From a virus, in IMG/VR virus record IMGVR_UViG_3300009084_000003, positions 1 to 64,000 of that record: DNA of 64,000 nt. The stretch is one strand, 5' to 3'. Shown piece after piece: positions 1 through 64,000 of the stretch (positions are counted from its first letter, which is position 1; each line of letters opens with the position of its first letter). Position numbers and translations under genes: made by a program. Below the pieces are notes generated by a model. The model was not told the DNA's origin, made no database searches, and was given only the letters and a program-made list of their open reading frames with translations.

Positions 1-76
1 GGCATACGAGATAGCAGCGTCGAAGCCGCTCAATCGTCATTGGCTGGCCTTCGTCCGGGTGGTTGGTGTAGATCAT
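1..76 (-). CDS. Partial hypothetical protein, cut by the left edge
   Basis: Reads leftward from an ATG at 76 that overlaps the stop codon of the next gene upstream in an ATGA junction, so it is the continuation of that operon. Only about 25 N-terminal residues are visible, beginning MIYTNHPDEG. Too short to assign a function. The start is supported by the translational-coupling geometry seen throughout this operon. Confidence 0.6.
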   Translation of the reverse strand, partial: MIYTNHPDEGQPMTIERLRRCYLVC

Positions 77-411
77 GTCGGCTCCTTGTTGTCGGCTTCT
101 AGTTCGGCCAACCTGGCGAGCGCACGGAACACGTCCATGCGACCGTCAGTGCAGTCGGGGCAAATCGGACTATCGCAAGGGTTGCCGTCAGCGTCGACGC
201 CACAGATGCGGCACGGCTGGCCTGGAAGACAACAGTTCTCGGTGTCGGTCCACGTGGCGCACGTCGGACAGAAGGGCAAGGCGTCGATGATCTGCTTGCG
301 TTCGTTCTCCAACTCCACTAGACGAGCATTCAGACGTTCGAGCCACGAAGCCTGGACGCGCAGAGACTCCTTCAACTCAGCCACCATGCCGAGCAGGTCC
401 GTGGCGCTCAC
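73..411 (-). CDS. Zinc-ribbon protein, paralog 1 of 3
   Basis: 112 residues. A Leu/Glu-rich helical N-terminus is followed by CPTC near residue 48, a Cys-rich middle and CPDCTDGRMDVFRALA near the C-terminus, so two CxxC pairs probably bind zinc. It shares the layout and the CPDC/GRMDVFRALA block with the next two genes, making a tandem family. The GTG start lies in a GTGA overlap with the preceding gene, and the end overlaps the next gene by four bases. Function unknown. Confidence 0.75.
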   Translation of the reverse strand: MSATDLLGMVAELKESLRVQASWLERLNARLVELENERKQIIDALPFCPTCATWTDTENCCLPGQPCRICGVDADGNPCDSPICPDCTDGRMDVFRALARLAELEADNKEPT

Positions 412-812
412 GGCTTCACCGCCCGCAGGTGAGCGATGATTGGGTGGGGGTCGTATTGCCCTGCCTTCACCTGGTCTGTTGTCCAAGCCAGGTGGTCGTA
501 GGTTGTCGCCATCACGGCTCGGGCGATGGCGAGCGCACGGAACACGTCCATGCGGCCGTCCGTGCAGTCGGGGCAGGCTCGTCCGTAGTCGGCTTGGGCG
601 GCTCCCGTTGCGGGTCCGAGGTGGCCGATGCCCTCGCATGTCGGGCAGACGGGCAAGGCGCTGGCGATCTGCTGGATGAAAGCTGCCGCCTCCAATGTCA
701 GCAACCTGGATTGCGGCGAGCCGAATCTGTCGTGCATCCATTCAGCGACCCCCACCAGATGCGCCACCATGTCGGGCAGGCTTTCGCGTTCGGGCAGGTT
801 CGAGGTGCTCAC
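408..812 (-). CDS. Zinc-ribbon protein, paralog 2 of 3
   Basis: 134 residues. An acidic helical N-terminus precedes CPTCEGIGHLG and CPDCTDGRMDVFRALAIARAVM, a zinc-ribbon pair with a conserved tail shared with both neighbours. The GTG start at 812 forms a GTGA overlap with the upstream paralog and reads MSTSNLPERES; longer readings upstream would run back through the neighbour's 3' end and are not used. Probably a DnaJ-like or topoisomerase-like zinc ribbon; no partner can be inferred. Confidence 0.75.
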   Translation of the reverse strand: MSTSNLPERESLPDMVAHLVGVAEWMHDRFGSPQSRLLTLEAAAFIQQIASALPVCPTCEGIGHLGPATGAAQADYGRACPDCTDGRMDVFRALAIARAVMATTYDHLAWTTDQVKAGQYDPHPIIAHLRAVKP

Positions 813-1306
813 AGCTTCACCGCCCGCAGGCGTTTGAGGCATTCGTTCCAGCCGTACTCCCACTCGAATTCGACATGCCCATCGCATGGGACTTCCTGAG
901 CGGTTGCTGGGTCCATCACGGCGCGGGCGATGGCGAGCGCACGGAACACGTCCATGCGACCTGACTCGCGACAGTCCTGGCATCGCTCCGCACCCTCAGC
1001 GCACGTTTCCCAGCCCTTGCCATCGCACGTCGGGCAGACGGGCAAGGCGTCGATGATGCGCTGGATGAGTGCGTCTTCGTCGGCCGTTAGCGACGCATCA
1101 AGGAGTTCCAGCAGCGTGGTCACAGCTTCACCACCCGACGTGTCCATATCGCCCATCGCCTCGCATGTGCTATGCGGGCGTGGGTCGCCGGGCTCTCGAA
1201 TGTGGTGACACAAGTGCTTGCCTGTGTGGCCCGAAGTGAGGTCGCATTGGCAGTATGGGGGAGGAAAGCCGTAACGACAGCGACCCGGTGCCTCGTCGTC
1301 GTTCAT
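809..1306 (-). CDS. Zinc-ribbon protein, paralog 3 of 3, with extra Cys/His-rich N-terminus
   Basis: 165 residues. Residues 1-60 carry an added Cys/His-rich segment (CRYG, CQCDL, HLCHH), then the family core with CPTCDGKGWETC and CQDCRESGRMDVFRALAIARAVM. The C-terminus ends LRAVKL, like LRAVKP in paralog 2, so homology extends over the whole core. Starts at ATG 1306 in an ATGA overlap with the upstream gene. Function unknown. Confidence 0.75.
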   Translation of the reverse strand: MNDDEAPGRCRYGFPPPYCQCDLTSGHTGKHLCHHIREPGDPRPHSTCEAMGDMDTSGGEAVTTLLELLDASLTADEDALIQRIIDALPVCPTCDGKGWETCAEGAERCQDCRESGRMDVFRALAIARAVMDPATAQEVPCDGHVEFEWEYGWNECLKRLRAVKL

Positions 1307-1512
1307 GCTCTCACCGCCGCCAGAAACAGGCGCTCGTCGAAGTGCGGGTTGTCGTCACGGAGACGTTGGGCGATCCGCTCGGCGCAGCGATGGACAACCC
1401 ATACAGCGGCGGCTTCGTCGGCGGCGACCTCGTCGCCGTGTTGTTCGGCGAGGAGGGCGAGGAGTACCGAGTTCAGTGCTCCGGCGACGATCTTGTAGTC
1501 TTCCGTTGTCAT
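1303..1512 (-). CDS. Small hypothetical protein
   Basis: 69 residues, beginning MTTEDYKIVAGAL, mostly helical with an Ala/Glu-rich middle. The ATG at 1512 is chosen over an in-frame ATG further up because it is preceded by the purine-rich site AGGAAAGGAAG and because the upstream ATG lies inside the promoter palindrome at 1529-1541. First gene of the zinc-ribbon operon. Not recognised. Confidence 0.65.
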   Translation of the reverse strand: MTTEDYKIVAGALNSVLLALLAEQHGDEVAADEAAAVWVVHRCAERIAQRLRDDNPHFDERLFLAAVRA

Positions 1513-1528
1513 GGCTTCCTTTCCTGTT

Positions 1529-1541
1529 GACATACTATGTC
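1529..1541 (-). promoter_or_regulatory. Palindromic -10 promoter element (GACATAGTATGTC)
   Basis: Read on the minus strand the element is GACATAGTATGTC, a 13-bp palindrome around a central G, containing the -10-like hexamer TAGTAT. The predicted transcription start 6-7 bases downstream gives a short leader with a ribosome binding site before ATG 1512. The same element precedes genes at 19306, 30057, 38340, 48734 and 56223. Confidence 0.65.
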
Positions 1542-1834
1542 ATCGGAACTGTCCGGCGCAACACAAGTTCTACAGCGCAAGCGCCGGTTGCTGACCAGTC
1601 CTGATCGACTTCGGGCTGTTGGGACTCCCCATCCACGAAGGTGTGAACCTGTAGATGTAGAACCCCTGGTGCGGTGGTGGGGAGAATCACCACAGTGATG
1701 CCTGTCTCGCTACACCCCAACGAGATTGCTGGGGGCAGTTTGTCGGATTCGAGTGGAATGTCGATTTCCAACATCTGGCGAGTTTCGGCGACGCGGCCGT
1801 CGACGAACAGTTCAAGGTCACTCGAATGACTCAT
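1535..1834 (-). CDS. Hypothetical protein
   Basis: 99 residues from ATG 1834 (MSHSSDLELFVDG); predicted mostly beta-strand. The ATG overlaps the 3' end of the upstream gene by 17 bases. Its 3' end runs into the promoter element of the next gene. A longer reading begins in the low-complexity Pro/Ala/Ser tail of the upstream gene and looks artificial. No family recognised. Confidence 0.55.
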   Translation of the reverse strand: MSHSSDLELFVDGRVAETRQMLEIDIPLESDKLPPAISLGCSETGITVVILPTTAPGVLHLQVHTFVDGESQQPEVDQDWSATGACAVELVLRRTVPMT

Positions 1835-2576
1835 CGCCAGGTCCAATGAAGAGCGCGTTGTTGCCAGGTTCGCGTAGGTTGCGGGGAGGCTGGCGGGCGA
1901 GGCTGGGAGGCTGGCGGGCGAGGCGGGTGATTTCATCGGCCGTGCGGAGGTCTCGCTCTCGGTCTGCGGTGAAGACCCGTGTCCAGTCGAACCGCTCGCG
2001 GACGGTTCTCGGTCGCAACGCCTCCGCCGCCGCCGCCCTCACCGCAGCCGCCCTCGCCGCCGCCGGGTATGGCGCGCCGCAGAAGCTGCATTCGGTGTGT
2101 TCGTCGCCGGCGGTGTCGGGGTGGATGCTTTGGGCCGCCGAGTATTGAATGAACTCCGCGGTGTTGGTGATGTAGCGCTCGCCGGTATCGGGTTCTTCGT
2201 CTTCGAGGAAACTGAGCAGCGATGAGCGGCCGGGGATGGGGCGTGAGGAATCTCGGTTGGTGGTCATGGTGTTTGCTCGTGGTTGACCTGCCCGAACGTG
2301 CCCGAACGGGACGCCAGCATCAGGGTCGCGTAGGTTGCGCCCCGTCAGTGCCATGAGCCTGGCGACCGCCATAGCGAGATGAAAGTCTCTCTCCATCCCT
2401 GAGTAGCCCCTCGATAGCGGAACCGGGAGAGCACCAGGGTTGGCCGGGACGATTGCGCCCCAACGAGCCGACATCGTGTCCAGCACGATTCGGACAAGTT
2501 CGTTGTCGGTAAGCACCACCTCAAGCATGTGCTCAGGTTCCCCCACCGGGATGACTATTGTCTTTGACATTGGCAT
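1818..2576 (-). CDS. Hypothetical protein with a central CxxC motif
   Basis: 252 residues. Start ATG 2576 is preceded by AGGAAAGAG. The first half looks globular (TIVIPVGEPEHMLEVVLTDN); the middle has HTECSFCGAPY, a possible half zinc site; the C-terminal part is rich in Ala and Arg, with short duplicated SLARQPP units. Because composition changes near residue 100 (an internal MTTNRDS), it could be two fused or two separate genes. Function unknown. Confidence 0.5.
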   Translation of the reverse strand: MPMSKTIVIPVGEPEHMLEVVLTDNELVRIVLDTMSARWGAIVPANPGALPVPLSRGYSGMERDFHLAMAVARLMALTGRNLRDPDAGVPFGHVRAGQPRANTMTTNRDSSRPIPGRSSLLSFLEDEEPDTGERYITNTAEFIQYSAAQSIHPDTAGDEHTECSFCGAPYPAAARAAAVRAAAAEALRPRTVRERFDWTRVFTADRERDLRTADEITRLARQPPSLARQPPRNLREPGNNALFIGPGDESFE

Positions 2577-2594
2577 GTCTCTTTCCTGGGAGGA

Positions 2595-2625
2595 GGGCGG
2601 GCGGTGATGATCTCACCGCCCGCCC
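2595..2625 (-). terminator. Perfect 13-bp hairpin between two leftward genes
   Basis: GGGCGGGCGGTGA and its exact reverse complement flank a 5-base loop. It lies between the stop of the gene at 2638-2958 and the start of the gene at 1818-2576. No T-run follows, so it could be a Rho-independent-like terminator of the actinobacterial type or an RNA-processing/attenuation hairpin. Confidence 0.6.
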
Positions 2626-2637
2626 GGTTACCGCTGG

Positions 2638-2958
2638 CTAGGCGGTGATGATCTCGACGGCTGCGGTGGTGCAGTCGACGAGAGCGAAGCCGCTCGGGAA
2701 GCGGCGCAGGTTGCGCCGGATGGCACGAGCGCGGTCGGCGTAGCCGTCCACTCGGGTGCCGTCGAGGCGGTACACGACGTGCGGGTGCAGGATCGTGAAG
2801 GCGGCTGCCGTCGGGGCTGCCACACTCCACACGTCGAGCGCGTCGCCGCCGAGGACGACCTCGCCGGAATCGGTCTCGACGACCGTGAAGGTCTCCGAGC
2901 TGAACATGACGGTCGCCGTGATGGTGCCGTCGGTGATGACAATGCCGTTCTCGAACAT
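2638..2958 (-). CDS. Hypothetical protein
   Basis: 106 residues, beginning MFENGIVITDGTITATVMF, with alternating hydrophobic residues that suggest a beta-sandwich. The ATG at 2958 has a good site (AGAAGGAG) seven bases upstream, so longer readings are rejected. Flanked by a hairpin on each side and therefore probably a separate expression unit. No family recognised. Confidence 0.65.
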   Translation of the reverse strand: MFENGIVITDGTITATVMFSSETFTVVETDSGEVVLGGDALDVWSVAAPTAAAFTILHPHVVYRLDGTRVDGYADRARAIRRNLRRFPSGFALVDCTTAAVEIITA

Positions 2959-3022
2959 GTCACTCCTTCTGTGTGCTGGCCTGACGCCGGAATTGGCATC
3001 AGGTGTTGCGCCTTTCGGCGGT

Positions 3023-3052
3023 GGGCCGCCGAGCGATGAAACTCGACGGCCC
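3023..3052. terminator. Hairpin (10-bp stem, one mismatch)
   Basis: GGGCCGCCGA pairs with TCGACGGCCC around a 10-base loop, downstream of the amidoligase operon (stop at 3108) and upstream of the gene at 2958. Position fits the transcription end of the amidoligase cassette. Confidence 0.55.
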
Positions 3053-3107
3053 GCTCCTGATAAAGCTGGCGACACGGGAGGGTTCACCCCCGCCCGGCCA
3101 ACACTTC

Positions 3108-4067
3108 TTAGGAGACTTGCTTGGCGTAGCGCGCCCGCATGTAGCTGCGCTGGCGCTCGATGAGCGGCCTCACGGCCGGATCGACTTCGGCCAACGCGTC
3201 GACGAACGAATCCATCGTCACCGTTGGTCGCTTCGTTGGGTGCGGTGCAGTCAGCGTCGACCACGCGGGGCGGATGATCTCACCCCACGGCGAGTCACAC
3301 CCGACCGGCCACGCCGTCGAGCCCCGGAGCGAGGCTTCGACGAGTGCAGCGAGAACCGGGGTGGCTTCGACGAACGCCACCGACATCCGGGCTGCGAGTT
3401 CGATTCGCCATGCTGAGTTGGTGGCATTGAACACCCGGAACTCAAGAGTGCCGTACCGGGAGAAGTTCAGGTCAACGTGACGGTCGCGGCCGATTGCCTC
3501 GGCCAACGAGTCACCCACGCTCACCCGTCCGAGACTCTTCCAGTAGTCGGGTCGGCCCCCTGCGTAGCCGTCGACGACGTAGGAGCGTATCGCTTGCATG
3601 AGCGTGGTGTTCATGTCTCGCTTCTGCTGCGATCGACCAGGCGCGACGATCTCGCTGAAGTACCGTTCGTACGCCAGGTAGGTCGAGGCGACCAGACGGT
3701 ATGCTTCCCGGTCGCCGCCCGAAAGCCCGACATGGACATGAAGACCACAACGCGGGCCGGTCGTGGCCCCCGCTGAGGTGGCGGCTTCGGTCAACTGTTT
3801 CGTGATTCGCTGGAGGTCATCCCAGTCGTTGAGGATGCGGCTGATGAACTCGCCGTCGGCTGACGAATCAGTCTGTGCGTGCAGGTCGGGGACAGGTTGA
3901 TCTCCGCCGTTGTTGTCCCGGACCCAGCATTGCACACAGTCACAGTGGTATCTGTGGAAGTGGTCCATCTTCACCACGCCTTGACCGTAGAGGTCGCGCA
4001 GTGTTGCGTTCGCTCCCGAGGCGTACTCCAACTCGAACCCGAACGTGCGGGCTGATGGGTTCGGCAT
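3108..4067 (-). CDS. Putative amidoligase (COOH-NH2 ligase superfamily), copy 1
   Basis: 319 residues. Three signatures of the glutamine-synthetase-like amidoligase family are visible: E-x-E at 12-14 (FELEY), HVHVG at 110-114 after a Cys, and E-F-R at 209-211. These would bind ATP-Mg and the substrate carboxylate to form an amide bond. A Cys-rich insert HCDCVQC near residue 41 is shared with the second copy. The gene starts directly after the TAA of the amidotransferase gene with AGGCAGGAG upstream, so the two are co-expressed. Substrate unknown; family members are thought to modify peptides or cell-wall-like substrates. Confidence 0.75.
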   Translation of the reverse strand: MPNPSARTFGFELEYASGANATLRDLYGQGVVKMDHFHRYHCDCVQCWVRDNNGGDQPVPDLHAQTDSSADGEFISRILNDWDDLQRITKQLTEAATSAGATTGPRCGLHVHVGLSGGDREAYRLVASTYLAYERYFSEIVAPGRSQQKRDMNTTLMQAIRSYVVDGYAGGRPDYWKSLGRVSVGDSLAEAIGRDRHVDLNFSRYGTLEFRVFNATNSAWRIELAARMSVAFVEATPVLAALVEASLRGSTAWPVGCDSPWGEIIRPAWSTLTAPHPTKRPTVTMDSFVDALAEVDPAVRPLIERQRSYMRARYAKQVS

Positions 4068-5396
4068 TTATGCTCCTGCCTGGGCGAATCGCCCGGTAAG
4101 ACGGTTGGGGACCGTCATGGGAATGTGGCATGGGTCGAAGTCGATGACCATGTCGCCAGCGGCGGTGACTTCCATCACCGTGCCGGTCAGGTCGAACAAC
4201 TCGCCCGACCCGACACTGAGCCGCACTCCGATTTCGATGCGGTCGCCTTCCTGGCGCTTGCCAGCGGTGTTGCCCGCCGTGATGGCGTAGGGCTGATTCG
4301 ACTGGATGGGCGTCACGTTGTTGCGTGCGACCGCCTCGGTCTTGATGGCGTCTGCTCGCTGTTCAGGAGACATCGAGTTGATCTCCCCCGGATACAACGG
4401 GCGCACCTTGTGCCAGGTGCCAGCCGAGTACCGCTGCTGCACCCAACCGTCACCGACGGCGTGCTTGGAACGGATGTCACCCTCAGTCGGGGAGACTCTG
4501 GTCTTACCGACGACGACGCCTGCGGGCGGCGCGCCGCTCCTGACGACTGAGGAGGCTCCGGGCGGTGTTACTTTTCCCGTGACACCACCCCCGCCGCTGT
4601 AGCCGGAGGCGTACTCCCAGTCCCCAGACCACAACCGGGAGCGCTGCTTTGTCGGGTCTTCGACGGCGTGAACGCCGCTGAAGTCGAAGGTCGGGAACTG
4701 TTCGAGCTGCCCGTCGGCACCGACGCACGCCAGGAACCCCTGAGGCGCTTCGATGACGTCGACTTCCTTGACGTCCTGGGCGATTCCCCCGGCGATGAAC
4801 GCCGCACCAACAGCCTCTTTCGTCGAGGCGAACACGGTCGAACCTTCGACGGTGCGGGCGTAGTGCAGGGGGCTTGATCGCCCTCTGGCCATCCACAACG
4901 TGCGAGGCTCAATCGCCTGGTCAATCCACGCGATTGCCCATGAGGCGTCGATCGCTTTCAACCCGTCAGCGAGCAGCGGGTAGTGGTGAATGGCGGCGAA
5001 GATCGCCTCCGAATCCACCTGCGCCTTGCGGTCCCACTTGAGTGTGTCGAACAGGTCGTCATCGTTGCGGACCATGCCGTTGTGGATGCCGATGATGTTC
5101 TCGTACCGAATGGGGTGGTTGTTGAGAGGATTTATCGGCGAGCCCTGTGTCGACGCTCGGGTGTGGATGAGGGCAGTCTGAGCTGAACGCCCGATGCCTT
5201 TCCGCCCGGCGAGGAATACCTCAGCCTTGCGTGCCTCCTTGCGCAGCTCGACGCGCCCTCGGGGACTGACGGTGCAAACTCCGGTGGCATCTTGGCCACG
5301 CTGTTGCATCATCCGTGCGAGAACGAGTGTCATGCGTTCGGTGTCGATCTTGCCGAAATCCTTATCGCTGATTACGAATCCAGCTATTCCGCAAAT
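4068..5396 (-). CDS. Class II glutamine amidotransferase domain protein, likely ATT start
   Basis: About 442 residues. The N-terminal 200 residues are a class II glutaminase: catalytic Cys2 in CGIAGF, RGQDATG near 33, HTRAST near 78, NNHP near 92 and GIHNGMVRND near 103. Such enzymes release ammonia from glutamine and need the Cys at the mature N-terminus. The only reading giving Met-Cys uses ATT at 5394-5396, with GAAAGGAAGG eight bases upstream; no ATG, GTG or TTG lies next to the Cys. The C-terminal 240 residues are unrecognised, with a Gly/Ser-rich linker. Sits between two amidoligases, to which it could feed ammonia. Confidence 0.8.
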   Translation of the reverse strand: MCGIAGFVISDKDFGKIDTERMTLVLARMMQQRGQDATGVCTVSPRGRVELRKEARKAEVFLAGRKGIGRSAQTALIHTRASTQGSPINPLNNHPIRYENIIGIHNGMVRNDDDLFDTLKWDRKAQVDSEAIFAAIHHYPLLADGLKAIDASWAIAWIDQAIEPRTLWMARGRSSPLHYARTVEGSTVFASTKEAVGAAFIAGGIAQDVKEVDVIEAPQGFLACVGADGQLEQFPTFDFSGVHAVEDPTKQRSRLWSGDWEYASGYSGGGGVTGKVTPPGASSVVRSGAPPAGVVVGKTRVSPTEGDIRSKHAVGDGWVQQRYSAGTWHKVRPLYPGEINSMSPEQRADAIKTEAVARNNVTPIQSNQPYAITAGNTAGKRQEGDRIEIGVRLSVGSGELFDLTGTVMEVTAAGDMVIDFDPCHIPMTVPNRLTGRFAQAGA

Positions 5397-5421
5397 GGTG
5401 GGTACCTTCCTTTCTTGTTCG

Positions 5422-6348
5422 TCAGTAGTTGACGAGGTGGTCGTTGAGAAGTTGTGCGGCCTGCTCGAAGCGCGGGCCGACTGGGAGGTAGGCGATGACG
5501 GCTCGCTTGAAGTCGTCGATGTGAGCGGCGTATTCGCCAACCCACCAGCCTCCCGGTCGGGTGGAGTCCATGCGCTCCATGTGTGCGCCCCAGCGGGTCA
5601 GGGCGACCGACAGACCCAGGTGCGCCCATAGGCGCTCAGGGTCACTCGGGGTGTTCCACAGTCGGTGTTCGACGGTGTGGTCGCGTTGCGAAAGCCACGA
5701 ACCGCTGAAGCCGTAGATGCCGTGGGTGGGCTTTGTGTTGTAGCCGCGTATCCGCCCGCATCCGCCATCGGCGACGAGGGTCCAATCGTAGGCGGCGTAG
5801 GCGGCCTGGATGAGATTGAACCCAGCACCCGTGAGGTGCTGGACACGGTTGGCGTCGTCGCGGCCGACGTGAATGTGGTTGCCGCACGGGGTGACACCGT
5901 CGGGCATCCAATGCCCGTCGGCTTTCCACACCTCGACGAAAGCAATCCACTCGGCAACCGAATCCATGTCGGTTTCGGAGCGAACGTCGAGGATGCGAGA
6001 CACCATCTCCACGCCAACCGTGGAGTCGTTCTGTGTCGCCATCAGCGGCCCACTGCGGGTGTATCTACATTCAACGCACCGGCAGTGGTATTCGTGCGCC
6101 CGGCCATGTGCGAGACCCAGGGCGCTGGCTCGTACGATGTACTCGGGCACACCACCGCTGGATGTCGGTGTGGGTCGCGGGCCGTCGCATTCTTCGCAGC
6201 ACCAGTCGCCGTCGTCTTCTGTTCCCCCGTAATAACGGGGGAACATTTCGTACTCGATGCCGAAACGATGAATCGTTTGGATGACATTCGGGTCGGGCTC
6301 GTGTCCCCAGATTTTGAGCGCTAACGGGGGCGCATCAGTGACTGTCAT
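5422..6348 (-). CDS. Putative amidoligase (COOH-NH2 ligase superfamily), copy 2
   Basis: 308 residues. E-x-E at 32-34 (IEYEMF), CGNHIHVG at 155-162 and E-H-R at 227-229 match the same family signatures as copy 1. The shared HCRCVEC motif near residue 88 and an additional CCEEC near residue 50 suggest bound zinc. First gene of the three-gene cassette; ATG 6348 has AGAGGAG upstream. Copies 1 and 2 are divergent in sequence, so they probably act on different substrates or form a heteromer. Confidence 0.75.
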   Translation of the reverse strand: MTVTDAPPLALKIWGHEPDPNVIQTIHRFGIEYEMFPRYYGGTEDDGDWCCEECDGPRPTPTSSGGVPEYIVRASALGLAHGRAHEYHCRCVECRYTRSGPLMATQNDSTVGVEMVSRILDVRSETDMDSVAEWIAFVEVWKADGHWMPDGVTPCGNHIHVGRDDANRVQHLTGAGFNLIQAAYAAYDWTLVADGGCGRIRGYNTKPTHGIYGFSGSWLSQRDHTVEHRLWNTPSDPERLWAHLGLSVALTRWGAHMERMDSTRPGGWWVGEYAAHIDDFKRAVIAYLPVGPRFEQAAQLLNDHLVNY

Positions 6349-6369
6349 TCTGTTCTCCTCTGTTGGTTG

Positions 6370-6891
6370 TCAGGCTTCCGCCCAGATCAGGTTGATGCCG
6401 TCGAATGTCGCGGTCAGGTCAGGCGAATCGTCGATGCTGACGATCTCGCCGTCGTCGCCGAAGATCGGGGCGTCGAAGCCCCACCACTCGATGAGGGCGT
6501 CCCCGTCGGCGACGGTCAGCATGTCGCGAATCCATTCGACGAGATCGAAGGCGGTGCCGTCATGCCGGTTGGTGTTGGTCGTGCCGTCGGCATGGGTCAC
6601 TCTGGCAAACTGCTTCCCGTCACCCATCGGGGCGGCGGTGGAAGGTCGCGAGATGACCTCCATGTTGTCGGTGATCCATGAGGTGGAGAAATGGAGTTCA
6701 TACCCGATTTCTCGGGGGTAGGTGGGGCCGGGGTCAACCAGCTGCATCACCCACTCGCCATACAGCGACTGGGCGGTGGCTACCCAGGTGTCACCGCCGA
6801 CCTGTTCGCCGTACGCGTTGCGCCGCGGGAGGCGTCGAAGCTGCGTCCCTACTTCGATTTCCAAGAGAACCTCCAATGACGATGTCGGCAT
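6370..6891 (-). CDS. Hypothetical protein
   Basis: 173 residues from ATG 6891; acidic, mixed alpha/beta, with several Trp residues (STSWITDN, WGFDAPIF). TTG at 6876 is an alternative start. Lies just upstream of the amidoligase cassette, separated by about 20 bases, so probably in the same transcript. No family recognised. Confidence 0.6.
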   Translation of the reverse strand: MPTSSLEVLLEIEVGTQLRRLPRRNAYGEQVGGDTWVATAQSLYGEWVMQLVDPGPTYPREIGYELHFSTSWITDNMEVISRPSTAAPMGDGKQFARVTHADGTTNTNRHDGTAFDLVEWIRDMLTVADGDALIEWWGFDAPIFGDDGEIVSIDDSPDLTATFDGINLIWAEA

Positions 6892-6952
6892 CCCTTGCAG
6901 GGACGCCAGTTCGGTCGATGTGATCGTGCGTGGCAGATGCAGGCGTGGAGGC

Positions 6953-7261
6953 TCATGTGGGCACCAGCGTCAGTTTGCGCTCGTCCTTGTCCCACTCGAA
7001 GCGCCCTACGCCCTCGGCAAGCCAGCGCAGGAAGGCCAGGACTTTGCCGATGAGAATGTTCAGGTCGGCAACTGTGTCATGGGGGCGTCCGAAGTCGCCC
7101 GTGTACCGACTTTCGCCGGTCTCGAAAGCGTAGACACAGCGAGCCTCGGGGCCGGACAGGTTGTACCCGTACTCGCGCCCTCGCTTCACGATGTCCAACT
7201 CGTTCTCAGCGAACACGCCGGGGGTGACGAGTGAATTGTCAGCCAGTTCGATCATCGCCAT
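6953..7261 (-). CDS. Hypothetical protein
   Basis: 102 residues, beginning MAMIELADNSLVTPGVF. ATG 7261 overlaps the 3' end of the upstream gene by ten bases and has GGGGAG upstream. The sequence ends KLTLVPT after a predicted helix (LIGKVLAFLRWLAEGV). Not recognised. Confidence 0.6.
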   Translation of the reverse strand: MAMIELADNSLVTPGVFAENELDIVKRGREYGYNLSGPEARCVYAFETGESRYTGDFGRPHDTVADLNILIGKVLAFLRWLAEGVGRFEWDKDERKLTLVPT

Positions 7262-7611
7262 GACTCCCCGTATTCGGCTTGATAGGCCTCGTATTCGGCT
7301 TGATAGGCGTCCCAATCCTTGTCAGCGTCCAGGTGGTCGATGACGGCTTCGTCGAACATGTCCGATGCCTCGAAGCCCCGGTCGAACCGGACAACGGACA
7401 CGAGTCCAATGTGTGTCTCGGTGACCAGATAGTCATGGCCGTAGAAGTCGAGCAGCAGCGCGTGCCAGCACGACCCAGTCCAAGTATCACCACAAGTGTA
7501 GGTGTCCTCGAAATGCTTGTCCTCGGCTCGCTCCATCGCTGCCAGGTAGACGACCATGTCCTTCATCGGAATGGCCTTCATCGGTATGTCTTTGTACTCT
7601 GCGGCGATCAA
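7252..7611 (-). CDS. Hypothetical acidic protein with short C-terminal repeat
   Basis: 119 residues using TTG 7611, which has GGAGG five bases upstream; a TTG at 7623 would place that site inside the gene. The C-terminus holds two copies of the seven-residue unit AYQAEYE, from a 21-bp tandem DNA repeat. Function unknown. Confidence 0.6.
   Translation of the reverse strand: MIAAEYKDIPMKAIPMKDMVVYLAAMERAEDKHFEDTYTCGDTWTGSCWHALLLDFYGHDYLVTETHIGLVSVVRFDRGFEASDMFDEAVIDHLDADKDWDAYQAEYEAYQAEYGESWR
7269..7308. repeat. 21-bp tandem duplication
   Basis: CGTATTCGGCTTGATAGGC occurs at 7269-7287 and 7290-7308, in phase with the reading frame of the gene at 7252-7611, and encodes the AYQAEYE duplication. 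It looks like a recent slippage event. Confidence 0.8.
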
Positions 7612-7690
7612 GGTCACCTCCAATCAGTCATGTGGACCCAGGGCACGACAGCCGAGGAGGGAAGCCCCTGCTCTGAATCCACATCACCGA

Positions 7691-7771
7691 TCAAAGGTCT
7701 GACCACAACCAGTCCCAATACGTCGCTAAGAGCATGACGATGGTGGGGATCACGAGTACCGGCCAGCTCAT
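7691..7771 (-). CDS. Single-pass membrane micropeptide
   Basis: 26 residues, MSWPVLVIPTIVMLLATYWD then WLWSDL: one hydrophobic transmembrane segment and a Trp-rich end. The ATG overlaps the stop of the upstream gene in an ATGA junction, supporting a real start. One of at least six micropeptides with a membrane segment in this window. Confidence 0.55.
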   Translation of the reverse strand: MSWPVLVIPTIVMLLATYWDWLWSDL

Positions 7772-7977
7772 GCGCTGACCTTGTCGGTGAGCTGCAACTC
7801 GATCACGGTGAGGTAATAGAAGGTGCGCTGATACTGACGCAGCAGCCGACTCACCACCGACGTGGGCGTGTGAATCCAAGGCTGCGCCTCACGGGTGCAG
7901 CGGATCGCTGAGGCTACGTTTGCACGTCGTTTACGGAGCGCCATGAGGTCGCTCGTGAATAGATGGTCTTGATTCAC
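7768..7977 (-). CDS. Small hypothetical protein
   Basis: 69 residues from GTG 7977, which overlaps the TGA of the upstream gene (GTGA). Basic middle (LRKRRANVASA) and an amphipathic C-terminus (YYLTVIELQLTDKVSA). No family recognised. Confidence 0.6.
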   Translation of the reverse strand: MNQDHLFTSDLMALRKRRANVASAIRCTREAQPWIHTPTSVVSRLLRQYQRTFYYLTVIELQLTDKVSA

Positions 7978-8267
7978 AGGAGCCTCACTCGCTCGACCAG
8001 GGCCGCTACTGCGGCCTCGCTCAGATATCCGATCACGTTGTCGGTGATGGCGGTGCTGTAGCAGAGACCCCCGTGGTGACGGACTGCGAACTCCCACAGC
8101 CCGTGTTGGTTGCCGTAGGAGCCGCTGAAGCGCACCACGCTCGCCCCGTACCCGTTGGGAAACTCGAATTGGTACAGCATCCCGTCTCCCACTGGGTGCG
8201 GCTTTGCAATCGTCGCCGGGTATTCAAGCGGGAACGGATGGTTTGGAATTGTTGTCATGCCCTGCAC
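7974..8267 (-). CDS. Hypothetical protein
   Basis: 97 residues from GTG 8267, five bases after GAGGAGG; an ATG nine bases further in is the alternative. Mixed beta-strand core with many aromatic residues (LYQFEFPNGYG). First gene of a three-gene operon reading to 7691. Confidence 0.6.
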   Translation of the reverse strand: MQGMTTIPNHPFPLEYPATIAKPHPVGDGMLYQFEFPNGYGASVVRFSGSYGNQHGLWEFAVRHHGGLCYSTAITDNVIGYLSEAAVAALVERVRLL

Positions 8268-8374
8268 TGTTTCCTCCTCTGAAATCGAGCCTGGGGCGAA
8301 ACGGCAATCGTCATCGTCTCGTTGCTTAGCAGCCCCCCGGTCAGCCTTGAAGCTGAGGGAACCCCAGGTAAGAA

Positions 8375-8572
8375 CTACCGGCTCGCTAGGGGCCGGGTGA
8401 GATTGTTGGCTGAGTTGACTTCATCAGCCCAGTTGACGAGTCGTACCGCCTGAGTTCTACCGCCGATGATGCGGTACAGGTGGGTCTCCCCGTGAATCTG
8501 CCGGGCGGCTCGAACCGTCATCATCGGCCGACCCTGGTCGTCGATATGAAGGGCTGCGCGTGGCGCTTTCAT
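8375..8572 (-). CDS. Small hypothetical protein
   Basis: 65 residues, MKAPRAALHIDDQGRPMMTV. ATG 8572 has TAGGAGG upstream. Basic and short, possibly nucleic-acid binding; not recognised. Its upstream side is the 637-bp gene-poor stretch at 8573-9209. Confidence 0.55.
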   Translation of the reverse strand: MKAPRAALHIDDQGRPMMTVRAARQIHGETHLYRIIGGRTQAVRLVNWADEVNSANNLTRPLASR

Positions 8573-8587
8573 GGTTCCTCCTAAGTG

Positions 8588-8810
8588 TCGATGTGATGAC
8601 CTTCGGCTGAAGGGATGTTGACAAACTCGCCGAACGTCGCTAGCAGACGATCGTCAATAGGTGGCCGTAGTCGTCCCACGCAAAGTAGCGTCGAACGCCG
8701 TTGGCGATTTCCATGTCGCACCTTCAAGTGGCGGAGATCATCCCGCCTTCAAGCTCCCCGACGGTTTCTATGCCGCTCACATGGGGGAGTGCTGAAGGTC
8801 ATCACATCGA
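8588..8810. repeat. 17-bp perfect inverted repeat bounding 189 bp
   Basis: TCGATGTGATGACCTTC at 8588-8604 is matched by its exact reverse complement at 8794-8810. The segment lies in the otherwise gene-poor stretch 8573-9209 and contains only a possible 24-codon reading frame. From 8867 to about 9200 nothing convincing was found. Confidence 0.75.
8640..8714 (-). CDS. Possible micropeptide inside the inverted-repeat segment
   Basis: 24 residues, beginning MEIANGVRRYFAWDDYGHLL, with GAAGGTGCGAC before the ATG. The composition looks like protein rather than random frame, but it is short and lacks operon overlap. Uncertain. Confidence 0.3.
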   Translation of the reverse strand: MEIANGVRRYFAWDDYGHLLTIVC

Positions 8811-8831
8811 GACTCACGAAGAGTGCTCGTG

Positions 8832-8866
8832 AGAGAACACGGGGCGTGGGGCCGTCCCCGTGTTCT
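8832..8866. terminator. Strong 12-bp hairpin
   Basis: GAGAACACGGGG pairs exactly with CCCCGTGTTCTC around an 11-base loop. Located in the gene-poor stretch between leftward operons; likely a transcription terminator or the core of a structured RNA. Confidence 0.6.
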
Positions 8867-9208
8867 CACACCAACACTCGAAAGTCGAGTGGCCCGACAC
8901 CTGGCCCATAGACCCGGCGTGTTATTGGAACCACTTAGAGGCATCCGCTCTAGATCGGCCCTCCCCTCAACCCGGACAGTTCGTTGGATACATAACCTCA
9001 TCTCTGCCGCATCCCGACTTGTTCAGGATGTTGGGCGCGGACTATTGGCGTCTTCACTTGAAGCCGAGTCGAGGCCCTCATCGCCCACTATTGAGCCGCT
9101 ACCCCTCGGAAGGAGCGCATTAGCTCGGGACAGTCACGCTGTCAGGCGTCGAGACCACTCGTGAGAGCCTTCCAGGGCCGTTGTTTCCCTAGAAGACTCA
9201 CACCAGCG

Positions 9209-9227
9209 GTCACGGATATACCGTGAC
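9209..9227 (-). terminator. Small hairpin at the end of a leftward operon
   Basis: GTCACGG pairs with CCGTGAC around ATATA, overlapping the stop codon of the gene ending at 9210. Its position at the 3' end of the operon 9210-10543 fits a terminator. Confidence 0.45.
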
Positions 9228-9512
9228 GGTGTGCTGAGAGTAGACGTAGCACTTACCACCCTTGTCGGCTGGCTCCTCACTCAAGAACCGAGGAACCTCC
9301 CAAGTCCCTCGCCCATCGGCAATGACCTCGATCGGGGAGTGGTAGTTGGCCTTCCGCCCGTTGAGGTGAATGACCACCTCGATCCGCTCTTCCTCCCCTT
9401 CCCGCCTGGCCCGCTTCGCGCACCCAGCGCAACTCCTCGACCTGTATCCGGTCAGAGCCCCATCCTCGCCCAGAGTATGGTCGTGGGTGTATCCGAAGTC
9501 GTCAAGACTCAC
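9210..9512 (-). CDS. CxxC-containing protein, tandem paralog 1 of 2
   Basis: 100 residues. The N-terminal block FGYTHDHTLGEDGALTGYRS and the following CAGC are nearly repeated in the upstream neighbour (FGYTHTHALNEDGTLARYRS, CAGC), so the pair arose by tandem duplication. The C-terminal halves differ. The ATG overlaps the stop of the neighbour (ATGA). His and Cys residues could bind a metal. Function unknown. Confidence 0.7.
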   Translation of the reverse strand: MSLDDFGYTHDHTLGEDGALTGYRSRSCAGCAKRARREGEEERIEVVIHLNGRKANYHSPIEVIADGRGTWEVPRFLSEEPADKGGKCYVYSQHTVTVYP

Positions 9513-9838
9513 TTCTCCTCCTTCTCGACCAGTATGGAACTCGAGTAGGCCGTTCGGTAAACAGCGTTGACCCGCTCGGTCCCCACATAGGTGACCACTG
9601 GCGGGATGAACTCCCTGGGCTGATTGTGATTCTCGTCCCGCTCGTCACACCCAGCGCAACCCGACCTGTAACGCGCCAGAGTCCCATCCTCGTTCAGAGC
9701 ATGGGTGTGGGTGTACCCGAAGGTGTCGATCTCGGGCTGGCTCAACTTCCACTGAAGGTAAGCCTCCTGCCCCTGCACCGTCGAAAGGTCAAACCCCGAG
9801 GTGCTCACAAACTCCACCCCCAACCGCTCGCCGCTCAT
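9509..9838 (-). CDS. CxxC-containing protein, tandem paralog 2 of 2
   Basis: 109 residues from ATG 9838 (MSGERLGVEF), overlapping the upstream stop in ATGA. Shares the FGYTHTHALNEDG/CAGC block with the next gene, followed by a separate C-terminal part. A 32-bp stretch at 9541-9572, in the coding region, is almost identical to the sequence at the stop codon of the gene ending at 12338. Confidence 0.7.
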   Translation of the reverse strand: MSGERLGVEFVSTSGFDLSTVQGQEAYLQWKLSQPEIDTFGYTHTHALNEDGTLARYRSGCAGCDERDENHNQPREFIPPVVTYVGTERVNAVYRTAYSSSILVEKEEK

Positions 9839-10038
9839 GGCAACCTCTCGACCCACTCGAAAGCTAGGTCTTCGGTCGCAAGCGTGGGGGAACTCGTCCC
9901 CTTATTGCCAGTCCAGAAGTAGCCATCGCTGGCCACGAACAGAGACAAGGTCTCCCCCGTGGTGCGGTTGTCCACCGCAGAGATTCGCAGGTTCAACCAG
10001 CCCGTCGGGTCAGACCCAACAACCTCCTCGTCGTTCAT
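9835..10038 (-). CDS. Small hypothetical protein
   Basis: 67 residues, MNDEEVVGSDPTGWLNLRIS, then FVASDGYFWTG, suggesting a small beta-domain. ATG 10038 is preceded by AGGTGG. Part of the leftward operon that starts at 10543. Not recognised. Confidence 0.6.
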   Translation of the reverse strand: MNDEEVVGSDPTGWLNLRISAVDNRTTGETLSLFVASDGYFWTGNKGTSSPTLATEDLAFEWVERLP

Positions 10039-10041
10039 GGC

Positions 10042-10194
10042 CTACCACCTCACCTTGTGGTCTCGCAGGCGAGCCTCTCGGCAGTACTCCACTGGGGTCA
10101 AGGTTCGCACCCCAGCATCGTCGTAAACAACGAAGTCGCCTTTCTCCTCCATCAACACGATGGTGATGGCCTCCGGCTCGTCCTCGCCGGTCAT
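10042..10194 (-). CDS. Small hypothetical protein
   Basis: 50 residues, MTGEDEPEAITIVLMEEKGD at the N-terminus. The ATG overlaps the stop of the upstream gene in an ATGA junction. The acidic start and beta-strand pattern (GDFVVYDDAGVRTL) resemble small phage early proteins. Not recognised. Confidence 0.6.
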   Translation of the reverse strand: MTGEDEPEAITIVLMEEKGDFVVYDDAGVRTLTPVEYCREARLRDHKVRW

Positions 10195-10364
10195 GGCTGC
10201 ATCTCCTCAAGCCACGCGTACAGCGCCCCCTCGAAAGGAGAGCAAGGCTGAGGCTCGCAAGGGGGATCGTAGAGCGAGTACACCCTGCCCGGCTCACAAT
10301 CTTCTCGTGCAGGTGCCCCCAATGCGAACATCAGGGTTCTCACCGCCGGCTCGTCCTCGGTCAT
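10191..10364 (-). CDS. Small hypothetical protein
   Basis: 57 residues starting MTEDEPAVRTLMFALG, with a Pro/Cys-rich middle (DPPCEPQPCSPFEG). Starts at ATG 10364 just after the upstream gene stops and ends in an ATGA overlap with the next gene. The N-terminus resembles that of the following gene (MTGEDEPEA), possibly a remote duplication. Confidence 0.55.
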   Translation of the reverse strand: MTEDEPAVRTLMFALGAPAREDCEPGRVYSLYDPPCEPQPCSPFEGALYAWLEEMQP

Positions 10365-10366
10365 CT

Positions 10367-10543
10367 TCACTTGAGTGCCATCCTCTCCAAGGTCCGCTCG
10401 TACTGAGCGACCCCCACGGCCTCCTCGACACTTGCGATCGCCTTGCGGATCAAGATGCGATTCCCCAGGTCAAGCTGACCCAGCGCGTCGATCTTGTCAG
10501 CCAACGCCCGCAAATGCGTCGTTGAAACCACTCGCTCACTCAT
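10367..10543 (-). CDS. Small helical protein, first gene of the leftward operon
   Basis: 58 residues, MSERVVSTTHLRALADKIDA, almost entirely alpha-helical. Preceded by the strong site GAGGAGGG. It faces the non-coding control region containing the SOS-box cluster, so its promoter must lie between 10544 and about 10650 or within that cluster. Confidence 0.65.
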   Translation of the reverse strand: MSERVVSTTHLRALADKIDALGQLDLGNRILIRKAIASVEEAVGVAQYERTLERMALK

Positions 10544-10596
10544 CAAAGCCCTCCTCAGAGCTAGTAGGTACCCCCTAGAGAGACCTCTCCACAGAA

Positions 10597-10620
10597 AGGG
10601 GAGGGGGGAGGGGGGAGAGG
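10597..10620. other. G-rich polypurine tract in the control region
   Basis: Runs of four, six and six G separated by single A residues on the plus strand, next to two copies of GGTACCCCC at 10567 and 10619. It could form a G-quadruplex or act as a replication or transcription pause site. The whole 10544-11186 stretch shows no convincing gene. Confidence 0.5.
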
Positions 10621-10654
10621 TACCCCCCCGGATTCCTTACTCATTTCTCCCGGA

Positions 10655-10908
10655 TCGAACAAACGTTCGCTAGGGGTCAATCGAACAAACGTTCGAGACC
10701 GCCCTATCGAACAAACGTTCGACGAGAACAACTAAAGCCGATCGAACAAACGTTCGACTGACAGCGATCGAACGAGTGTTCGATGAGAACAACTAAGTCG
10801 ATCGAACAGAGGTTCGACCAAAGCCTATCGAACAAACGTACTGCCGGCCGGAATCGAACAAACGTACGACTGCAACCTAGATGACCTAGGGAATCGAACA
10901 ACCGTTCG
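10655..10908. promoter_or_regulatory. Cluster of nine LexA/SOS-type boxes
   Basis: Nine copies of a TCGAACnnnnGTTCG element start at 10655, 10681, 10707, 10742, 10768, 10802, 10828, 10854 and 10894. Seven match GAAC-N4-GTTC perfectly, the LexA (Cheo) box known from Bacillus and mycobacteria; those at 10828 and 10854 have GTAC instead of GTTC. Five of the eight start-to-start steps are exactly 26 bp, the others 34, 35 and 40. The cluster separates the leftward operon (10543) from the rightward gene at 11187. Host or phage LexA-like protein is the expected ligand. Confidence 0.85.
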
Positions 10909-10921
10909 ACTGCAACCTTCA

Positions 10922-10947
10922 CCATTCGGTAAACAGTGTTGACCGAA
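10922..10947. repeat. 26-bp direct repeat, left copy
   Basis: Identical over 26 bases to 12340-12365; the two copies flank the gene at 11187-12338. Each contains the inverted arms TTCGGT and ACCGAA around AAACAGTGTTG. A third, slightly diverged copy is at 9551-9572 within a coding region. Confidence 0.8.
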
Positions 10948-10976
10948 CGCCACGACGCAACGAAGCGCACCGACGA

Positions 10977-11130
10977 CAATGGCGACACCAAGGGCACCGG
11001 AACTACGCGGACCGGGGCAACGAACGAGCAAGGGCAACGAACGGGCAAGGGGAGAACCGAGCCGCAGGAGCGAGCCGACGAGCAACGAACAGACAATGGC
11101 GCGCCTAGGTGCACCGAAACTGCGCGGCAC
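10977..11130 (+). repeat. Imperfect duplication in the leader region of the gene at 11187
   Basis: Two stretches beginning ACAATGGCG, near 10977 and 11095, share most of about 36 bases (GGCACCGGAACTACGCGG versus TGCACCGAAACTGCGCGG). Between them CAACGAAC..GGCAAG units repeat, bearing GAAC half-sites. An open frame through 10979-11185 exists but has poor composition and is not called. Confidence 0.45.
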
Positions 11131-11186
11131 TCTGATAGCGTTCCGAACTGGTGGTCCGAACAGACGAGGCCCGCCGAGAGGATGAC

Positions 11187-12338
11187 ATGTCGAACCGATC
11201 AACACTGACGAGAAACGCAGTCCGTTTCTCTGAGCAGACAGACCACGAAGCGCGGGTGCTTGAGAGCGAAGAACTTGCCGAGTTGGAATACCGAGGGGTG
11301 AACACGCGGAGCTACTCGCTACGCACGTCTAAGGCGTTCCGAACGAGCGAATGGGCCTACTTGACCGAACAGGATTTAGTGGACGCTACAGCCGACTACA
11401 CGGCACGCCTTGAGGCTGTGAAGCGTGACGTCAAGGCGAAGCGACTGACAGGAGCTACGGCGAAGAGAGCACTCCGCAACGCAGAGCACGCGCTCACCGT
11501 TGCCGAGCGTCAGACACTCGACAGCGTGACCCGCGAGGACGACACTGACTTCGACCCGCTGATCGCTGATCTCATCATCGGCAAGTGTGCTACCGGGCAG
11601 TACGTGATGCCCAGTAGCGACGCCATCCTGATCACGTCGAAAGACCCGATGGCAGTCACGAAGTGGTCCGCGGACCTTGAACACGCGGCGACGATGTTCC
11701 TTCATGCTCATGGCGTGCGCACTACTGCCCGACCCGACGTGTTGCCACGGTACGCCACGCGACGTCGTGCGATGAGCGATGACGTCGCATTCAAGGGTAC
11801 GGCTCGGTATGCCCTTCCCAAGCCATGCCGAGTCGGCTCTCTGGGCAATGAGCCCGCGGAACTGGGCAACGTCGAAACGCACGTCACGGAGCTACTCGTC
11901 ACGCCGCGTTTCGTGCTTGTTGACGGTGTGCTGACACTGAACAACGGGCGCGTTCGTAAGGCGTGGCGCGGCCACCGTTCGATCCTCGTTCGACTGTCGT
12001 CAAGGCGAAGCGCGAGCGAGACGACGCGCAAGGCGAGGCGCGCCCAGTCAGTCGCGACCGACAAGGTGGCGAAGCGTGGCCCGGCCCGCGATCCGTGGAA
12101 CCTTTCGCCGCGGAGCATTCCCGCCCGACTCAAGGCGACGACGGGCGCTACCGAACTTGCCCTACGCCTTGAGTCGGTACTGCGCACGTCGACCTACGGC
12201 GCGACCCTCTCGCTGAGCGATGGGACAACGGTGGCACTCACCGACGTTTCGTTGAGTACAGCCCAGTATCGGGACGTCGCCTATCCGGTCCGCGAACTGT
12301 CACGCCGCGCCGCGCTCGCCGGGCTCACTGTCGAGTAG
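11187..12338 (+). CDS. Basic protein of unknown function controlled by the SOS-box region
   Basis: 383 residues from ATG 11187, with GAGAGG upstream; a GTG at 11151 is a possible longer start. The N-terminal part is acidic and helical (VLESEELAELEYRG), residues 100-200 contain an ordered region (DFDPLIADLIIGKC), and the C-terminal half is Arg-rich. No domain is recognised. It is the first rightward gene after the nine-box cluster, is flanked by 26-bp direct repeats and ends in a strong terminator, so it forms a monocistronic unit. Candidates include a replication or control protein, but this is inference from position. Confidence 0.6.
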   Translation: MSNRSTLTRNAVRFSEQTDHEARVLESEELAELEYRGVNTRSYSLRTSKAFRTSEWAYLTEQDLVDATADYTARLEAVKRDVKAKRLTGATAKRALRNAEHALTVAERQTLDSVTREDDTDFDPLIADLIIGKCATGQYVMPSSDAILITSKDPMAVTKWSADLEHAATMFLHAHGVRTTARPDVLPRYATRRRAMSDDVAFKGTARYALPKPCRVGSLGNEPAELGNVETHVTELLVTPRFVLVDGVLTLNNGRVRKAWRGHRSILVRLSSRRSASETTRKARRAQSVATDKVAKRGPARDPWNLSPRSIPARLKATTGATELALRLESVLRTSTYGATLSLSDGTTVALTDVSLSTAQYRDVAYPVRELSRRAALAGLTVE

Positions 12339-12339
12339 G

Positions 12340-12365
12340 CCATTCGGTAAACAGTGTTGACCGAA
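12340..12365. repeat. 26-bp direct repeat, right copy
   Basis: Exact copy of 10922-10947, beginning two bases after the stop of the gene ending at 12338. Its last five bases form part of the terminator stem. Confidence 0.8.
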
Positions 12366-12404
12366 TAGGGGACCGTTCGCAATCGCGGGCGGTCCCCTAT
12401 TCGG
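12361..12404 (+). terminator. Strong terminator hairpin (15-bp stem)
   Basis: CCGAATAGGGGACCG at 12361-12375 pairs exactly with CGGTCCCCTATTCGG at 12390-12404 around a 14-base loop. It closes the transcript of the gene at 11187-12338. The rest of 12405-12679 holds promoter-like GTGTTACAC elements and no convincing gene. Confidence 0.8.
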
Positions 12405-12453
12405 GGCCGCGATGGCAGGCGCGTGCCATTCCCTCTAGTCCCGACCATCCGAT

Positions 12454-12462
12454 GTGTTACAC
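12454..12462 (+). promoter_or_regulatory. GTGTTACAC element, copy 1
   Basis: Nine-base palindrome around a central T that includes TACAC, a plausible -10 with the extended TG motif. It sits in the intergenic region after the terminator at 12404. Related copies lie at 12630, 14447, 14555 and, elongated, at 18604. Confidence 0.5.
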
Positions 12463-12629
12463 CTTCCACTGTTCCTTCTACTGGTTTGCAGGGGGGGTTT
12501 GGCGGTTGCCGACCCTCCTGTCCCGTCCAGGCCGGTAAACAGGCCGTTTGCGGGCTCTAGAGAGGGGGTTGGGGTGCATGGGTGGGTGCCGGGTTGGCTC
12601 TTGCGTGGGTGGGGGCCATGATGTAAGAT

Positions 12630-12638
12630 GTGTTACAC
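12630..12638 (+). promoter_or_regulatory. GTGTTACAC element, copy 2, promoter of the small-gene operon
   Basis: Same palindrome, about 42 bases before the ATG at 12680, with a purine-rich GAAGAGGG site between. Best candidate for the promoter of the genes 12680-14426. Confidence 0.55.
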
Positions 12639-12679
12639 CGTCGGTTCCGTTGTGGACCGCACTAGGGAAGAGGGTTGGA

Positions 12680-12772
12680 ATGGACAGGTTCTGGGTGGGT
12701 TGGGCGATAGGTCTGGTCGGTGGTTTGGCTGGGGTTTTGGCTGGGGTTTACTTCGCTTGGTGGTGGAAGTGA
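12680..12772 (+). CDS. Membrane micropeptide
   Basis: 30 residues, MDRFWVGWAIGLVGGLAGVL then AGVYFAWWWK: a Gly-rich transmembrane segment ending in WWWK. GAAGAGGG lies eight bases upstream. Its stop shares a base with the next start (TGATG). First gene of a coupled operon. Confidence 0.6.
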   Translation: MDRFWVGWAIGLVGGLAGVLAGVYFAWWWK

Positions 12773-13116
12773 TGTGCTGGTCGTGTGTTGTGAGTGAGTT
12801 TGTCAATGCCGGGTTGACGCCTGAACAGGTGGAGATCACTCCCGAAATGGACCGCTTGGCGGGGGCGATCTGGGCGTGGTATCAGATGCCCGGCAATGAG
12901 GCGGGCGGTGTGTTGCACGTCGTAACAGACGACTTCAACATCGACGATCACAGCTTGGACTTCTGCTCTACCTTTGAGGCCGAGAGCCTCGACGCCGAAT
13001 ACGCCGAGGCTCGGGACTTCATCATCGACGGCATGCGCGTCCTCTCTATCCCAGAGCGCGCTCTGGTTGTGTGGCATGGCTTTGTCTCACCCGAGACGCG
13101 CAGGGTGGTGAAGTGA
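12772..13116 (+). CDS. Hypothetical protein
   Basis: 114 residues starting MCWSCVVSEFVNAGLTPEQ. Acidic, with an N-terminal CxxC. TGATG overlaps join it to both neighbours, so translation is coupled. Not recognised. Confidence 0.6.
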   Translation: MCWSCVVSEFVNAGLTPEQVEITPEMDRLAGAIWAWYQMPGNEAGGVLHVVTDDFNIDDHSLDFCSTFEAESLDAEYAEARDFIIDGMRVLSIPERALVVWHGFVSPETRRVVK

Positions 13117-13634
13117 TGGGTTCCCATCTGGACCTGTTGGTGGGGTTGCTCGAAGTGGACCCTTGGGGGCCTGCTGATCATGAGACCGGGGACTCGACCT
13201 GTCACTACTGCGGTTCGGGAGTCCTCGGGACGCGAGTGCAGGGGGAACATGTTGAGTACTTCCACTTCAGCGACTGCGTGTGGGTTCTGGCCTGTGCCGA
13301 GGTGGGGATGGCTTTGCCCTCCACCCACGGCATCTACGTCCCTCCCCCGCCTGTGGCCTGTGGTGAATGCGGCTACACCTATACCTACGACGATCACGGC
13401 CAAGTCACCGGCCACGGTGATCGTGAGGTCCACGACGCTCACTGGCTCGCAACAGTCCGCGCTGACACTCGGCGCGCAATTGCTGACGCTTTCCCCTTGC
13501 TTCGCCCGCGGCGCGGCGCTGTCCTGCCTCCCCTTCCCGCCTCGGGTGGCAAGATCACCACTTCCGATGGTCAGGTCTACGAGACCAACGAAAGAACCAT
13601 TCGCGCCGAGATCATCATGCCCTGGACACCCTGA
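13116..13634 (+). CDS. Putative zinc-binding protein
   Basis: 172 residues. CHYCGSG near residue 29 and CGECGYTYTYDDHG near residue 82 supply two CxxC pairs, with His residues between, consistent with a zinc-ribbon. The C-terminal 60 residues contain a helix and a Pro-rich linker. Starts and ends in TGATG overlaps. Role unknown. Confidence 0.6.
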   Translation: MGSHLDLLVGLLEVDPWGPADHETGDSTCHYCGSGVLGTRVQGEHVEYFHFSDCVWVLACAEVGMALPSTHGIYVPPPPVACGECGYTYTYDDHGQVTGHGDREVHDAHWLATVRADTRRAIADAFPLLRPRRGAVLPPLPASGGKITTSDGQVYETNERTIRAEIIMPWTP

Positions 13635-13873
13635 TGCCAACTCGCATTGGCTCAGGCCAAATCGTTCTCCCCGGTCACCACTACAGCCCACCGCACCTCT
13701 GTAGCCCACCTTGCCGCCCTGGGGCGTGGACAACCCCCGTCCCGGTTCCCGTAGACCTGGACGGGGCCGTTTGGCGCTGCGACTGCGGTTACTACTGGTG
13801 GGCGGTTGACAATTACTGGCGTTCGATCTCCGCTCGCAAGGCCCGGCGTCTCATCCGAAAGGCTCAGAAATGA
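13634..13873 (+). CDS. Small Cys/Trp-rich protein
   Basis: 79 residues with CSPPC, CDCGYYWW and a basic helical C-terminus (RKARRLIRKAQK). The Cys residues suggest a metal site and the tail nucleic-acid or membrane contact. Coupled to both neighbours by overlap. Not recognised. Confidence 0.55.
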   Translation: MPTRIGSGQIVLPGHHYSPPHLCSPPCRPGAWTTPVPVPVDLDGAVWRCDCGYYWWAVDNYWRSISARKARRLIRKAQK

Positions 13874-14109
13874 CCAAGCGTTCCAAGGGCGGCAAGCCAG
13901 CCGTCAACCCTCCCTCACCGTCCAAGAGCCAGGCCCGACCGCCCTCAGCCCCCATGCGGTTGTGTTGCTTCCAGCGCCACTTCGGCGTGACCTGCCCCGA
14001 TGGTCTCACTATGTGCTGTGTGTGCTTCGAGCGCTTCCCGTACGACCAACTCGCCTCTGACAGTCGCGGCCAGAAGATGGACGTCTGCTCCTCCTGCGGG
14101 TGGCCCTGA
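13870..14109 (+). CDS. Small zinc-finger protein
   Basis: 79 residues. A Lys/Pro-rich N-terminus is followed by CCF, CCVCFERFPYDQL and CSSCGWP; the three CxxC-type pairs resemble phage treble-clef or ribbon fingers. Starts in an ATGA overlap. Function unknown. Confidence 0.6.
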   Translation: MTKRSKGGKPAVNPPSPSKSQARPPSAPMRLCCFQRHFGVTCPDGLTMCCVCFERFPYDQLASDSRGQKMDVCSSCGWP

Positions 14110-14426
14110 TGAGCGATCCTGACTACGGCCCCATTCAGGTGGATGCCTTCATCCAGATGGCCAAGAACGTCATCTGCCAGCCCGGTCAACCGTGGGTCAC
14201 CGACGAAACCTGGCCTGCCTCAGACCACGGGCACACCCTGTGCTACTTCGTCGGCTCCCTTCTCGCCCTCGTTCTCGCCCAGAGAGCCTGGATCGACCAG
14301 GCGTACGACGAACTTGGTGATCTGAGGAGCCAGAACGGCGATGACTACCTCTACCAGAAGCACAACGAGCGGGTCTTCTGTGAGCTGCGCGACGCCTATT
14401 TGCGCATCCACAACACCACCTTCTGA
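14109..14426 (+). CDS. Hypothetical protein
   Basis: 105 residues, MSDPDYGPIQVDAFIQMAKN. Contains a hydrophobic segment (CYFVGSLLALVLAQRAWI) that could be a buried helix or a membrane anchor. Last gene of the operon that starts at 12680. Confidence 0.6.
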   Translation: MSDPDYGPIQVDAFIQMAKNVICQPGQPWVTDETWPASDHGHTLCYFVGSLLALVLAQRAWIDQAYDELGDLRSQNGDDYLYQKHNERVFCELRDAYLRIHNTTF

Positions 14427-14446
14427 CCACTCTGCGTCAACAGAAT

Positions 14447-14455
14447 GTGTTACAA
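14447..14455 (+). promoter_or_regulatory. GTGTTACAA element, copy 3 (one mismatch)
   Basis: Follows the stop at 14426 by 20 bases and lies about 110 bases before the better copy at 14555. May be an operator half or a weak promoter. Confidence 0.35.
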
Positions 14456-14535
14456 AGTGGCCCCCACCCACCGTCCGGTAACCCCGAATTGCCCAAATTG
14501 ACCACTTTCCGTCGACATTTGGCCCTTTTTGCCTC

Positions 14536-14564
14536 TTGTCAGCCCGATTTGGGTGTGTTACACT
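14536..14564 (+). promoter_or_regulatory. Sigma-70-type promoter with GTGTTACAC element (copy 4)
   Basis: TTGTCA at 14536-14541, a 17-base spacer and TACACT at 14559-14564 make a near-consensus promoter. The palindrome GTGTTACAC spans the spacer and -10. The leader then carries AAAGGAG before ATG 14599. It should drive the long operon 14599-17779. Confidence 0.7.
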
Positions 14565-14598
14565 CTATTTCGTCCCCCAAACGCCAAAGGAGCGCCCA

Positions 14599-14787
14599 AT
14601 GGGCCTAATGCCCGACGTACACCGCGGAGCAACCCTCACCCGAGAGCAGTACGCCGCCCTCGAAGCAGCAGGGAAGCTGACTCGCCCGATCAACAGCCCC
14701 CCGATGGGCCGTCGCTCCAGCAAGGTCTCCTTCGTCCCCGACACCCCGACCAAAGGTCGCGACACGAAGTCCGGCAGGCTCTCATGA
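14599..14787 (+). CDS. Small hypothetical protein
   Basis: 62 residues, MGLMPDVHRGATLTREQYAA. AAAGGAG lies upstream. The N-terminal half resembles a short helix-forming region (LTREQYAALEAAGKL) and the C-terminal half is basic and disordered. First gene of the operon; not recognised. Confidence 0.6.
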   Translation: MGLMPDVHRGATLTREQYAALEAAGKLTRPINSPPMGRRSSKVSFVPDTPTKGRDTKSGRLS

Positions 14788-14903
14788 GGCCGATGGAGCG
14801 GATGCTCTACATCTTCATTGCCATGAATCTGGTCACCGACGATGTTTGGAAGGCTCTGGTTGTTTCCGTCCTTCTGGTGGCTGCCTTGCAGGTGGCACCA
14901 TGA
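14784..14903 (+). CDS. Membrane micropeptide
   Basis: 39 residues; MRPMERMLYIFIAMNLVTDD then a hydrophobic helix (ALVVSVLLVAALQVAP). Start and stop both lie in ATGA overlaps. Confidence 0.55.
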   Translation: MRPMERMLYIFIAMNLVTDDVWKALVVSVLLVAALQVAP

Positions 14904-15139
14904 CCGCCTTCCGTGATGCCATCTACCTCGCAGCGCGTGAAGGCATCGACGCGAACGGGCACTTTGACCGGGAAGTTGCTGACGTCGTGCTCGACATGCC
15001 CGAGATGCAGGCCATCAAGACAGCATTGCTGGACAGGTTCGCCCCACTCGCATGGTCCGATCCTCAGCCCGACGTCAGCGAGTGGGACATGCGCGTTGCT
15101 GGTCTACCCGATTCCATCATCGAGTGGGTGCTGTCGTGA
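14900..15139 (+). CDS. Small hypothetical protein
   Basis: 79 residues, MTAFRDAIYLAAREGIDANG. Amphipathic helices at both ends; acidic. ATGA start and GTGA end overlaps. Not recognised. Confidence 0.6.
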   Translation: MTAFRDAIYLAAREGIDANGHFDREVADVVLDMPEMQAIKTALLDRFAPLAWSDPQPDVSEWDMRVAGLPDSIIEWVLS

Positions 15140-15240
15140 CCGGCGGGCTGCTGCTGTTGGCGGTGGTGTTGATCGCTGGCCCACTGATCGTGTTCGTGGT
15201 GATCTGGCGCGACCAGAAGAACGAGCGGAGGCGTCCATGA
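15136..15240 (+). CDS. Membrane micropeptide
   Basis: 34 residues from GTG 15136. A single hydrophobic helix (LLLLAVVLIAGPLIVFVVIW) is followed by a basic tail (RDQKNERRRP), predicting a single-pass protein with a cytoplasmic C-terminus. Overlaps both neighbours by four bases. Confidence 0.55.
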   Translation: MTGGLLLLAVVLIAGPLIVFVVIWRDQKNERRRP

Positions 15241-15467
15241 GCATGACCGTGGAAATCAAGGTCAACGGCGAGCTGGTCCACCAGTTGTACATCGTGAACC
15301 GCGGTGAGAGCGACCGTGCCGACCTGATTCCCGACGAGCGCCTCTACCAATGGGAATGTGACCTAGGTACGGTCCAAGGCGTGGTCGCCCACCGTCGCAA
15401 CGATGGCGCTCTCGCCTTGGTGGCCGTAGTTGCTGGGCTCGCCCACCGCGCTATGGGGGGTTCATGA
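15237..15467 (+). CDS. Small hypothetical protein
   Basis: 76 residues, MSMTVEIKVNGELVHQLYIV, predicted beta-rich. Coupled by ATGA overlap on both sides. Not recognised. Confidence 0.6.
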   Translation: MSMTVEIKVNGELVHQLYIVNRGESDRADLIPDERLYQWECDLGTVQGVVAHRRNDGALALVAVVAGLAHRAMGGS

Positions 15468-15733
15468 CCTGCCTGGCCCGTTCCCGCTATCACCGCAAGT
15501 CAATGCCGCATTCGTTCACCTCGTCGCTGCGCGTCGGCGACCAACCCAAAGTGATGCACTGTTCCTGGTGCTGGAAGGAAGGAAAAATGAGTGACACAAG
15601 CGACCCGCCTATGGCGTCTCTCGTCGTCAAGCAGATTGTGCGGTTGTCCTGCACCGACTGTGGGCGTGAATTATCCTATGGCGGCGGCTTTTCCGGGCAA
15701 CGCTGCGCCGCCTGTTCTGGCGGCGACCTATGA
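15464..15733 (+). CDS. Small zinc-ribbon protein
   Basis: 89 residues. CSWCWKEG near residue 33 and CTDCGREL plus CAACSGGDL near the end give three CxxC pairs. An internal ATG at 15587 could start a shorter form holding only the C-terminal ribbon. ATGA start. Role unknown. Confidence 0.55.
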   Translation: MTCLARSRYHRKSMPHSFTSSLRVGDQPKVMHCSWCWKEGKMSDTSDPPMASLVVKQIVRLSCTDCGRELSYGGGFSGQRCAACSGGDL

Positions 15734-15900
15734 GCTGGCGGGGCATTGAATCATCCAGTGAATGGTGGGACCACCAGGCTCGGGTTCTCAAGCCGCCGAT
15801 GGCGATTGAGTATCCCGAAATGAAGGAATGGCGGCAGACGCAAATCGACGCCGGGGCGACCGTCCTGACGCAAGAAGAATGGAGAAAGATTCATGGGTGA
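15730..15900 (+). CDS. Small hypothetical protein
   Basis: 56 residues, MSWRGIESSSEWWDHQARVL, with EWRQTQIDAG and EEWRKIHG. Trp-rich and helical. ATGA start; its last codons overlap the next gene by eight bases. Confidence 0.55.
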   Translation: MSWRGIESSSEWWDHQARVLKPPMAIEYPEMKEWRQTQIDAGATVLTQEEWRKIHG

Positions 15901-16138
15901 CCGACCGAAATGGGCGAAAGCCATCAAGAACTTCGTCACCGACGAAGTGATCGACGAGAAATACAACTACCCGATGGATGGTTCCGATGACGAAATCTTG
16001 GACCGCATCGCTGGTGCCGTTCTTGCCGCTCTTTGGGCTGAATATGGGCACGAGTTCGTGCACGACCATTGTGGCATCCCCGAGCATCGCTTCTGCATTC
16101 ACTGCGATCAGCGGGCGACCAGTTTGGGCCTGTCATGA
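15893..16138 (+). CDS. Small hypothetical protein with CxHC-type motif
   Basis: 81 residues, MGDRPKWAKAIKNFVTDEV. The C-terminal part has HDHCGIPEHRFCIHCDQR, a His/Cys cluster that could bind zinc. Overlaps both neighbours. Confidence 0.55.
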   Translation: MGDRPKWAKAIKNFVTDEVIDEKYNYPMDGSDDEILDRIAGAVLAALWAEYGHEFVHDHCGIPEHRFCIHCDQRATSLGLS

Positions 16139-16359
16139 GCGCTGACGGGAAGCTGTACGGCAAGTACAACGTCTTCCGCCTCGACAGGGCGGAAGAAGAC
16201 TCAGAGTCAAAGCACTATTTGGGCTGCGCCTATTTCGTGCTCGACCTGGACCACGACCCCTACGCCGCCGCTGCTCTCTATGCGTATGCGAACGCGTGCA
16301 AAGACACCCACCCCATCCTCTCGGAAGAGTTGATGAGTAGAGCATTGGAGATGAAATGA
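16135..16359 (+). CDS. Small hypothetical protein
   Basis: 74 residues, MSADGKLYGKYNVFRLDRAE; resembles small phage proteins with a strand-helix pattern (LDLDHDPYAAAALYAYAN). ATGA overlaps at both ends. Confidence 0.55.
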   Translation: MSADGKLYGKYNVFRLDRAEEDSESKHYLGCAYFVLDLDHDPYAAAALYAYANACKDTHPILSEELMSRALEMK

Positions 16360-16700
16360 GCCACACTTCGGCCGCCCACTGGGGGGCCATCGACGCCGCG
16401 CACCTTGACCATCAACGAGCCTGGTCTCGCGAAACCTTCGGCCCTGGTGCTCGCCTGAATGGAGTACTCGATCACATCCGCAAAGAACTCAGCGAGATTG
16501 AGGCCGACCCCACCGATCTGGGTGAGTGGGTCGACGTCATCATTCTGGCGTTCGACGGCGCGTGGAGGGCGGGCTGGGAGCCGCAGGAGATCATCAACGC
16601 CATCAAGACAAAGCAGTTTGTGAATGAGCAGCGCACCTGGCCCGACTGGCGCACCATGTCACCCGACCAAGCGATCGAGCACGATCGGAGCGGGGAATGA
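16356..16700 (+). CDS. DUF550-type (MazG-like) nucleotide pyrophosphohydrolase
   Basis: 114 residues. RKELSEIEADPTDLGEWVD near residues 42-60 and FDGAWRAGWEPQEI, INAIKTKQF, WPDW follow the DUF550 pattern, a helical MazG-related fold with metal-binding acidic residues (ExxE and later D). Family members hydrolyse dATP/dGTP to the monophosphate and are common in phages. It may trim the host dNTP pool. ATGA overlaps bind it into the operon. Confidence 0.75.
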   Translation: MSHTSAAHWGAIDAAHLDHQRAWSRETFGPGARLNGVLDHIRKELSEIEADPTDLGEWVDVIILAFDGAWRAGWEPQEIINAIKTKQFVNEQRTWPDWRTMSPDQAIEHDRSGE

Positions 16701-16888
16701 CTTGGAGGGAACTACAGGAAGCGGTGGCGAATGAAGCTGCGCGCCTTGGCGTGTCACTCGACGACGTCGAAGTGTGGCTGAGCGATGACCCCTACTGCGT
16801 CCTCGCCGACGTAAGGGTCGACTTGTGTCGCAATGACTCTCCGCACACAAGGCGTCTGCGTCTCCCGCATATTGAGCTGCTGTCGTGA
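16697..16888 (+). CDS. Small hypothetical protein
   Basis: 63 residues, MTWRELQEAVANEAARLGVS; a helix followed by strands (DDVEVWLSDDPY). The style fits small phage proteins encoded beside nucleotide-metabolism genes. ATGA start, GTGA end. Confidence 0.55.
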   Translation: MTWRELQEAVANEAARLGVSLDDVEVWLSDDPYCVLADVRVDLCRNDSPHTRRLRLPHIELLS

Positions 16889-17151
16889 ACCTCAAAGTCT
16901 CTTGCACCGTTCGTAATCTTGACGCGGCCATTGAGGACGCTATGTCAAAGGCGTTGCAGTACTTCGGCCCAAACGTCGACGTGAACCTATTCATCGACCA
17001 AGCGCAACCTGGGCTGATGGCGATGGATGGCACGATCCTCTTGTTCGAGGTCGAGGTCACCGTCCAAGCCGTCTATACCGGGCGCTTGGCCACGGCACGC
17101 AACACCGGCCCCGCTATAGACCCAAACAACAAGGAGCAACACAATGACTGA
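16885..17151 (+). CDS. Small hypothetical protein
   Basis: 88 residues from GTG 16885, MNLKVSCTVRNLDAAIEDAM. Beta-alpha pattern with a disordered, polar C-terminus that carries the ribosome binding site (AAGGAG) of the next gene. Not recognised. Confidence 0.55.
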   Translation: MNLKVSCTVRNLDAAIEDAMSKALQYFGPNVDVNLFIDQAQPGLMAMDGTILLFEVEVTVQAVYTGRLATARNTGPAIDPNNKEQHND

Positions 17152-17779
17152 CAAGAACTACACCCACATCACTTTGGTCGTCGACCGTAGTGGTTCGATG
17201 TTCACAATTCGGGGTGATGCCGAGGGTGGCGTCAACTCGTTCATCGACGAGCAGAAAGCTGTTGAGGGGAAGGCCACGCTGGCGCTCTTTGAGTTCAACG
17301 AATGGGTGAAGGATTACTACCGCGAGTTGGTTGACATCGGCAGCGCCGAGAAGTACGCCCTCCACCCGACCGGCAACACCGCACTTTACGACGCCATCGG
17401 CACTGCGATTGTTGCCACCGGCATCCAACTGAAAGCGCTGAAGCCCATGAACCGCCCGGCAAAGGTGGTGTTCGTGATTGTGACTGATGGTGCAGAGAAC
17501 GCGTCGAGGGAGTACACCCACCGGCAGGTCGCCGCGATGATCGCCCACCAGAAGGCCGAGTACTCGTGGGAGTTCATCTTCCTCGCAGCGAACCTCGACG
17601 CGGCAAAGGTTGGTGCGGCCATGAACATCACCAACAACACCCAGTTCGCCGCGACGTCAAGGGGTGTGGCGGGCACTTATGGGGCGATGTCGTCGACCGT
17701 GTCGGCTTACCGCGGGGCCGACACCTCAGTGATTCCTCAAATGCCTACGGGTGTCGACGCTGACGGCAATCCGCAGTAG
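17144..17779 (+). CDS. von Willebrand factor A (VWA) domain protein
   Basis: 211 residues. The MIDAS motif DRSGSM lies at residues 11-16, TGNTALYDAI supplies the conserved Thr near residue 70, and VIVTDGAENAS the conserved Asp near residue 110. This Rossmann-like fold binds a divalent metal and mediates protein contacts. No AAA+ or other typical partner is nearby. AAGGAG lies upstream of the ATG, which overlaps the previous gene. Last gene of the operon. Confidence 0.85.
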   Translation: MTDKNYTHITLVVDRSGSMFTIRGDAEGGVNSFIDEQKAVEGKATLALFEFNEWVKDYYRELVDIGSAEKYALHPTGNTALYDAIGTAIVATGIQLKALKPMNRPAKVVFVIVTDGAENASREYTHRQVAAMIAHQKAEYSWEFIFLAANLDAAKVGAAMNITNNTQFAATSRGVAGTYGAMSSTVSAYRGADTSVIPQMPTGVDADGNPQ

Positions 17780-17837
17780 GGTTCAATCACCCACAGACGA
17801 CGCCTACGAGGGCTAGACCCCGAGCGTCGACCATCAG

Positions 17838-17893
17838 CCACCCCAGGTGCCAATTCGGATGCCGGGAAAGCGATGAAGTGACACCTGGGGTGG
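17838..17893 (+). terminator. 12-bp hairpin after the VWA gene
   Basis: CCACCCCAGGTG pairs exactly with CACCTGGGGTGG around 32 bases. A second small hairpin (ATGACC, loop TGGA, GGTCAT) just downstream overlaps the ribosome binding site of the next gene and could occlude it. Confidence 0.6.
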
Positions 17894-17916
17894 CCCCTAA
17901 TGACCTGGAGGTCATC

Positions 17917-18609
17917 TTGAATACTACGAAACGATTGGCCCGCGTTCTGACGGTTGTCATTACGAGTGTGTTGCTCTTGGGTTGTACCCCCGAGCAGCTG
18001 AAGACATACCAAGCCGTCACTGGCGACATTCTCTCCCCTCAGCGGGAGGTGGAGTTGTTGGCCCTTGACGATCATCCGATGAAGCTGAGCGACGGCTCGG
18101 TCATCGAGCTGAACGGCTCGGTCACCCCCCCGACGCCGTGCGACGTGGAGAAGGGGCGCATCAACTCGCTCACCTACAACTACGACGACCCCACTCCGGC
18201 GATGGACGCCGCCCGAACGGTAGCTCGTTGCCGAGGGTGGAACCAGGCTCAGATCGACTCATGGCAGATCGCCCTACAGGACATCATGCGCTTTGAGTCG
18301 GGCTTCTGCCCTAACGTCCTCAACGGTGCTCGCATGGCGGGCAACGGGGCGGGCTGCGTGTTGTCGCGTCAGGGCCGCAAGGGCGACTCTGGTTTCGGGC
18401 AGTTGATCTCGATTCACTACCGCCCCGGCGCTTGGCTTTGCTCTCAGGAGGGCCTGTGCTCGAAGTGGGACGTCATTGCCACCCCGTGGTCGTCGATGAC
18501 CGCCTTGGTGGCGATGATCGAGCGCTCGGGTACTGCTGGGTACTGCTACAACTCGGGGGCTCGCCGCCTCCACCGGGCCACTTGCAACAACCCTGGCCTG
18601 GATGTGTAA
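17917..18609 (+). CDS. Putative lipoprotein with lysozyme/transglycosylase-like domain
   Basis: 230 residues from TTG 17917, five bases after GGAGG. Residues 1-22 form a signal peptide with lipobox LLLGC, so Cys23 would be lipidated and the protein placed on the outside of the membrane. The C-terminal 130 residues contain RFESGF, GDSGFGQLI and SMTALVAMIERSG, the pattern of a soluble lytic transglycosylase with the Glu as catalytic acid, and paired Cys residues. It might cleave peptidoglycan or act at the cell surface during infection. A hairpin overlaps its translation start. Confidence 0.6.
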   Translation: MNTTKRLARVLTVVITSVLLLGCTPEQLKTYQAVTGDILSPQREVELLALDDHPMKLSDGSVIELNGSVTPPTPCDVEKGRINSLTYNYDDPTPAMDAARTVARCRGWNQAQIDSWQIALQDIMRFESGFCPNVLNGARMAGNGAGCVLSRQGRKGDSGFGQLISIHYRPGAWLCSQEGLCSKWDVIATPWSSMTALVAMIERSGTAGYCYNSGARRLHRATCNNPGLDV

Positions 18610-18614
18610 TACAC
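18604..18614 (+). promoter_or_regulatory. GTGTAATACAC element, copy 5 (11-bp palindrome)
   Basis: Elongated version of the GTGTTACAC element, overlapping the stop codon of the previous gene. TTGCAA lies 17 bases before TGTAAT. Likely promoter of the genes 18676-19273. Confidence 0.5.
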
Positions 18615-18675
18615 TCTGATCTGCCGGGGCGTGGACTCGTCCCCCACGCCCCGGCACCCACCCGAAAGGAAGCCA

Positions 18676-18822
18676 GTGACCCGACCAAAGAACAGCGTGT
18701 GGTGGACCGTGCAGTGCTCTACTGAGGAGCGCGATGCCGTCGACGAGGCGGCCGAACAGGCGAGCATGAACCGCAACGCCTTCGTGCGGGCCTGGATCGC
18801 CTCCTTGATGGGCAAGAAGTGA
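18676..18822 (+). CDS. Ribbon-helix-helix protein
   Basis: 48 residues from GTG 18676, with AAAGGAAG upstream. The pattern of a strand (VWWTVQCS) followed by two helices (EERDAVDEAAEQAS and NRNAFVRAWIASLM) fits a CopG/Arc-type DNA-binding dimer. Likely a transcription regulator. GTGA overlap couples it to the next gene. Confidence 0.6.
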   Translation: MTRPKNSVWWTVQCSTEERDAVDEAAEQASMNRNAFVRAWIASLMGKK

Positions 18823-19064
18823 GCGGGCAAGGCAAGCAGAAGGCTCTCGCTCGCAGGCTTGAGTCTCAACTAAAGGTTGAGGGTTTGGAGCCATCGGTGA
18901 ACTTCGGCTGCTCCTGTCGCACTCTTCAATGCGAGCCTCGCGTTGGTATCGGCGCTCCCATCCTGCGCATCCCGCTCCCCGACTGCGTCATCCATTTCCC
19001 GCGCAAGTCGTGGTCGCAGATGACCGGGGCCGAGCTGCTCAAGTCGCTGACTCTCCCGTCATGA
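18819..19064 (+). CDS. Small hypothetical protein
   Basis: 81 residues from GTG 18819. A basic N-terminus (KQKALARRLESQLK), then CSCRTLQC with alternating Cys residues and a Pro-rich beta region. Not recognised. Confidence 0.5.
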   Translation: MSGQGKQKALARRLESQLKVEGLEPSVNFGCSCRTLQCEPRVGIGAPILRIPLPDCVIHFPRKSWSQMTGAELLKSLTLPS

Positions 19065-19273
19065 CGATGGTCAGCCAGCATGGCCTCGCCGCATACAACA
19101 AGGGGCATCGCTGCGACGACTGCAAGGCCGCCAAGCGCGCCAAGAGCGCGCTGCTCCGCTCGCGGCACTACATGCAGCGCGAGCGGGTCGAAGGCGACCA
19201 CATGTGCGCTTTCTGTTGCTGCTGGTTCCACCCCAAAGGCATCAACCGGCACGAGCAGGCTTGCCAGGGGTAG
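19061..19273 (+). CDS. Small zinc-finger protein
   Basis: 70 residues. CDDCKAAKRAK near residue 18 and CAFCCCWFHPKGINRHEQAC near the end give a Cys4 or Cys2His2-type site with basic residues between, suggesting nucleic-acid binding. ATGA-coupled. Related in style to phage WhiB-neighbour fingers; no name given. Confidence 0.55.
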   Translation: MTMVSQHGLAAYNKGHRCDDCKAAKRAKSALLRSRHYMQRERVEGDHMCAFCCCWFHPKGINRHEQACQG

Positions 19274-19289
19274 ACCGACCGGCCAGCGT

Positions 19290-19302
19290 GACGTAGTATG
19301 TC
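19290..19302 (+). promoter_or_regulatory. Leaderless promoter with GACGTAGTATGTC element
   Basis: The hexamer TAGTAT at 19294-19299 ends six bases before ATG 19306, placing the start codon at the expected transcription start. No ribosome binding site lies between. Confidence 0.75.
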
Positions 19303-19305
19303 TAC

Positions 19306-19458
19306 ATGGCTGCTGGTCGACCCGTTTCTTTCTGGCTCAGGAATGAAGACATTGACGCGCTCGACGCTGCGGCGGAGGAGCGGGGAGAGACGCGCTCCCA
19401 GCTCGTCGTGGGTCTCATTCGCGACGAAGTGTCGCCCCCTGGGCCTGGCGCTCAATAA
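19306..19458 (+). CDS. Ribbon-helix-helix protein, leaderless
   Basis: 50 residues, MAAGRPVSFWLRNEDIDALD, followed by EERGETRSQLVVGLIRDEV. Strand plus two helices match CopG/Arc-type regulators. Start codon fixed by the promoter spacing. Its last 44 bases overlap the convergent gene at 19415-19681. Confidence 0.7.
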   Translation: MAAGRPVSFWLRNEDIDALDAAAEERGETRSQLVVGLIRDEVSPPGPGAQ

Positions 19459-19681
19459 CTGCCTGTACCTCGGGCTGACAGATGAGCCAGCGCAGGGCCA
19501 CGGAGCCCTTGCCGTCAGGGAACGACTCGAAGAACGGCAACAGCGCCAGGTACTCGCTCGGGGGCAGCCTGAACGCCACCGTGTGTGTCAGTCGCTCTCC
19601 CGTAGCTGCGACATAGAACGTGTTGTCGTTCAGTTCGGCGACGGTGAATCCTGGTGGCACGGTGATCTTGACGGTGGTCAT
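19415..19681 (-). CDS. Hypothetical beta-rich protein, leaderless
   Basis: 88 residues, MTTVKITVPPGFTVAELNDN. Strand-rich N-terminus then helices. On the minus strand TATGGT ends six bases before the ATG, so it is probably leaderless. It is alone on this strand between rightward genes, with repeated CGCAAACGG elements upstream. Function unknown. Confidence 0.6.
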   Translation of the reverse strand: MTTVKITVPPGFTVAELNDNTFYVAATGERLTHTVAFRLPPSEYLALLPFFESFPDGKGSVALRWLICQPEVQAVIERQAQGATLRRE

Positions 19682-19687
19682 GGGGCG

Positions 19688-19720
19688 ACCATACACCAAC
19701 CGCAAACGGTACGCAAACGG
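19688..19720 (-). promoter_or_regulatory. Promoter with two direct operator-like repeats
   Basis: TATGGT at 19688-19693 (minus strand) is the -10. Upstream CGCAAACGG (plus-strand reading) occurs at 19701-19709 and 19712-19720, an 11-bp period equal to one helical turn. Related GTTTGC and GCAAAC sequences lie near 12545 and 55035. Confidence 0.55.
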
Positions 19721-19741
19721 CCCGTCAGCACCCCAAAACGT

Positions 19742-19781
19742 CACATCCCGCCGAACCCCTTGACAGGGCAGGCGGGATGTG
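19742..19781. terminator. 11-bp hairpin
   Basis: CACATCCCGCC pairs with GGCGGGATGTG around an 18-base loop that contains TTGACA. Located between the leftward gene at 19415-19681 and the replication operon; a terminator or operator. Confidence 0.5.
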
Positions 19782-19849
19782 GAAAGGTGGCAAGCGTCGA
19801 ACCGCCGAGGTCAGCCTAACACGCTCTCGGCCTCAATGAAAGAGTAGAC

Positions 19850-20830
19850 GTGGCAAATCCAGCATTCATTCGTGACGGCGAAGACTGGGACGATGGTTGG
19901 TCCCGCGCCCCGCATGGCCTGTGGACCCTCGACATCCCCAACGGGGCCAAAGTGCTACTCGGGTGGCTCCATTCGCACTCCGGCGCGTTCCTGAACGGCG
20001 TGACGGTGAACCAAGCACGCCGGGCTGTTGGGTCGTCCTCGATCAAGGTCTGGTTTGAGTCGCTAGAGGCTGCCGGGTTCATCGAGATCGCCCGCAAAGA
20101 CAACGGCACGCAGTCTCAGTTCACCCTCAAGATGGCCCCCTGGAAGGCCCTCATCGGCAGGCCGGACCGCGCCGAAATTAGCGCGGTAACCGCGCCGAAA
20201 TCGGCGCGCACAGAAGAACACCTAGAAGATCACTGTTCTTCTTCACTTCGTTCAGAAGAAGAACTCAACGCGGAAAGTCGCGTAGATACTCAAGAGCGCA
20301 TCACGCCAACGACGATCGCTCGGGAATACTGGGACTGGCACGTCGAGGATCGCGGCAAGCCACCCACCCAGACCTTCCTTGCCCTCCAGAGCATCGCGAA
20401 AGCACTCACGAAAGCTGGGTATCAACCCGATGAGATCATTGACGCGATGAAGGTCGCCAAGGTGATGACCGCCAAAGCCCTCACTGACGTTGCGGCCGAG
20501 CAGAAGCACAAGCGCGACGACACGCCGAACACGCAGGCGATCCCAGCAGCGATCGTCAGGGCGTTCGCGAAGTGTGAGTCGTGGTTCGAGCGGAGGGACT
20601 TGATGACCGGGGCGTCGCGGACACACTGGATGCGCCTGTGTGCTTCGCAGGTGAACTTCGGCTACGGGCCGGGTGAGACCATGTTGCGCATGGCGGTCGC
20701 GCTTCGCACCGGCAACGCGACCACCTTCGCTCTCAGTGATGCGAAGGTCGAGCGTTTCAACGGTGAACTCGCCGACTACCCCGACGCGATGGAACGGGCG
20801 TACGTCAACCAGGCTTGGAGCGCACGATGA
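19850..20830 (+). CDS. Winged-helix replication protein (helicase loader/initiator-like)
   Basis: 326 residues from GTG 19850. Residues 20-95 (LLGWLHSHSGAFLNGVTVNQ, then SLEAAGFIEI) form a winged helix-turn-helix like those of phage replication initiators. Residues 150-260 are helical and may bind the helicase. An Arg/Glu/Ser linker separates the two. It is directly upstream of, and coupled to, the release-factor-like gene and the replicative ATPase gene, which fits a DnaD- or gpO-like role at the origin. Confidence 0.6.
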   Translation: MANPAFIRDGEDWDDGWSRAPHGLWTLDIPNGAKVLLGWLHSHSGAFLNGVTVNQARRAVGSSSIKVWFESLEAAGFIEIARKDNGTQSQFTLKMAPWKALIGRPDRAEISAVTAPKSARTEEHLEDHCSSSLRSEEELNAESRVDTQERITPTTIAREYWDWHVEDRGKPPTQTFLALQSIAKALTKAGYQPDEIIDAMKVAKVMTAKALTDVAAEQKHKRDDTPNTQAIPAAIVRAFAKCESWFERRDLMTGASRTHWMRLCASQVNFGYGPGETMLRMAVALRTGNATTFALSDAKVERFNGELADYPDAMERAYVNQAWSAR

Positions 20831-21207
20831 GCGACCGGGAACTCCTCATGCGTATCACCGCCAAGGATTTCGAGATCACCGCCATCCGCGGTTCGGGGCC
20901 GGGAGGACAACACCGCAACAAGGTGTCGTCGGGCCAGCGGTTCAAGCACAAGGCGTCGGGCGCTGTCGGGGAAGCCACCGACGACCGTAGTCAACTCGCC
21001 AACAAGCAGCAGGCGTTCAGGCGCTGCGTTGCTACCAAAGAGTTCCAGGCGTGGTTTCGTATCGCCGTTGCTGAGGCGCAGGGTCGCCCGAGCACCGAGT
21101 CGCTGGTTACTGCCGCGATGAAGCCGGGCAACATCGACACCCAGATTCTGGTCGACGATCGTTGGGTCACCATCGACCCCTCCCTGCTCGAAGGCGACGA
21201 ATCGTGA
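20827..21207 (+). CDS. GGQ-domain release-factor-like protein (peptidyl-tRNA hydrolase)
   Basis: 126 residues. GSGPGGQHRNKVSS at 22-35 is the GGQ loop of class I release factors, which triggers peptidyl-tRNA hydrolysis in the ribosome. The codon-recognition domain is absent and the C-terminal basic tail of ArfB is replaced by an acidic end. Related stand-alone GGQ proteins occur in actinophages. ATGA start and GTGA end place it inside the replication operon. May rescue stalled ribosomes or alter termination. Confidence 0.8.
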   Translation: MSDRELLMRITAKDFEITAIRGSGPGGQHRNKVSSGQRFKHKASGAVGEATDDRSQLANKQQAFRRCVATKEFQAWFRIAVAEAQGRPSTESLVTAAMKPGNIDTQILVDDRWVTIDPSLLEGDES

Positions 21208-22448
21208 GCGGGAAGATTCCCCACAACATCGAAGCCGAGGAGGCGCTGATCGGCGCTGCCCTCTTGCGTCAGTCGATCGTCGGCGATCTCAACGGCTACA
21301 TCGACGCCAGCGATTTCTACAAGCCGTTCCACCAACTCGCCTGGGAAGCAATGGTTGTGCTCCACGCGACCGGCCAGCCGATCGACGTGGTGACCGTTGG
21401 GATGAGCTTCACCGACCCGATCGCCCGCCAGTCGTTGATGGCGTGCATGAACGCAACCCCAGCCGTGTCGCAGGCGAAGAAGTACGCCGAAGCAATCGTC
21501 GAGCTATCCCGCCGCCGCAGGTTGCTGCACCACTACTCGTCGCTGGCTCAGGAATGCTACGAGCGCTCTGCCGACGAGGTGCTGGGTATGGACGACCCTC
21601 ACGCCGACCGCCTGATCGCCCGGCGTGACGCGGAGACCGAAGGGCTGTTCGGCCTGCCGGATTTCATGGCTCAAGCCTCCACGGTGGAGAGCAGGGGTGA
21701 GTGGCTGTTGCCGCACATCTTCCGGGCGAAATGGCGCGCCATCATGGTCGGCTCAGAAGGAATCGGCAAGGGCACCATCATGCGATACCTCGGGCTGAAT
21801 GCCGCTGCGGGCCGCGACCCGTGGAACCCTCGAATGTCCATCACCCCCAGGCGGGTGTTGTACATCGACGTCGAGAACGCCGACTCAACGATCCTGCATC
21901 AGATCAACGTCGCCAACATGGACGTTGACTTCGAGGATGAGTGTGAAGACCGCTACTTCATCTGGCGGCGCGAGGCCGGGTTGAACTTCCGCGACCGGCG
22001 CGTGCAGGCCGAGGTCGAGTCGGTACTACAGCAGGTGCGTCCCGAGATCGTGTTCGCGGGGCCGCTCTACAAGATGTTCCGCCGCAAAGGCTCCGATGAC
22101 ATGGAGCAAGCCACCATTGAGCTGCTCGAAGTGTTGGACGATTTCCGCACCCGCTTCAACTTTGCTCTCATGCTCGAACACCACGCACCGAAGGGCGGGC
22201 CGGGGTATCGGGAGATGAACCCGTTCGGCTCGTCCGCGCTGCTTCGTTGGCCGGAGTTCGGCCTGACGTTGGAGCCGGTCGGCAACCCGCTCCCCTACGA
22301 GACGACGATGACGTTGGATATCGGTCGCTTCCGTCGCGACCGCGAGCCAGCCGACTGGCCTCAGTCGATCAAGCGCGGCGAGATGGGGCAACGCGCCGCG
22401 TGGACGCCGAGGTTCGCGATGGGAAGAAACAGACAAGGGTTCGTGTGA
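21204..22448 (+). CDS. DnaB/RepA-type replicative ATPase
   Basis: 414 residues from GTG 21204. Residues 1-110 resemble the DnaB N-terminal domain (HNIEAEEALIGAALL). The C-terminal part is a RecA-like ATPase: Walker A GSEGIGKGT at 183-191, Walker B VLYIDVEN near 216-223, and a possible sensor EHHAPKG near residue 325. The resemblance to RepA-type AAA proteins suggests a hexameric helicase or loader for the phage fork. Ends at a strong convergent terminator. Confidence 0.75.
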   Translation: MSGKIPHNIEAEEALIGAALLRQSIVGDLNGYIDASDFYKPFHQLAWEAMVVLHATGQPIDVVTVGMSFTDPIARQSLMACMNATPAVSQAKKYAEAIVELSRRRRLLHHYSSLAQECYERSADEVLGMDDPHADRLIARRDAETEGLFGLPDFMAQASTVESRGEWLLPHIFRAKWRAIMVGSEGIGKGTIMRYLGLNAAAGRDPWNPRMSITPRRVLYIDVENADSTILHQINVANMDVDFEDECEDRYFIWRREAGLNFRDRRVQAEVESVLQQVRPEIVFAGPLYKMFRRKGSDDMEQATIELLEVLDDFRTRFNFALMLEHHAPKGGPGYREMNPFGSSALLRWPEFGLTLEPVGNPLPYETTMTLDIGRFRRDREPADWPQSIKRGEMGQRAAWTPRFAMGRNRQGFV

Positions 22449-22487
22449 CCGTCTAGCCTGCGGGGAAGTTCCTCCAGAACCGCGTTT

Positions 22488-22526
22488 GACCGCCCCCTCG
22501 ACTTTCCCCGTCGTCAGGGGGCGGTC
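22488..22526. terminator. Bidirectional terminator between convergent genes
   Basis: GACCGCCCCCT pairs exactly with AGGGGGCGGTC around a 17-base loop. It lies between the stop of the replicative ATPase and the end of the leftward gene at 22514. Confidence 0.75.
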
Positions 22527-23038
22527 GCGCGTAGCAGCCACGCGCTGAGCGCCCGGCGCACCTCGGGGCTCAACTCTCGTGACGGGAACTGCATCAGCGC
22601 ACCAGCCGAAACATCGGCTCGCCCAACGCGACCGTCACGAACAACACCCCGCCATTCCTGCGAGAACAACTTTGAGGCTTTGACCGTGGTGTCGGGGGAG
22701 AGCGCACCTGACGCAACGCCCGCCATCAGCGCCTCGACGGGCAGTGTCTGGATGGCGTACAGCGCCTGCCACGGCTTCGGTAGCTGCGCTGCGATCTCCT
22801 CGGGCAGCTTCTCGTATGCGGCTGAAATGGCGATGAGTCGTCGGGCCGTCTCGTGGCCGAACGGCAGACATTCCCGAACCCACTCGTCGAACCCTTCTGG
22901 GTCGGCTTGCTTCGCTTCTCGCAACAAGCGCCCGACACGCAGGGCTGTCCCGTTCAGAATCTCGAGGATTTCCTCACGGAGTCGACTCAGTGTCGACCAG
23001 GCGAGAGAGCTACTATGTCCCGAATGAACGACCTGCAT
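22514..23038 (-). CDS. DUF3102-like helical protein
   Basis: 174 residues from ATG 23038, the only usual in-frame start, which overlaps the divergent gene at 23024. The segment ILNGTALRVGRLLREAKQ, then WVRECLPFGHETARRLI, resembles DUF3102/ParB-HTH-type proteins (helical, with an H/F/W-rich turn), common in phages near host-takeover genes. Likely DNA-associated. It is transcribed leftward into the terminator at 22488. Confidence 0.5.
   Translation of the reverse strand: MQVVHSGHSSSLAWSTLSRLREEILEILNGTALRVGRLLREAKQADPEGFDEWVRECLPFGHETARRLIAISAAYEKLPEEIAAQLPKPWQALYAIQTLPVEALMAGVASGALSPDTTVKASKLFSQEWRGVVRDGRVGRADVSAGALMQFPSRELSPEVRRALSAWLLRATAP
23008..23020 (+). promoter_or_regulatory. Leaderless promoter (TACTAT) in a divergent intergenic overlap
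   Basis: TACTAT at 23011-23016 ends seven bases before ATG 23024 and is followed by GTC, as in the palindromic promoter family. It lies inside the 5' end of the divergent gene at 22514-23038. Confidence 0.65.
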
Positions 23039-23461
23039 GGGGTTGAAGGATACGAAGACTGTCGCCTTTGCGGGGCGATGGTCCTCACCCCCGTCGCTCA
23101 CAGCACTGGGTATTTGTGCATGAAATGCTTCAACGACGGGCTGGGTGAGGTGCGGTTCCTTGAGGTGATGCACCGCGGGTCGCGAGTGATGTTGCCAACC
23201 GGCGGACGCAAGCGGAAACGTCGCAAGAAGAACTCAGCAACCCAACGTCAAGCCGAGCACGCCCAGCGGTCTGCGTGGCGGCGTCTGGCGGCGATTCATC
23301 CCGAGTTGTACGAGATGCTGTACGACGAGGAGCGCCACCTGCGTGGGCTCAACCCGGTCATTCGCCGCAACCGTCAGGACCGCGCCGTTGTCGCATCGGA
23401 GACTTTGGACTTCGAGAGCGTCTACGATGCCTTGCGATCGTCAGGAGAATCAGATGCGTGA
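23024..23461 (+). CDS. Zinc-ribbon protein upstream of the portal gene
   Basis: 145 residues, MNDLHGVEGYEDCRLCGAMV. CRLC and CMKC, 18 residues apart, form a zinc ribbon; then GGRKRKRRKK is strongly basic and the C-terminal half helical. Position just before the portal gene suggests a head-assembly or packaging accessory role. Its stop overlaps the portal start. Start chosen by the -10 spacing. Confidence 0.6.
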   Translation: MNDLHGVEGYEDCRLCGAMVLTPVAHSTGYLCMKCFNDGLGEVRFLEVMHRGSRVMLPTGGRKRKRRKKNSATQRQAEHAQRSAWRRLAAIHPELYEMLYDEERHLRGLNPVIRRNRQDRAVVASETLDFESVYDALRSSGESDA

Positions 23462-24986
23462 ACGTCACCGGCGCGAACGGGACAGCAATTCGGGGGTTCA
23501 GTTCGCCGCCGCGCCCATCGACCTCGCCAACCCTGACGACGCAAGATACCTGCGGGCCATCCTCCCTGCATCTCAGAGCGGGTCGGCTTCTTCGTGGAGC
23601 TGGCACGACAAGATCGGTGAGATTCACTACGCGGTTGGCCGCGGGGCGCGCATCGGTGGGTACGCCAAACTACGCGTCCACAAGTTGGAGAGGGACGGCA
23701 GTATCGGCGAACCCGTCACCACTGGGCTCGCGGGCGAAATCAGCGACATGCTGTACTCGCCGTATGGCGGACAGCGTGGGCTGATTGAGCGGTTCCTGAC
23801 GCTGATGAAGGTGCCCGCCGACGCCTACCTCATCCAGTGCCCCGACAGCGTGGGCGGGTTTGATGGCATCGACTTCCTGTCCGCCGATGAGATCAAGATG
23901 GAAGACCCGACGTCACTACGCTCGGGTGATGAGTTGACTCGCATCACGCTCCCCGGCAACAGCCGAATGGGCGAGGCTCGCCTTGAGGAGCGGCTCACCA
24001 AGGCTGATTTCAAGGGCCGCGTGTGGCGGCCCTCCTCTCGGTATGTCGACCTGCCTGACTCCCCGCTGAAGTCGCTCGATACGACGTGCGAACTTCTCCA
24101 CCTGTTGACGATGGGTATTCGCTCGACGCTGATGTCTCGGTTGTTGTCGAACGGCATCTTCTACGTCCCGAGCGAAGTCACTGAAGCGAAGTCGACCGCG
24201 CCCTCGGGTGAGAAGAACGAGTTCCACAACAACGCCGTGCTGAACGAACTCATCAAGGCCGCCGTCTACGCCTCCCGCAGCCCAGGCGAAGCATCCGCTG
24301 GGTTGCCGGTGTTCATGTCTGGCCCTGGCATCCACGGCGAGCAGTTCAGGCACGTCATCATGGAGCAGGTTCTCGCCGAGACCGACATGAAACTGCGTGC
24401 CGAGCTGATCGACCGCATTCTCATGGGCCTCGACATTCAGCCTTCCCAGGTGAAGGGTGCCGCTGACGCCAACCACTGGGGTTCGTGGTCAGCGACTGAT
24501 GACGAGCTGAAGGTTTCAATCAAGCCCGATCTGGAGACCGGGTGCTGGGCGTTGACTCGCTTGTTCTTGTGGAAGCAGATGCAGGACGCCGGTACAAGGC
24601 CGGGCACGATCATGAAGCACGTCATCTGGTACGACCTCGACGACGCGACTTCGCACATGAACATCTCCGAAGATTCCCGCCAGCTCGTCGATCGCAACCT
24701 CATCGGCCCCGCAGCGACGCGCCGCATGAACGGCATCAAAGAGAAGGACGCGCCGACGCCCATCGAGTACATCCGCCGGTTGGGCATCAAGATGGCCGAC
24801 CCGTATCTCGCCACGTTCGGCATGACCGAAGCTGAGTCGTTCGACTGGGAGAAGATCGGCTCCGCTACCCCTGGCCCGAGCGCCGACTCGCCCGCCGCCC
24901 CCGCCGAATCTGCCCCCGGCCAGGGGAACCCCGGCTCCCCTGGTGATAGTAAGTCCGACACCCCCAAGCGTCTACGCCCGGCGTAG
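23454..24986 (+). CDS. Portal protein
   Basis: 510 residues; AGGAGAATCAG precedes ATG 23454. Length, the position before protease and capsid genes, the helical core (TMGIRSTLMSRLLSNGIFYV) and a Pro/Ala-rich C-terminal tail fit the actinophage portal family. The dodecameric ring forms the DNA channel at one capsid vertex and docks terminase. No clear fold motif can be proven by eye; call rests on context and general layout. Confidence 0.75.
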   Translation: MRERHRRERDSNSGVQFAAAPIDLANPDDARYLRAILPASQSGSASSWSWHDKIGEIHYAVGRGARIGGYAKLRVHKLERDGSIGEPVTTGLAGEISDMLYSPYGGQRGLIERFLTLMKVPADAYLIQCPDSVGGFDGIDFLSADEIKMEDPTSLRSGDELTRITLPGNSRMGEARLEERLTKADFKGRVWRPSSRYVDLPDSPLKSLDTTCELLHLLTMGIRSTLMSRLLSNGIFYVPSEVTEAKSTAPSGEKNEFHNNAVLNELIKAAVYASRSPGEASAGLPVFMSGPGIHGEQFRHVIMEQVLAETDMKLRAELIDRILMGLDIQPSQVKGAADANHWGSWSATDDELKVSIKPDLETGCWALTRLFLWKQMQDAGTRPGTIMKHVIWYDLDDATSHMNISEDSRQLVDRNLIGPAATRRMNGIKEKDAPTPIEYIRRLGIKMADPYLATFGMTEAESFDWEKIGSATPGPSADSPAAPAESAPGQGNPGSPGDSKSDTPKRLRPA

Positions 24987-24998
24987 AAGGAGACCACA

Positions 24999-26267
24999 AT
25001 GTTGCGTACTTTCGGAAAGCAGCCCACCTCACTCCCGGCAGGCTTCTTCAAGGCGATTGAGTTCCCCACGCTCGCCCTGCTCGACACTAAGACCGGCGAT
25101 CATCGGCTACTCGCGTCAGCGGGCGCTGGCACGCGAGATTTGCCGTTGACGATCCGTTTCGCGATCGCCGCCTCTGATGGTCACGCTGGTGCTGTGGTCT
25201 CAGGTGCGTTGTTCGAGGTCACCATCGACCCCGAAGCCAAGCAGGCGTCAGGCAAGGGCTTCCTCCTGAACGACCAGAACGGCCGCGACCACGCCCGCTA
25301 CGTTCACACCGGGGCCATGCGCGGCAACTCTGTTGATCTTGCCGAGATCAAGGCCCGTCTCGTCGAAGAGATGGATAGCGACGAATGGTGGATTGAGTTC
25401 ACTGAGTTCAATCTGTCCGCCACCACAGGTGTTGCCACCCCCGCCTTCGGCGCGGCTCACGGAGTCATCCCAGAGGGCATGTCTGACGATGAGCTGACTG
25501 CCGCGATGGGTGACGACCCGATGGTGCCTTTGGTTGTGGCGTCGGGCGGCCAGTTCAGCATCCGCGTCATCGGCGAGCCGACCGTCGATGTCGAGATGAC
25601 GGCGGGCATGTTGCTCGCTCCGTACGACGCGTTCTTTCAGCCCGAGCCGGACGAGCCGCAGAAGACGATCATCTCCTCCGAAGGCTGGGTCGCAGGTCAC
25701 CTCGGCCTGTGGAACACCTGCCATGACGGCCGCACCGACAAGTGCCTCATCATTCCGCGCCCGGCCGACGGCTACGCGTCGTTCAACAAGCCCGGCCCGA
25801 TCACGGAGAACGGTCGCGTTCAGACCGGCCCGATCTTCGCTTTCGGCGGCCACCGCCCGTCGCGTTCCGCAGCAACCATCGAAGACGCCTACGGCGGCAT
25901 CGAGAATGCGTGGTGCGACGTTCGTATTGTCGAGGGCCGTCTTGGCCCGTGGATGTCGGGGTTCGTGCGCCCCGGCGTTTCTGACGAGACGATCTACGCA
26001 GCCAACGCTTCGCGACTGTCGGGCCACTGGGTCGGCCCGCGCTTGAAGGCCGTGGTGTCGGTGAATGCCGAGGGCTTCGATGTCCCTGGCTTGTCCGAGG
26101 CCGAGCGCGACCTCGTTGCGGGGTTCGCATTCCACACCAACGATGAGGGTGTCGTAGAGCTGGTCGCCTCGTTCCCGAGCTGCGCTGACGACACGGAGAC
26201 GCAGACCGAAGAGGCCAGCACCAACGATGATCTGTTGCTCGCCCTGTTGATGGACGACGACGACTAA
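24999..26267 (+). CDS. Putative capsid maturation protease
   Basis: 422 residues, MLRTFGKQPTSLPAGFFKAI. It is between the portal and capsid genes. The SEGWVAGHLGLWNTCHDGR stretch and the surrounding Gly/His-rich part resemble proteins called capsid maturation protease in actinophages. It would cleave the Ala-rich N-terminal region of the capsid protein. The C-terminal acidic tail (ALLMDDDD) could be a scaffold contact. Catalytic residues are not certain. Confidence 0.6.
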   Translation: MLRTFGKQPTSLPAGFFKAIEFPTLALLDTKTGDHRLLASAGAGTRDLPLTIRFAIAASDGHAGAVVSGALFEVTIDPEAKQASGKGFLLNDQNGRDHARYVHTGAMRGNSVDLAEIKARLVEEMDSDEWWIEFTEFNLSATTGVATPAFGAAHGVIPEGMSDDELTAAMGDDPMVPLVVASGGQFSIRVIGEPTVDVEMTAGMLLAPYDAFFQPEPDEPQKTIISSEGWVAGHLGLWNTCHDGRTDKCLIIPRPADGYASFNKPGPITENGRVQTGPIFAFGGHRPSRSAATIEDAYGGIENAWCDVRIVEGRLGPWMSGFVRPGVSDETIYAANASRLSGHWVGPRLKAVVSVNAEGFDVPGLSEAERDLVAGFAFHTNDEGVVELVASFPSCADDTETQTEEASTNDDLLLALLMDDDD

Positions 26268-26343
26268 TCCGTCAGGTGTGGACTTACCGCCCGTCCGGCG
26301 GCAACACTGCGACTCACCACTGATCTACCGGAGGTTGCCCGCT

Positions 26344-28047
26344 ATGTGGCCCCAGGTTCCCGAAGCCATCAACTCACTCAGCGCCGACGCAGCCCGCGGG
26401 CTAGTCAAGGCCATCAAGACTCTTGCGGTCTCCAAGTTGCGCTCCGGCGTGACTGGCGACGAGCGCAAGGAAGTCGACGCGTATCTCGCGAAGGCTGACG
26501 CTCTGTCGGCCTGGGCGATCGACGCTGACGCTGCCGCCGCGCTGGAAGCCGACAACGCCTCCGCCGACGCCGACGAGGCCGCCGCGGCCGCTACTGCCGA
26601 AGCCGCTGCAACTGCTGCTGCTGCTGCTGCATTGGAAGCCGAGCAGGCCGTCGCCGACGAGGTCGCCGCTGCTGCTGCTGCTGCGGAAGCAACCGCTGCT
26701 GCGGAAGCCGCGACTGCCGCCGAAGAGGCGCTGGCTGGCAAGCCCGGCAAGCTGGTACCGACCACGTTCGGCACCCCCGCCGTGCCGCCCGCCACTGGCA
26801 CCCCCTCGGTGAAGCGCACCGCCCCCGAGTACCTGTTCGCCACCTCTGGCGTGCAGGGCAAGAACCCCGGCGACAACTTCGCTTCGTGGTCTGAGGTCGC
26901 TGACGCGGCCGCCGACCGGGCGAAGTCGCTGAACCCCTCGACCAGCGAGCGTTTCGAGATCGCACGCATCCGTGGCAACTACGCCCCGGAGCAGATTCTC
27001 GGCGACGACGTGATGTTGAACCTCGCCAAGTTCGACGATGCCGAAATGACCGCCACCTTGTGTGCCCCGGCCACCCCGCATTACGACCTGGCCTGCGCCA
27101 ACGTCCTCGACCGCCCGGTGTTCAACAGCCTCCCCGGCTTCCAGGCACCTCGCGGCAAGGTGTCGATCATGTCGTCCCCGTCGCTGTCGAGCATCACCAC
27201 TGGCTACGGCCAGTGGACCGCGGCCGATGACGCCAACGCCAACGCCGTGAAGGACGCCTGCCAGACCATCGAGTGTGGCAGCCCGACCGAGTACACCATG
27301 TACGGCGTGTACCGCTGCCTGACCGTCAAGAACATGCTGGCGATGACCTACCCGGAACTGGTCGAGGCATACCTCAACCGTCTGGGTGCGGCCCACGCCC
27401 GTCTCGCCGAGGAGCTGCTGCTCAACGCAATGGCCACCGGCTGCGATACTCTCGCCGCCCCCCGCCTCGGCTACGGCGCTTCGGTCACGATCACCTCGAC
27501 GATCCTCAACTACCTGGCCTTGTACCAGGAGTCGGAGCGCTGGAGCATCAACGGCAACATGCAGGCATGGCTCCCCCGCCACGTGCAGTGGGGCATGAAG
27601 ATGGACATTCTGCGCCGCCGCCGTGTCGACGGTGGTTTCAGCATCCCGTCGGACGCTCAGATCAACGGCATGTTCAACGATGTCGGCGTGACCCCCCACT
27701 GGTTCATGGACACCCCGACGTACGCGGTGGCTGTGCCTGGTCCGGGCACGAGCACCCTGAACCGCATCCCCGCCTCGGTGCAGGTGATGATTGCCCCTCC
27801 CGGCAAGTTCGCCGCCATCGACCGTGGCGAACTGGCCATCGGCGTGACCGGCAACAACATCTACCGCGACAACGAGTCGAACCGGCGCAACCAGTTCACC
27901 TTCTTCTTCGAGAACTTCGAGGGCGTCGTTGACACCACGAGCTGCCCGGCTCACATCTTGGACATCCCGGTCTGCTGGAACGGTGCCCAGATCGACGACA
28001 TCGTCATCAACTGCCAGGGCGGCGACGAAGTCGGGTACCAGAGCTAG
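26344..28047 (+). CDS. Major capsid protein (HK97-like) with Ala-rich delta domain
   Basis: 567 residues, GGAGGTTGCC upstream of ATG 26344. Residues 1-50 are helical, 58-150 are an Ala/Glu coiled-coil region typical of a delta/scaffold segment removed by protease, and the rest has the HK97-type features: an extended N-arm, an E-loop-like segment and a P-domain helix (ARLAEELLLNAMATG). Cys residues near the C-terminus may be structural. Expression ends at the terminator at 28066. Confidence 0.8.
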   Translation: MWPQVPEAINSLSADAARGLVKAIKTLAVSKLRSGVTGDERKEVDAYLAKADALSAWAIDADAAAALEADNASADADEAAAAATAEAAATAAAAAALEAEQAVADEVAAAAAAAEATAAAEAATAAEEALAGKPGKLVPTTFGTPAVPPATGTPSVKRTAPEYLFATSGVQGKNPGDNFASWSEVADAAADRAKSLNPSTSERFEIARIRGNYAPEQILGDDVMLNLAKFDDAEMTATLCAPATPHYDLACANVLDRPVFNSLPGFQAPRGKVSIMSSPSLSSITTGYGQWTAADDANANAVKDACQTIECGSPTEYTMYGVYRCLTVKNMLAMTYPELVEAYLNRLGAAHARLAEELLLNAMATGCDTLAAPRLGYGASVTITSTILNYLALYQESERWSINGNMQAWLPRHVQWGMKMDILRRRRVDGGFSIPSDAQINGMFNDVGVTPHWFMDTPTYAVAVPGPGTSTLNRIPASVQVMIAPPGKFAAIDRGELAIGVTGNNIYRDNESNRRNQFTFFFENFEGVVDTTSCPAHILDIPVCWNGAQIDDIVINCQGGDEVGYQS

Positions 28048-28065
28048 TCCCCAGCTACACAGCGC

Positions 28066-28095
28066 AAGGCCCCCGGTCGGCAGTCCGGGGGCCTT
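28066..28095 (+). terminator. Rho-independent-type terminator after the capsid gene
   Basis: AAGGCCCCCGG pairs exactly with CCGGGGGCCTT around an eight-base loop, 19 bases after the capsid stop codon. The stem and position are typical; only a short T-run follows. Confidence 0.85.
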
Positions 28096-28139
28096 TGCCG
28101 TTCTGGGCCAGCATGTAGACCTGACGGCCCGCCGGGTGG

Positions 28140-28145
28140 CAGTAT
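28140..28145 (+). promoter_or_regulatory. Possible -10 element CAGTAT
   Basis: CAGTAT followed by GTTGAAC and ATG at 28153 has the leaderless spacing (seven bases), after the terminator. The ATG opens a 12-codon frame that carries the ribosome binding site (GGGAAGGG) of the gene at 28178, so it may be a leader. Confidence 0.45.
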
Positions 28146-28177
28146 GTTGAACATGACCACAGGGAAGGGCTTTCATC

Positions 28178-28522
28178 ATGGGGCAGGGTAGGGATTGGCG
28201 TGGCCGCTTTGCGGGCGGTGGCGGTGGCGGTGGTCGCAGTAGGCGTGGTGGTGGGTCTCTCGGTCGCAGCGGTGGGGCCAAGGCGCGCTCCACGCGGACC
28301 TACGCTGGACGGCCAGCCCTACGGAACCGTCCGGCTCGGGTCAAGGGGCAGCGCGGGGTCACCCGTGTCGGTCGCCGCGTCACCACCCAGGGCCACGCCC
28401 GCGGTTACACGCAGACCTCGCAGAAGGTGAACGTGCAGCGCATCGGTAGCGGGAGCAGTGCCCGCTCGGTGATCAGCGCTCGCGGCAAGCCCAAGACCTA
28501 CTCGACCATCCTCCGCCCATAA
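28178..28522 (+). CDS. Gly/Arg-rich basic protein
   Basis: 114 residues, MGQGRDWRGRFAGGGGGGGR. Low-complexity and strongly basic, then TRVGRRVTTQGHARG. Its place after the capsid gene suggests a head-internal or DNA-binding protein or a decoration/linker protein. No fold recognised. Confidence 0.55.
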   Translation: MGQGRDWRGRFAGGGGGGGRSRRGGGSLGRSGGAKARSTRTYAGRPALRNRPARVKGQRGVTRVGRRVTTQGHARGYTQTSQKVNVQRIGSGSSARSVISARGKPKTYSTILRP

Positions 28523-28532
28523 AGGTGCCATT

Positions 28533-29417
28533 ATGCCCGTGTCAACAGCCCCCCCCGCCATCTTTCTGCCCCTTGGCCCGCGCCAGCCGCGACGCCTGCT
28601 GGACATCGCGTCCCCACTGCCGACCCAGGAGGGTGTCAACCCGTTGCGCTGGCTCGACGGGGTCACCTTTGAGCCGTGGCCGTGCCGTAGCCTGCAAGTT
28701 GACAGTGAGATCGTTTGCGACGATGGCTCATTCGCCGTCGTCCCGTCGGAATGCGTTCCGTGGGTTACTCAGACTCCGTTCCGCATCATCGACGCGATGA
28801 AGGGCAGTCTGCTCGATTACCAACTCAGCGACGTGCAGCTCATCTTGTCTGTCCGCTACGAACAGATGGTCTCAGCCGCTGTGGCACGCGAACTTCTGGG
28901 CGGCACCGGGTCGAGCGGGATGTCGCTGTCAAGCGAAGCCCATGCGCCTAACGGCGCGGCCTTTGGCGTCGCGGCCACTCCGGTCTGGAATGCACTGGCG
29001 ATCCTCGAAGAAGAGATCGCCGAGAACCTCCAAGGCGGCGTGGGAATCATCCACCTCAGCCCTGGCCTCCTCGCCCAGGCGGTCACCTCTTACGGTCTGT
29101 CGGTCAACGTCAACGGTATGTGGGAGACGCCCGCAGGCAATGTCTTGGTCTCCGATGCTGGGTACCTGAACCCCACTCAGCCCACTGGGCAAGCCTCATC
29201 GTCGGCCGCAACGGACTGGGTTTACGCTTCTGGCCCGGTCTGGTTCGCGACGACCGCACCGGGCTTCGTGGGTGTTGGGGCTGAAACCCTCAACGGCACA
29301 CTCGCCACCCCGTGGAACCGCAATACGTTCGCCCAGTTTCTTGCTGGCTACGCAATTCTCGTCTTCGACCCCTGCCCCGTCACCGCCGTGCTCGCCTCCT
29401 ACGCCCTGGAGGGTTGA
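28533..29417 (+). CDS. Head-associated hypothetical protein
   Basis: 294 residues, MPVSTAPPAIFLPLGPRQPR, starting 11 bases after the previous gene. Mixed alpha/beta (IHLSPGLLAQAVTSYGLSV). Gene order suggests a head-vertex or capsid-associated protein. Not recognised. Confidence 0.6.
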   Translation: MPVSTAPPAIFLPLGPRQPRRLLDIASPLPTQEGVNPLRWLDGVTFEPWPCRSLQVDSEIVCDDGSFAVVPSECVPWVTQTPFRIIDAMKGSLLDYQLSDVQLILSVRYEQMVSAAVARELLGGTGSSGMSLSSEAHAPNGAAFGVAATPVWNALAILEEEIAENLQGGVGIIHLSPGLLAQAVTSYGLSVNVNGMWETPAGNVLVSDAGYLNPTQPTGQASSSAATDWVYASGPVWFATTAPGFVGVGAETLNGTLATPWNRNTFAQFLAGYAILVFDPCPVTAVLASYALEG

Positions 29418-29418
29418 G

Positions 29419-29877
29419 ATGGCCACCGGAGCACTCCCCAGTGGCGGGGCCGGAGGCTCAGCCATTGCCCCAGGCACTGAGTACACCGATGACGCAACCG
29501 GTCTTGCTCTACCTGGCGGTACTTTCGCTTACGAAGCGACTGCAAGCACAGAAGACCTTGGTGGTTGGTGGGACGCCGCCGCAGGCCAGCTACTGCTACC
29601 TGCGGGCCTGTACTTCTTCAATATTTCGTGGAGTGTTTACCCCACCCCGTACTCAGCCGTGAATTTCTCACTTGAGATGATCTTGACCGAAGGAGACAGC
29701 TTCTACATGGAAGTCAAGGGAAGCCAATCCCCACGTGGAGCGCCCAGTAGCCTGCTGATGACGATTCAAGCGACGATAGCAGTGCCTGAAAGTACCGACG
29801 TGCTACTGGAACTCTATAACGGCGACTCCCGCACAGGCACATACGGTTACAACATCGCCATTACGAAATACACCTGA
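29419..29877 (+). CDS. Head-associated hypothetical protein with beta-sandwich C-terminus
   Basis: 152 residues. GGAGGGTTGAG precedes ATG 29419. The sequence GLYFFNISWSVYP, then SFYMEVKGS and VLLELYNGDS, shows the repeated strands of a C1q/TNF-like or decoration-protein jelly roll. Possibly a capsid decoration or fibre protein. Position after the capsid block supports it. Confidence 0.5.
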   Translation: MATGALPSGGAGGSAIAPGTEYTDDATGLALPGGTFAYEATASTEDLGGWWDAAAGQLLLPAGLYFFNISWSVYPTPYSAVNFSLEMILTEGDSFYMEVKGSQSPRGAPSSLLMTIQATIAVPESTDVLLELYNGDSRTGTYGYNIAITKYT

Positions 29878-30040
29878 AGAACTACGCGATCTACTCAACA
29901 ATGCCGTCACAGGACTCCCGCCCGGCGGGTACGTCTGCGGGTTCTCGGTCCGGGGAGCAACCTCCTCGCACTATCCGGCGGCCGCCACGGCGGCATGGAC
30001 ACCCCGCCTGAAATCTGACTGTTGCGCCGTCAGCCGTGAT

Positions 30041-30053
30041 GACATAGTATGTC
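30041..30053 (+). promoter_or_regulatory. Leaderless promoter with GACATAGTATGTC element
   Basis: Perfect palindrome; TAGTAT at 30045-30050 ends six bases before ATG 30057. A -35-like TTGCGC lies 17 bases upstream. Drives the glycosyltransferase block. Confidence 0.8.
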
Positions 30054-30056
30054 TCC

Positions 30057-31058
30057 ATGCCCAACTCGTCGACCGTCATCCAAATCGGTAATTTCCAGCC
30101 TGAACATTCGACAGAGAACCACCTACGCAGGGCACTGATCGAAAACGGGCACGTCGTCATCCCGATGCAGGAGAACGACCCAGGCACCTTCCTGGCCATG
30201 AGCAACAGGCGCACCTGGCCGGGGAACCCCGACTTCATCTTGTGGACTCGCACCGGCTGGGACTGGAAGTCCATCTACAGGGATGGCGGCGAAGCCATCG
30301 CTCACGGCCTACAGCGGGCGATGCTCGGTCAGGCGAAGCTACTCACCGTGCCGACGGTCAGCTACCACCTCGACATCTGGTTCGGGCTCCCTCGCGTCCA
30401 TCAGATCAGCGAGCCGTTCTTCGAGAGTGATCTCGTCATCACGGCCGACGGCGGCCACGATGAAGAGTTTGCCGGGCACGGCGTCAACCACGTCTGGTTC
30501 CCACCGGGCGTGTCGCGAGCCGAATGCGAGGTGGGGACGTCCCGTGATGAGTACCACTCGAAGCTGGCTTTCGTCGGCTCCCATGACGGCAGCTACCACA
30601 AAGAGCATGAGCACCGTCACGAACTGGTCGCCTGGTTGAAGAAGAACTTCCGACGCGACTGCTCCTTCTGGCCGCAGCCGGGCTGCCACGCGGTGCGCGG
30701 CCGAGACCTGCAAGACCTGTACGCCTCCGTCGACATCGTCATCGGCGACTCGTGTTTCGCAGGCACTGGCCTGCCCAATTACTGGAGTGACCGCGTGCCG
30801 GAAACGCTCGGTCGCGGTGGCCTTCTCCTTCACCCCGAGGTGCCCGGTCTAGTCGAAGCGTTTCATGGGTCGGTGATTACTTGGCCCGCCTTTGATTGGG
30901 AAGCGCTCGGCGCTCTCATCGAGAAACGCCTCGTCGACCGCTACGGCTACAACTCGGCAGCGACGTGGCGAGGGCGACTTGAAGTGCTTGAACATCACAC
31001 CTACGAACGCCGCATGGAGCAACTCGTGGAGCTGCTCACAAGGTCGGCTTGGACGTGA
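30057..31058 (+). CDS. Glycosyltransferase-like protein (CgeB/GT4-type)
   Basis: 333 residues. The N-terminal half has a Rossmann-like pattern (STVIQIGNFQPEHSTENHL, FILWTRTGW), and the C-terminal half DRVPETLGRGGLLLHPEVPG matches the donor-binding end of GT4/CgeB-type enzymes. Likely transfers a nucleotide-sugar to a virion or cell-surface acceptor. First gene after the promoter at 30041. A conserved Glu in VPETLG is the candidate donor-sugar contact. Confidence 0.7.
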   Translation: MPNSSTVIQIGNFQPEHSTENHLRRALIENGHVVIPMQENDPGTFLAMSNRRTWPGNPDFILWTRTGWDWKSIYRDGGEAIAHGLQRAMLGQAKLLTVPTVSYHLDIWFGLPRVHQISEPFFESDLVITADGGHDEEFAGHGVNHVWFPPGVSRAECEVGTSRDEYHSKLAFVGSHDGSYHKEHEHRHELVAWLKKNFRRDCSFWPQPGCHAVRGRDLQDLYASVDIVIGDSCFAGTGLPNYWSDRVPETLGRGGLLLHPEVPGLVEAFHGSVITWPAFDWEALGALIEKRLVDRYGYNSAATWRGRLEVLEHHTYERRMEQLVELLTRSAWT

Positions 31059-31062
31059 CCCC

Positions 31063-32727
31063 ATGAAGCAGGACACGAGCGGCCCCATTCCCGTCGTCTG
31101 GTTCTCAAACCACGACAACATTGACGCTCGCGGCCCGTGGGACACCCGCATCCTCGAAGCGTTGTTCAGCGGCACACTGTGGCGGCACGACCTTGAGTTC
31201 GAGCATGTCGCCGTCGGGGACGGCATCGGTGGCCCGGCGATCGTCGTAGTCCCCGCCCGCCACCACACCTCGCCAGAAGACATCGCAGCGCTCAACGGTC
31301 AGCTCGCCCGATATGACGGGGTGCTGCTGATCTTGTGCGGCGACGAAGAGGGGCAATTTCCGTGGAAGGGAATCAAGCACGACAACATTCGTTTCTGGGT
31401 GCAGATGCCAGACCCGAAGCACTACGCCGACATGGCCGACTTCGGGTTCTTCTTCGGCAATGGCTGGGGGGCGGCAACCCCCGAGTTGATCGACGAGCAT
31501 TGGCCGGAGGCAGACCACAAGGACATCTTGTGGTCGTTCGCCGGTCAGATCACCAACACCCGCCGCAAACAGGCTGCAAACGGTCTCAGGAAGGCTCGCG
31601 CTCGTGTCGCCGGGCGGTTCCGCCCAACCAGTGGTTTCGCCCAAGGGCTGCCCGCTGAGATGTACGCCCAGGAGTTGGCCCACACCTGGATTGTCCCCTG
31701 CCCGTCGGGGCCGAAGTCGGTCGACACGTTCAGGGTGTATGAGGCCCTGGAAGCTGGGTGCATCCCGCTCGTCGACACCGCCACACCTGACGGCGAAACC
31801 GACTACTGGTCGTTCGTCTACGGGAATGTCCCGATGCCCAAGATCATCAACTGGGAAGACGTGGGTGGGGTCATCGAAGCCTCGCTCGCCGACCGTCACC
31901 TTCTCGCTGCGAAGTGCTCAGCGTGGTGGCAGTTGCAGAAGTCGCTGATGCTCGACCAGCTCATTAGCGATCTCACGCAACTGGGTGCCGAGATCGACCA
32001 AGCGACCCCCGACTTGCAGGTCGTCATGGTCACCTCGCCCGTTCCCTCCAACCCGAGCCTCGACATCATCCGCGCAACCCTCGACTCGGTGGAGAGGCAG
32101 CTCCCTGGCGTCGACGTTCTCATCGCTTGCGACGGAGTGCGCCCCGAGCAGGCGCAGATGGCCTGGGACTACGCGCAGTACCTCTACAACCTGTGCATGT
32201 GGGCGCGCCGTTACCACAGTGTGTTGCCGGTGATCGCTGAGTCTTGGGGGCATCAGGCCAACACGACGAAGCGGGCGCTCGTGCGCGTCGTGTCCCCATG
32301 CCTTCTGTTCATGGAGCACGACACCCCACTCGCCGATGACTTCATCCCCTGGGCCAACGTCGTCGACGTCGTAGCGAACGGGCACCTCGACGTGCTCAGG
32401 TTCCACCATGAGTCTTGCATCCTTGACGTCCACGAGCACCTGATGACCGACCATCGGACGAAAGACATCTTGGGGGTGCCGTTGCGTCGCACGCGTCAAT
32501 GGTCTCAGCGCCCTCACGTCGCGAACACCAACTACTACCGTCGCATTCTGCGCGACCATTTCCCGCTGACATCGCGCACCATGATCGAAGACAAGATGCA
32601 CTCCGTTGTTCAATGGCAGCCCGGCCACCGCCTGGCGATCTACCACCCCGAAGGCAGCATCCTGAGGTCCAAGCATCTGGATGCTCGCGGTGACGAAAGC
32701 AAGTTCGACATGGAGTTCGGGCAATGA
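31063..32727 (+). CDS. Two-domain glycosyltransferase (exostosin-like plus GT-A-like)
   Basis: 554 residues. The first half (FRVYEALEAGCIPLVDTA near residue 230) resembles the exostosin/GT47-type donor site; the second half (VVMVTSPVPSNPSLDIIRAT, then LLFMEHDTPL) is like a GT-A fold, with EHD as the metal-binding DxD equivalent. A bifunctional enzyme is possible. Follows the previous gene by four bases, so co-transcribed. Confidence 0.65.
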   Translation: MKQDTSGPIPVVWFSNHDNIDARGPWDTRILEALFSGTLWRHDLEFEHVAVGDGIGGPAIVVVPARHHTSPEDIAALNGQLARYDGVLLILCGDEEGQFPWKGIKHDNIRFWVQMPDPKHYADMADFGFFFGNGWGAATPELIDEHWPEADHKDILWSFAGQITNTRRKQAANGLRKARARVAGRFRPTSGFAQGLPAEMYAQELAHTWIVPCPSGPKSVDTFRVYEALEAGCIPLVDTATPDGETDYWSFVYGNVPMPKIINWEDVGGVIEASLADRHLLAAKCSAWWQLQKSLMLDQLISDLTQLGAEIDQATPDLQVVMVTSPVPSNPSLDIIRATLDSVERQLPGVDVLIACDGVRPEQAQMAWDYAQYLYNLCMWARRYHSVLPVIAESWGHQANTTKRALVRVVSPCLLFMEHDTPLADDFIPWANVVDVVANGHLDVLRFHHESCILDVHEHLMTDHRTKDILGVPLRRTRQWSQRPHVANTNYYRRILRDHFPLTSRTMIEDKMHSVVQWQPGHRLAIYHPEGSILRSKHLDARGDESKFDMEFGQ

Positions 32728-33266
32728 CCTACGAATACACCGAGTCGATCACCCGCGTCGCCGTGCGTGAAGCGTTCCAAAACTCAGCCGAAGTGTTCTG
32801 CGAATACTGCGGACAGCAGGTGTCGGGCGACGTCGTCAACACAGCACGCAATAGGGCCACCGGCGACCATCGCATTCCGAAGGCCCGAGGCGGAAGCAAC
32901 GAGCGAGCCAACATCGCGATCTGTTGCTACTCGTGCAACAAGAGCAAGGACATGTTGACCGAAGCTGAGTTCCGGGCGGTGATGTCCGACAACTGCGCTC
33001 TGGGGATGCTGCGCGGGGAAATCAGGCGACAGGAACTCCCCAACCCTTCCCGCCCAGCCGATGTTCGCCAGTGGGTGGAAGTGAAAGAGAATCGCCGTCT
33101 CGCCCGCCTGATGGGTCGCCTTGTCGACGCTGACTCCAACTGCGAACTCTGCAACGGTAGTGGTGAATGGCGGCGACGCGACCGGGTTCATCCGTGTCAG
33201 TGTCGGGTTCTCGATCGCGAGGAAAGAGGTGGGGTCAATGCGTCTCGGCCTAATCGCAAGGTGTGA
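32724..33266 (+). CDS. HNH endonuclease with C-terminal zinc ribbon
   Basis: 180 residues. CEYCGQQV, GDHRIPKARGG with the catalytic His, and CCYSCNKSK give an HNH core with bound zinc. Residues 139-160 (CELCNGSGEW, HPCQC) form an extra ribbon, perhaps a DNA-recognition finger. It overlaps both flanking glycosyltransferase genes, so it is inserted in the operon without breaking it: a probable homing-type element. Confidence 0.8.
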   Translation: MTYEYTESITRVAVREAFQNSAEVFCEYCGQQVSGDVVNTARNRATGDHRIPKARGGSNERANIAICCYSCNKSKDMLTEAEFRAVMSDNCALGMLRGEIRRQELPNPSRPADVRQWVEVKENRRLARLMGRLVDADSNCELCNGSGEWRRRDRVHPCQCRVLDREERGGVNASRPNRKV

Positions 33267-34251
33267 GATCGCTCGCGGCATCGCGATCCAAAGCAAGAAC
33301 TTCTACGACAACATGCCTGTCGACCGCGTGTTGCTCGTGCGGATGCCTCGCCCTGATTGCGTAGTAGCTCCCGACTGGTACCAGAACGCCACCTGGGCCA
33401 GCTACGACGACAAGAACCACCAACTCGACGAGACGCTCGTAAGGGAATGGCTGGACGGCCTCGACGTCGTCTTTACCGTCGAAACCCCGAACGACTGGCG
33501 TATGCCGCTGTGGTGTCGCGAGATGGGCGTGAAGCTGATCATCCAAGGCAACCCCGAGTTCGTGCGTCACACCACCGACCCTTCGATTCCCCACCCCGAC
33601 GCATGGTGGTGGCCGACGAAGTGGAGGCTCGACCAACTGCCAGCCGGGAAGGTGATGCCCGTCCCGATGTCGCCCGTAGCCCCCGCCGCCTCGACCGACG
33701 ACCACCGGCTCCACCTCACCCACGTTGTGGGCAAGCGCGCCTACGCCGACCGCAACGGAACCGATTTGCTGGTCCAGATCATGCGGTACGTCCGGGCCGA
33801 CGTGAAGCTGTCGGTGTTCGGCATCGACGGGCAGCTTCCCGAGTTCCGTCGCCAGCGCAACATTGAGTTTGATCTCCACCCAGATGGCGTCGACAACAAG
33901 CGGGACTTGTACGCGGGCGCTGACGTGTTGGTAATGCCGAGGCGGTACGGGGGGCTCTGCCTTCCCGCATTGGAAGCGGCAGCCTCTGGGTTGGTGGTGA
34001 TGATGCCCGACTGCTCCCCCAACGATGAGTTGGCTGCCGTTCGTCCAGCCATCCAACATCGCCGCCCTATGTCCTTTGCCTGCGGGCCGGTGCTGATCGT
34101 CGACGTGAATACCCCCTCCTTCGCTGCCGAGATAGATAATCTTGCCCAGCCCGCCGCCCTCAAAGCAGCACGCGAACAGCAAAGTTGGATGGTGCCATAC
34201 TGGGCTGACTGGCGTCAGTGCTACCTTGACGAGATGGAGTCCATGCTGTGA
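33238..34251 (+). CDS. GT4-type glycosyltransferase
   Basis: 337 residues from ATG 33238, with AAAGAGG upstream and overlapping the HNH gene by 29 bases. RYGGLCLPALEAAASGL is the E-x7-E donor motif of GT-B enzymes of family 4. N-terminal MRLGLIARCEIARGIAIQS fits the start of the first Rossmann domain. It would use a nucleotide-sugar. GTGA overlap couples it to the next gene. Confidence 0.75.
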   Translation: MRLGLIARCEIARGIAIQSKNFYDNMPVDRVLLVRMPRPDCVVAPDWYQNATWASYDDKNHQLDETLVREWLDGLDVVFTVETPNDWRMPLWCREMGVKLIIQGNPEFVRHTTDPSIPHPDAWWWPTKWRLDQLPAGKVMPVPMSPVAPAASTDDHRLHLTHVVGKRAYADRNGTDLLVQIMRYVRADVKLSVFGIDGQLPEFRRQRNIEFDLHPDGVDNKRDLYAGADVLVMPRRYGGLCLPALEAAASGLVVMMPDCSPNDELAAVRPAIQHRRPMSFACGPVLIVDVNTPSFAAEIDNLAQPAALKAAREQQSWMVPYWADWRQCYLDEMESML

Positions 34252-35207
34252 AGATCGACGTTGTCTCTAGCGAGAGCCACTACCAGAGTCATCTCCTGCC
34301 CATCTTCGAGGCGCTCCCCGACCACCTGCGCGGCAACGTACTTCCGATGGCTCCGCCTGGCGAGGCAACCCGCCCACCGATGGGCCGCATTGCAATGGTC
34401 GCTGGATGGCAGGACGTCAACCCGCTACGTGGTCAGTGCCCGATGATCTACGTCGAGCACGGTGCCGGGCAGGTCTACGTCGACGCACTTCATGACCCGT
34501 CGTACTCTGGCTCCGGTGGCCGTCGGCACTCTGGTGTGATCGGCTTCATCGCCCCCAGCGAAACGGTGGCCGAGAGATGGACGTCGGCCCCGTCAGTGGC
34601 GGTCGGCTGCCCAAAGATGGACAAGTGGCTCAATGCCCCGATGCCCGAGAAACCGTCGATCTGTTTCGCCTGGCACTGGAACGGCTCTACCGCACCCGAA
34701 GCGAGGTCGGCGTACCTTCATTACGGCCCGCAGCTCCACGAGATCATCAACCTCTACAAGTCGATGGGGTTTAGGGTTTTCGGCCACGAGCACCCGAAGT
34801 GGCGCGGGGCAATGAACCGCATGTGGGAAGACTACGACGTCGAGATTCTCTACACCGATGAAGAGGTCTTCGCCCAGGCGTCGATCTTGATGGTGGACAA
34901 CAGCTCGCTCGCCTACGAGTTCGCGCTCATCGGCCGCCCCGTGGTGTCACTCAACGCTCCGTGGTACCGGCGCGACGTCGAGCACGGTCTGAGGTTCTGG
35001 GAGTACGTCCCCGGCATCCAAGTCGAGGGGCCGGAGCGGTTGCTGTCGCTCAACCCGTGGGATTTACTCCACGACACGCGACTGGCGGGTGTCTGCAAGG
35101 AAGGGGGCCGACTGGCCGCCGACTATGCCTACGCGAAGCCGCCCGCCGGGATGACATCCAGCCAGTGCGCCGCACAGTGGATTACTGACCTTGTGGGTGG
35201 GGTGTAG
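34248..35207 (+). CDS. CDP-glycerol glycerophosphotransferase-like (TagB/TagF-type) protein
   Basis: 319 residues from GTG 34248. The segment VDNSSLAYEFALIGRPVVSL near 225-245 is the characteristic S/E-containing core of teichoic-acid polymerase-type transferases, with HEHPKW upstream. Might attach a polyol phosphate or sugar to a virion or wall glycan. Its TAG stop also forms the start of the -10 hexamer of the next gene. Confidence 0.65.
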   Translation: MKIDVVSSESHYQSHLLPIFEALPDHLRGNVLPMAPPGEATRPPMGRIAMVAGWQDVNPLRGQCPMIYVEHGAGQVYVDALHDPSYSGSGGRRHSGVIGFIAPSETVAERWTSAPSVAVGCPKMDKWLNAPMPEKPSICFAWHWNGSTAPEARSAYLHYGPQLHEIINLYKSMGFRVFGHEHPKWRGAMNRMWEDYDVEILYTDEEVFAQASILMVDNSSLAYEFALIGRPVVSLNAPWYRRDVEHGLRFWEYVPGIQVEGPERLLSLNPWDLLHDTRLAGVCKEGGRLAADYAYAKPPAGMTSSQCAAQWITDLVGGV

Positions 35208-35216
35208 CCTTCCGCC

Positions 35217-35939
35217 ATGCCCGAACTAGCGTGCCAATCGTTCGCCACCGTCGTCGACGTCCTCGAAGCGCCGTGCGGCTGCGCGTACACCGACAGCGAC
35301 CACGGTGCGCTGATTCAAGAGCTGATCGACGAAGCCAGCGACTTCTTGTACGTCGCCTCTGGGGGTCGAGTGCATGGGCGGTGTACGCGCACCGTCTATC
35401 CGATTTCCAGCGGCTACCCCTGTGGCCCGGTCGGGTGGATGGGGTTCGGGGGCAACAGCAGTGAAATGCTGCTCAATCCCATCCCGCTGCCTGGACCATC
35501 TGCGTCGGTGGCGCAGGTGAAGATCAACGGTGTCGCTCTCAACGCGAGCGAGTACGGCATCTACAACGGGAGCTACCTGTTCCGGCGCGTGGGTTCATGG
35601 CCGACGTCGAACGACATCACCAAGGCCAACACCGAAGAAGGCACGTTCACCGTCACCCACTCGTTCGGCAACGCGCCTTCTCGCATCACGGTGATGGCCA
35701 CTGTCGAGCTGGTCTGCCAGATGATGAAAGACCCCACCACCTTGTCGCGACTGCGAGGCGTGACCTCAGCGAACGTCCAAGGGGTCAGCGTGTCGCTCGA
35801 TGCTGCCGAGGAAGCAGAGGCGCTTGGCATCCCGGCCGTGGGCCGGTTCCTTGATCGCTTCGCCCCTCGCGGGATGGGGGTGCTGGCAGTGTGGACGCCA
35901 GAGCTGGACAACAACTGGTCGCTGGTGACGGTGTCGTGA
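35217..35939 (+). CDS. Head-tail adaptor (connector) protein
   Basis: 240 residues. Position right after the head block and before the tail genes, and the N-terminal helical DHGALIQELIDEASDFLYVA, fit the gp6/gp15-type adaptor that binds under the portal. TAGCCT ends six bases before the ATG, so it may be leaderless. GTGA overlap with the following HNH gene. Confidence 0.6.
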   Translation: MPELACQSFATVVDVLEAPCGCAYTDSDHGALIQELIDEASDFLYVASGGRVHGRCTRTVYPISSGYPCGPVGWMGFGGNSSEMLLNPIPLPGPSASVAQVKINGVALNASEYGIYNGSYLFRRVGSWPTSNDITKANTEEGTFTVTHSFGNAPSRITVMATVELVCQMMKDPTTLSRLRGVTSANVQGVSVSLDAAEEAEALGIPAVGRFLDRFAPRGMGVLAVWTPELDNNWSLVTVS

Positions 35940-36283
35940 GTGGCCCCCCGCAGCCCAAAGGCCCACCCAGAGGCCCGAAGCAGCGTCTGTCGATGCGACG
36001 CACCGCCATGAAGCGCAACCCGTCGAAGTCCAAGGCTGAGTTCCACCCGTCGGTCCGCGCCGCTGTCGAGCGGCGCTCCCTGGGATGGTGTGAGGCTGAC
36101 GCCCCAGGCTGCACCCGCAGAGCCACCGTGATGCACCACCGTCGCCGTCGGTCGCAGGGCGGGGCAGCAGACGCCGAGAATGCCTTGCACGTCTGCAACC
36201 CCTGCCACCTATTCATTCATGCAAACGTGGAGCTGTCAGTCTCCCGTGGGTGGCTTCTAACCTCAGGGCCGCGTCAACCATAG
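35936..36283 (+). CDS. HNH endonuclease
   Basis: 115 residues from GTG 35936. Core: CEADAPGCTRRATVMHHRRR, then NALHVCNPCHLFIH, a classic HNH with two Cys pairs and His residues. The N-terminus is basic. It sits between the adaptor and tail-tube genes, so may be an inserted homing gene. Confidence 0.8.
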   Translation: MSGPPQPKGPPRGPKQRLSMRRTAMKRNPSKSKAEFHPSVRAAVERRSLGWCEADAPGCTRRATVMHHRRRRSQGGAADAENALHVCNPCHLFIHANVELSVSRGWLLTSGPRQP

Positions 36284-36341
36284 ACATTCCCCTTGTCGGT
36301 CTGCGACGATCTCGGCATCTCGCAACAGGAGGATTACAAAG

Positions 36342-37064
36342 ATGGCTACCAACCTTGCCGGTGGAGTGTGTGTAGGTGAGTTGCAAGCGTGCATCTTGCG
36401 CGCCGCTCGCCTCGACTCCGACTGCACCCCCACGGGTGGCGTCAATGGCGGTCTTGTGACCGCTGGCCTCGTGACGCTCACCGCCGACCCCGACGTGGAG
36501 GAAGGGACGATCTACGAGCAGAAGAATGCCTGTGGCGACATCTTGTTCACCTACGAGAAGGACGACAAGATCAAGCGTTACAACCTGTCGGGCGAGCTGG
36601 GCTTCTCTGACTTTGAGATGATGGCTCTCCTCTTCGGCGGCTCGGTCATTCTGGGCAAGGCAGGCGGCGCGTTCGCTGGCAAGGTCATCGGCTACGCCGA
36701 CCCGCTCTACACCGCAGCGCCACGCAACGGCGTCTACCTGGAGGTCATCACGACCGCCATCACCGAAGGCGCTGGCTCGTGTGTCGTCGCTGGCTCGGAG
36801 GCACCGTTCGCCATCGGCCACATCTTCGGCAAGGTCAAGCTGCGCCCCGGCTCGAAGGCGTTTGCTGATGACGTGAAGCGCATCGCCTTCAGCGGCAAGG
36901 GCACGAACAACCCCAACATCTTCAACGGCCCGTGGAATGACTACCCCGGTGCCGGGTACGCCCCGAATAGCGCGAGCATCTCGGTCGGCTACACCGAGGC
37001 TCAGTTCAACGCCATCGCGGCGACGGTCGACTGCGGGTACCAAGACCTCCCCACCGGGAGCTAG
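36342..37064 (+). CDS. Major tail (tube) protein, copy 1
   Basis: 240 residues. AACAGGAGG upstream of ATG 36342. Alternating strand segments, GGLVTAGLVTLTADPDVEEG, CGDILFTYEKDDKIKRYN and LSGELGFSDFEMMALLFGG resemble HK97/lambda-type tube proteins. Position and terminator after it fit a highly expressed structural protein. A related, shorter protein lies at 50713-51351. Confidence 0.7.
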   Translation: MATNLAGGVCVGELQACILRAARLDSDCTPTGGVNGGLVTAGLVTLTADPDVEEGTIYEQKNACGDILFTYEKDDKIKRYNLSGELGFSDFEMMALLFGGSVILGKAGGAFAGKVIGYADPLYTAAPRNGVYLEVITTAITEGAGSCVVAGSEAPFAIGHIFGKVKLRPGSKAFADDVKRIAFSGKGTNNPNIFNGPWNDYPGAGYAPNSASISVGYTEAQFNAIAATVDCGYQDLPTGS

Positions 37065-37090
37065 CCTCCACATTCCTACAGTCATCCGCT

Positions 37091-37118
37091 CAAGCCCTCA
37101 CCTTCGGGTGGGGGCTTG
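37091..37118 (+). terminator. Terminator after the tail-tube gene
   Basis: CAAGCCCTCACC pairs with GGTGGGGGCTTG (one T-G pair) around a TTCG loop, the stable tetraloop. Confidence 0.75.
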
Positions 37119-37150
37119 CTGCGTTCATCGACCAGTTCACGCCGACCAGC

Positions 37151-37156
37151 TATGGT
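37151..37156 (+). promoter_or_regulatory. Leaderless -10 TATGGT
   Basis: TATGGT at 37151-37156 ends six bases before ATG 37163, after the terminator at 37118; no ribosome binding site is present. Confidence 0.6.
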
Positions 37157-37162
37157 TCAGGC

Positions 37163-37699
37163 ATGATTCCTGCGGCCCCATGCGACAACACGCCCGAGCC
37201 TTGCTGTGTGAGCCTGTCGGATATCGCCAACCACCTTCTCTCCGAGACCTTCGATGCCCTGGCGGAATGCGGGGTCGACGCCTGCGAGGGCATCGTTGCG
37301 TACGTGACGATGGGCAACGGCGACGATGGCATCTCTGATGCGCTGACGGTTGCGTTCCTTTCGACGACGGCGTCACCGAACACCCGCGCCGGACAGCTCA
37401 GCCTGTATCGCGCCACCTTCGACGTCCGACTGCGAGAGTCGGGCTGGCCGACCGCCGTTGTCGAGGGTAAGGCCATCGTTCTCCCCGACCCAGCGGTCCA
37501 GGCCGCCGCAGCGCGCTACATGCTGGGTCGCGGTGAAGCCATTCACCGTCGCCTCGCACACCTCTCCACCTCCAGGGGTCTCGTCCCGGCTGGCGTTCGC
37601 TGCTCGAACGGTTCAGTTGGATCACTGTCCCCCCTCGCTCCGCAGGGTGGGGTGGCCGGGTGGACGACACAGGTGACGATCGACTTGCCGTGGAACTGA
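37163..37699 (+). CDS. Putative tail terminator protein
   Basis: 178 residues, leaderless start. The N-terminal helix (SLSDIANHLLSETFDALAEC) and strand-rich middle with RLRESGWP match tail terminator (gpU-like) proteins that cap the tube. Follows the tail-tube gene, unusual order but within the tail block. Confidence 0.55.
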   Translation: MIPAAPCDNTPEPCCVSLSDIANHLLSETFDALAECGVDACEGIVAYVTMGNGDDGISDALTVAFLSTTASPNTRAGQLSLYRATFDVRLRESGWPTAVVEGKAIVLPDPAVQAAAARYMLGRGEAIHRRLAHLSTSRGLVPAGVRCSNGSVGSLSPLAPQGGVAGWTTQVTIDLPWN

Positions 37700-37700
37700 C

Positions 37701-38297
37701 ATGGCCCAAGGCCCAGTACGCATCACTCGCTCGCTGAGGGGTAGCTCTGGCTTCGCTCGGGCCGTGGAGGCAGCGGCAGCGGAGCAGGCGTACCGCCAGT
37801 TGAAGACCTTGGTCGATGAGGCCGCTGCCGAGGCGAAGCGCATCGTTTCGTCGGAGCTGGTCAACGACCGCCCGCCTCTGCGCCGCAAGAAGGGAGCCCG
37901 TCACCTGTTGGGGGGCATCAAGGTGGAGTTGGACTTTCCGAACGGCGTCAACACGTTCCCGATCATCATGACCGGCAAGGTCATCGGCGACCAGAAAAAG
38001 ACTGCGGCGTTGGAGTTCGGCTCCCCTGGACACCCGATCAACGCCGTGAACGCGCCCTTTCTCGTCTTCCCGTCCTCGGGGGACGCGCGCTCAACGAAGA
38101 CGGCTGGTGATGGTTCCATCATTCGGCTGGAGTCCGGCAAAGCGTCCAAGCGCCAACGCGCCCAGGGCCTGGCGAACAACAACCGCCTGTCTCGTCAGAA
38201 ATTGGTGAAAGCCAAATCGGTCGACCACCCAGGCAACCGTCCATACAGGTTCCTCCAGCGCGGCATGGAGCGGGCGATCCGGGCGGCCTTCAAGTAG
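37701..38297 (+). CDS. HK97 gp10-like tail completion protein
   Basis: 198 residues. Helical N-terminus (RAVEAAAAEQAYRQLKTLV, AEAKRIVS), then RRKKGARHLLGG and an end PGNRPYRFLQRGMERAIRAA, typical of the gp10-like neck/tail completion family (RPFLRPAL-type end). Begins two bases after the previous stop. Joins head and tail. Confidence 0.65.
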   Translation: MAQGPVRITRSLRGSSGFARAVEAAAAEQAYRQLKTLVDEAAAEAKRIVSSELVNDRPPLRRKKGARHLLGGIKVELDFPNGVNTFPIIMTGKVIGDQKKTAALEFGSPGHPINAVNAPFLVFPSSGDARSTKTAGDGSIIRLESGKASKRQRAQGLANNNRLSRQKLVKAKSVDHPGNRPYRFLQRGMERAIRAAFK

Positions 38298-38322
38298 TGG
38301 TGCTAGCGCCAGAGCGCTCCGT

Positions 38323-38335
38323 GACGTAGTATGTC
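38323..38335 (+). promoter_or_regulatory. Leaderless promoter with GACGTAGTATGTC element
   Basis: TAGTAT at 38327-38332 ends seven bases before ATG 38340. Confidence 0.75.
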
Positions 38336-38339
38336 GGGC

Positions 38340-38708
38340 ATGGCATCACCGCAGAAGATTCTGGACCTCGACTCACAGCTCGGGTTCGACCTCACTCCCG
38401 CCCCCACCAAGACCGTGCGCCTCCTCGGGGCGGAGTGGACGATCGTGTGTGACATCAACTCGTTCGCCGTTTCCGACATTATGTCTGGCGATTCCGGCGG
38501 CATCGCTCGGTTCATCCGCGGGATCATCGTCCCAGAGGAATCGGTCGCGTTCGCTGAGGCGCTCTCGAAAGTGCCGAACCTTGATGGTGAGAAGTTGGGC
38601 AAGTTGCTCGAAGCGCTGATCGACGCTGCGAGCACGCCTGTTCCGCCAGCGCCCGTCCGGCGCACTCCCATCAGCCCAAAGCCTCCGCGCAAGACCGCGA
38701 CGCGCTGA
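38340..38708 (+). CDS. Tail assembly chaperone, copy 1 (no visible frameshift extension)
   Basis: 122 residues. Residues 24-100 align with the leftward chaperone at 49474-49848: LGAEWTIVC versus FGREWDVVC, GGIARFI versus GAVARFL, KLGKLLEAL versus RLGKLVNAL; about 35 of 75 residues identical by eye. It lies just before the tape measure gene, the usual position. A -1 reading past the 3' end stops at about 38740, so no long GT-type fusion is possible. Confidence 0.75.
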   Translation: MASPQKILDLDSQLGFDLTPAPTKTVRLLGAEWTIVCDINSFAVSDIMSGDSGGIARFIRGIIVPEESVAFAEALSKVPNLDGEKLGKLLEALIDAASTPVPPAPVRRTPISPKPPRKTATR

Positions 38709-38748
38709 CCCTTTCGGCGCGAAGCCTCAACCAGCCCTAGTCGTCGGC

Positions 38749-38754
38749 TAGTCT
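38749..38754 (+). promoter_or_regulatory. Leaderless -10 TAGTCT for the tape measure gene
   Basis: TAGTCT ends six bases before GTG 38761; no purine-rich binding site precedes the start. Confidence 0.6.
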
Positions 38755-38760
38755 TCAGCC

Positions 38761-41700
38761 GTGGCTGGGTTCACCGCAAATTCTGACGGCACTGTTTTCA
38801 TCGGCGCTCAGCTCGACGCGGACTCAGTCGACGCCATCGCGAAGGTTATTGAGGCGGCCTGCTCTCGTGGCGTCACGCAGGGGTTCGCCGAATTCAAGAA
38901 GATTTTCAACAGTTCGGCTACCGCCGATGGAGTGAAGAAGATTCAAGACGCGGTGAACGCTGCTGGCAAGAGCGCCGTACAGGCTGGCAATGGGGCCAAG
39001 GTCTTCTCGAAGAATCTGAATGCCGCATCGCAGGAGGCGTACAATCTTGGCGACGCGCTTCAGCGGATCGGGCAGCTTGAAAAGGCGATCGCCGCCGCCC
39101 AATACCGCGCCCGCTCCACGGAGCGTCAGGGGGCCATCACTGATCGGGAGCGCTTCTCGCGTGACGCCCAGCTCCGCATCGAGACCCTGAAGGGCGAGAA
39201 CTCCCGCGCCGCGTCGGGTGCCCAGGGTGCCGCCCAGCAGCAGGTGGTTGCAGCTCGGTACGCGGGCAAGCAGCGGGTACTGATCGTGCAGGAAGTCTTG
39301 CGCACTATTGGGCGGTTGGAGAAGGCGCTCGGGGCGACCATAGCTGGGATCGCCCGCACCGCGACCAGCGCGATCTCAAAGTCGTTCAGCGGGCTCACCT
39401 CAACCCTGAGCAAGTTTGGCAGCTCTCTGCGCCGTACCGACTCAGGGTTCAATCAGACGCTGCCTCGCGAGTTACGCACGCGCGAGACGTTGATCCGGTC
39501 GTCATTCTCGCGCCAGGAGAAGGAACTCCGGTCGTCAACTATCCGTCAGCAGCGCATCATCCAGCAGGCGCGAGCTGCCTCGTCGACGGGTGTGCTCGGA
39601 GCGGTGAGCGGGCGGGGCGCTGGGGGCGGAATAGGTCTAGGAGGTCTCGCCGGTGGCGTTGGCATTGGGGCGTTGCTGACCTCTGGCTTCAGGCGCTTCT
39701 CTGATCTGGAGCGCATCAACAAGCAGTTCCTTGCCCTCACTGGCAACATCGACGACACCAACACCCTGCTCGCCCAGGTGAAGCAGTTTGCCAAAGAGAC
39801 GCCCTTCGATCTCGTTGGTGTCGCTGATCTCGCCAAGGGCTTCCTCGCCATCAAGACCCCGGTCGATCAGGTTCTTCCTCGCGTCCAGGCCATCGCCGAC
39901 GCCGTCGCCTTGACCGGCGGCGGGGTCGACTCACTCAACCGCATCCAGCGAGCGCTTGGCCAGATCGTCTCGACCGGCAGGTTGCAAGGCGACGAACTCA
40001 ACCAGCTCGCCGAGAACCTGCCGGGCCTGAACATTCGTCAGATTCTCGCCGACCAGGTCACAGGCGGCGACGTCCAGGCGCTCGTGGCCTTGCAGGAGGC
40101 CGGGGAGCTGAGCGCTGACGCCGTCGTCAACGGGCTCATCACCGGCCTTGCCAGCGACCCCCGCTTGGCGGGGGCGAGCGCCGATCTGGCCAAGACCCTG
40201 GGCGGTCGAGTCGCCAACCTCAAGGAATCGTTCGACGATTTCGGCGCGGCCATCATCGGCACCATCGCAGGGCCACTGAAGGTCGCCGTCTTGGGCGCTC
40301 AGACCGTCTTGCAGAGTTTGGCTGACTTTGTCAAGGGCGAGGCGCTCAGTGGTCCTCTCCTCATTCTCCGCGAGGCCCTCACCGGGGCGGCTGTCGCGCT
40401 CACGGCGGTCGTTGTGGCGAAGGGTGCGGTGGAGGTCTTCAAGCTGCTGGCCGTTTCCGCCCAGCTCCTCCTCTCGCCGATGGGCCTTCTGCTTGTCGGC
40501 GTGGCGACCGTGGGTGCAGCGTTCAACGTCCTGCGCACCCGCTCTGCCGACTTCCGCGAGGCCATCTCCCTTCTGGGGCGCTACCTCGTCACACAGGGCA
40601 GCCGCATCTGGGATGGCATCATCACCGCCGTCCATACCGTCATCGACGCGTTCGCGCGGACCAAGGAGGCGGTTGGCGGCACAGCCGACCGCATAGAGCG
40701 AGAGGTCAAGCCTGCCTCTCGGTTCTTCCGCGACCTCGGCGACACCATCAAGCGTGCCCTGTTCACGGCCACCTCTTTCATCGTTGAGAAGGTGATCCCA
40801 GCCCTTGCCGAGTTCGCGATCTTCGTAGGCCGCAACTTCGTCCCAGCCGTCTCTGTCGCCGTTGGCGTGGTGTTGGGGCTCGTTGACCGGGTTGTCGATA
40901 TTGCCAAAGGCATTTACACCTACGTTCGTCCGGGGCTCCAGACTGCCATCGACGGTTTCCACGAACTAGCGAACGCCATCGGTGCGGCATTCAGTGGTGA
41001 TTTCTCGGGCCTTGAGAAGCAGAAGACGAAGCTACTCATCGCCCTCACCGCCGGGGTGACGGGCCTGGCGATCGGCGGCCCCATACTCGGGGCTGTGGCC
41101 GCCGCGGCGGTGCTGGTTGGCCCCGCCATCGGCAAGGCGCTCCAGCCGATCGGGCGGCGGGTTGCGGAGTTCTTCACTGAGCTGTTCTCCGGCCCGAACA
41201 TCAAGCGGTACATCTCCGGTGTTCTCGACTTCGTGGAAGCGGTTGGCCGCACTATCGGCACAATCGTGTCCAGCCCGTTGTTCTTGAAGGCCGTCGCCGC
41301 CATCGCTGCCGCTGCCGTGGTGATCGGCTTCCGCTTCGTCAAGGGCTTCATTGAGGGTGTCGCATCCAACCTCCCTTCCTTCGGCGACGTCCTTCAGGCT
41401 GGGCTGGGGCTCATCTTCGACAACCTCGGGGTGGTCCTTGGGATCGCCCTCGCTGCGGCTATCTTCGGTCCACGCCTGCTGGGGCTGTTCCGTACTGGCG
41501 GGGCTACTGCGGGGACGTCGTTCGCATCGGGGCTGAAGGCGTCATTCGGCCGCGGTGGCGATTTCCTCAGCAGCCTGTTCGGTGGGGCTGGGGCCGCCGA
41601 CCGACGGGCGATCGGCAACCTCTTCAGGGGGGCGGAGAGGGAGGCGCGAGGGTTGGCCAACCAACTCCGCGTTCTAGGGGAACCTCGCCAAGTATTCGGC

Positions 41701-44700
41701 AGCCCCACCTCCATGAGGGAGGCGACCGATCGTATCCGCGAGCTGAGCACCGGGCTTACCGCCGCTCAGATAAACGGGCTTCGGCTGCGAGACACGTTGC
41801 AGCAGGGTGGCCTTGCCATCAGGGGCGTCTTCGGCGGGCTAGTCCAGGCCAGCAAGGGTCTCGGCCCCGCTTTGGCGGCACCAGTGAAGGGGTACATCGC
41901 AGCGCTCAATGCGACCAACGCCTACATCGGCCCCGGCACGTCGGGGGGCAAGGCATTCGTGAAGGCTTTCGCCGAATCCTTCCGTGCTGGCGGCGGTGCG
42001 ATCAAGGACGGGTTTCGGTCGGCGTTGTCGGCGGTTGAGCAGTTCTCTATTTCGCAGGGGAAGTCCATCGGCCGCACGTTGGTCAACGGGCTGCGGACAG
42101 GCGCTGAAGCGGGGCTGGCGGCACTAGGTGGATTCATGGCTGGCCGCGCCGAGGGCGCGGCTGGCGGAAGTGGGCTACTAAGCGCCGCTACCGCCGGGCT
42201 GACGGCGGGCCTGATTACCCAGAACCCAGTGATTGGCGTCGCCGCCGCGGGAGCCTCCCTGCTAGGCACCCAGCTCGGCAAGGCTGAACGGGCCGCGAAA
42301 CTGTTCAAGGAGCGGTTGGCTGAAATTGGGTCCGTCATTCGTGGCAAGTTGGAAGCGGCGCTCAAAGCGGGCAAAGATGCAGTACTTGACCTGCGCGACG
42401 CGTTCAGTCTGGAAGGGGAGGCTGGACTTACCGACGAGATCACTAAGCTGCTGAAGCCTGAGACGCTGAAGACCCTTCTGGACGCTGGGGTCAACAGTCG
42501 AGAGTTGTTCGCCGCTTTTCGTGAAGGCCAGCCAGCCGTGGAGCGTCTGCTCAGCTCAATCGGCGGGAGTAAGGGCTCTGGAGAGTTCGGCAAACTCACC
42601 GACATCCAAAAGGCTGCCTTTGATGTCGGTACCGTGTTCGTGGGCGTGGCCAAGGAGATCGAGTCTGTCAACGTCAAGGCGCAGTTCGGTGCTGACGGGC
42701 CGATAAAGCGCTGGTCTGCTGCCGCCTTCCTCGCCCTCGGCGGGCCAGGCACCACCGACACCTTGGGCCGGATGAAAGATGCCATAGAGACTCTCGACCC
42801 GGCCTTTCAGAGGCATATCGACGACACTAAGAGGTTGGCCGACGGGTACGACGGCGTCGCCGCTGCGGTCAAGGGAGCGCAAGACAACATCAACGCCGCG
42901 TTCGGCCCCAAGGGCGGGTCGCTTGGTTTGCAGATCGACACGGCAGTCGTTGGGGCGAAGAGTCAGGGCGCTCAACTCGCAGAAGCACTACGGTCGGGGG
43001 CTGGCAGCTCTGAGTTCAACCTGGCGCTGAACGACATCAGTAGCAGGATTGGGACAATTGTTTCGGAGGGCGTCGGGAGCGGGGCGATCCTAACCCCCGA
43101 GGCGGCGGCATTCGCTACCGACTCGTACAAGAGCGCGCTGTTGGCGGCAGTGAAAGACAACCCAGAAGCCACCGCCGCGATCCGCGCGTTGTTCGACAGC
43201 ATCCCCGCGACAATCAAGCCCGAGTTGGACAAGGTCAAGCTGAAGAGGGACGCCCAGTCCGCCCTGGAAGGCGTCACCCTGTTCGGCGTTGGCAAGGGGA
43301 AGTTCAATCGGCCGATTGGCGATATTGAGGCCCCCAAGGCCCCCAAGGTCGACATCCCTTCCTCCTCAAAGACGCAGGGTGAATGGTGGAGGTTTGGTTC
43401 CGACATCGCCACGGGGGCGGCGAGGGGCGTCACCGCCAACACCTACAAGCCGGTGACGGCAGCCGTGATTATGGCGTCGAAAATGGCCATCGCGGCGCGC
43501 AAACAGTCGGGCATCGCGTCGCCGTCGAAGGTGTTCAGGCAGATCGGCGTGTTCATGGGCGAGGGTCTCGCCGTCGGCCTCCAAAGCACGGCCGCCTTGG
43601 TGTCGGGCGCTGCCACTCGTCTCGTCGACCGCGTCGTCGCTGCGGCTCGCTCCGCTGGTTCTGGTGCGGCTGACGCGTTGAAGGGTGTCGGGTCGGACAT
43701 CTTCGCTGGGATGGTTGGGTCGGGCGCTGAACTCAACACCGGCAACTCGTTGCTGCAAGCCCGCGGCGCGCTCACTACAGCATTCAGCAGCCTGCGCGAC
43801 TCACTGTCGGGTGAGGGGGCGACGACAACGCTGGACATCAACGACGCCCTCGGCGTGGCGAACATCCAACAGTTGACCGGCGCGTTCGACGCGATCGCTG
43901 AGTTCGGCCAGGTGATGCTTAGCCAGGGCGTCGACGCGTCAACGGTCGCCATCCAGCTCCAACAGCAGGTGGACGTACTCACCCAGCTTGCTGTGTCGAT
44001 GGGTTTCGATCAGGCCGGTGTCGCGGGCCTGGCTGATTCGCTCGGCCTTTCGGGCGCTGCGCTCGGGCAGTTCGTCTCCACTGCCGCCGACGCCGCAGCG
44101 CAGATCAGGCAGATCGCCGCCGACCTGGCAGCCACCGACTTGTATCAGAAGTCGTTCGGCTCTCAGGCGACCGGCCCCAACGGCAACGCAGGCGCTCTTG
44201 CTTCAGCGCAGGCCGGGGTGACGACCGCCGTGCAGTCGGTGTTGTCCAACTTCGACACGCAGATCGGCCAAGTGTTCACACTCGGCGCGTCTGATTACTC
44301 GAAGCTGAACGCTGCCGATAAGGCACTCTTCGATGAGATCAAGGCTGGCAAGGCGCTCTCAACTGACACGACGACGGTGCTCGGTTCGGCGAACCTGGCG
44401 TCGCTGACCGGCGCGTTCGACGCGATCGCGAACCTCGGCCAAGTGATGATCAGCCAGGGTTCCTCTGCCGCTGACGTGGCGGCCGAACTGAAGAAGCAGA
44501 CAGCGGCAGCTACAGCGAAGGCCACTGCCCTCGGCTTCAGCGTCAGCACTGTTGCTGGTGTCGCTGCTGGGCTCGGACTGTCGAACGTGGCAATCGACGG
44601 CTACGTCACTGGTGCCGCTGCCGCTGCCGCTGCTGCCGCCGCTCCGGCCCCCGGCGCTGCCGCCGCCACGGCGGCCGTGTACGCACTGCCCCCAGCCGCC

Positions 44701-44955
44701 ATTCCCGTGTACCGTCCGCCTGTCGCGCCTGCCGCCGCCGCTCCGTCCGGCCCGTTCACCCCGTCCACCGCCGCTGAAGACGCTGCGTCCGCGGCAGCGA
44801 ACGCAGCCTTCGTCGCCCAGTTGATCAACTCTGGGATGCTCACGACGAGCGGGGGCTCTGGCTTGTCGGGCGGCCCTGACCCGCAGGCGTTCATCAACGC
44901 TGTCGGCCCAGGGTTGGCTAAGGTGATTCAGCAAGCGATACGGGCAGGTGGGTGA
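38761..44955 (+). CDS. Tape measure protein
   Basis: 2064 residues from GTG 38761. Residues 1-300 are helical, with a Gly-rich membrane-like stretch near 280-310. Residues 320-500 (KQFAKETPFDLVGVADLAKG, then LNQLAENLPG) are the conserved tape-measure domain. Further on come hydrophobic helices (residues 540-620 and 750-870), helical repeats, and two similar segments near 1690 and 1870 that share LTGAFDAIA, GQVM and SQG. At about 0.15 nm per residue it predicts a tail near 310 nm. Essential for tail length and DNA ejection. Confidence 0.9.
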   Translation: MAGFTANSDGTVFIGAQLDADSVDAIAKVIEAACSRGVTQGFAEFKKIFNSSATADGVKKIQDAVNAAGKSAVQAGNGAKVFSKNLNAASQEAYNLGDALQRIGQLEKAIAAAQYRARSTERQGAITDRERFSRDAQLRIETLKGENSRAASGAQGAAQQQVVAARYAGKQRVLIVQEVLRTIGRLEKALGATIAGIARTATSAISKSFSGLTSTLSKFGSSLRRTDSGFNQTLPRELRTRETLIRSSFSRQEKELRSSTIRQQRIIQQARAASSTGVLGAVSGRGAGGGIGLGGLAGGVGIGALLTSGFRRFSDLERINKQFLALTGNIDDTNTLLAQVKQFAKETPFDLVGVADLAKGFLAIKTPVDQVLPRVQAIADAVALTGGGVDSLNRIQRALGQIVSTGRLQGDELNQLAENLPGLNIRQILADQVTGGDVQALVALQEAGELSADAVVNGLITGLASDPRLAGASADLAKTLGGRVANLKESFDDFGAAIIGTIAGPLKVAVLGAQTVLQSLADFVKGEALSGPLLILREALTGAAVALTAVVVAKGAVEVFKLLAVSAQLLLSPMGLLLVGVATVGAAFNVLRTRSADFREAISLLGRYLVTQGSRIWDGIITAVHTVIDAFARTKEAVGGTADRIEREVKPASRFFRDLGDTIKRALFTATSFIVEKVIPALAEFAIFVGRNFVPAVSVAVGVVLGLVDRVVDIAKGIYTYVRPGLQTAIDGFHELANAIGAAFSGDFSGLEKQKTKLLIALTAGVTGLAIGGPILGAVAAAAVLVGPAIGKALQPIGRRVAEFFTELFSGPNIKRYISGVLDFVEAVGRTIGTIVSSPLFLKAVAAIAAAAVVIGFRFVKGFIEGVASNLPSFGDVLQAGLGLIFDNLGVVLGIALAAAIFGPRLLGLFRTGGATAGTSFASGLKASFGRGGDFLSSLFGGAGAADRRAIGNLFRGAEREARGLANQLRVLGEPRQVFGSPTSMREATDRIRELSTGLTAAQINGLRLRDTLQQGGLAIRGVFGGLVQASKGLGPALAAPVKGYIAALNATNAYIGPGTSGGKAFVKAFAESFRAGGGAIKDGFRSALSAVEQFSISQGKSIGRTLVNGLRTGAEAGLAALGGFMAGRAEGAAGGSGLLSAATAGLTAGLITQNPVIGVAAAGASLLGTQLGKAERAAKLFKERLAEIGSVIRGKLEAALKAGKDAVLDLRDAFSLEGEAGLTDEITKLLKPETLKTLLDAGVNSRELFAAFREGQPAVERLLSSIGGSKGSGEFGKLTDIQKAAFDVGTVFVGVAKEIESVNVKAQFGADGPIKRWSAAAFLALGGPGTTDTLGRMKDAIETLDPAFQRHIDDTKRLADGYDGVAAAVKGAQDNINAAFGPKGGSLGLQIDTAVVGAKSQGAQLAEALRSGAGSSEFNLALNDISSRIGTIVSEGVGSGAILTPEAAAFATDSYKSALLAAVKDNPEATAAIRALFDSIPATIKPELDKVKLKRDAQSALEGVTLFGVGKGKFNRPIGDIEAPKAPKVDIPSSSKTQGEWWRFGSDIATGAARGVTANTYKPVTAAVIMASKMAIAARKQSGIASPSKVFRQIGVFMGEGLAVGLQSTAALVSGAATRLVDRVVAAARSAGSGAADALKGVGSDIFAGMVGSGAELNTGNSLLQARGALTTAFSSLRDSLSGEGATTTLDINDALGVANIQQLTGAFDAIAEFGQVMLSQGVDASTVAIQLQQQVDVLTQLAVSMGFDQAGVAGLADSLGLSGAALGQFVSTAADAAAQIRQIAADLAATDLYQKSFGSQATGPNGNAGALASAQAGVTTAVQSVLSNFDTQIGQVFTLGASDYSKLNAADKALFDEIKAGKALSTDTTTVLGSANLASLTGAFDAIANLGQVMISQGSSAADVAAELKKQTAAATAKATALGFSVSTVAGVAAGLGLSNVAIDGYVTGAAAAAAAAAAPAPGAAAATAAVYALPPAAIPVYRPPVAPAAAAPSGPFTPSTAAEDAASAAANAAFVAQLINSGMLTTSGGSGLSGGPDPQAFINAVGPGLAKVIQQAIRAGG

Positions 44956-45341
44956 CGGTGGCTGAAATAGATTTCACACGGGTGTGGTTCCATCTGGCGT
45001 CTGATTTGTCGGACAGCCTGGAGCTAGACCTCGCCTCGAACGGCTGGAACTCGCCGCTTGTCGGGCAAGGGCAGGCCCGCGGCTTGGCGGCAGGGCGCAC
45101 CGTGTGGGTCTCGCGCCCCGGCACCACTCGAATGGCGACCATTGCTGTGATTCTCACCGACCGCGATCAGGTGTCCTGGCTGGAGGAGAAGGTCAACCGC
45201 CAGGTGTTGATCCGCTCCCCGCGTGGCCAGCGGCTGTGGGGGTCGTATGCGCAGGTCGAGGTGGCCGAACCGAACGGTCGCACGTACGCCGTGGTCTCGA
45301 CGCTGTCGGTGTCCGAGGTGTCGCATAGTGAGATCGTCTGA
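44952..45341 (+). CDS. Minor tail protein
   Basis: 129 residues from GTG 44952, overlapping the tape measure end by four bases. Strand-rich (ARGLAAGRTVWVSRPGTTRM, then SWLEEKVNRQVLIRS), as expected for a distal-tail protein. Position right after the tape measure supports it. Ends in TGATG-type overlap with the next gene. Confidence 0.6.
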   Translation: MTVAEIDFTRVWFHLASDLSDSLELDLASNGWNSPLVGQGQARGLAAGRTVWVSRPGTTRMATIAVILTDRDQVSWLEEKVNRQVLIRSPRGQRLWGSYAQVEVAEPNGRTYAVVSTLSVSEVSHSEIV

Positions 45342-46426
45342 TGAGTGTCATCACACTGATCCAGTCCCCCGTCACTGAGGTTTCTGCTGGCCTCGACCTG
45401 CTGACGTCGGGCAACGTGTTCGTCGAAGACATCTCCGCCGACCTCCAAGTTGATGGCTCATCGGTGACGCGCAATATGAGCAACAAGATTCACGGCACCT
45501 GTGATCTGTCGATGCAACGTCAACTGGCGTGGGGAAAGGACAGGGTGCGCCCGTGGGTGGAGATATCCGCTGATGGCGAGACGACGACGCGCTGGAACCT
45601 TGGGGTGTACGCGATGACCACCCCAACCCGTGAGGCTGGCGAAACTCCGGCCATCTGGAGGGTTCAGGGTTACGACCTGTTGACGGTGTTTGATTCCCCG
45701 TACGGGTCCACCTATTCCGCTGCGGCCGGGTCGGTGCCGTTGACGTTGATCGCTGCAATTCTGACGGCAGCCGGGGAAACGAACGCCATCAGTCAGGCTG
45801 CGATCGCCACGACCCTCCCGGCGGCGATGACCTGGCCGATCGACCAGGACAACACGACGTTGAAGATCATCAACGACCTATTGGAGCGCATTGGGTATGG
45901 GCCGTTGTGGTGCGACCGCGAGGGAAGGTTTCGCTCCGACCCGATTGTGGTGCTGTCGACGAAGGCCCCGATGTGGGCATACGACGCTGATGCCGGGTAC
46001 ACCACCACTGTCGGCGAGAGCCGCACCGCCTCCGCTGACTTCTTCTCCACCCCGAACCGCTGGGTGTTCATTCGCGACGACGCTGGGGAGGCCATCGGCG
46101 CTGAAGGTTCCGGCATCTACACGGTGTCCAACGCCGCTTACGGCCCGACGTCGGTCGCTGGTCGTGGCCGGACGATCAACAAGGTGGAGCGCTTGCAGGC
46201 CGCCTCGCAGGCAGCGCTGGTCGCGCAGGGCGACAAGATCGTCGCAGCCGACATCCGCGTCGCGGCCTCCGTTGACCTATCCACCCAGACCAACCCCGAG
46301 CACTGGCATGATGATGTGGTGACATACGTGGACGCTCAGCTCGGGGCGAGCGGGAGTTGGGCTGTCGCTGAGTGGCGGCTCGACCTTGGCGGCGCGCTGG
46401 AGACAATCAAGCTGGAGTCGATATGA
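45341..46426 (+). CDS. Minor tail / baseplate hub-like protein
   Basis: 361 residues. SVTRNMSNKIHGTCDLSMQR and VYAMTTPTREAGETPAIWRV resemble hub or distal-tail proteins of siphoviruses; TYSAAAGSVPLTLIAAILTA and TLKIINDLLERIGYGPLWCD resemble the region of tail proteins with a beta-barrel and linking helices. Located at the second position after the tape measure gene. Confidence 0.65.
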   Translation: MSVITLIQSPVTEVSAGLDLLTSGNVFVEDISADLQVDGSSVTRNMSNKIHGTCDLSMQRQLAWGKDRVRPWVEISADGETTTRWNLGVYAMTTPTREAGETPAIWRVQGYDLLTVFDSPYGSTYSAAAGSVPLTLIAAILTAAGETNAISQAAIATTLPAAMTWPIDQDNTTLKIINDLLERIGYGPLWCDREGRFRSDPIVVLSTKAPMWAYDADAGYTTTVGESRTASADFFSTPNRWVFIRDDAGEAIGAEGSGIYTVSNAAYGPTSVAGRGRTINKVERLQAASQAALVAQGDKIVAADIRVAASVDLSTQTNPEHWHDDVVTYVDAQLGASGSWAVAEWRLDLGGALETIKLESI

Positions 46427-46626
46427 CCGTCCCTTTGTCGAAGATTGGACTGACTTGGGGGTCGGTGACGCAGGTGACCCCGTTGCAGGTTCGCATCAAC
46501 GGCGACACAGGCGACACCCCGATCGCCCTCATGGATTCGGGGATGACGTTCTCGGTTTCCGACAAGGTCGGCTTGGTGTTGCTCGGCTCGCAGTGGGCTG
46601 TCTTCATGAAGGTTGTAGCAACATGA
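46423..46626 (+). CDS. Small tail protein
   Basis: 67 residues, MTVPLSKIGLTWGSVTQVTP. Strand-rich OB-like pattern (LQVRINGDTGDTPIALMDSG) similar to small tail-tip proteins. ATGA overlap with the upstream gene. Confidence 0.6.
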   Translation: MTVPLSKIGLTWGSVTQVTPLQVRINGDTGDTPIALMDSGMTFSVSDKVGLVLLGSQWAVFMKVVAT

Positions 46627-46639
46627 GGGAGGCGACCTA

Positions 46640-48676
46640 ATGGCCGTCACAATAAATGCCACCACGACGGGGGTTATCTCGTGGGCCGGTCACGACCTTC
46701 AGGTCACCTCGGCCGGTCGTTGGTGGGTGGCCATATGGGACACCGCCACCGCCAGGATCGAAATGTGGTACTCCGACAACAGCGGGGCAACGTGGGCTGA
46801 GAACACGGCAGCGCGGTTCTCCTCGGTGGGCGTCTCCACCAACTTCGCCTTCTACATCGACGCCGACGACCACGCTCACGTCGTTTACTGCGTGACGGGG
46901 ACAGTCTCGCTGTCGTACCGTCGGAACAAGTCAATCTCCACCACTTCCGCATGGTCGTCGGCGACGACGGTCGACAACGCTGACCTGGGCTACTCCGACT
47001 CAGACCTTGTCGTCCATCGCGAGGGCACCGGATGGGTCGCCCACGTCGTCGCCACCCACAACGTGACCGGGCCGGATGAAGCGGTGGTGTGGACCACCGT
47101 CACCATCAGCTCTACTGATGTCGTCGCCGTTGGCACAAGGACCACCATTGAGTCAGCGACCGGCCCGCCCCGTCGCGGGACCATTGACTTCCACCACACT
47201 TCCACCGACGAAAAAGCCATCCAAGGGGCAACTCCTCACCTTTACATAGTATGGACGAGGAGCCTTGACCTCAAGTTTGTGAAATGCACCTATTCGGCAG
47301 GGTCATGGACGAAGGGGACGACGCGCACCATCCGTTCGGCGGCGAGTGCCCCGTCCGCGCTGTCAGTGTTCGATGGCTCCAGGGTCATCATCGCCTCGCA
47401 GGAAGCGGGCGATCTCAACCTGTACGAACGCGATGCAGCGGACACCACCACCACCACGCGAGCAGCAGGTGGTGCCACGTTCACTGCTGGCGGGCTCGGC
47501 GCGGTCACCTATGACGCCAGCGGAAACGTGTGGGTTGTTGGTGTGTCTGTCGGCGATCTGAAGACTCGCATGTTCATCCGGGCGACCCTGCTGTGGGACG
47601 TCGCACTCACCATCGACACCGACGATGCCGACGGGTGGGCCTTCCGCCGCTATGCCGGGAATGACATCCCGGTGATCTTCGACTCGGTGACAGCGTCGAG
47701 AATACGAGCAGACAGCACCTCCGTCAATGTCGCCCCGTCGTCGCCGACCTGGGTGAATGTCGACAATGCCGGGGCGGACGTCGGGGCTGCGCTAGTTCTT
47801 GACTGGAACTTCGTCGACGCAAACCCGTCCGACACTCAAACCGCCTACACGTTGCGCCGCCAAATCGGAGCTGGGGCCTACGCGTATTGGCGGGCCTCGG
47901 ATAGCACTTGGCAGGCTGGCGTCCAGAAAGTTAGCACCGCGACCTCTGCGGTGACGTTGGCTTCAGCGTGGGGACTTGACGCCGACGCCAACCACAAGTT
48001 CGCAGTCCTGACCTACGATCTTCTCGACGTTGTCGGTCCATACTCGGCTGAGCTGACCGTCACCCCCTCGACGCCGTCGCCGCCGACGATCACCACCCCG
48101 GTGAATGCCGGAGTGGTGGCCTCAGCATCGCTCACTGTGGTGTGGACGTGCGCAAGCCAGTCCACCCTCCGGGTGCAACTGTTCGACCCGTCCGGGTTCT
48201 TCCCTTACTGGGACTCAGGTGTGGTTTCGGCGGCGGCGACCCGGTCGCAGACGATCCCGTACGCGCTCGTCAACGGCACCTCCTACAAGGTGCGTGTCAC
48301 CACAACCAACGCCGAAGGGTTGGCGGCCACTCCGACCACCCATGACTTCTCCGTGTCCTACACGCTGCCAGCAACACCCACATTGGTCGTCGCCCCCAGC
48401 ATCACGTTCGCCAAGGTCACCATCGCCCCCACTCAACCGACCCCCGGCGTCGGCCAGCCGACCGTAACGTCCATCGACGTCCTCGTGCGCTGCGTCGCGG
48501 GCCGCAGCTATCCAGATCGCGAGCGTCCCGTCGGCGGGGATGGGATTCGGGTCGCCACCGGCCTGCCACCGTCAACGGTCTGGGTGGACTACCCGAGTGC
48601 TGGCGTGGCCTACGAGTACAAGGTCCGGGCGTGGGGCGACAACATGACCTACTCCGATTCGGCGTGGACCGCTTGA
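46640..48676 (+). CDS. Tail tip or fibre protein with Fn3-like domains
   Basis: 678 residues. GGGAGG precedes ATG 46640. Residues 20-370 show repeated 40-50-residue blocks with W-S-S-A and HVVY motifs like a beta-propeller (sialidase-like). The C-terminal 300 residues (ITTPVNAGVVASASLTVVWT, then SYKVRVTTTNAEG) are fibronectin-type repeats. Likely binds the host surface. Its end precedes a promoter at 48678. Confidence 0.7.
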   Translation: MAVTINATTTGVISWAGHDLQVTSAGRWWVAIWDTATARIEMWYSDNSGATWAENTAARFSSVGVSTNFAFYIDADDHAHVVYCVTGTVSLSYRRNKSISTTSAWSSATTVDNADLGYSDSDLVVHREGTGWVAHVVATHNVTGPDEAVVWTTVTISSTDVVAVGTRTTIESATGPPRRGTIDFHHTSTDEKAIQGATPHLYIVWTRSLDLKFVKCTYSAGSWTKGTTRTIRSAASAPSALSVFDGSRVIIASQEAGDLNLYERDAADTTTTTRAAGGATFTAGGLGAVTYDASGNVWVVGVSVGDLKTRMFIRATLLWDVALTIDTDDADGWAFRRYAGNDIPVIFDSVTASRIRADSTSVNVAPSSPTWVNVDNAGADVGAALVLDWNFVDANPSDTQTAYTLRRQIGAGAYAYWRASDSTWQAGVQKVSTATSAVTLASAWGLDADANHKFAVLTYDLLDVVGPYSAELTVTPSTPSPPTITTPVNAGVVASASLTVVWTCASQSTLRVQLFDPSGFFPYWDSGVVSAAATRSQTIPYALVNGTSYKVRVTTTNAEGLAATPTTHDFSVSYTLPATPTLVVAPSITFAKVTIAPTQPTPGVGQPTVTSIDVLVRCVAGRSYPDRERPVGGDGIRVATGLPPSTVWVDYPSAGVAYEYKVRAWGDNMTYSDSAWTA

Positions 48677-48677
48677 C

Positions 48678-48690
48678 GACATAATATGTC
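48678..48690 (+). promoter_or_regulatory. Promoter with GACATAATATGTC element
   Basis: Palindrome with TAATAT at 48682-48687. Here a leader of about 40 bases follows, with AAAGGAG before ATG 48734, so this member of the family is not leaderless. Confidence 0.65.
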
Positions 48691-48733
48691 TGGGTGTAGC
48701 ATCCCCTCCATCAACCTTCACAAAGGAGCACAC

Positions 48734-49108
48734 ATGAAACGCATTATTGCCCTGATTGTCGCAGCCATTGCGGCACTCACCCTCATTCCCGCCCCAGTCA
48801 GCGCCGGGTCGAATGTGGCCGAAATCAACAACGTCGCCACATCGTGCGCCGCCCCCGACGGCACCTACACCGTCACCTGGCGGGCAGACATCTTCGCCCC
48901 GTCGAGGGTGCAGCGTGGCGTGACGGCTTGGTCACTGACTGGCACGGCCGAAGTCTCGGTGGCATCGTCCATCTACGTCGTGACGACCCACAGTCGGATC
49001 ACGCCCGGCTTCCCGGTCCGTGAGCCCCGCATCGCTATCCAGGCGCAGATCGGTTCTGCTCGTCCGATCTTGACCGACGACGCGAACATCCCGGCCTTCT
49101 GCCCCTGA
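48734..49108 (+). CDS. Secreted protein with signal peptide
   Basis: 124 residues. MKRIIALIVAAIAALTLIPA then PVSAG is a signal peptide with A-x-A cleavage. The mature part has two Cys residues (SCAAPDG and AFCP) that could form a disulfide and a strand-rich pattern. Secreted during infection, perhaps for lysis or surface modification; own promoter and terminator. Confidence 0.65.
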   Translation: MKRIIALIVAAIAALTLIPAPVSAGSNVAEINNVATSCAAPDGTYTVTWRADIFAPSRVQRGVTAWSLTGTAEVSVASSIYVVTTHSRITPGFPVREPRIAIQAQIGSARPILTDDANIPAFCP

Positions 49109-49114
49109 GACCTG

Positions 49115-49558
49115 CTAGGTAGTTGGGTGGTGCAAGCCCTGACGGCCTCCAACGCCAGGGCTTGCACCATCGTCGCGTTTGATGGGAGGGCGGGGCTTCC
49201 CGTTGGCGAGGAGCGCCTTCAGCTTTGACATTTCCTCAGTGGATGCCGTGGCTGTCGAGGGGGCAGTCGAGCCCCCAGCCTTGCGCTTGGGGGCTGTGTC
49301 GTCGTAGCGGTCCTTCACCTGCTTGATGGTCTCTGCCGAGTAGCCGAAGGCGACGTTCATCAAGTCGCGATACTCGAACGGGTTCATCATCGCGCCCGAC
49401 ACGCGCACCTTCAGAGCCCACACGCAGTCCAGGTACTCAGACAATGAGAGGTCGCGCAGGCGCAACCCAGAACCTAGGAGGAGTGTGCCGCTGATTTCTG
49501 CCCTGATGTCCGCTTGCTCACCGACCGCGATGAGGTGGAGGGCAGTACGGTAGGGCGT
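49115..49558 (-). CDS. -1 frame extension of tail assembly chaperone copy 2
   Basis: Open frame in the -1 phase relative to the chaperone at 49474-49848, overlapping it and running to TAG at 49115. It reads ADIRAEISGTLLLGSGLRLR, then DLSLSEYLDCVWALKV and MNPFEYRDLMNVAFGYS, coding-like and typical of the T part of a GT-type fusion. It has no good start of its own (TTG 49465 is isolated), so a -1 frameshift is likely. No canonical slippery heptamer was found; a slip at CGC-CCT-ACC (49549-49557) is one possibility. Confidence 0.65.
   Translation of the reverse strand, partial: TPYRTALHLIAVGEQADIRAEISGTLLLGSGLRLRDLSLSEYLDCVWALKVRVSGAMMNPFEYRDLMNVAFGYSAETIKQVKDRYDDTAPKRKAGGSTAPSTATASTEEMSKLKALLANGKPRPPIKRDDGASPGVGGRQGLHHPTT
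49129..49168. terminator. Bidirectional terminator with 13-bp stem
   Basis: GGTGCAAGCCCTG pairs exactly with CAGGGCTTGCACC around a 14-base loop, between the secreted-protein gene (+) and the end of the chaperone operon (-). Confidence 0.8.
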
Positions 49559-49848
49559 TCCGACGCAACCTCCACAAGTGCGTTGACGAGTTTGCCCAGC
49601 CTGTCGGCGTCCATGTTCGGCTGTGCCGACAGGGCGCTTGCGAAGTCATCGCGTTGCGATGCCACTACGACGTTGCTGAGGAACCTGGCGACAGCGCCGT
49701 TGTCGCCAGCACCAATCGACGACAACGTGAAGAAGTTGAGACCACACACCACGTCCCACTCGCGGCCGAATAGGGTGACAGGCTTGGTGAGGATGGGCTC
49801 TTCCTCGCCGAGAAGATCGTCAAGGTTGGTTCGTTTGGGGTTTGCCAT
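49474..49848 (-). CDS. Tail assembly chaperone, copy 2, on the opposite strand
   Basis: 124 residues from ATG 49848, with TACTAT seven bases upstream (minus strand), so leaderless. The core matches the copy at 38340 (see there) and ends in a Ser-rich tail. Being on the minus strand amid rightward genes, with its own promoter and terminator, it is an autonomous unit. Would assist tail-tube assembly around a tape measure, possibly together with the tail-tube-like protein at 50713. Confidence 0.75.
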   Translation of the reverse strand: MANPKRTNLDDLLGEEEPILTKPVTLFGREWDVVCGLNFFTLSSIGAGDNGAVARFLSNVVVASQRDDFASALSAQPNMDADRLGKLVNALVEVASERPTVLPSTSSRSVSKRTSGQKSAAHSS

Positions 49849-49851
49849 GCC

Positions 49852-49864
49852 AGACATAGTAGGT
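49852..49864 (-). promoter_or_regulatory. Leaderless promoter, GACCTACTATGTC (minus strand)
   Basis: On the minus strand TACTAT at 49856-49861 ends seven bases before ATG 49848. Confidence 0.7.
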
Positions 49865-49915
49865 CGGGGGGGCGTGCGATGCAAGGATGCGCGTGCTCGC
49901 CGCGCGCGGCGCAGC

Positions 49916-49921
49916 TATGGT
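49916..49921 (+). promoter_or_regulatory. Leaderless -10 TATGGT
   Basis: TATGGT ends seven bases before ATG 49929, divergent from the chaperone promoter at 49852. Confidence 0.6.
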
Positions 49922-49928
49922 TGCGGAT

Positions 49929-50711
49929 ATGACCGTCACTTTCTACGACTGGCAGGCCGGGCTCCAACCTGGGAAGCCGTACGACTACCTGTCGCCCAAT
50001 CTGGTGGCCGTTCGTAATGAGCTGGCCGTGCGTTTCGGGGGAACGCCGCTCGGCGACTTTGTTGTCCGAGCGATCCGGGCCGGTTTCACATGGTCGAGCC
50101 ATTCGTTCGGGTCTGCGATCAACTGGCGCATCGAAGACGCCAAGGCCCGCCGGGCGGCGATGGACTGGCTGATTGAGCATCATGTTCTGCTCGGCATCCA
50201 GGTCATCCACGACTATGTCGGCTGCCGCATCTGGCACGCCAACCGCTACCCCGGCAAGGACGCCCAGACGTGGTGGAGGCCGCAGCCCAAGAACCCGAGG
50301 AACGGGATGGGGCAGGCGTGGGCGAAGTACCTGCATATCGAAACCGACCGCAGCAACTGGTTGAACAGCACCCCGGTTTACATGCGCGGTCAGGTCGCCC
50401 CCGTCACCCCCCCGACGACCGTATTGTTCGATCCGGCGAAAGGCATCTGGGGTTTGTACCCACTGGACAGGAACAAGAACACCATCCGCGAAGTGACGAG
50501 CGTCGCAGCCTCCGACAACGACCGGGCGTTGTGCAGGTACTTGCAGGGGGTGCTGCGCCTCAAGGCATCACAGGACGTCAAGGTCGACGGCGACTTCGGC
50601 CCGTCGACGGGCGATGCCGTTGAGCGTTTCCAGCGCTACTTGGGGTTGAAGCCCGACCGTGTCGTCGGCCCGGTCACCTGGGGCTGGATCGACCGGATGA
50701 CGAGGGGCTGA
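49929..50711 (+). CDS. Endolysin (peptidase-like domain plus peptidoglycan-binding domain)
   Basis: 260 residues. Residues 55-150 (SSHSFGSAINWR, later WAKYLHIET) resemble M15/VanY-type D,D-carboxypeptidases, with His residues as zinc ligands but Asn instead of the usual Asp in the first motif. Residues 195-258 (VDGDFGPSTGDAVERFQRYL) are a PG_binding_1 domain. No signal peptide, so a holin or pore is expected to release it. Holin-like genes follow at 51437-52176. Confidence 0.75.
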   Translation: MTVTFYDWQAGLQPGKPYDYLSPNLVAVRNELAVRFGGTPLGDFVVRAIRAGFTWSSHSFGSAINWRIEDAKARRAAMDWLIEHHVLLGIQVIHDYVGCRIWHANRYPGKDAQTWWRPQPKNPRNGMGQAWAKYLHIETDRSNWLNSTPVYMRGQVAPVTPPTTVLFDPAKGIWGLYPLDRNKNTIREVTSVAASDNDRALCRYLQGVLRLKASQDVKVDGDFGPSTGDAVERFQRYLGLKPDRVVGPVTWGWIDRMTRG

Positions 50712-50712
50712 C

Positions 50713-51351
50713 ATGCCTGGGTCCATCACCGCCTGCGCCGTCAGGGCGACGAGGCTCGACTCCAACGGGGAGGCTGCCTCGGGGACCAACGCCTACATCG
50801 TCTCCGATGGGCTCATCCGTCTCGTCGTCTCGCCTCGCTACACCGAAGCACCGAGCACCATCCTGTTGGATATCTGGGGTGATGTTGTTGTGAACGCCCC
50901 GGAGAACCCAGAGATGCTCGGCATCGACCTGGCGATTTCGTTGTCGGGCGTGGACCCGGCCCTCGTAGCCTTTCTCGCCGAGGGCTGCTCCCGCATCGAC
51001 CGCATCGTCCCGGTTGGCCTGCGTCTGCGCTCCGGCCGCGACCTCAACGCCCGGTATGCGCTGGAGACGTGGACCATCGCCGTCGACAGTGACGGTGCCT
51101 GCATAAACGACAAGTGGCACTACTGGGTGTTCTCGCGAGTGCGCGCCGGGGCCTTGACGGCATGGTCGTTCGAGAACGCCCCGCTGGAGTTCGGCCTTTC
51201 CGGCTCAGCCCAGGCAGGTCTCGCCTCTTGGAGTCAAGGCCCTTACACTCCATTCCCGAGTGACGAAGTGATAACTGCGGGGGACTTCGCTGTTCATGCC
51301 CTCACTTCTGTGCCTCCCCCGGTTGCTACTTTGGGCTTGGCGTCGCTGTGA
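50713..51351 (+). CDS. Second tail-tube-like protein
   Basis: 212 residues. Compared with the protein at 36342: TACAVRATRLDSNG versus QACILRAARLDSDC, VSDGLIRLVVSP versus VTAGLVTLTADP, and LAISLSGVDPALVAFLAEG versus GELGFSDFEMMALLFGG. So it is probably a diverged paralog of the major tail protein. It lies between endolysin and membrane protein genes, near the opposite-strand chaperone copy. Might be an alternative tube protein or a tail-tip ring. Confidence 0.55.
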   Translation: MPGSITACAVRATRLDSNGEAASGTNAYIVSDGLIRLVVSPRYTEAPSTILLDIWGDVVVNAPENPEMLGIDLAISLSGVDPALVAFLAEGCSRIDRIVPVGLRLRSGRDLNARYALETWTIAVDSDGACINDKWHYWVFSRVRAGALTAWSFENAPLEFGLSGSAQAGLASWSQGPYTPFPSDEVITAGDFAVHALTSVPPPVATLGLASL

Positions 51352-51436
51352 GAAGGGGACGCGCGCTGCGGTCGTGTGCCATGCTGGTGGCGAACGAACC
51401 GCAAGGGTTCTCTACTAACTGGGAGACAGCCCGCCG

Positions 51437-51748
51437 ATGACGCAGCTCGCCTACTTCTCGCCCGCCGACGCGTCTGTGATCGTTGCTGTGATCGTCGCCG
51501 TAGCTGGTGCGATCGCGCAGCGGAACCGGCGTGACATCAAGCAGATCAACCGGGCCGTGAATCATCAGGGGGCGGATCAGCCGACGCTGATTCAGCGGGT
51601 GATCCGCCTTGAGGCCAACCAGACGATCCACACGACGTGGACCGCTGATGCGCTGGTGGCTGTCGCTGACCAGATCGGCGTGACCCTACCTATCCGCCCG
51701 AAGTCGCTGACCGAGTACGAGCCGATCCCGCCCAACGAGTCCACATGA
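51437..51748 (+). CDS. Membrane protein, DUF2746-like
   Basis: 103 residues. Residues 13-30 (SVIVAVIVAVAGAIAQRN) form one transmembrane segment; then RRDIKQINRAVNHQGA, a pattern like DUF2746 proteins found in lysis cassettes of mycobacteriophages, and a coiled-coil helix. GGGAG upstream. Likely part of the lysis module. Confidence 0.6.
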   Translation: MTQLAYFSPADASVIVAVIVAVAGAIAQRNRRDIKQINRAVNHQGADQPTLIQRVIRLEANQTIHTTWTADALVAVADQIGVTLPIRPKSLTEYEPIPPNEST

Positions 51749-51825
51749 CCCGCTCTGAGATCGCTTACATCATCGACGGTTGGTGGTACCGACTGTTTCG
51801 ATCATCAACTGAAAGAGGTAACCCA

Positions 51826-52176
51826 ATGAAACCTGAATACCTGAACTCCCTGAAGGCTGGCATCAAGACGGCTTTCGTCACGTTCATCACGACGATGGTT
51901 GCTGGTCTCGTCATGCTGATGGACGCCCTGCGCGCCTGGACGGTCGACGGTGACCCACCCGACATGGACATCGTGCAGAAGTTTGCGCTGGCGGCAGTAT
52001 TGGCCTTACTGATCGGCCTCGGCAACACGTTGCTGCGTTTCGCGCAGGCCGCCGCTGTCCCGTTTGTTAGCGCCCTGTTGGACAAAGTCTTGGGCGCTGC
52101 CCCCACCTATGCCCCCCTGCCCCAAGCCCCCGTGGACCGGGTGGGCGCACCCCCCAACGCGAGGGAGGGCGACTAG
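51826..52176 (+). CDS. Holin-like membrane protein
   Basis: 116 residues from ATG 51826, with AAAGAGGTAACCC upstream. Two transmembrane helices (KTAFVTFITTMVAGLVMLM and KFALAAVLALLIGLGNTL) fit a class II holin. An in-frame ATG at 51745, overlapping the upstream stop, would add 27 residues with charged and Trp-rich character, a dual-start arrangement seen with holin/antiholin pairs. C-terminus Pro-rich. Confidence 0.6.
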   Translation: MKPEYLNSLKAGIKTAFVTFITTMVAGLVMLMDALRAWTVDGDPPDMDIVQKFALAAVLALLIGLGNTLLRFAQAAAVPFVSALLDKVLGAAPTYAPLPQAPVDRVGAPPNAREGD

Positions 52177-52647
52177 ATGGCCACAGGACATATGCCCACC
52201 AACCGAGGGAAGCTGCTCATTGCGCAGGGGGCGTGGGACGACCATGCCGCCACGTTGATCAGGTGTGGGTTGCTCAAGGTGCAGGGAGCGGCAGCCGATA
52301 CCTTGGTTGAGGTCGCTGACCTAAACACAGTGAATGACCTGATCGTCACCAGCGGCTGCACTGAGTGCGACTTCACAAACTACGTGCGCAAGAACCTAGT
52401 CCGCACGCCCTGGGCGGAAGACGACGCCAACGATCGCGTGAACGCTGTCGCTGCGCTGATTGCGTGGGCTGCGGCTGGCGGAGCCTCAAACAACACCGTG
52501 GTTGGTGCGTTCTTCTACGACGCCAGCACGGACACGAACGACACCACCCGCCTTCTCCTCTCGGTTGACTGGTTCGCCGCGGGTTTCCCCACAAACGGTG
52601 GCACCATGAATTACGACCCATCCGCAGCGTTCTATAGGTTGGCCTAA
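52177..52647 (+). CDS. Tail-tip associated hypothetical protein
   Basis: 156 residues, MATGHMPTNRGKLLIAQGAW. Starts right after the holin-like gene. Mixed alpha/beta with LIVTSGCTECDFTNYVRKNL. Similar short proteins precede tail fibre genes in many actinophages. Its stop overlaps the next ATG (TAATG). Confidence 0.6.
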   Translation: MATGHMPTNRGKLLIAQGAWDDHAATLIRCGLLKVQGAAADTLVEVADLNTVNDLIVTSGCTECDFTNYVRKNLVRTPWAEDDANDRVNAVAALIAWAAAGGASNNTVVGAFFYDASTDTNDTTRLLLSVDWFAAGFPTNGGTMNYDPSAAFYRLA

Positions 52648-53051
52648 TGCCCATTGCAACTACCCCCTCATTCGCGATCACGCCAAGGATTGGCGTTGCC
52701 TCCGTATCGACAGCGAACACGGCCCGAGATGGCTCGGGCACGATGGCGACGATTCTGTCGGCGTCGGGCGGGTTGGTGATCAAGGTGTCGCGCATCACGA
52801 TCCAAGCCACGGGCGACCCGGCCGACTCAATCGTCACCATGTTCCTGCATGACGGTGCCACGGCTTGGCTGTTCGACGAGTTTGACCTTGGTAACCCCGC
52901 TGCTGCGTCGAATACCGTGGCAGGGTTCCGCACTGAACGTCGTTATGACGACCTGATGTTGCCTTCGGGTTGGTCGCTGCGCGCTGCGATCACTGTTGCT
53001 TTGACATCTGGTGTGTGCAACGTGTTCGCGTTCGGTATGGAAACGACATGA
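52647..53051 (+). CDS. Tail-tip associated beta-rich protein
   Basis: 134 residues. Strand pattern (LVIKVSRITIQATGDPADSI, then MFLHDGATAWLFDEFDL) suggests a beta-sandwich. Overlaps both neighbours. Likely a tail protein by position. Confidence 0.6.
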   Translation: MPIATTPSFAITPRIGVASVSTANTARDGSGTMATILSASGGLVIKVSRITIQATGDPADSIVTMFLHDGATAWLFDEFDLGNPAAASNTVAGFRTERRYDDLMLPSGWSLRAAITVALTSGVCNVFAFGMETT

Positions 53052-53959
53052 TCCTGCCGGGCGGTGAGCCGGGCGTCCCCGGCCGGTTCCTGTCCACCGA
53101 GCTGTTCGAGCCCGGCGCAGCAACGACAGAGTTTGTGTGGGTTGTGCCCGAGTACGGGTCGCTGTTCCTGCTTCACATCCGCGGCTCGGGAGGAGGCGGA
53201 GGCTCAGGTCGCAAGGGAGCGAACCTCTCCCTGAAGACGGGAGGCGCTGGCGGCGGAGCGGGCAACTACGTGGAGGTGATGCTTCGTCGCGAGGAGGTGA
53301 TGCGCAGCGGTGGGCGATTCATGTTGTCAGTTCCCAGAGGCGGTGCGGGTGGCGCGTCGCAAACCACCAACAGTACAAATGGGCTTGCGGGTGCAGCGGG
53401 TGCAGCGGCGTCGCTATTGGAGCTACAGAATGGTGCGTGGGTTGCAGCGTTGACGGCGGGTGGAGGTTCAGGCGGTGCAGCAGGCAACACTGGTGCCGCC
53501 GCTGGAGGGGCCGGATCGACGATTGGTATGGACGCAGCGCGCGCGGGTGCCGCAAACAGTGCAACAGGGCTTGTGGGGATTGCGCCTACAGCCGCAGCGA
53601 GCGTGCGCAGCTTTGCCATAGGTGGAGCATCAGGCGGCGGGATCACATCAGGCGGCGCTGTTGCCGCTGGCGGCCCGACTGGCCGCCCCACCTACTATGC
53701 GAACTCGCCTGGCGTGGGCGGGACAGCCAGCTCAAGTCTGCCAGGGTCTGACGCGACGGTATTCGGAGGTTGCTTGGGGGTTATAGCCGCAGCGTGCGGA
53801 GGTGGAGCCAGGTCTTCCGGAGCCCCTGCCGGTGCGGGCGGTAACGGGACTTACGGTTCCGGCGGTGCAGGTGGTGGCGCTGGCGAAGATTCCTCCAACG
53901 ATTCCGGCTCCGGCGGTAGCGGCGGAGACGGCTTCATTCTGATCCAAACCTGGGACTGA
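53048..53959 (+). CDS. Glycine-rich tail fibre/adhesin-like protein
   Basis: 303 residues. Residues 50-300 consist largely of Gly-rich stretches (GSGGGGGSGRKG, GGAGGGAGNYV, GGASGGGITSGG), the composition of polyglycine-II sandwich adhesins. A short globular N-terminus (residues 1-48) may anchor it, and the last residues DGFILIQTWD form a C-terminal strand. Probable host-binding tip. Starts in an ATGA overlap. Confidence 0.6.
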   Translation: MILPGGEPGVPGRFLSTELFEPGAATTEFVWVVPEYGSLFLLHIRGSGGGGGSGRKGANLSLKTGGAGGGAGNYVEVMLRREEVMRSGGRFMLSVPRGGAGGASQTTNSTNGLAGAAGAAASLLELQNGAWVAALTAGGGSGGAAGNTGAAAGGAGSTIGMDAARAGAANSATGLVGIAPTAAASVRSFAIGGASGGGITSGGAVAAGGPTGRPTYYANSPGVGGTASSSLPGSDATVFGGCLGVIAAACGGGARSSGAPAGAGGNGTYGSGGAGGGAGEDSSNDSGSGGSGGDGFILIQTWD

Positions 53960-53961
53960 CG

Positions 53962-54663
53962 ATGCAGGTTCGCCAGGTCACAGGCGACGCCAGCCGCCGC
54001 TATGTCATCTGGCCCGCCGGTACGACCGGCCCCCGCACGTCAGCCGGACTGATTGTTCTCGATGTCGACGACATCGCACCAGTCACGATCGACGCGCAGG
54101 TCGCGACGTTCACACTGACGCCGGTCGCTGGCGCGGTCACTGGCGAGTCGGTCACGATCGACGCGCAGGTCGCGACGTTCACGCTGTCTGCCGTCGCTGG
54201 CGTGGTCACTGGTTCGGCCACCGTCGACGCGCAGGTCGCGACGTTCACGCTGTCTGCCGTCGCTGGCGCGGTCACTGGCGAGTCGGTCACGATCGACGCG
54301 CAGGTCGCGACGTTCACACTGACGCCGGTCGCTGGCGCGGTCACTGGCTTCGTCACGATCGACGCGCAGGTCGCGACGTTCACACTGTCTGCCGTCACTG
54401 GCGTGGTCACTGGCTTCGTCACGATCGACGCGCAGGTCGCGACGTTCACGCTGACGCCGGTCGCTGGCGCGGTCACTGTCGAGTTGATGGGGGTTGGCTG
54501 CGCCCACTCCACGATTGCCGCAGCGTCCGCCCTCTCTGCATTGGCGGCCGCCCGCGCCCACTCCACGATTGCCGCAGCGTCTGCCCTCTCTGCATTTACT
54601 GCGGCTACCGCTGACACTAAGATCACTGCGGCTACCGCTGTCACGACAATGAGGGATTGCTGA
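53962..54663 (+). CDS. Tandem-repeat tail-tip protein
   Basis: 233 residues. Residues 41-173 hold six copies of a 22-23-residue unit (VTIDAQVATFTLTPVAGAVT), a beta-strand-turn-strand pattern likely to stack as a solenoid. Then two 18-residue units (AHSTIAAASALSA) and ATA repeats. The N-terminal 35 residues (QVRQVTGDASRRYVIWPAGT) are a non-repeated head. Follows the Gly-rich protein by two bases, so probably part of the same tip structure. Confidence 0.7.
   Translation: MQVRQVTGDASRRYVIWPAGTTGPRTSAGLIVLDVDDIAPVTIDAQVATFTLTPVAGAVTGESVTIDAQVATFTLSAVAGVVTGSATVDAQVATFTLSAVAGAVTGESVTIDAQVATFTLTPVAGAVTGFVTIDAQVATFTLSAVTGVVTGFVTIDAQVATFTLTPVAGAVTVELMGVGCAHSTIAAASALSALAAARAHSTIAAASALSAFTAATADTKITAATAVTTMRDC
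54082..54480. repeat. 66/69-bp tandem repeat, six copies
   Basis: Units start at 54082, 54151, 54217, 54286, 54352 and 54418 and keep frame; each starts with a GTCACGATCGACGCGCAGG-type block (the third has GCCACCGTCGACGCGCAGG). Steps are 69, 66, 69, 66, 66. A separate 54-bp repeat starts at 54502 and 54556, and a 27-bp one near 54598. Confidence 0.9.
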
Positions 54664-54977
54664 TGAACACTGACGAACTACCGATCATCTCATACCCGAA
54701 CGGCACGCGCCCGGTCATATCTACGCCGTTTCTCAACGCTGCGAACGTCCCGGCTGGGCCGAGCGCCGTCACGGTGTCCACTCTGTCGCCCGCCGGGGTG
54801 CGAACCAACTACACGAGCCCGGACGCCACCATCGCGCTCGGTACCACCGTCGTGTTTACGTTCCCGGCCCCGCTCACCGTGGCCGGTGACTGGATCGTTC
54901 GCGTGGTGGGCACCGCCGGGGTCCAGGCGGCAGCCTCTGACTTCTCGTTCAACATTGAAGCCACCCAGCTACCCTGA
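54663..54977 (+). CDS. Small beta-rich tail-tip protein
   Basis: 104 residues, MNTDELPIISYPNGTRPVIS. Looks like an immunoglobulin-like domain (GPSAVTVSTLSPAGVRTNYT, then TTVVFTFPAPLTVAGDWIVR). ATG 54663 follows the stop of the repeat protein. Probable fibre or cofactor. Confidence 0.55.
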   Translation: MNTDELPIISYPNGTRPVISTPFLNAANVPAGPSAVTVSTLSPAGVRTNYTSPDATIALGTTVVFTFPAPLTVAGDWIVRVVGTAGVQAAASDFSFNIEATQLP

Positions 54978-55083
54978 TCTGATGGGCGTCTCTGTGAAAT
55001 CTGACTGGTGGCCCCGAGTGGGGCGCTTGCGCCTCTTAGGTACCCGTTTGCATACCGCAAACAGGTGTGTCATGATGGGTGGC

Positions 55084-55257
55084 GTGACCACTTCCACTGA
55101 TCGCTTTGCGCTTGTCCCTGCCGGGCAGCTCGACGACCTGTTGGAGCTGTCGCGCATGGCCGTGGACCGCCTCCCCGATACCGACCCGCTGACCTCCGCC
55201 CTTCGCGGTGCCGCGGCGCAGGTGCGTGCTGTCGCCGTCCTCGAGCCTGGCCGGTGA
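55084..55257 (+). CDS. Small helical protein
   Basis: 57 residues, MTTSTDRFALVPAGQLDDLL. GTG 55084 lies seven bases after CATGAT; alternatively ATG 55072 would add four residues (MMGG). Helical; upstream region bears GTTTGC..CCGCAAAC operator-like sequence similar to 19701-19720. Function unknown. Confidence 0.5.
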   Translation: MTTSTDRFALVPAGQLDDLLELSRMAVDRLPDTDPLTSALRGAAAQVRAVAVLEPGR

Positions 55258-55320
55258 ACCATTAGCTGCAACTGCGGCAGGCGAGCGACCAGGGTCGAGA
55301 CGCTACGCACGGCGCGCTCC

Positions 55321-55560
55321 GTGCCTACTCGCAATGGGGGCTACCTTCTCGCCACGTTCCCAGACTGCCAAGAACTACACCTTGGGGCGTGGGAGGGGAC
55401 GAGCGTTTACGTCGTGGGCCGCAACACTGAGTTTGAGCGGCTGTTCAAGCGCACCGACCTGACTGAAGCCTCGGCGTACGCACGGGAAGTGAGGCAGACG
55501 ATTGAGAACCTGCCGACCAGCGCACTATGCCACCTCGCCGTGATCGCTGTTTACGGCTGA
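55321..55560 (+). CDS. Small hypothetical protein
   Basis: 79 residues from GTG 55321, MPTRNGGYLLATFPDCQELH. Mixed strands and helix (ASAYAREVRQTIENLP). Its 3' end overlaps the convergent gene at 55551-55763 by ten bases. Not recognised. Confidence 0.55.
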   Translation: MPTRNGGYLLATFPDCQELHLGAWEGTSVYVVGRNTEFERLFKRTDLTEASAYAREVRQTIENLPTSALCHLAVIAVYG

Positions 55561-55763
55561 CGCTCTGACATCAGGTGACTGATGAGGCCGAAGCCTTCAA
55601 GGCAATCCAGCATTCGGCCGAGCTGATCGTCGTCGAGGTCTTTCCATGAAGAGACGTCGCGCCGTAGCACCATTTGCGTCAGCGAGATGCGCTCCTCGCG
55701 GGCGAGTTGGTAGAGGTCGCAGTAGTGGTGCGCCTTCCTTAGTTTGACTGTCCTACTGGTCAT
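55551..55763 (-). CDS. Small basic protein divergent from the WhiB gene
   Basis: 70 residues from ATG 55763, MTSRTVKLRKAHHYCDLYQL. Basic N-terminus then acidic helix (WKDLDDDQLGRMLDCL). TAGAAT on the minus strand lies 15 bases before the ATG. Could be a small regulator. Not recognised. Confidence 0.55.
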   Translation of the reverse strand: MTSRTVKLRKAHHYCDLYQLAREERISLTQMVLRRDVSSWKDLDDDQLGRMLDCLEGFGLISHLMSERQP

Positions 55764-55777
55764 GGGGTCCACGCTGC

Positions 55778-55784
55778 TATTCTA
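55778..55784. promoter_or_regulatory. Overlapping divergent -10 elements
   Basis: TATTCTA reads as TATTCT on the plus strand (seven bases before ATG 55791, leaderless) and as TAGAAT on the minus strand (before the gene starting at 55763). The two promoters share the same bases and should compete. Confidence 0.6.
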
Positions 55785-55790
55785 CGCGCA

Positions 55791-56213
55791 ATGGCGAAGG
55801 AGCGGAATACCGAAGGCAACATCGACGATCTCGGTGTTCTGATAACTGCGGCCATTGGCCTTGATCGGGAATGGATGGAGCAGGGGGCGTGCTACGGGTG
55901 GGGCTCGCAGCGTCCCGGCCAGCCGACCCCGTGGCAGGTTTCGCCGGGCCAAAACGTCAACGGCATCTCGGGCGCAGAGATGGCGCGGTATGCGCAGATG
56001 ATCTGCTTCTCCTGCAAGGCACAGTACGACTGCCTGGAGTTCGCCATTGAGGGGAAGATGCTCGCCGGGACATGGGCGGTGCGAGCCAAGACGCTGTACT
56101 GGTTGCAGTCACAGGACGATGCGCTCGACCTCGTGGCGATGGCGCGCCGGAACAAAGTGCCAGTGCAGACCATCGCGTCGAGCGTCATGGCGGAGCGGCT
56201 CAACGCGACGTAG
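55791..56213 (+). CDS. WhiB-like Fe-S transcription factor
   Basis: 140 residues. Four Cys: ACYG (Cys34), then CFSCKAQYDC (Cys72, Cys75, Cys81), the WhiB iron-sulfur cluster pattern, followed by GTWAV, where most WhiB proteins have GVWGG. An insert of about 20 residues between Cys34 and Cys72 is unusual. WhiB proteins act with the host housekeeping sigma factor and exist only in actinobacteria and their phages. Leaderless start. Likely controls late or host genes. Confidence 0.85.
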   Translation: MAKERNTEGNIDDLGVLITAAIGLDREWMEQGACYGWGSQRPGQPTPWQVSPGQNVNGISGAEMARYAQMICFSCKAQYDCLEFAIEGKMLAGTWAVRAKTLYWLQSQDDALDLVAMARRNKVPVQTIASSVMAERLNAT

Positions 56214-56219
56214 TATGTC
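56207..56219 (+). promoter_or_regulatory. Leaderless promoter with GACGTAGTATGTC element
   Basis: TAGTAT at 56211-56216 ends six bases before ATG 56223. The element overlaps the stop of the WhiB gene. Confidence 0.75.
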
Positions 56220-56222
56220 GAC

Positions 56223-56528
56223 ATGCAGTCGCAGATCGGCCCCGTCAACGTCAAGGTGTTCTCCGGCCTCGAACCTGACGGTGAGGAGTACAAGCGCTGC
56301 CGCATCTCGTTCCTGGGATCGAACCCAGTGACAGCGAAGATGTGGAAGATGTGGGACGGCCGCTGGCTTGAAGTCGACACGCTCACCCACGCCTCGGTCG
56401 TTGAGAAGGGTAAGGATTCCATGATTGTGGGTACATCAAAGGCGCTGACCGTCGAGGTCGGTCTCAGTTCTAGCAACGCCCAGGTGCGTTGGGAAGTGGA
56501 GTACGTCGGGTGTCGCAACTGCAACTGA
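56223..56528 (+). CDS. Hypothetical protein
   Basis: 101 residues, MQSQIGPVNVKVFSGLEPDG. Strand-rich, Lys/Trp in the middle (AKMWKMWDGRW) and a C-terminal CRNCN. Overlaps the next gene by 19 bases. Not recognised. Confidence 0.55.
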   Translation: MQSQIGPVNVKVFSGLEPDGEEYKRCRISFLGSNPVTAKMWKMWDGRWLEVDTLTHASVVEKGKDSMIVGTSKALTVEVGLSSSNAQVRWEVEYVGCRNCN

Positions 56529-56815
56529 CCATCATTCTGTCGTTGGCCTGCTATCGGGTCACCCGGTTCATCGTCGAGGACACGCTCATCGCCGGGTTTC
56601 GTATCTGGCTGCACACCGTCATCCTGGGCAGGAAGCCCAGACTGTGGCGCGAGAAGCTACAAGAACTGATCTCGTGTCAGTTCTGCATCTCCGTGTGGAT
56701 CGCCGGGGCCTTGGTGTCCATCGCCGACTACTTCGGCCCCGTCGCCCTGCCGGGTATTCAGTGGGCCGCGGTTGCTGCTGGTTCCATAATCATCTGGCAA
56801 GTCGTTGAGGAGTAG
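56510..56815 (+). CDS. DUF1360-like membrane protein
   Basis: 101 residues from GTG 56510. SLACYRVTRFIVEDTL, LISCQFCISVWIAGALVSI and a C-terminal hydrophobic segment match the DUF1360 pattern, with three membrane-associated segments and a CxxC in the second. Phage homologues are common; role unknown. Confidence 0.65.
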   Translation: MSQLQLTIILSLACYRVTRFIVEDTLIAGFRIWLHTVILGRKPRLWREKLQELISCQFCISVWIAGALVSIADYFGPVALPGIQWAAVAAGSIIIWQVVEE

Positions 56816-56824
56816 GGTCCACCC

Positions 56825-57259
56825 ATGAGCGAGACAGTCACCTTCGATGAGCTGATGGGCCGCGAGTTGTTCGTTGAGCTGGTCGCGGGCGGGGTTGCGC
56901 CGATCAACGCTGGCATCCAGGTGGGGTGGACGCCACGTCAGTTGAAGCGAGAGCTGGCCGACCGTGATTTCAGGGAGCTGGTCGACGCCGCGTCTGAGCG
57001 CCTGATCGGGTCGGTGGAGGAGACGCTGGTCGCCGTTGCGAAGCGGGGGAATGTCGCCGCCATCACCCTGTTCCTCTTCAACCGCGCCCCCGACCGCTGG
57101 CGCGACGTGAAGCGCATCGAGATAAAGAACGACCTCACCATCAGTCTCGGCATGGTCGCCTCCGTGAAACAGGGGGCGCTGGAGCTACTGCGCGAGCAGG
57201 GCGTTGGGGCTATCCAGGCCCTAGAGCCGCCGATCATCGACGCGGAGGTCGTGGAGTGA
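56825..57259 (+). CDS. Terminase small subunit
   Basis: 144 residues; TAGGGT ends six bases before the ATG, so leaderless. A helix-turn-helix (NAGIQVGWTPRQLKRELADR) and a following helical region with RDVKRIEIKND fit the DNA-recognition role. GTGA-coupled to the large subunit. Recognises the packaging site, not identified here. Confidence 0.75.
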   Translation: MSETVTFDELMGRELFVELVAGGVAPINAGIQVGWTPRQLKRELADRDFRELVDAASERLIGSVEETLVAVAKRGNVAAITLFLFNRAPDRWRDVKRIEIKNDLTISLGMVASVKQGALELLREQGVGAIQALEPPIIDAEVVE

Positions 57260-58809
57260 CGCCCGAACAGGAGCACCTTCAACGCATCGCCCTACCCTCG
57301 AAGGTCGGCCAGCACATCGGCCAAGAGGTCTTCGGTGAGCCGTACATCATGTTCCCGTTCGTCGCTCACGCCGAGCAACGCATCGTCGACGCGATCATGG
57401 ACACCGAACACGAACGCTACGTGATCGTGAACGCCCCACCGCAGGTCGGCAAGTCGACCTACTGCGGCATCCTGCTGCCATTCTGGGTCACCGGCATGTT
57501 CCCACAGTGGCAGGTCATGTACATCTCGTACTCCGACGACTTCTCGACCGCTCGCGGCAAAGACGTTCGCACCCTCCACAACTTGTACGGCAATGAGTTG
57601 TTCGGTTCGCGCATTGACCCTGACTTCACGATGGCAACCGACTGGCGGGTGTCGGGCGGGCGAGGCGGGATGCTGTCGGTCGGTGTCGGTGGTCTTATCA
57701 CTGGCCGACCGGGCCACGTCATCATCATCGACGACCTCATCAAGAATGCCCAGGAGGCAGCGTCCGCAGCGACGAAGAGGGCGCACTTGGCGGAGTGGGA
57801 TGGAACAATCAACCGCCGCATCCAGCCGGGCGGCACCGTCATCATTATTGCTACCCGCTGGGCAGAGGATGATCTGTCGGGCGCGCTGATTGAGCGCATG
57901 AAAGAGCCGGGCTACTCCGGCCCACAGTGGGAGATCATTGAGTTCCCTGCGTTCGCTGAACCCGCCGACGACGTCGAGCTGACCGACGAAGAGTTGGAGC
58001 AGTGGCGTGACGTCATTGGCCGCGAGAACGGCGAAGTGCTCGACTGTCGGTTCTCTCGCATCCCCTCGCGTCCTCCCGAAGACTTCTTCACTCTCGTGCG
58101 CGCAGGCATGGACGGATTCGCCTGGTCGTGTCTTTACCAGCAGAAACCCTCCGCTCGTGAGGGCGGCATGTTCCCTGTCGTCAATTGGCAGTTCTACGAA
58201 CACGCCGAGCTGCCGCAGATGGACAAGCAGGTTCGCATCTGGGACTTGGCCGCGACCGAGGGGGGTGGTGACTGGACGGTCGGCACGCTGATGGGCAGGG
58301 CGGGTGACAAGTTCTACGTGCTCGACGTCCAGCGGTTCCGCAAGAGTGCTGGCGGGGTGCAGGATGAGGTGAAGCGCGTCGCAGCGAGGGACGGCTTCAA
58401 CATCAAGATCAAGTTCGAGGAAGAGAAGGGCGGCTCGGGCAAATCAGTCACCGAGGCGTACCGCCGCCTGCTCGTTGGTCACACCGTCGAACCCTCGAAG
58501 GCTGAAGGCGACAAGGAATCCCGCTGCACCCCGTACTCGTCGGAGCAGAACAAGAGGCGAGTGTTCCTTCCTCGCCCTGGCACTGCCGATTGGGATGTCA
58601 AGGTGTTCATCGAGGAGCACCGCAAGATGATGGGTGACGGTCGCCGCCCCAAGCACGACGACCAGATCGACACCGCCGCCTACTGCGTGTTGGAGCTGCT
58701 CGGCGCTGGCACTGTCGAGATGTGGTCCCCGACGTCAGGGTCGAACTGGATGACCGCTCAGCAGCAGATGGACCGACTAATAGAGGAGCGCTTCCCGTGG
58801 GAGGGGTAG
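57256..58809 (+). CDS. Terminase large subunit
   Basis: 517 residues from GTG 57256. Walker A NAPPQVGKST at 59-68; Walker B HVIIIDDL near 155; the nuclease domain has RIWDLAATEGGGDWT near 335 and DDQIDTAAY near 475, the acidic residues for two metals. ATP-driven DNA packaging and cutting at the portal. Its 3' end overlaps the convergent gene at 58777 by 33 bases. Placed at the end of the structural block rather than its start, unusual for siphoviruses. Confidence 0.9.
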   Translation: MTPEQEHLQRIALPSKVGQHIGQEVFGEPYIMFPFVAHAEQRIVDAIMDTEHERYVIVNAPPQVGKSTYCGILLPFWVTGMFPQWQVMYISYSDDFSTARGKDVRTLHNLYGNELFGSRIDPDFTMATDWRVSGGRGGMLSVGVGGLITGRPGHVIIIDDLIKNAQEAASAATKRAHLAEWDGTINRRIQPGGTVIIIATRWAEDDLSGALIERMKEPGYSGPQWEIIEFPAFAEPADDVELTDEELEQWRDVIGRENGEVLDCRFSRIPSRPPEDFFTLVRAGMDGFAWSCLYQQKPSAREGGMFPVVNWQFYEHAELPQMDKQVRIWDLAATEGGGDWTVGTLMGRAGDKFYVLDVQRFRKSAGGVQDEVKRVAARDGFNIKIKFEEEKGGSGKSVTEAYRRLLVGHTVEPSKAEGDKESRCTPYSSEQNKRRVFLPRPGTADWDVKVFIEEHRKMMGDGRRPKHDDQIDTAAYCVLELLGAGTVEMWSPTSGSNWMTAQQQMDRLIEERFPWEG

Positions 58810-59247
58810 CCACTTCGTCACTCGCTGGCCGTTGCGGGCCGTCTCCCATACCGGGGAGAGCAGCACGGACATCTTGTTCGGTCGCAGGTATGGGGTGTAG
58901 GCGTCGTCCCCGTCACCCCATGCAGGTATCTCCAACGCCCACCAGCCGAGAGCGCCCTTGCCTATCAGGGCTGGGTGGGTGTCGATGTAGTTCAGCGCCT
59001 TCGTGATTGAACGCAGAGCGAGAACATACCTGCCTGCGACCTCGGCGCGCTTGCCCCCGTGCGGCCCGAACGAGTGGTCGATGAGTCGTTTCTGGATGTG
59101 GAGCCAGCAGGCATAGCTGACCTTGACGTCCACCCGCTCGCCTACCCATCGCACGTTCTGGCCGAGGGCCTCAACAAGAGCCGAGTCGTCGCCTGCCATC
59201 TCCATCACTGCGGCGTAACCGCGGCGGGTGAGGCGCACCCACTCCAT
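58777..59247 (-). CDS. Hypothetical protein
   Basis: 156 residues from ATG 59247 with GATGAGGTGG upstream. Helical N-terminus (RRGYAAVMEMAGDDSALVEA) and an alpha/beta middle with Trp-rich segment ALGWWALEIPAWGDGDD. Last gene of the leftward DNA-metabolism operon, overlapping the terminase 3' end. Not recognised. Confidence 0.6.
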   Translation of the reverse strand: MEWVRLTRRGYAAVMEMAGDDSALVEALGQNVRWVGERVDVKVSYACWLHIQKRLIDHSFGPHGGKRAEVAGRYVLALRSITKALNYIDTHPALIGKGALGWWALEIPAWGDGDDAYTPYLRPNKMSVLLSPVWETARNGQRVTKWLPLPREALLY

Positions 59248-59435
59248 CACCACCTCATCGCTTCCATCTCTTCGTACAGGTTGTCGAAGACCTCCGGCAT
59301 GAAGCGAGCAAGGTGTCCAATGCTCGGCTGGTTCTCGGCCCCCAACACCACGCCGATCATGATGCCAATGTCCTTGTCTTTCCGCCCCCAGTCGCGCAGC
59401 CTCGACACCGCAGGGAGACGCTCGTCCTCGGTCAT
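59247..59435 (-). CDS. Small hypothetical protein
   Basis: 62 residues, MTEDERLPAVSRLRDWGRKD, helical. ATGA overlap with the upstream gene and TGATG with the next. Not recognised. Confidence 0.55.
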   Translation of the reverse strand: MTEDERLPAVSRLRDWGRKDKDIGIMIGVVLGAENQPSIGHLARFMPEVFDNLYEEMEAMRW

Positions 59436-59620
59436 GTGCGCCACCGCTCGAACCGGCGCATCGTTGAATGCTTCTGCGCTCGCTCGATCCTGTCGCCCAA
59501 GGCATTCAGATGGAGAACCCAGCAGCCGTACGCCAGCTTGCGCAGGGCGGTTTCGTACCAGACGGGATGGAAGATGTCGAACAACAGGCGTTCCTCGGCG
59601 GCATGGCTGAGGCCCTCCAC
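59432..59620 (-). CDS. Small helical protein
   Basis: 62 residues from GTG 59620, directly after the TAA of the LexA-like gene. MEGLSHAAEERLLFDIFHPV then LRKLAYGCWVLHLNALGDRI: amphipathic helices. Being translated immediately after the LexA-like protein, it could be its partner. Function unknown. Confidence 0.55.
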   Translation of the reverse strand: MEGLSHAAEERLLFDIFHPVWYETALRKLAYGCWVLHLNALGDRIERAQKHSTMRRFERWRT

Positions 59621-59860
59621 TTAGACCGCCTCCGTCAGCGCCGCCATCCCAGCGGCGGTGATCGTGATGGCGCGGGGTGCGTCGGGGTACATGGTGATGA
59701 GGCCCTTCGCCTGCAACAGCTTCAAGTTCGCGTTGGTGCTTGCCGGGGACGCCAGCCCGCAACCTTTGGCGATCTCACGCTGTGATGGAACGAAGCCGCG
59801 GGTGTCGACTGATTCTTTGATGATGCGAATGATGTCCCGTTCGCGCTGCGTGATGGTCAT
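59621..59860 (-). CDS. Stand-alone LexA-type DNA-binding domain (no autoprotease)
   Basis: 79 residues. TQRERDIIRIIKESVDTRGF then VPSQREIAKGCGLASPAS, LKLLQAKGLI and PRAITIT follow the LexA N-terminal winged helix-turn-helix from end to end. In full LexA a cleavage site and S24 peptidase (Ser/Lys) follow; here the protein ends, so it can bind DNA but not be cleaved by RecA. Helix 3 (about 37-50) would read GAAC-N4-GTTC boxes, nine of which are clustered at 10655-10908. AGGAG lies upstream; in ATGA overlap. Without its dimerisation domain, binding may need paired or clustered boxes. Confidence 0.85.
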   Translation of the reverse strand: MTITQRERDIIRIIKESVDTRGFVPSQREIAKGCGLASPASTNANLKLLQAKGLITMYPDAPRAITITAAGMAALTEAV

Positions 59861-60162
59861 GTGTTGATCTCCTGTTCGGCGTGTGTGGTCGGAACGCTAG
59901 CGGGTTCAAGAAGCCGGTAGCAGTAGATGGTCAGGTCGTCCGTCTGGGTGACAACCTGCGGGGCGGGTGCTGTGTACAAGCGAACGTCCAAGAGTTCCCC
60001 GTCATGGGTGGAAAGTGTGGCTTCGAGAATCGCCGCCGTCCACGGCATCCGGTACACGGCGCTCCCGTTGTTGAGGTTGAGGCTGATGGGGAACAGATCG
60101 AACCGCCTGCCGCCTGTCGTCCTTATCGTCAGCACGGGGGCGGTGAAGTAGTTGATGCTCAC
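59857..60162 (-). CDS. Hypothetical protein
   Basis: 101 residues from GTG 60162 in a GTGA overlap. MSINYFTAPVLTIRTTGGRR then FDLFPISLNLNNGSAVYRMP: beta-rich. It lies between the methyltransferase and LexA-like genes. Not recognised. Confidence 0.6.
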   Translation of the reverse strand: MSINYFTAPVLTIRTTGGRRFDLFPISLNLNNGSAVYRMPWTAAILEATLSTHDGELLDVRLYTAPAPQVVTQTDDLTIYCYRLLEPASVPTTHAEQEINT

Positions 60163-60938
60163 ATCTTCACCTTCCGGGGCTTCGGCTTGCGGAAGACGAA
60201 GCACACGCTGTAGTTGTTGCGTGCGTGCTTCACCTTGCGCTCGATGCGGCCGGTGCCCTTGCACTTGTGGCAAACCTGCACCCCGACGACCTCCCCGACG
60301 ACAACAACGGCCGTCTCTCCGCTGCCTCCGCACGCTTTGCATGGGCCGTCCTTTGGTTGGGCGCGCACGTCGCCGATATGGATGAGCATGTCGTGGATCG
60401 TCAACCCCATCGCCAGCGCAGCGTCACGCGCCCACCAGTCGCCGTCCTTACGGACGCCCGATGAGATGTACGGGGCGCACTTGGCGAGAATCAGCCCGCC
60501 GGGCTTCGTGATCTTCATGGCCTCGCGGAGACCGAGTTCGTTGTCGGCCTGCAATAGCTCGGGTGTGGTCGCTGCGTTCTCCAGCCCGTAGCGGCCCATG
60601 AAGTCCGGCAGCCCCGACGTAGCCCGACCCCCCATTGAAACGTAGGGCGGGTCGAAGACCACCACGTCGAACTGCTCGGTGTAACCGAAGGACGGGATGA
60701 ATACATCGCGGTAGTCGGGCAACACGCACAGCCATGCTGCCTGCTCATCCTGCGTTGTTTGCTCGGGAGTTTCGACGCACCCGATGAAGTCGCCAGGGTG
60801 CGTGTAGTGCGTCCACCACTTCCCACCCCCGTAGGTGAGGTCGATCACTCGGTCGGTGGGTTTGATGTAGCCCAGCTCAACGATGTCCACGATCATGTCG
60901 GCGTTTGTCGGCCATTTCGTGGCTGCGGTGACGGTCAT
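60159..60938 (-). CDS. DNA methyltransferase with DnaJ-type zinc insertion
   Basis: 259 residues. DLTYGGGKWW near residue 33 replaces the usual DPF-x-G-x-G motif I, and FDPPYV near 96 is motif IV of N6-adenine or N4-cytosine methylases, for which S-adenosylmethionine is the donor. KPGGLILAKC near 150 is motif VIII-like. Residues 195-235 hold CKACGGSG and CHKCKGTG, the pattern of DnaJ zinc fingers, then a C-terminal basic tail. Could protect phage DNA from restriction. Confidence 0.75.
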   Translation of the reverse strand: MTVTAATKWPTNADMIVDIVELGYIKPTDRVIDLTYGGGKWWTHYTHPGDFIGCVETPEQTTQDEQAAWLCVLPDYRDVFIPSFGYTEQFDVVVFDPPYVSMGGRATSGLPDFMGRYGLENAATTPELLQADNELGLREAMKITKPGGLILAKCAPYISSGVRKDGDWWARDAALAMGLTIHDMLIHIGDVRAQPKDGPCKACGGSGETAVVVVGEVVGVQVCHKCKGTGRIERKVKHARNNYSVCFVFRKPKPRKVKM

Positions 60939-61159
60939 TTCAACCCCCGATCTTTCGGGTCACTCGACAGGGCGTATCTTGCGAGCCTCAGGACGCCGAC
61001 GAACGTGATGAAAAGGCCAAGCTGCCAATGCCAAAACCACACAAACGTCCAGCCAACGACTGCCGACACCGCCGCGATAAGGACAAGTGAAGCTGCGGCC
61101 AATGCCCGACTCTCGCTTCTGCTATCCAGGTTCCTTGTGAGTTGTTCTTTCCAGTTCAT
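60935..61159 (-). CDS. Small membrane protein
   Basis: 74 residues, MNWKEQLTRNLDSRSESRAL. Two hydrophobic segments (AAASLVLIAAVSAVVGWTFV and WHWQLGLFITFVGVLRLARY). ATG 61159 is preceded by GGGAGG. Short cytoplasmic N-terminus and basic end. Not recognised. Confidence 0.6.
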   Translation of the reverse strand: MNWKEQLTRNLDSRSESRALAAASLVLIAAVSAVVGWTFVWFWHWQLGLFITFVGVLRLARYALSSDPKDRGLK

Positions 61160-61215
61160 TCCTTGGCCTCCCGGGTCAAAGTTATACACAGCGAGTTGGC
61201 TGCGGTGACGGTCAT
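61156..61215 (-). CDS. 19-residue mini-ORF, mosaic of rusA and methyltransferase ends
   Basis: Reads MTVTAANSLCITLTREAKE. Its first 19 bases equal the start of the methyltransferase gene (60938), and its last part mirrors the end of the RusA protein (SSLSITLTWEAKE). ATGA overlaps at both ends keep the coupling intact. Likely a duplication remnant; may act only as a translation bridge. Confidence 0.5.
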   Translation of the reverse strand: MTVTAANSLCITLTREAKE

Positions 61216-61493
61216 GGGATCACTTTCCTGCTGGTGTGAGCTGGGCGCTCCATCTCGACGATCGCATCTGCCAAGGCCATCAGCCGCCCCTTCGCCTTCG
61301 AGCCGGTGATCTGCACCGTAGAGCGAGCGGCACTGCCGAAGTAGATGAAGCCAATATTGTTGGTGTTCAACGACACGGACATGGCCGAGCGCGGCATGGC
61401 GAGAATCAGCATCCCGTCAGGGCTTCCAAGGAACAGTTTGCGTCCTTGCCACACCTCAACGGTCGAGTAGTCGTCTATCTGGATGAGTCTCAT
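61212..61493 (-). CDS. Hypothetical protein
   Basis: 93 residues, MRLIQIDDYSTVEVWQGRKL. Strand-rich first half (LILAMPRSAMSVSLNTNNIG), helical end. GGGAGG precedes ATG 61493 within the rusA 3' end. Not recognised. Confidence 0.6.
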   Translation of the reverse strand: MRLIQIDDYSTVEVWQGRKLFLGSPDGMLILAMPRSAMSVSLNTNNIGFIYFGSAARSTVQITGSKAKGRLMALADAIVEMERPAHTSRKVIP

Positions 61494-61876
61494 TCCTTGG
61501 CCTCCCAAGTGAGCGTGATCGACAGCGAGCTGGCTGCGATGTCGGTGGTGAATGTTGGCTCGACGGTGTGGACGTGCTTCGAGTCGTCGTCGGGCCAGAC
61601 GGCCGCATCGGTGAACCCATCGCAAATTGCTTTGACCGTCGGAAAGAAATTGTGAGGGTCGCGCCGTTGGTCCGGCTTGTCGGTGCCGAACGCCACCCAT
61701 ATCTCGACGGTGGCGTCGGGTGCGGTGTGACAACGGATGCGATGCTGTTTCGCCCACCAGAACGCTGCAGCGCGCCAGACAGAAACAGACCCGGCACGCT
61801 CGGACCAGTGGCCGCGATCATTCATGTTGAGCAGCTTGTCGGGCTTTGGGACGGTGATCGAAAGGGTGGTGAGCAT
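61490..61876 (-). CDS. rusA: RusA-type Holliday junction resolvase
   Basis: 128 residues, similar in length to the family. NMNDRGHWSERAG and RRDPHNFFPTVKAICDGFTD then DDDSKHV give the conserved Asp/His cluster that binds magnesium at the active site. Cuts four-way junctions in phage recombination and replication. TAATG overlap with the upstream gene. Its last 14 codons were duplicated to the mini-ORF at 61156-61215. Confidence 0.85.
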   Translation of the reverse strand: MLTTLSITVPKPDKLLNMNDRGHWSERAGSVSVWRAAAFWWAKQHRIRCHTAPDATVEIWVAFGTDKPDQRRDPHNFFPTVKAICDGFTDAAVWPDDDSKHVHTVEPTFTTDIAASSLSITLTWEAKE

Positions 61877-62241
61877 TAGAACGCCACCCCATCGTGATGT
61901 TGGAGTTGGTCCACCAGCCACAACACATGTGCCGCCGCGTCGGTGTCCATATCGCGCAGCACCACGTTCGTTGCTTCCTTCGTGCCGACCACCAGAGGGC
62001 TCGCGCCCGCCACGGTTGAGTGGCCCATGATGGTGACGCCGGAGGCATCCACGCACACTCGCCGTCCGGGCATGATGTCGTGGTCAGGGAGCATCCAGAA
62101 CCGTCGTATGGCTGCGTTCAGATTCCACTGCACCCACGTTTGGGTACGAGGCCCGTACTGGTGGGTGATGATCCACGGCCCGACCGACTCGTACTCGAAC
62201 GACGGTGGGGTGGGAAGGGGAAGTTGCGCTCGGTCGGTCAT
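61876..62241 (-). CDS. Hypothetical protein
   Basis: 121 residues, MTDRAQLPLPTPPSFEYESV. Globular with PGRRVCVDASGVTIMGHSTV and helical C-terminus. Stop and next start share TAATG. Not recognised. Confidence 0.6.
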   Translation of the reverse strand: MTDRAQLPLPTPPSFEYESVGPWIITHQYGPRTQTWVQWNLNAAIRRFWMLPDHDIMPGRRVCVDASGVTIMGHSTVAGASPLVVGTKEATNVVLRDMDTDAAAHVLWLVDQLQHHDGVAF

Positions 62242-62330
62242 TGGAGAATCCCCCAAAGCCCCCAGCCGATCACAAGGATGCAGGCGGCCATCAGGGCGAC
62301 CATTGCCTTGCGGATGTACCTGACGGTCAT
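62238..62330 (-). CDS. Membrane micropeptide
   Basis: 30 residues, MTVRYIRKAMVALMAACILV then IGWGLWGILQ; basic N-terminus and one transmembrane helix. ATGA overlaps at both ends support a real gene. Confidence 0.55.
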   Translation of the reverse strand: MTVRYIRKAMVALMAACILVIGWGLWGILQ

Positions 62331-62827
62331 AGCTCTACTCGTTTCAGTGTGTAGCCGGTGTGTTGTTCCTCGAAGACGGCATCGAACTCGACGCCCAGCT
62401 CTTTGACCCCACCGACCTTCGGCATGGTGGATGGGGAGACATACAGCCCCTCCATCAGTTCGACGGCTTTCGCCACCGCTTCCATCGGGCTGACGTCGCC
62501 AGTGTCGCGGTCCAACACCGCGTCGATAGCGACCTGATTGACGAGCAGGCGAATGGCTGGCATGTTTGGGCGTTTCTTGAACTCTGCCTTCTTCGACCAC
62601 GCAGTCGTGTTGCCCTTGCCGTCGGAGACAAGGATGGGCTGTTCGATCTGCGAGATCGCCCGAGATTCAAGGAACGCAATGGTGTTGCCGAGCGCCTTGT
62701 AGACCTCGCGTGCAGCGTCCAACAGGACCACCGACTGCTCGGCCGAGAGCGTGCCCGACAGGTCGGTCAACCCTTCGGCCACGTCTTTCATGGCCAGCAG
62801 GTCAGCGACCCCGATGTCGTAGCTCAC
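62327..62827 (-). CDS. Hypothetical protein of the recombination operon
   Basis: 166 residues from GTG 62827. Helical N-terminal half (DVAEGLTDLSGTLSAEQSVV, AAREVYKALGNTIAFLES); then AEFKKRPNMPAIRLLVNQVA and VGGVKELGVEFDAVFEEQH. Located between SSB and RusA, so it probably works in DNA replication or recombination. Not recognised. Confidence 0.6.
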   Translation of the reverse strand: MSYDIGVADLLAMKDVAEGLTDLSGTLSAEQSVVLLDAAREVYKALGNTIAFLESRAISQIEQPILVSDGKGNTTAWSKKAEFKKRPNMPAIRLLVNQVAIDAVLDRDTGDVSPMEAVAKAVELMEGLYVSPSTMPKVGGVKELGVEFDAVFEEQHTGYTLKRVEL

Positions 62828-62913
62828 GACGCCACCATCCTGACTACGAGCATCAAGACGAGGCCCATCAGGGCGGCACCGAAACACATGGAGGCGAAGG
62901 AGATGCGGCTCAC
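62824..62913 (-). CDS. Membrane micropeptide
   Basis: 29 residues from GTG 62913; MSRISFASMCFGAALMGLVL then MLVVRMVAS: one hydrophobic helix. Lies in GTGA overlaps with SSB and the following gene. Confidence 0.5.
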   Translation of the reverse strand: MSRISFASMCFGAALMGLVLMLVVRMVAS

Positions 62914-63278
62914 TGCTTCTCCCGTTCGATGCGATCAACAACCGCAGTTGCCCAACGCAACGACACGCCGACCTCGTCAGCGACGAGCACCAGCTTCGAG
63001 CGTTTCTTGCCGGTGTCCTTGTCGTCCCACTCTTCCTGCTTCACCCGGCCGGTGCAAACCACCCGAGTGCCTTTCGCGCAGGAAGCGGCGACGTTCTCAG
63101 CGAGAGCGTTCCAGACGGTGACGTCCCACCAGGCGGTCTCTTCGACCCACTCTTCCTGCTTCTTGTAGCGGTGAGACACCGCAACAACGAGAGACGCAAT
63201 CGCGTGCCCGTTGTTCGTGAACCGTAGCTCCGGGTCTTTGCCCAGCGATCCGACGATGGTGACCATTGAGTCACTCAT
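62910..63278 (-). CDS. ssb: Single-stranded DNA-binding protein
   Basis: 122 residues with an OB fold: MVTIVGSLGKDPELRFTNNG, AIASLVVAVSHRY, WWDVTVWNALAENVAASCAK and GTRVVCTGRV follow bacterial SSB. The usual acidic C-terminal tail for partner binding is missing (ends EREKQ). GAAAGAAGG precedes ATG 63278. Coats phage replication intermediates. Confidence 0.9.
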   Translation of the reverse strand: MSDSMVTIVGSLGKDPELRFTNNGHAIASLVVAVSHRYKKQEEWVEETAWWDVTVWNALAENVAASCAKGTRVVCTGRVKQEEWDDKDTGKKRSKLVLVADEVGVSLRWATAVVDRIEREKQ

Positions 63279-63290
63279 GTTGCCTTCTTT

Positions 63291-63497
63291 CTATTCGTGG
63301 TAGGTGTTGAAGCCGTGGTCGAAGTCGGCCTTGTCGTCGACGTCGGGCCGCAAGCGGACGAGGGCGGGTTTGTCCAACATCGCGACGATCATCCGAGCCG
63401 CCGTGTAGTCGGGGTGTGGCCCGCCGGACAGGTACTCGTTCTTGAGGGCGACGACGATGATGTTGACCTCGTCGTCGGTGAGGTTGTAGAAGTTCAT
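63291..63497 (-). CDS. Small hypothetical protein
   Basis: 68 residues, MNFYNLTDDEVNIIVVALKN; helical then KADFDHGFNTYHE. ATGA overlap with the upstream gene. Not recognised. Confidence 0.6.
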   Translation of the reverse strand: MNFYNLTDDEVNIIVVALKNEYLSGGPHPDYTAARMIVAMLDKPALVRLRPDVDDKADFDHGFNTYHE

Positions 63498-63658
63498 GAT
63501 TTCTCCAACTGGAACTCGATGTCGTCCAGGTAGGGGCTGAGCCGATGGAGGAAGTGTTCGTAGCCCCCGTCGGAGAGGCCCATGTCATGGGAGAGGTCGA
63601 TGTGTTCCTCTTCCCACCCGTCGGTGTCGATGATCGCTGTGACTTTTATGCGTGCCAT
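63494..63658 (-). CDS. Small acidic protein
   Basis: 54 residues, MARIKVTAIIDTDGWEEEHI then LSHDMGLSDGGYEHFLHRLS: a strand followed by two helices, strongly acidic. TAATG/ATGA overlaps join it to both neighbours. Confidence 0.55.
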   Translation of the reverse strand: MARIKVTAIIDTDGWEEEHIDLSHDMGLSDGGYEHFLHRLSPYLDDIEFQLEKS

Positions 63659-63840
63659 TAGAAACATTCCTCCTTGTCAGCGTGGTTCGTGCAGTAATAC
63701 TCGGTGCCGCCTACACAGATGGGGGCTGGCAGGTTGCAGAGCGCCCCGTCTTCTAGTTCGGCGTCGCAGGCTGCTGCGACGCCGTTCTCGTTGCGGGGGA
63801 GCGGCAGCCACTCGTAGTGGGTGTGCTTGTACTTCGTCAT
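63658..63840 (-). CDS. Small Cys/His-rich protein
   Basis: 60 residues, MTKYKHTHYEWLPLPRNENG. CDAELEDGALCNLPAPICV and CTNHADKEECF give five Cys and His that could bind zinc. TAATG overlap with the next gene and ATGA with the upstream one. Confidence 0.55.
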   Translation of the reverse strand: MTKYKHTHYEWLPLPRNENGVAAACDAELEDGALCNLPAPICVGGTEYYCTNHADKEECF

Positions 63841-64000
63841 TGGAGGGCCTCTAATCCCAATTCGTCCGCGGTCGGCTCCGGGGTGGAGCCAGCGGTGAGT
63901 TGGATGAAGGCGAGCAGGTCGTCGGCCTTGTCGCCGGAGCGCATCACGTTGCCGACGCCGAGGTTGTCTTTGGCGTGGGTGCTGACGATCTTCTTCGTGT
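63837..64000 (-). CDS. Partial hypothetical protein, cut by the right edge
   Basis: C-terminal 54 or so residues of a longer protein: STHAKDNLGVGNVMRSGDKA then DDLLAFIQLTAG and TADELGLEALQ. Stop overlaps the next start in ATGA. Upstream gene of the DNA-metabolism operon; its promoter lies beyond the window. Not assigned. Confidence 0.6.
   Translation of the reverse strand, partial: TKKIVSTHAKDNLGVGNVMRSGDKADDLLAFIQLTAGSTPEPTADELGLEALQ

Follow-up and report, generated by a model that had tools for sequence, protein, structure and literature searches.

A stand-alone LexA-type DNA-binding protein of a putative actinophage and its relation to an array of nine SOS-box-like palindromes

The stretch of DNA analysed here (hereafter the window, 64,000 nucleotides) is part of a virus record of 67,272 bp and encodes a stand-alone LexA-type protein of 79 residues, located close to the distal end of a leftward operon that also encodes an ERF-type annealing protein, a single-strand DNA-binding protein (SSB), a RusA-like resolvase and a DNA methyltransferase-like protein, and that runs toward a rightward terminase gene (Table 1). 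The ATG start of the LexA-type gene overlaps the stop of the gene upstream. Some 49 kb away in the record, an array of nine SOS-box-like palindromes separates a leftward gene block (73-10543) from a rightward one (from 11187), both diverging from it. A WhiB-like gene at 55791-56213 and the sequence of the boxes point to an actinobacterial host. Elsewhere in the window, a putative amidoligase gene (3108-4067) adjoins a gene for a class II glutamine amidotransferase (4068-5312), and a phage protein with an RF-1 (peptidyl-tRNA hydrolase) domain is encoded at 20827-21207, directly upstream of a DnaB-like helicase.

Table 1. Features of the window considered in this study, with their coordinates and the evidence for them.
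Feature	Position	Strand	Evidence or remark
Nine SOS-box-like palindromes, TCGAAC-N4-GTTCGA type	10655..10909		Non-coding, flanked by divergent genes; regarded as a separate element
Second operator-like palindrome, 21 bp, TCGGTAAACAGTGTTGACCGA / TCGGTnAACAnTGTTnACCGA	10926..10946		17 bp past the last box
Terminase large subunit	57256..58809	+	phrog_38, E=1.6e-75; converges with the leftward operon
Stand-alone LexA-type winged-helix DNA-binding protein, 79 aa	59621..59860	-	PF01726, AlphaFold and Foldseek, coding score, start/stop overlaps with neighbours
S38 codon of the LexA-type gene	59744..59746	-	Alignment; S38 invariant in all LexA-type sequences compared
Protein of 101 aa, no family match	59857..60162	-	Upstream gene, 4-bp overlap with the LexA-type gene
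DNA methyltransferase-like protein with C-terminal DnaJ-type zinc-finger motif	60159..60938	-	phrog_24333, E=2.4e-7; PF00684 weak
RusA-like Holliday junction resolvase	61490..61876	-	phrog_34, E=1.7e-18
Single-strand DNA-binding protein (SSB)	62910..63278	-	Cosmo gp78 ('ssDNA binding domain protein') is 42% identical, E=7e-26
ERF-type annealing protein	63837..64000, on to ~64622 of the full record	-	Encoded in the leftward operon; phrog_155, E=1.4e-21 (L048:3838-4623)

A Pfam search aligned residues 3-64 of the 79-residue protein with positions 4-65 of the LexA_DNA_bind profile (PF01726; E=1.4e-17, 63.6 bits for a curated cut-off of 23.7 bits), the other winged-helix families scoring far below, and its sequence matches in the PDB were exclusively LexA, down to an E-value of 4e-5. 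An AlphaFold model built from an alignment with LexA and gp13 of phage Wildcat reached a mean pLDDT of 88.7; its top Foldseek matches were LexA-DNA complexes, LexA 3jso being the closest (TM 0.79, rmsd 1.3 Å), and MarR- and DtxR-type proteins ranked lower in the list. The recognition helix predicted by this model comprises residues 39-51 and starts beside S38. The linker, the Ala-Gly cleavage site and the S24 Ser-Lys peptidase/dimerisation domain present in the full-length LexA of the alignment are missing, the reading frame ending at residue 79 and the next one (62 aa) having no Pfam match. The protein corresponds to the DNA-binding half of LexA, devoid of the autoprotease and, since it has neither cleavage site nor peptidase, RecA-triggered cleavage cannot act on it. 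A first-pass annotation, made from the letters of the window, had already proposed this LexA winged-helix identity and immunity to cleavage, both of which are upheld here; it had also let the protein stop after the PRAI(T/V) strand, which is incorrect, as 15 more residues follow the wing (PRAITI) and are modelled with one extra helix (69-76).

No relative of the protein was retrieved by pattern search of IMG/VR and of GTDB genomes. Its length and its composition, a LexA domain alone, are those of the phage stand-alone LexA-DBD regulators (~65-110 aa). Such domains have already been described, contrary to the first-pass annotation, which knew of no phage system of this kind, and the 79-residue protein adds another to them. 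One of them, gp6 of the Bacillus phage GIL01 (2018), is a truncated LexA reduced to its DNA-binding domain, with 44% identity to the LexA of B. thuringiensis in this region; it binds the palindrome GaCACAnnTGTGaC, not LexA boxes, and activates the late promoter P3, where host LexA sits on tandem boxes simultaneously with gp6, and its authors proposed that gp6 evolved toward the recognition of a distinct sequence (PMC6182141). GIL01 combines host-LexA boxes with a truncated LexA, and tandem SOS boxes are likewise found in both genomes. It differs from the present virus in being a Firmicute tectivirus with few boxes, against nine here. Among the truncated LexA of phages, gp6 is the one with a mapped site and a demonstrated effect on transcription, those of the 79-residue protein being putative.

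Another, gp13 of Wildcat (2020), is a LexA-like protein of 77 aa, toxic to M. smegmatis with a toxicity index of 5, a small loss of viability and an unchanged cell shape, and it co-precipitates with Msmeg_1285 (PMC7474061). The gp13 shared by Wildcat and Cosmo (KP027195), the closest annotated counterpart in a phage, is also a stand-alone LexA-like protein, 41% identical to the one of the window over 68 residues (tblastn E=2e-7). Cosmo, a Wildcatvirus of M. smegmatis, has an actinobacterial host as well, and its leftward gp13 operon abuts rightward terminase genes, with a methyltransferase, gp11, two genes away from gp13. Conversely, gp11 is not similar to the methyltransferase of the window, Cosmo gp13 lacks the extra C-terminal helix, and the synteny is partial: among the proteins of the window, only the LexA-type protein, the SSB and, weakly, a helicase match the Cosmo genome. 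LexA-type domains without S24 also adjoin a RusA resolvase in SfV (orf42) and mEp390 (gp43), where they are referred to as phrog_362 'transcriptional repressor'; these differ by an E. coli-type recognition helix, a length of ~107 aa, another C-terminal part and a lambdoid context. Further stand-alone LexA domains were found beside dinB in Psychrobacillus phage PVJ1 and in Phage Wrath. Their location beside RusA in mEp390 and SfV and beside dinB in PVJ1 suggests that they are repeatedly associated with genes for recombination and repair.

The protein shares with actinobacterial LexA the winged-helix fold and ~40-45% identity over the domain. In the domain tree the actinobacterial LexA form a clade supported at 95/96, outside which the 79-residue protein falls, so that it is unlikely to have arisen by recent truncation of a LexA from actinobacteria. 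It groups only weakly (45/62), and on long branches, with Cosmo gp13, PVJ1 and a further sequence, G080. The truncation relative to LexA and the fast divergence (branch length 3.0) could be those of a functionless, degenerate remnant of a host LexA. Against this stand the intact reading frame, its coding signal and the overlap of its start and stop with its operon neighbours, as well as a confidently predicted fold and the existence of independent stand-alone relatives in unrelated phages. On the grounds of frame, fold and relatives, degeneration was rejected as very improbable, and the protein is best described as a functional-looking regulator.

The boxes of the array start at 10655, 10681, 10707, 10742, 10768, 10802, 10828, 10854 and 10894. 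Seven of the nine have a perfect GAAC-N4-GTTC core and two have one mismatch; six display the full TCGAAC-N4-GTTCGA sequence, which has no other exact copy in the record (67,272 bp) and none in the reversed control. None of 200 Markov genomes contained three or more cores within 260 bp. The nine boxes reported at 10655-10908 in the first-pass annotation are thus confirmed and match the actinobacterial SOS box, unlike the fixed 26-bp spacing that it attributed to them: the actual spacings are 26, 26, 35, 26, 34, 26, 26 and 40 bp, and the 60-61-bp repeat unit that they contain suggests tandem duplication. Its explanation of the number of boxes by the lost dimerisation domain of the 79-residue protein is weak, as each box is a complete two-half-site palindrome and the spacing is irregular; moreover GIL01 gp6, itself reduced to the DNA-binding domain, occupies a single palindrome. 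Beyond the last box, the 21-bp palindrome has an exact copy at 12344-12364, which runs into a strong hairpin (12361-12404), and a degenerate copy at 9554-9574, for 0.01 expected by chance. It is a candidate operator, either for the 79-residue protein or for another regulator. No relatives were found for the 383-aa gene beside the array, which therefore could not be traced through related phages, and a 4.3-kb relative of the terminase region stops short of both the gene and the array.

Whether the protein and the boxes belong together was approached through the residues of the contact region, compared with those of 33 distinct LexA of the GAAC-box type (29 actinobacterial, from 80 genomes, and 4 Firmicutes-type). 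Residues invariant in all 33 are altered in the 79-residue protein (S40A, V42T, R57M, D58Y, K/R61A), and positions 43 and 45, which are A/S/K/H and Q/H respectively in LexA, are both N. S38, S41 and L46 are retained, as are the residues conserved outside the contact region (G22, P25, R28, E29, I30, G35, L36, L46, L49, G53, P62, R63). The divergence is therefore concentrated where specificity is set. A40 is common to the 79-residue protein, Cosmo gp13 and PVJ1, and T42 to the 79-residue protein and Cosmo gp13. Judging from these substitutions, an indirect guide to specificity, the protein probably does not bind GAAC-N4-GTTC boxes.

The opposite was proposed in the first-pass annotation, in which the protein should bind the boxes and could form an SOS-independent circuit with them. 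The protein would then be an uncleavable competitor of host LexA at the nine boxes (TCGAACAAACGTTCGA) and at host SOS boxes, controlling the divergent region of the phage or keeping the SOS genes of the host repressed, so that neither set of genes would depend on DNA damage. Such a role would fit a genome of 67 kb that contains both a LexA-type domain and perfect SOS boxes of the host type, as well as the presence of the array-type core upstream of actinobacterial lexA genes (27 of 80). In a circular or permuted genome, the array, which lies in the divergent region where the leftward operon could start, could head the operon holding the LexA-type gene; no end overlap was found in the record, in which 49 kb separate the gene from the array, and this distance counts against a joint function. 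PF01726 was slightly commoner among further viral records containing at least two boxes, many of them fragments, where it exceeded the cut-off in 5 of 140 versus none of 100 controls (one-sided p=0.066; counting the related pair G052/G185 once gives p=0.11), a difference that neither proves an association nor shows that there is none. In this pair of metagenomic phages, a LexA-like gene of ~70 aa lies ~1 kb from a 3-box SOS-like array, possibly an independent case of gene and array together. Another record considered as a second pair, G024, was discarded, its array being located inside the gene upstream of a DnaB-like helicase, ~37 kb from its LexA-like gene. Conversely, most arrays of the 140 records occur without a LexA-type domain, and in Cosmo the domain is unaccompanied by an array, the 78 kb containing a single isolated GAAC-N4-GTTC core. 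Together with the altered contact residues and the precedent of GIL01 gp6, which binds another site, these observations make the competitor improbable and speak against the proposed circuit.

The array itself could be explained without the protein, by host-LexA operators or by origin iterons. A GAAC-N4-GTTC core was found within 400 bp upstream of the above 27 of 80 actinobacterial lexA genes, and all 28 boxes had the CGAAC-N4-GTTCG form, the actinobacterial/Firmicute SOS-box sequence that the array also displays. As the same motif precedes actinobacterial lexA, host LexA is expected, from established SOS biology, to bind the array. In this reading, host LexA would hold the early promoters of the phage until the SOS response frees them, as happens at P1 and P3 in GIL01, and the 79-residue protein would be a further phage factor with its own site. 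The agreement of the boxes with the actinobacterial SOS consensus, their non-coding position between divergent genes, the WhiB-like gene and the pairing of tandem LexA boxes with a truncated LexA in GIL01 all favour such operators, to which we attribute a probability just short of even. Less easily reconciled with them are the number of boxes, far above that usual at an SOS promoter, the lack of any sigma-70-like promoter in 10200-12900 (for the E. coli-type consensus only) and the lack of an integrase or a repressor among the annotated genes.

Alternatively, the boxes may be origin iterons bound by an initiator of the phage itself, their likeness to SOS boxes being convergent. In viral contigs, at least 119 stretches contain three or more GAAC-N4-GTTC, versus 19 for CAAG-N4-CTTG, a palindrome of equal composition. 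Arrays were located inside an ORF in 65 of 121 cases, and among 45 of these ORFs, 27 matched the replication initiation proteins of phrog_270 and 21 an O-like family, so that a large share of the viral GAAC-N4-GTTC arrays are probably origin iterons. Several terminase genes are among the longer genes near non-coding arrays. The possible tandem duplication of the 60-61-bp unit would also suit iterons. Iterons of the lambda O type lie within or beside the initiator gene, whereas the array of the window is intergenic, outside any initiator gene and ~9 kb from the candidate initiator at 19850-20830, upstream of the DnaB-like helicase. This candidate has no similarity to the array-bearing initiators, and no especially AT-rich stretch adjoins the array. 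Iterons thus keep an appreciable, if minor, likelihood, and host LexA is placed slightly ahead of them on account of the agreement of the whole 16-mer with the SOS consensus.

Overall, we consider it fairly probable that the 79-residue protein is a small phage regulator with an operator of its own, other than GAAC-N4-GTTC, and that the array is a separate element serving host LexA or replication. DNA binding by the protein, its distinct specificity, its regulatory role and the binder of the array are inferred. The protein would be an early-type transcription regulator made from the leftward ERF/SSB/RusA/DNA methyltransferase operon, most likely binding its own palindromic operator as a dimer, by means of the DNA-binding domain alone. 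It may tune phage, and possibly host, promoters in the manner of GIL01 gp6. The nine boxes would work independently of it, either as host-LexA operators, in which case early transcription would follow the host SOS response, or as replication-origin iterons.

The 79-residue protein represents an actinophage addition to the small and little-studied group of phage regulators reduced to the LexA DNA-binding domain, and in unrelated phages LexA-only domains are repeatedly found next to genes for recombination. The arrays found in other viruses call for caution, as a GAAC-N4-GTTC array in a phage is not necessarily an SOS-LexA element, many of them lying within replication-initiator genes. The pairing of the gene with the array is attractive, unsupported and, in our judgement, improbable; should the protein bind the boxes after all, it would compete with LexA independently of damage and would deserve a study of its own.
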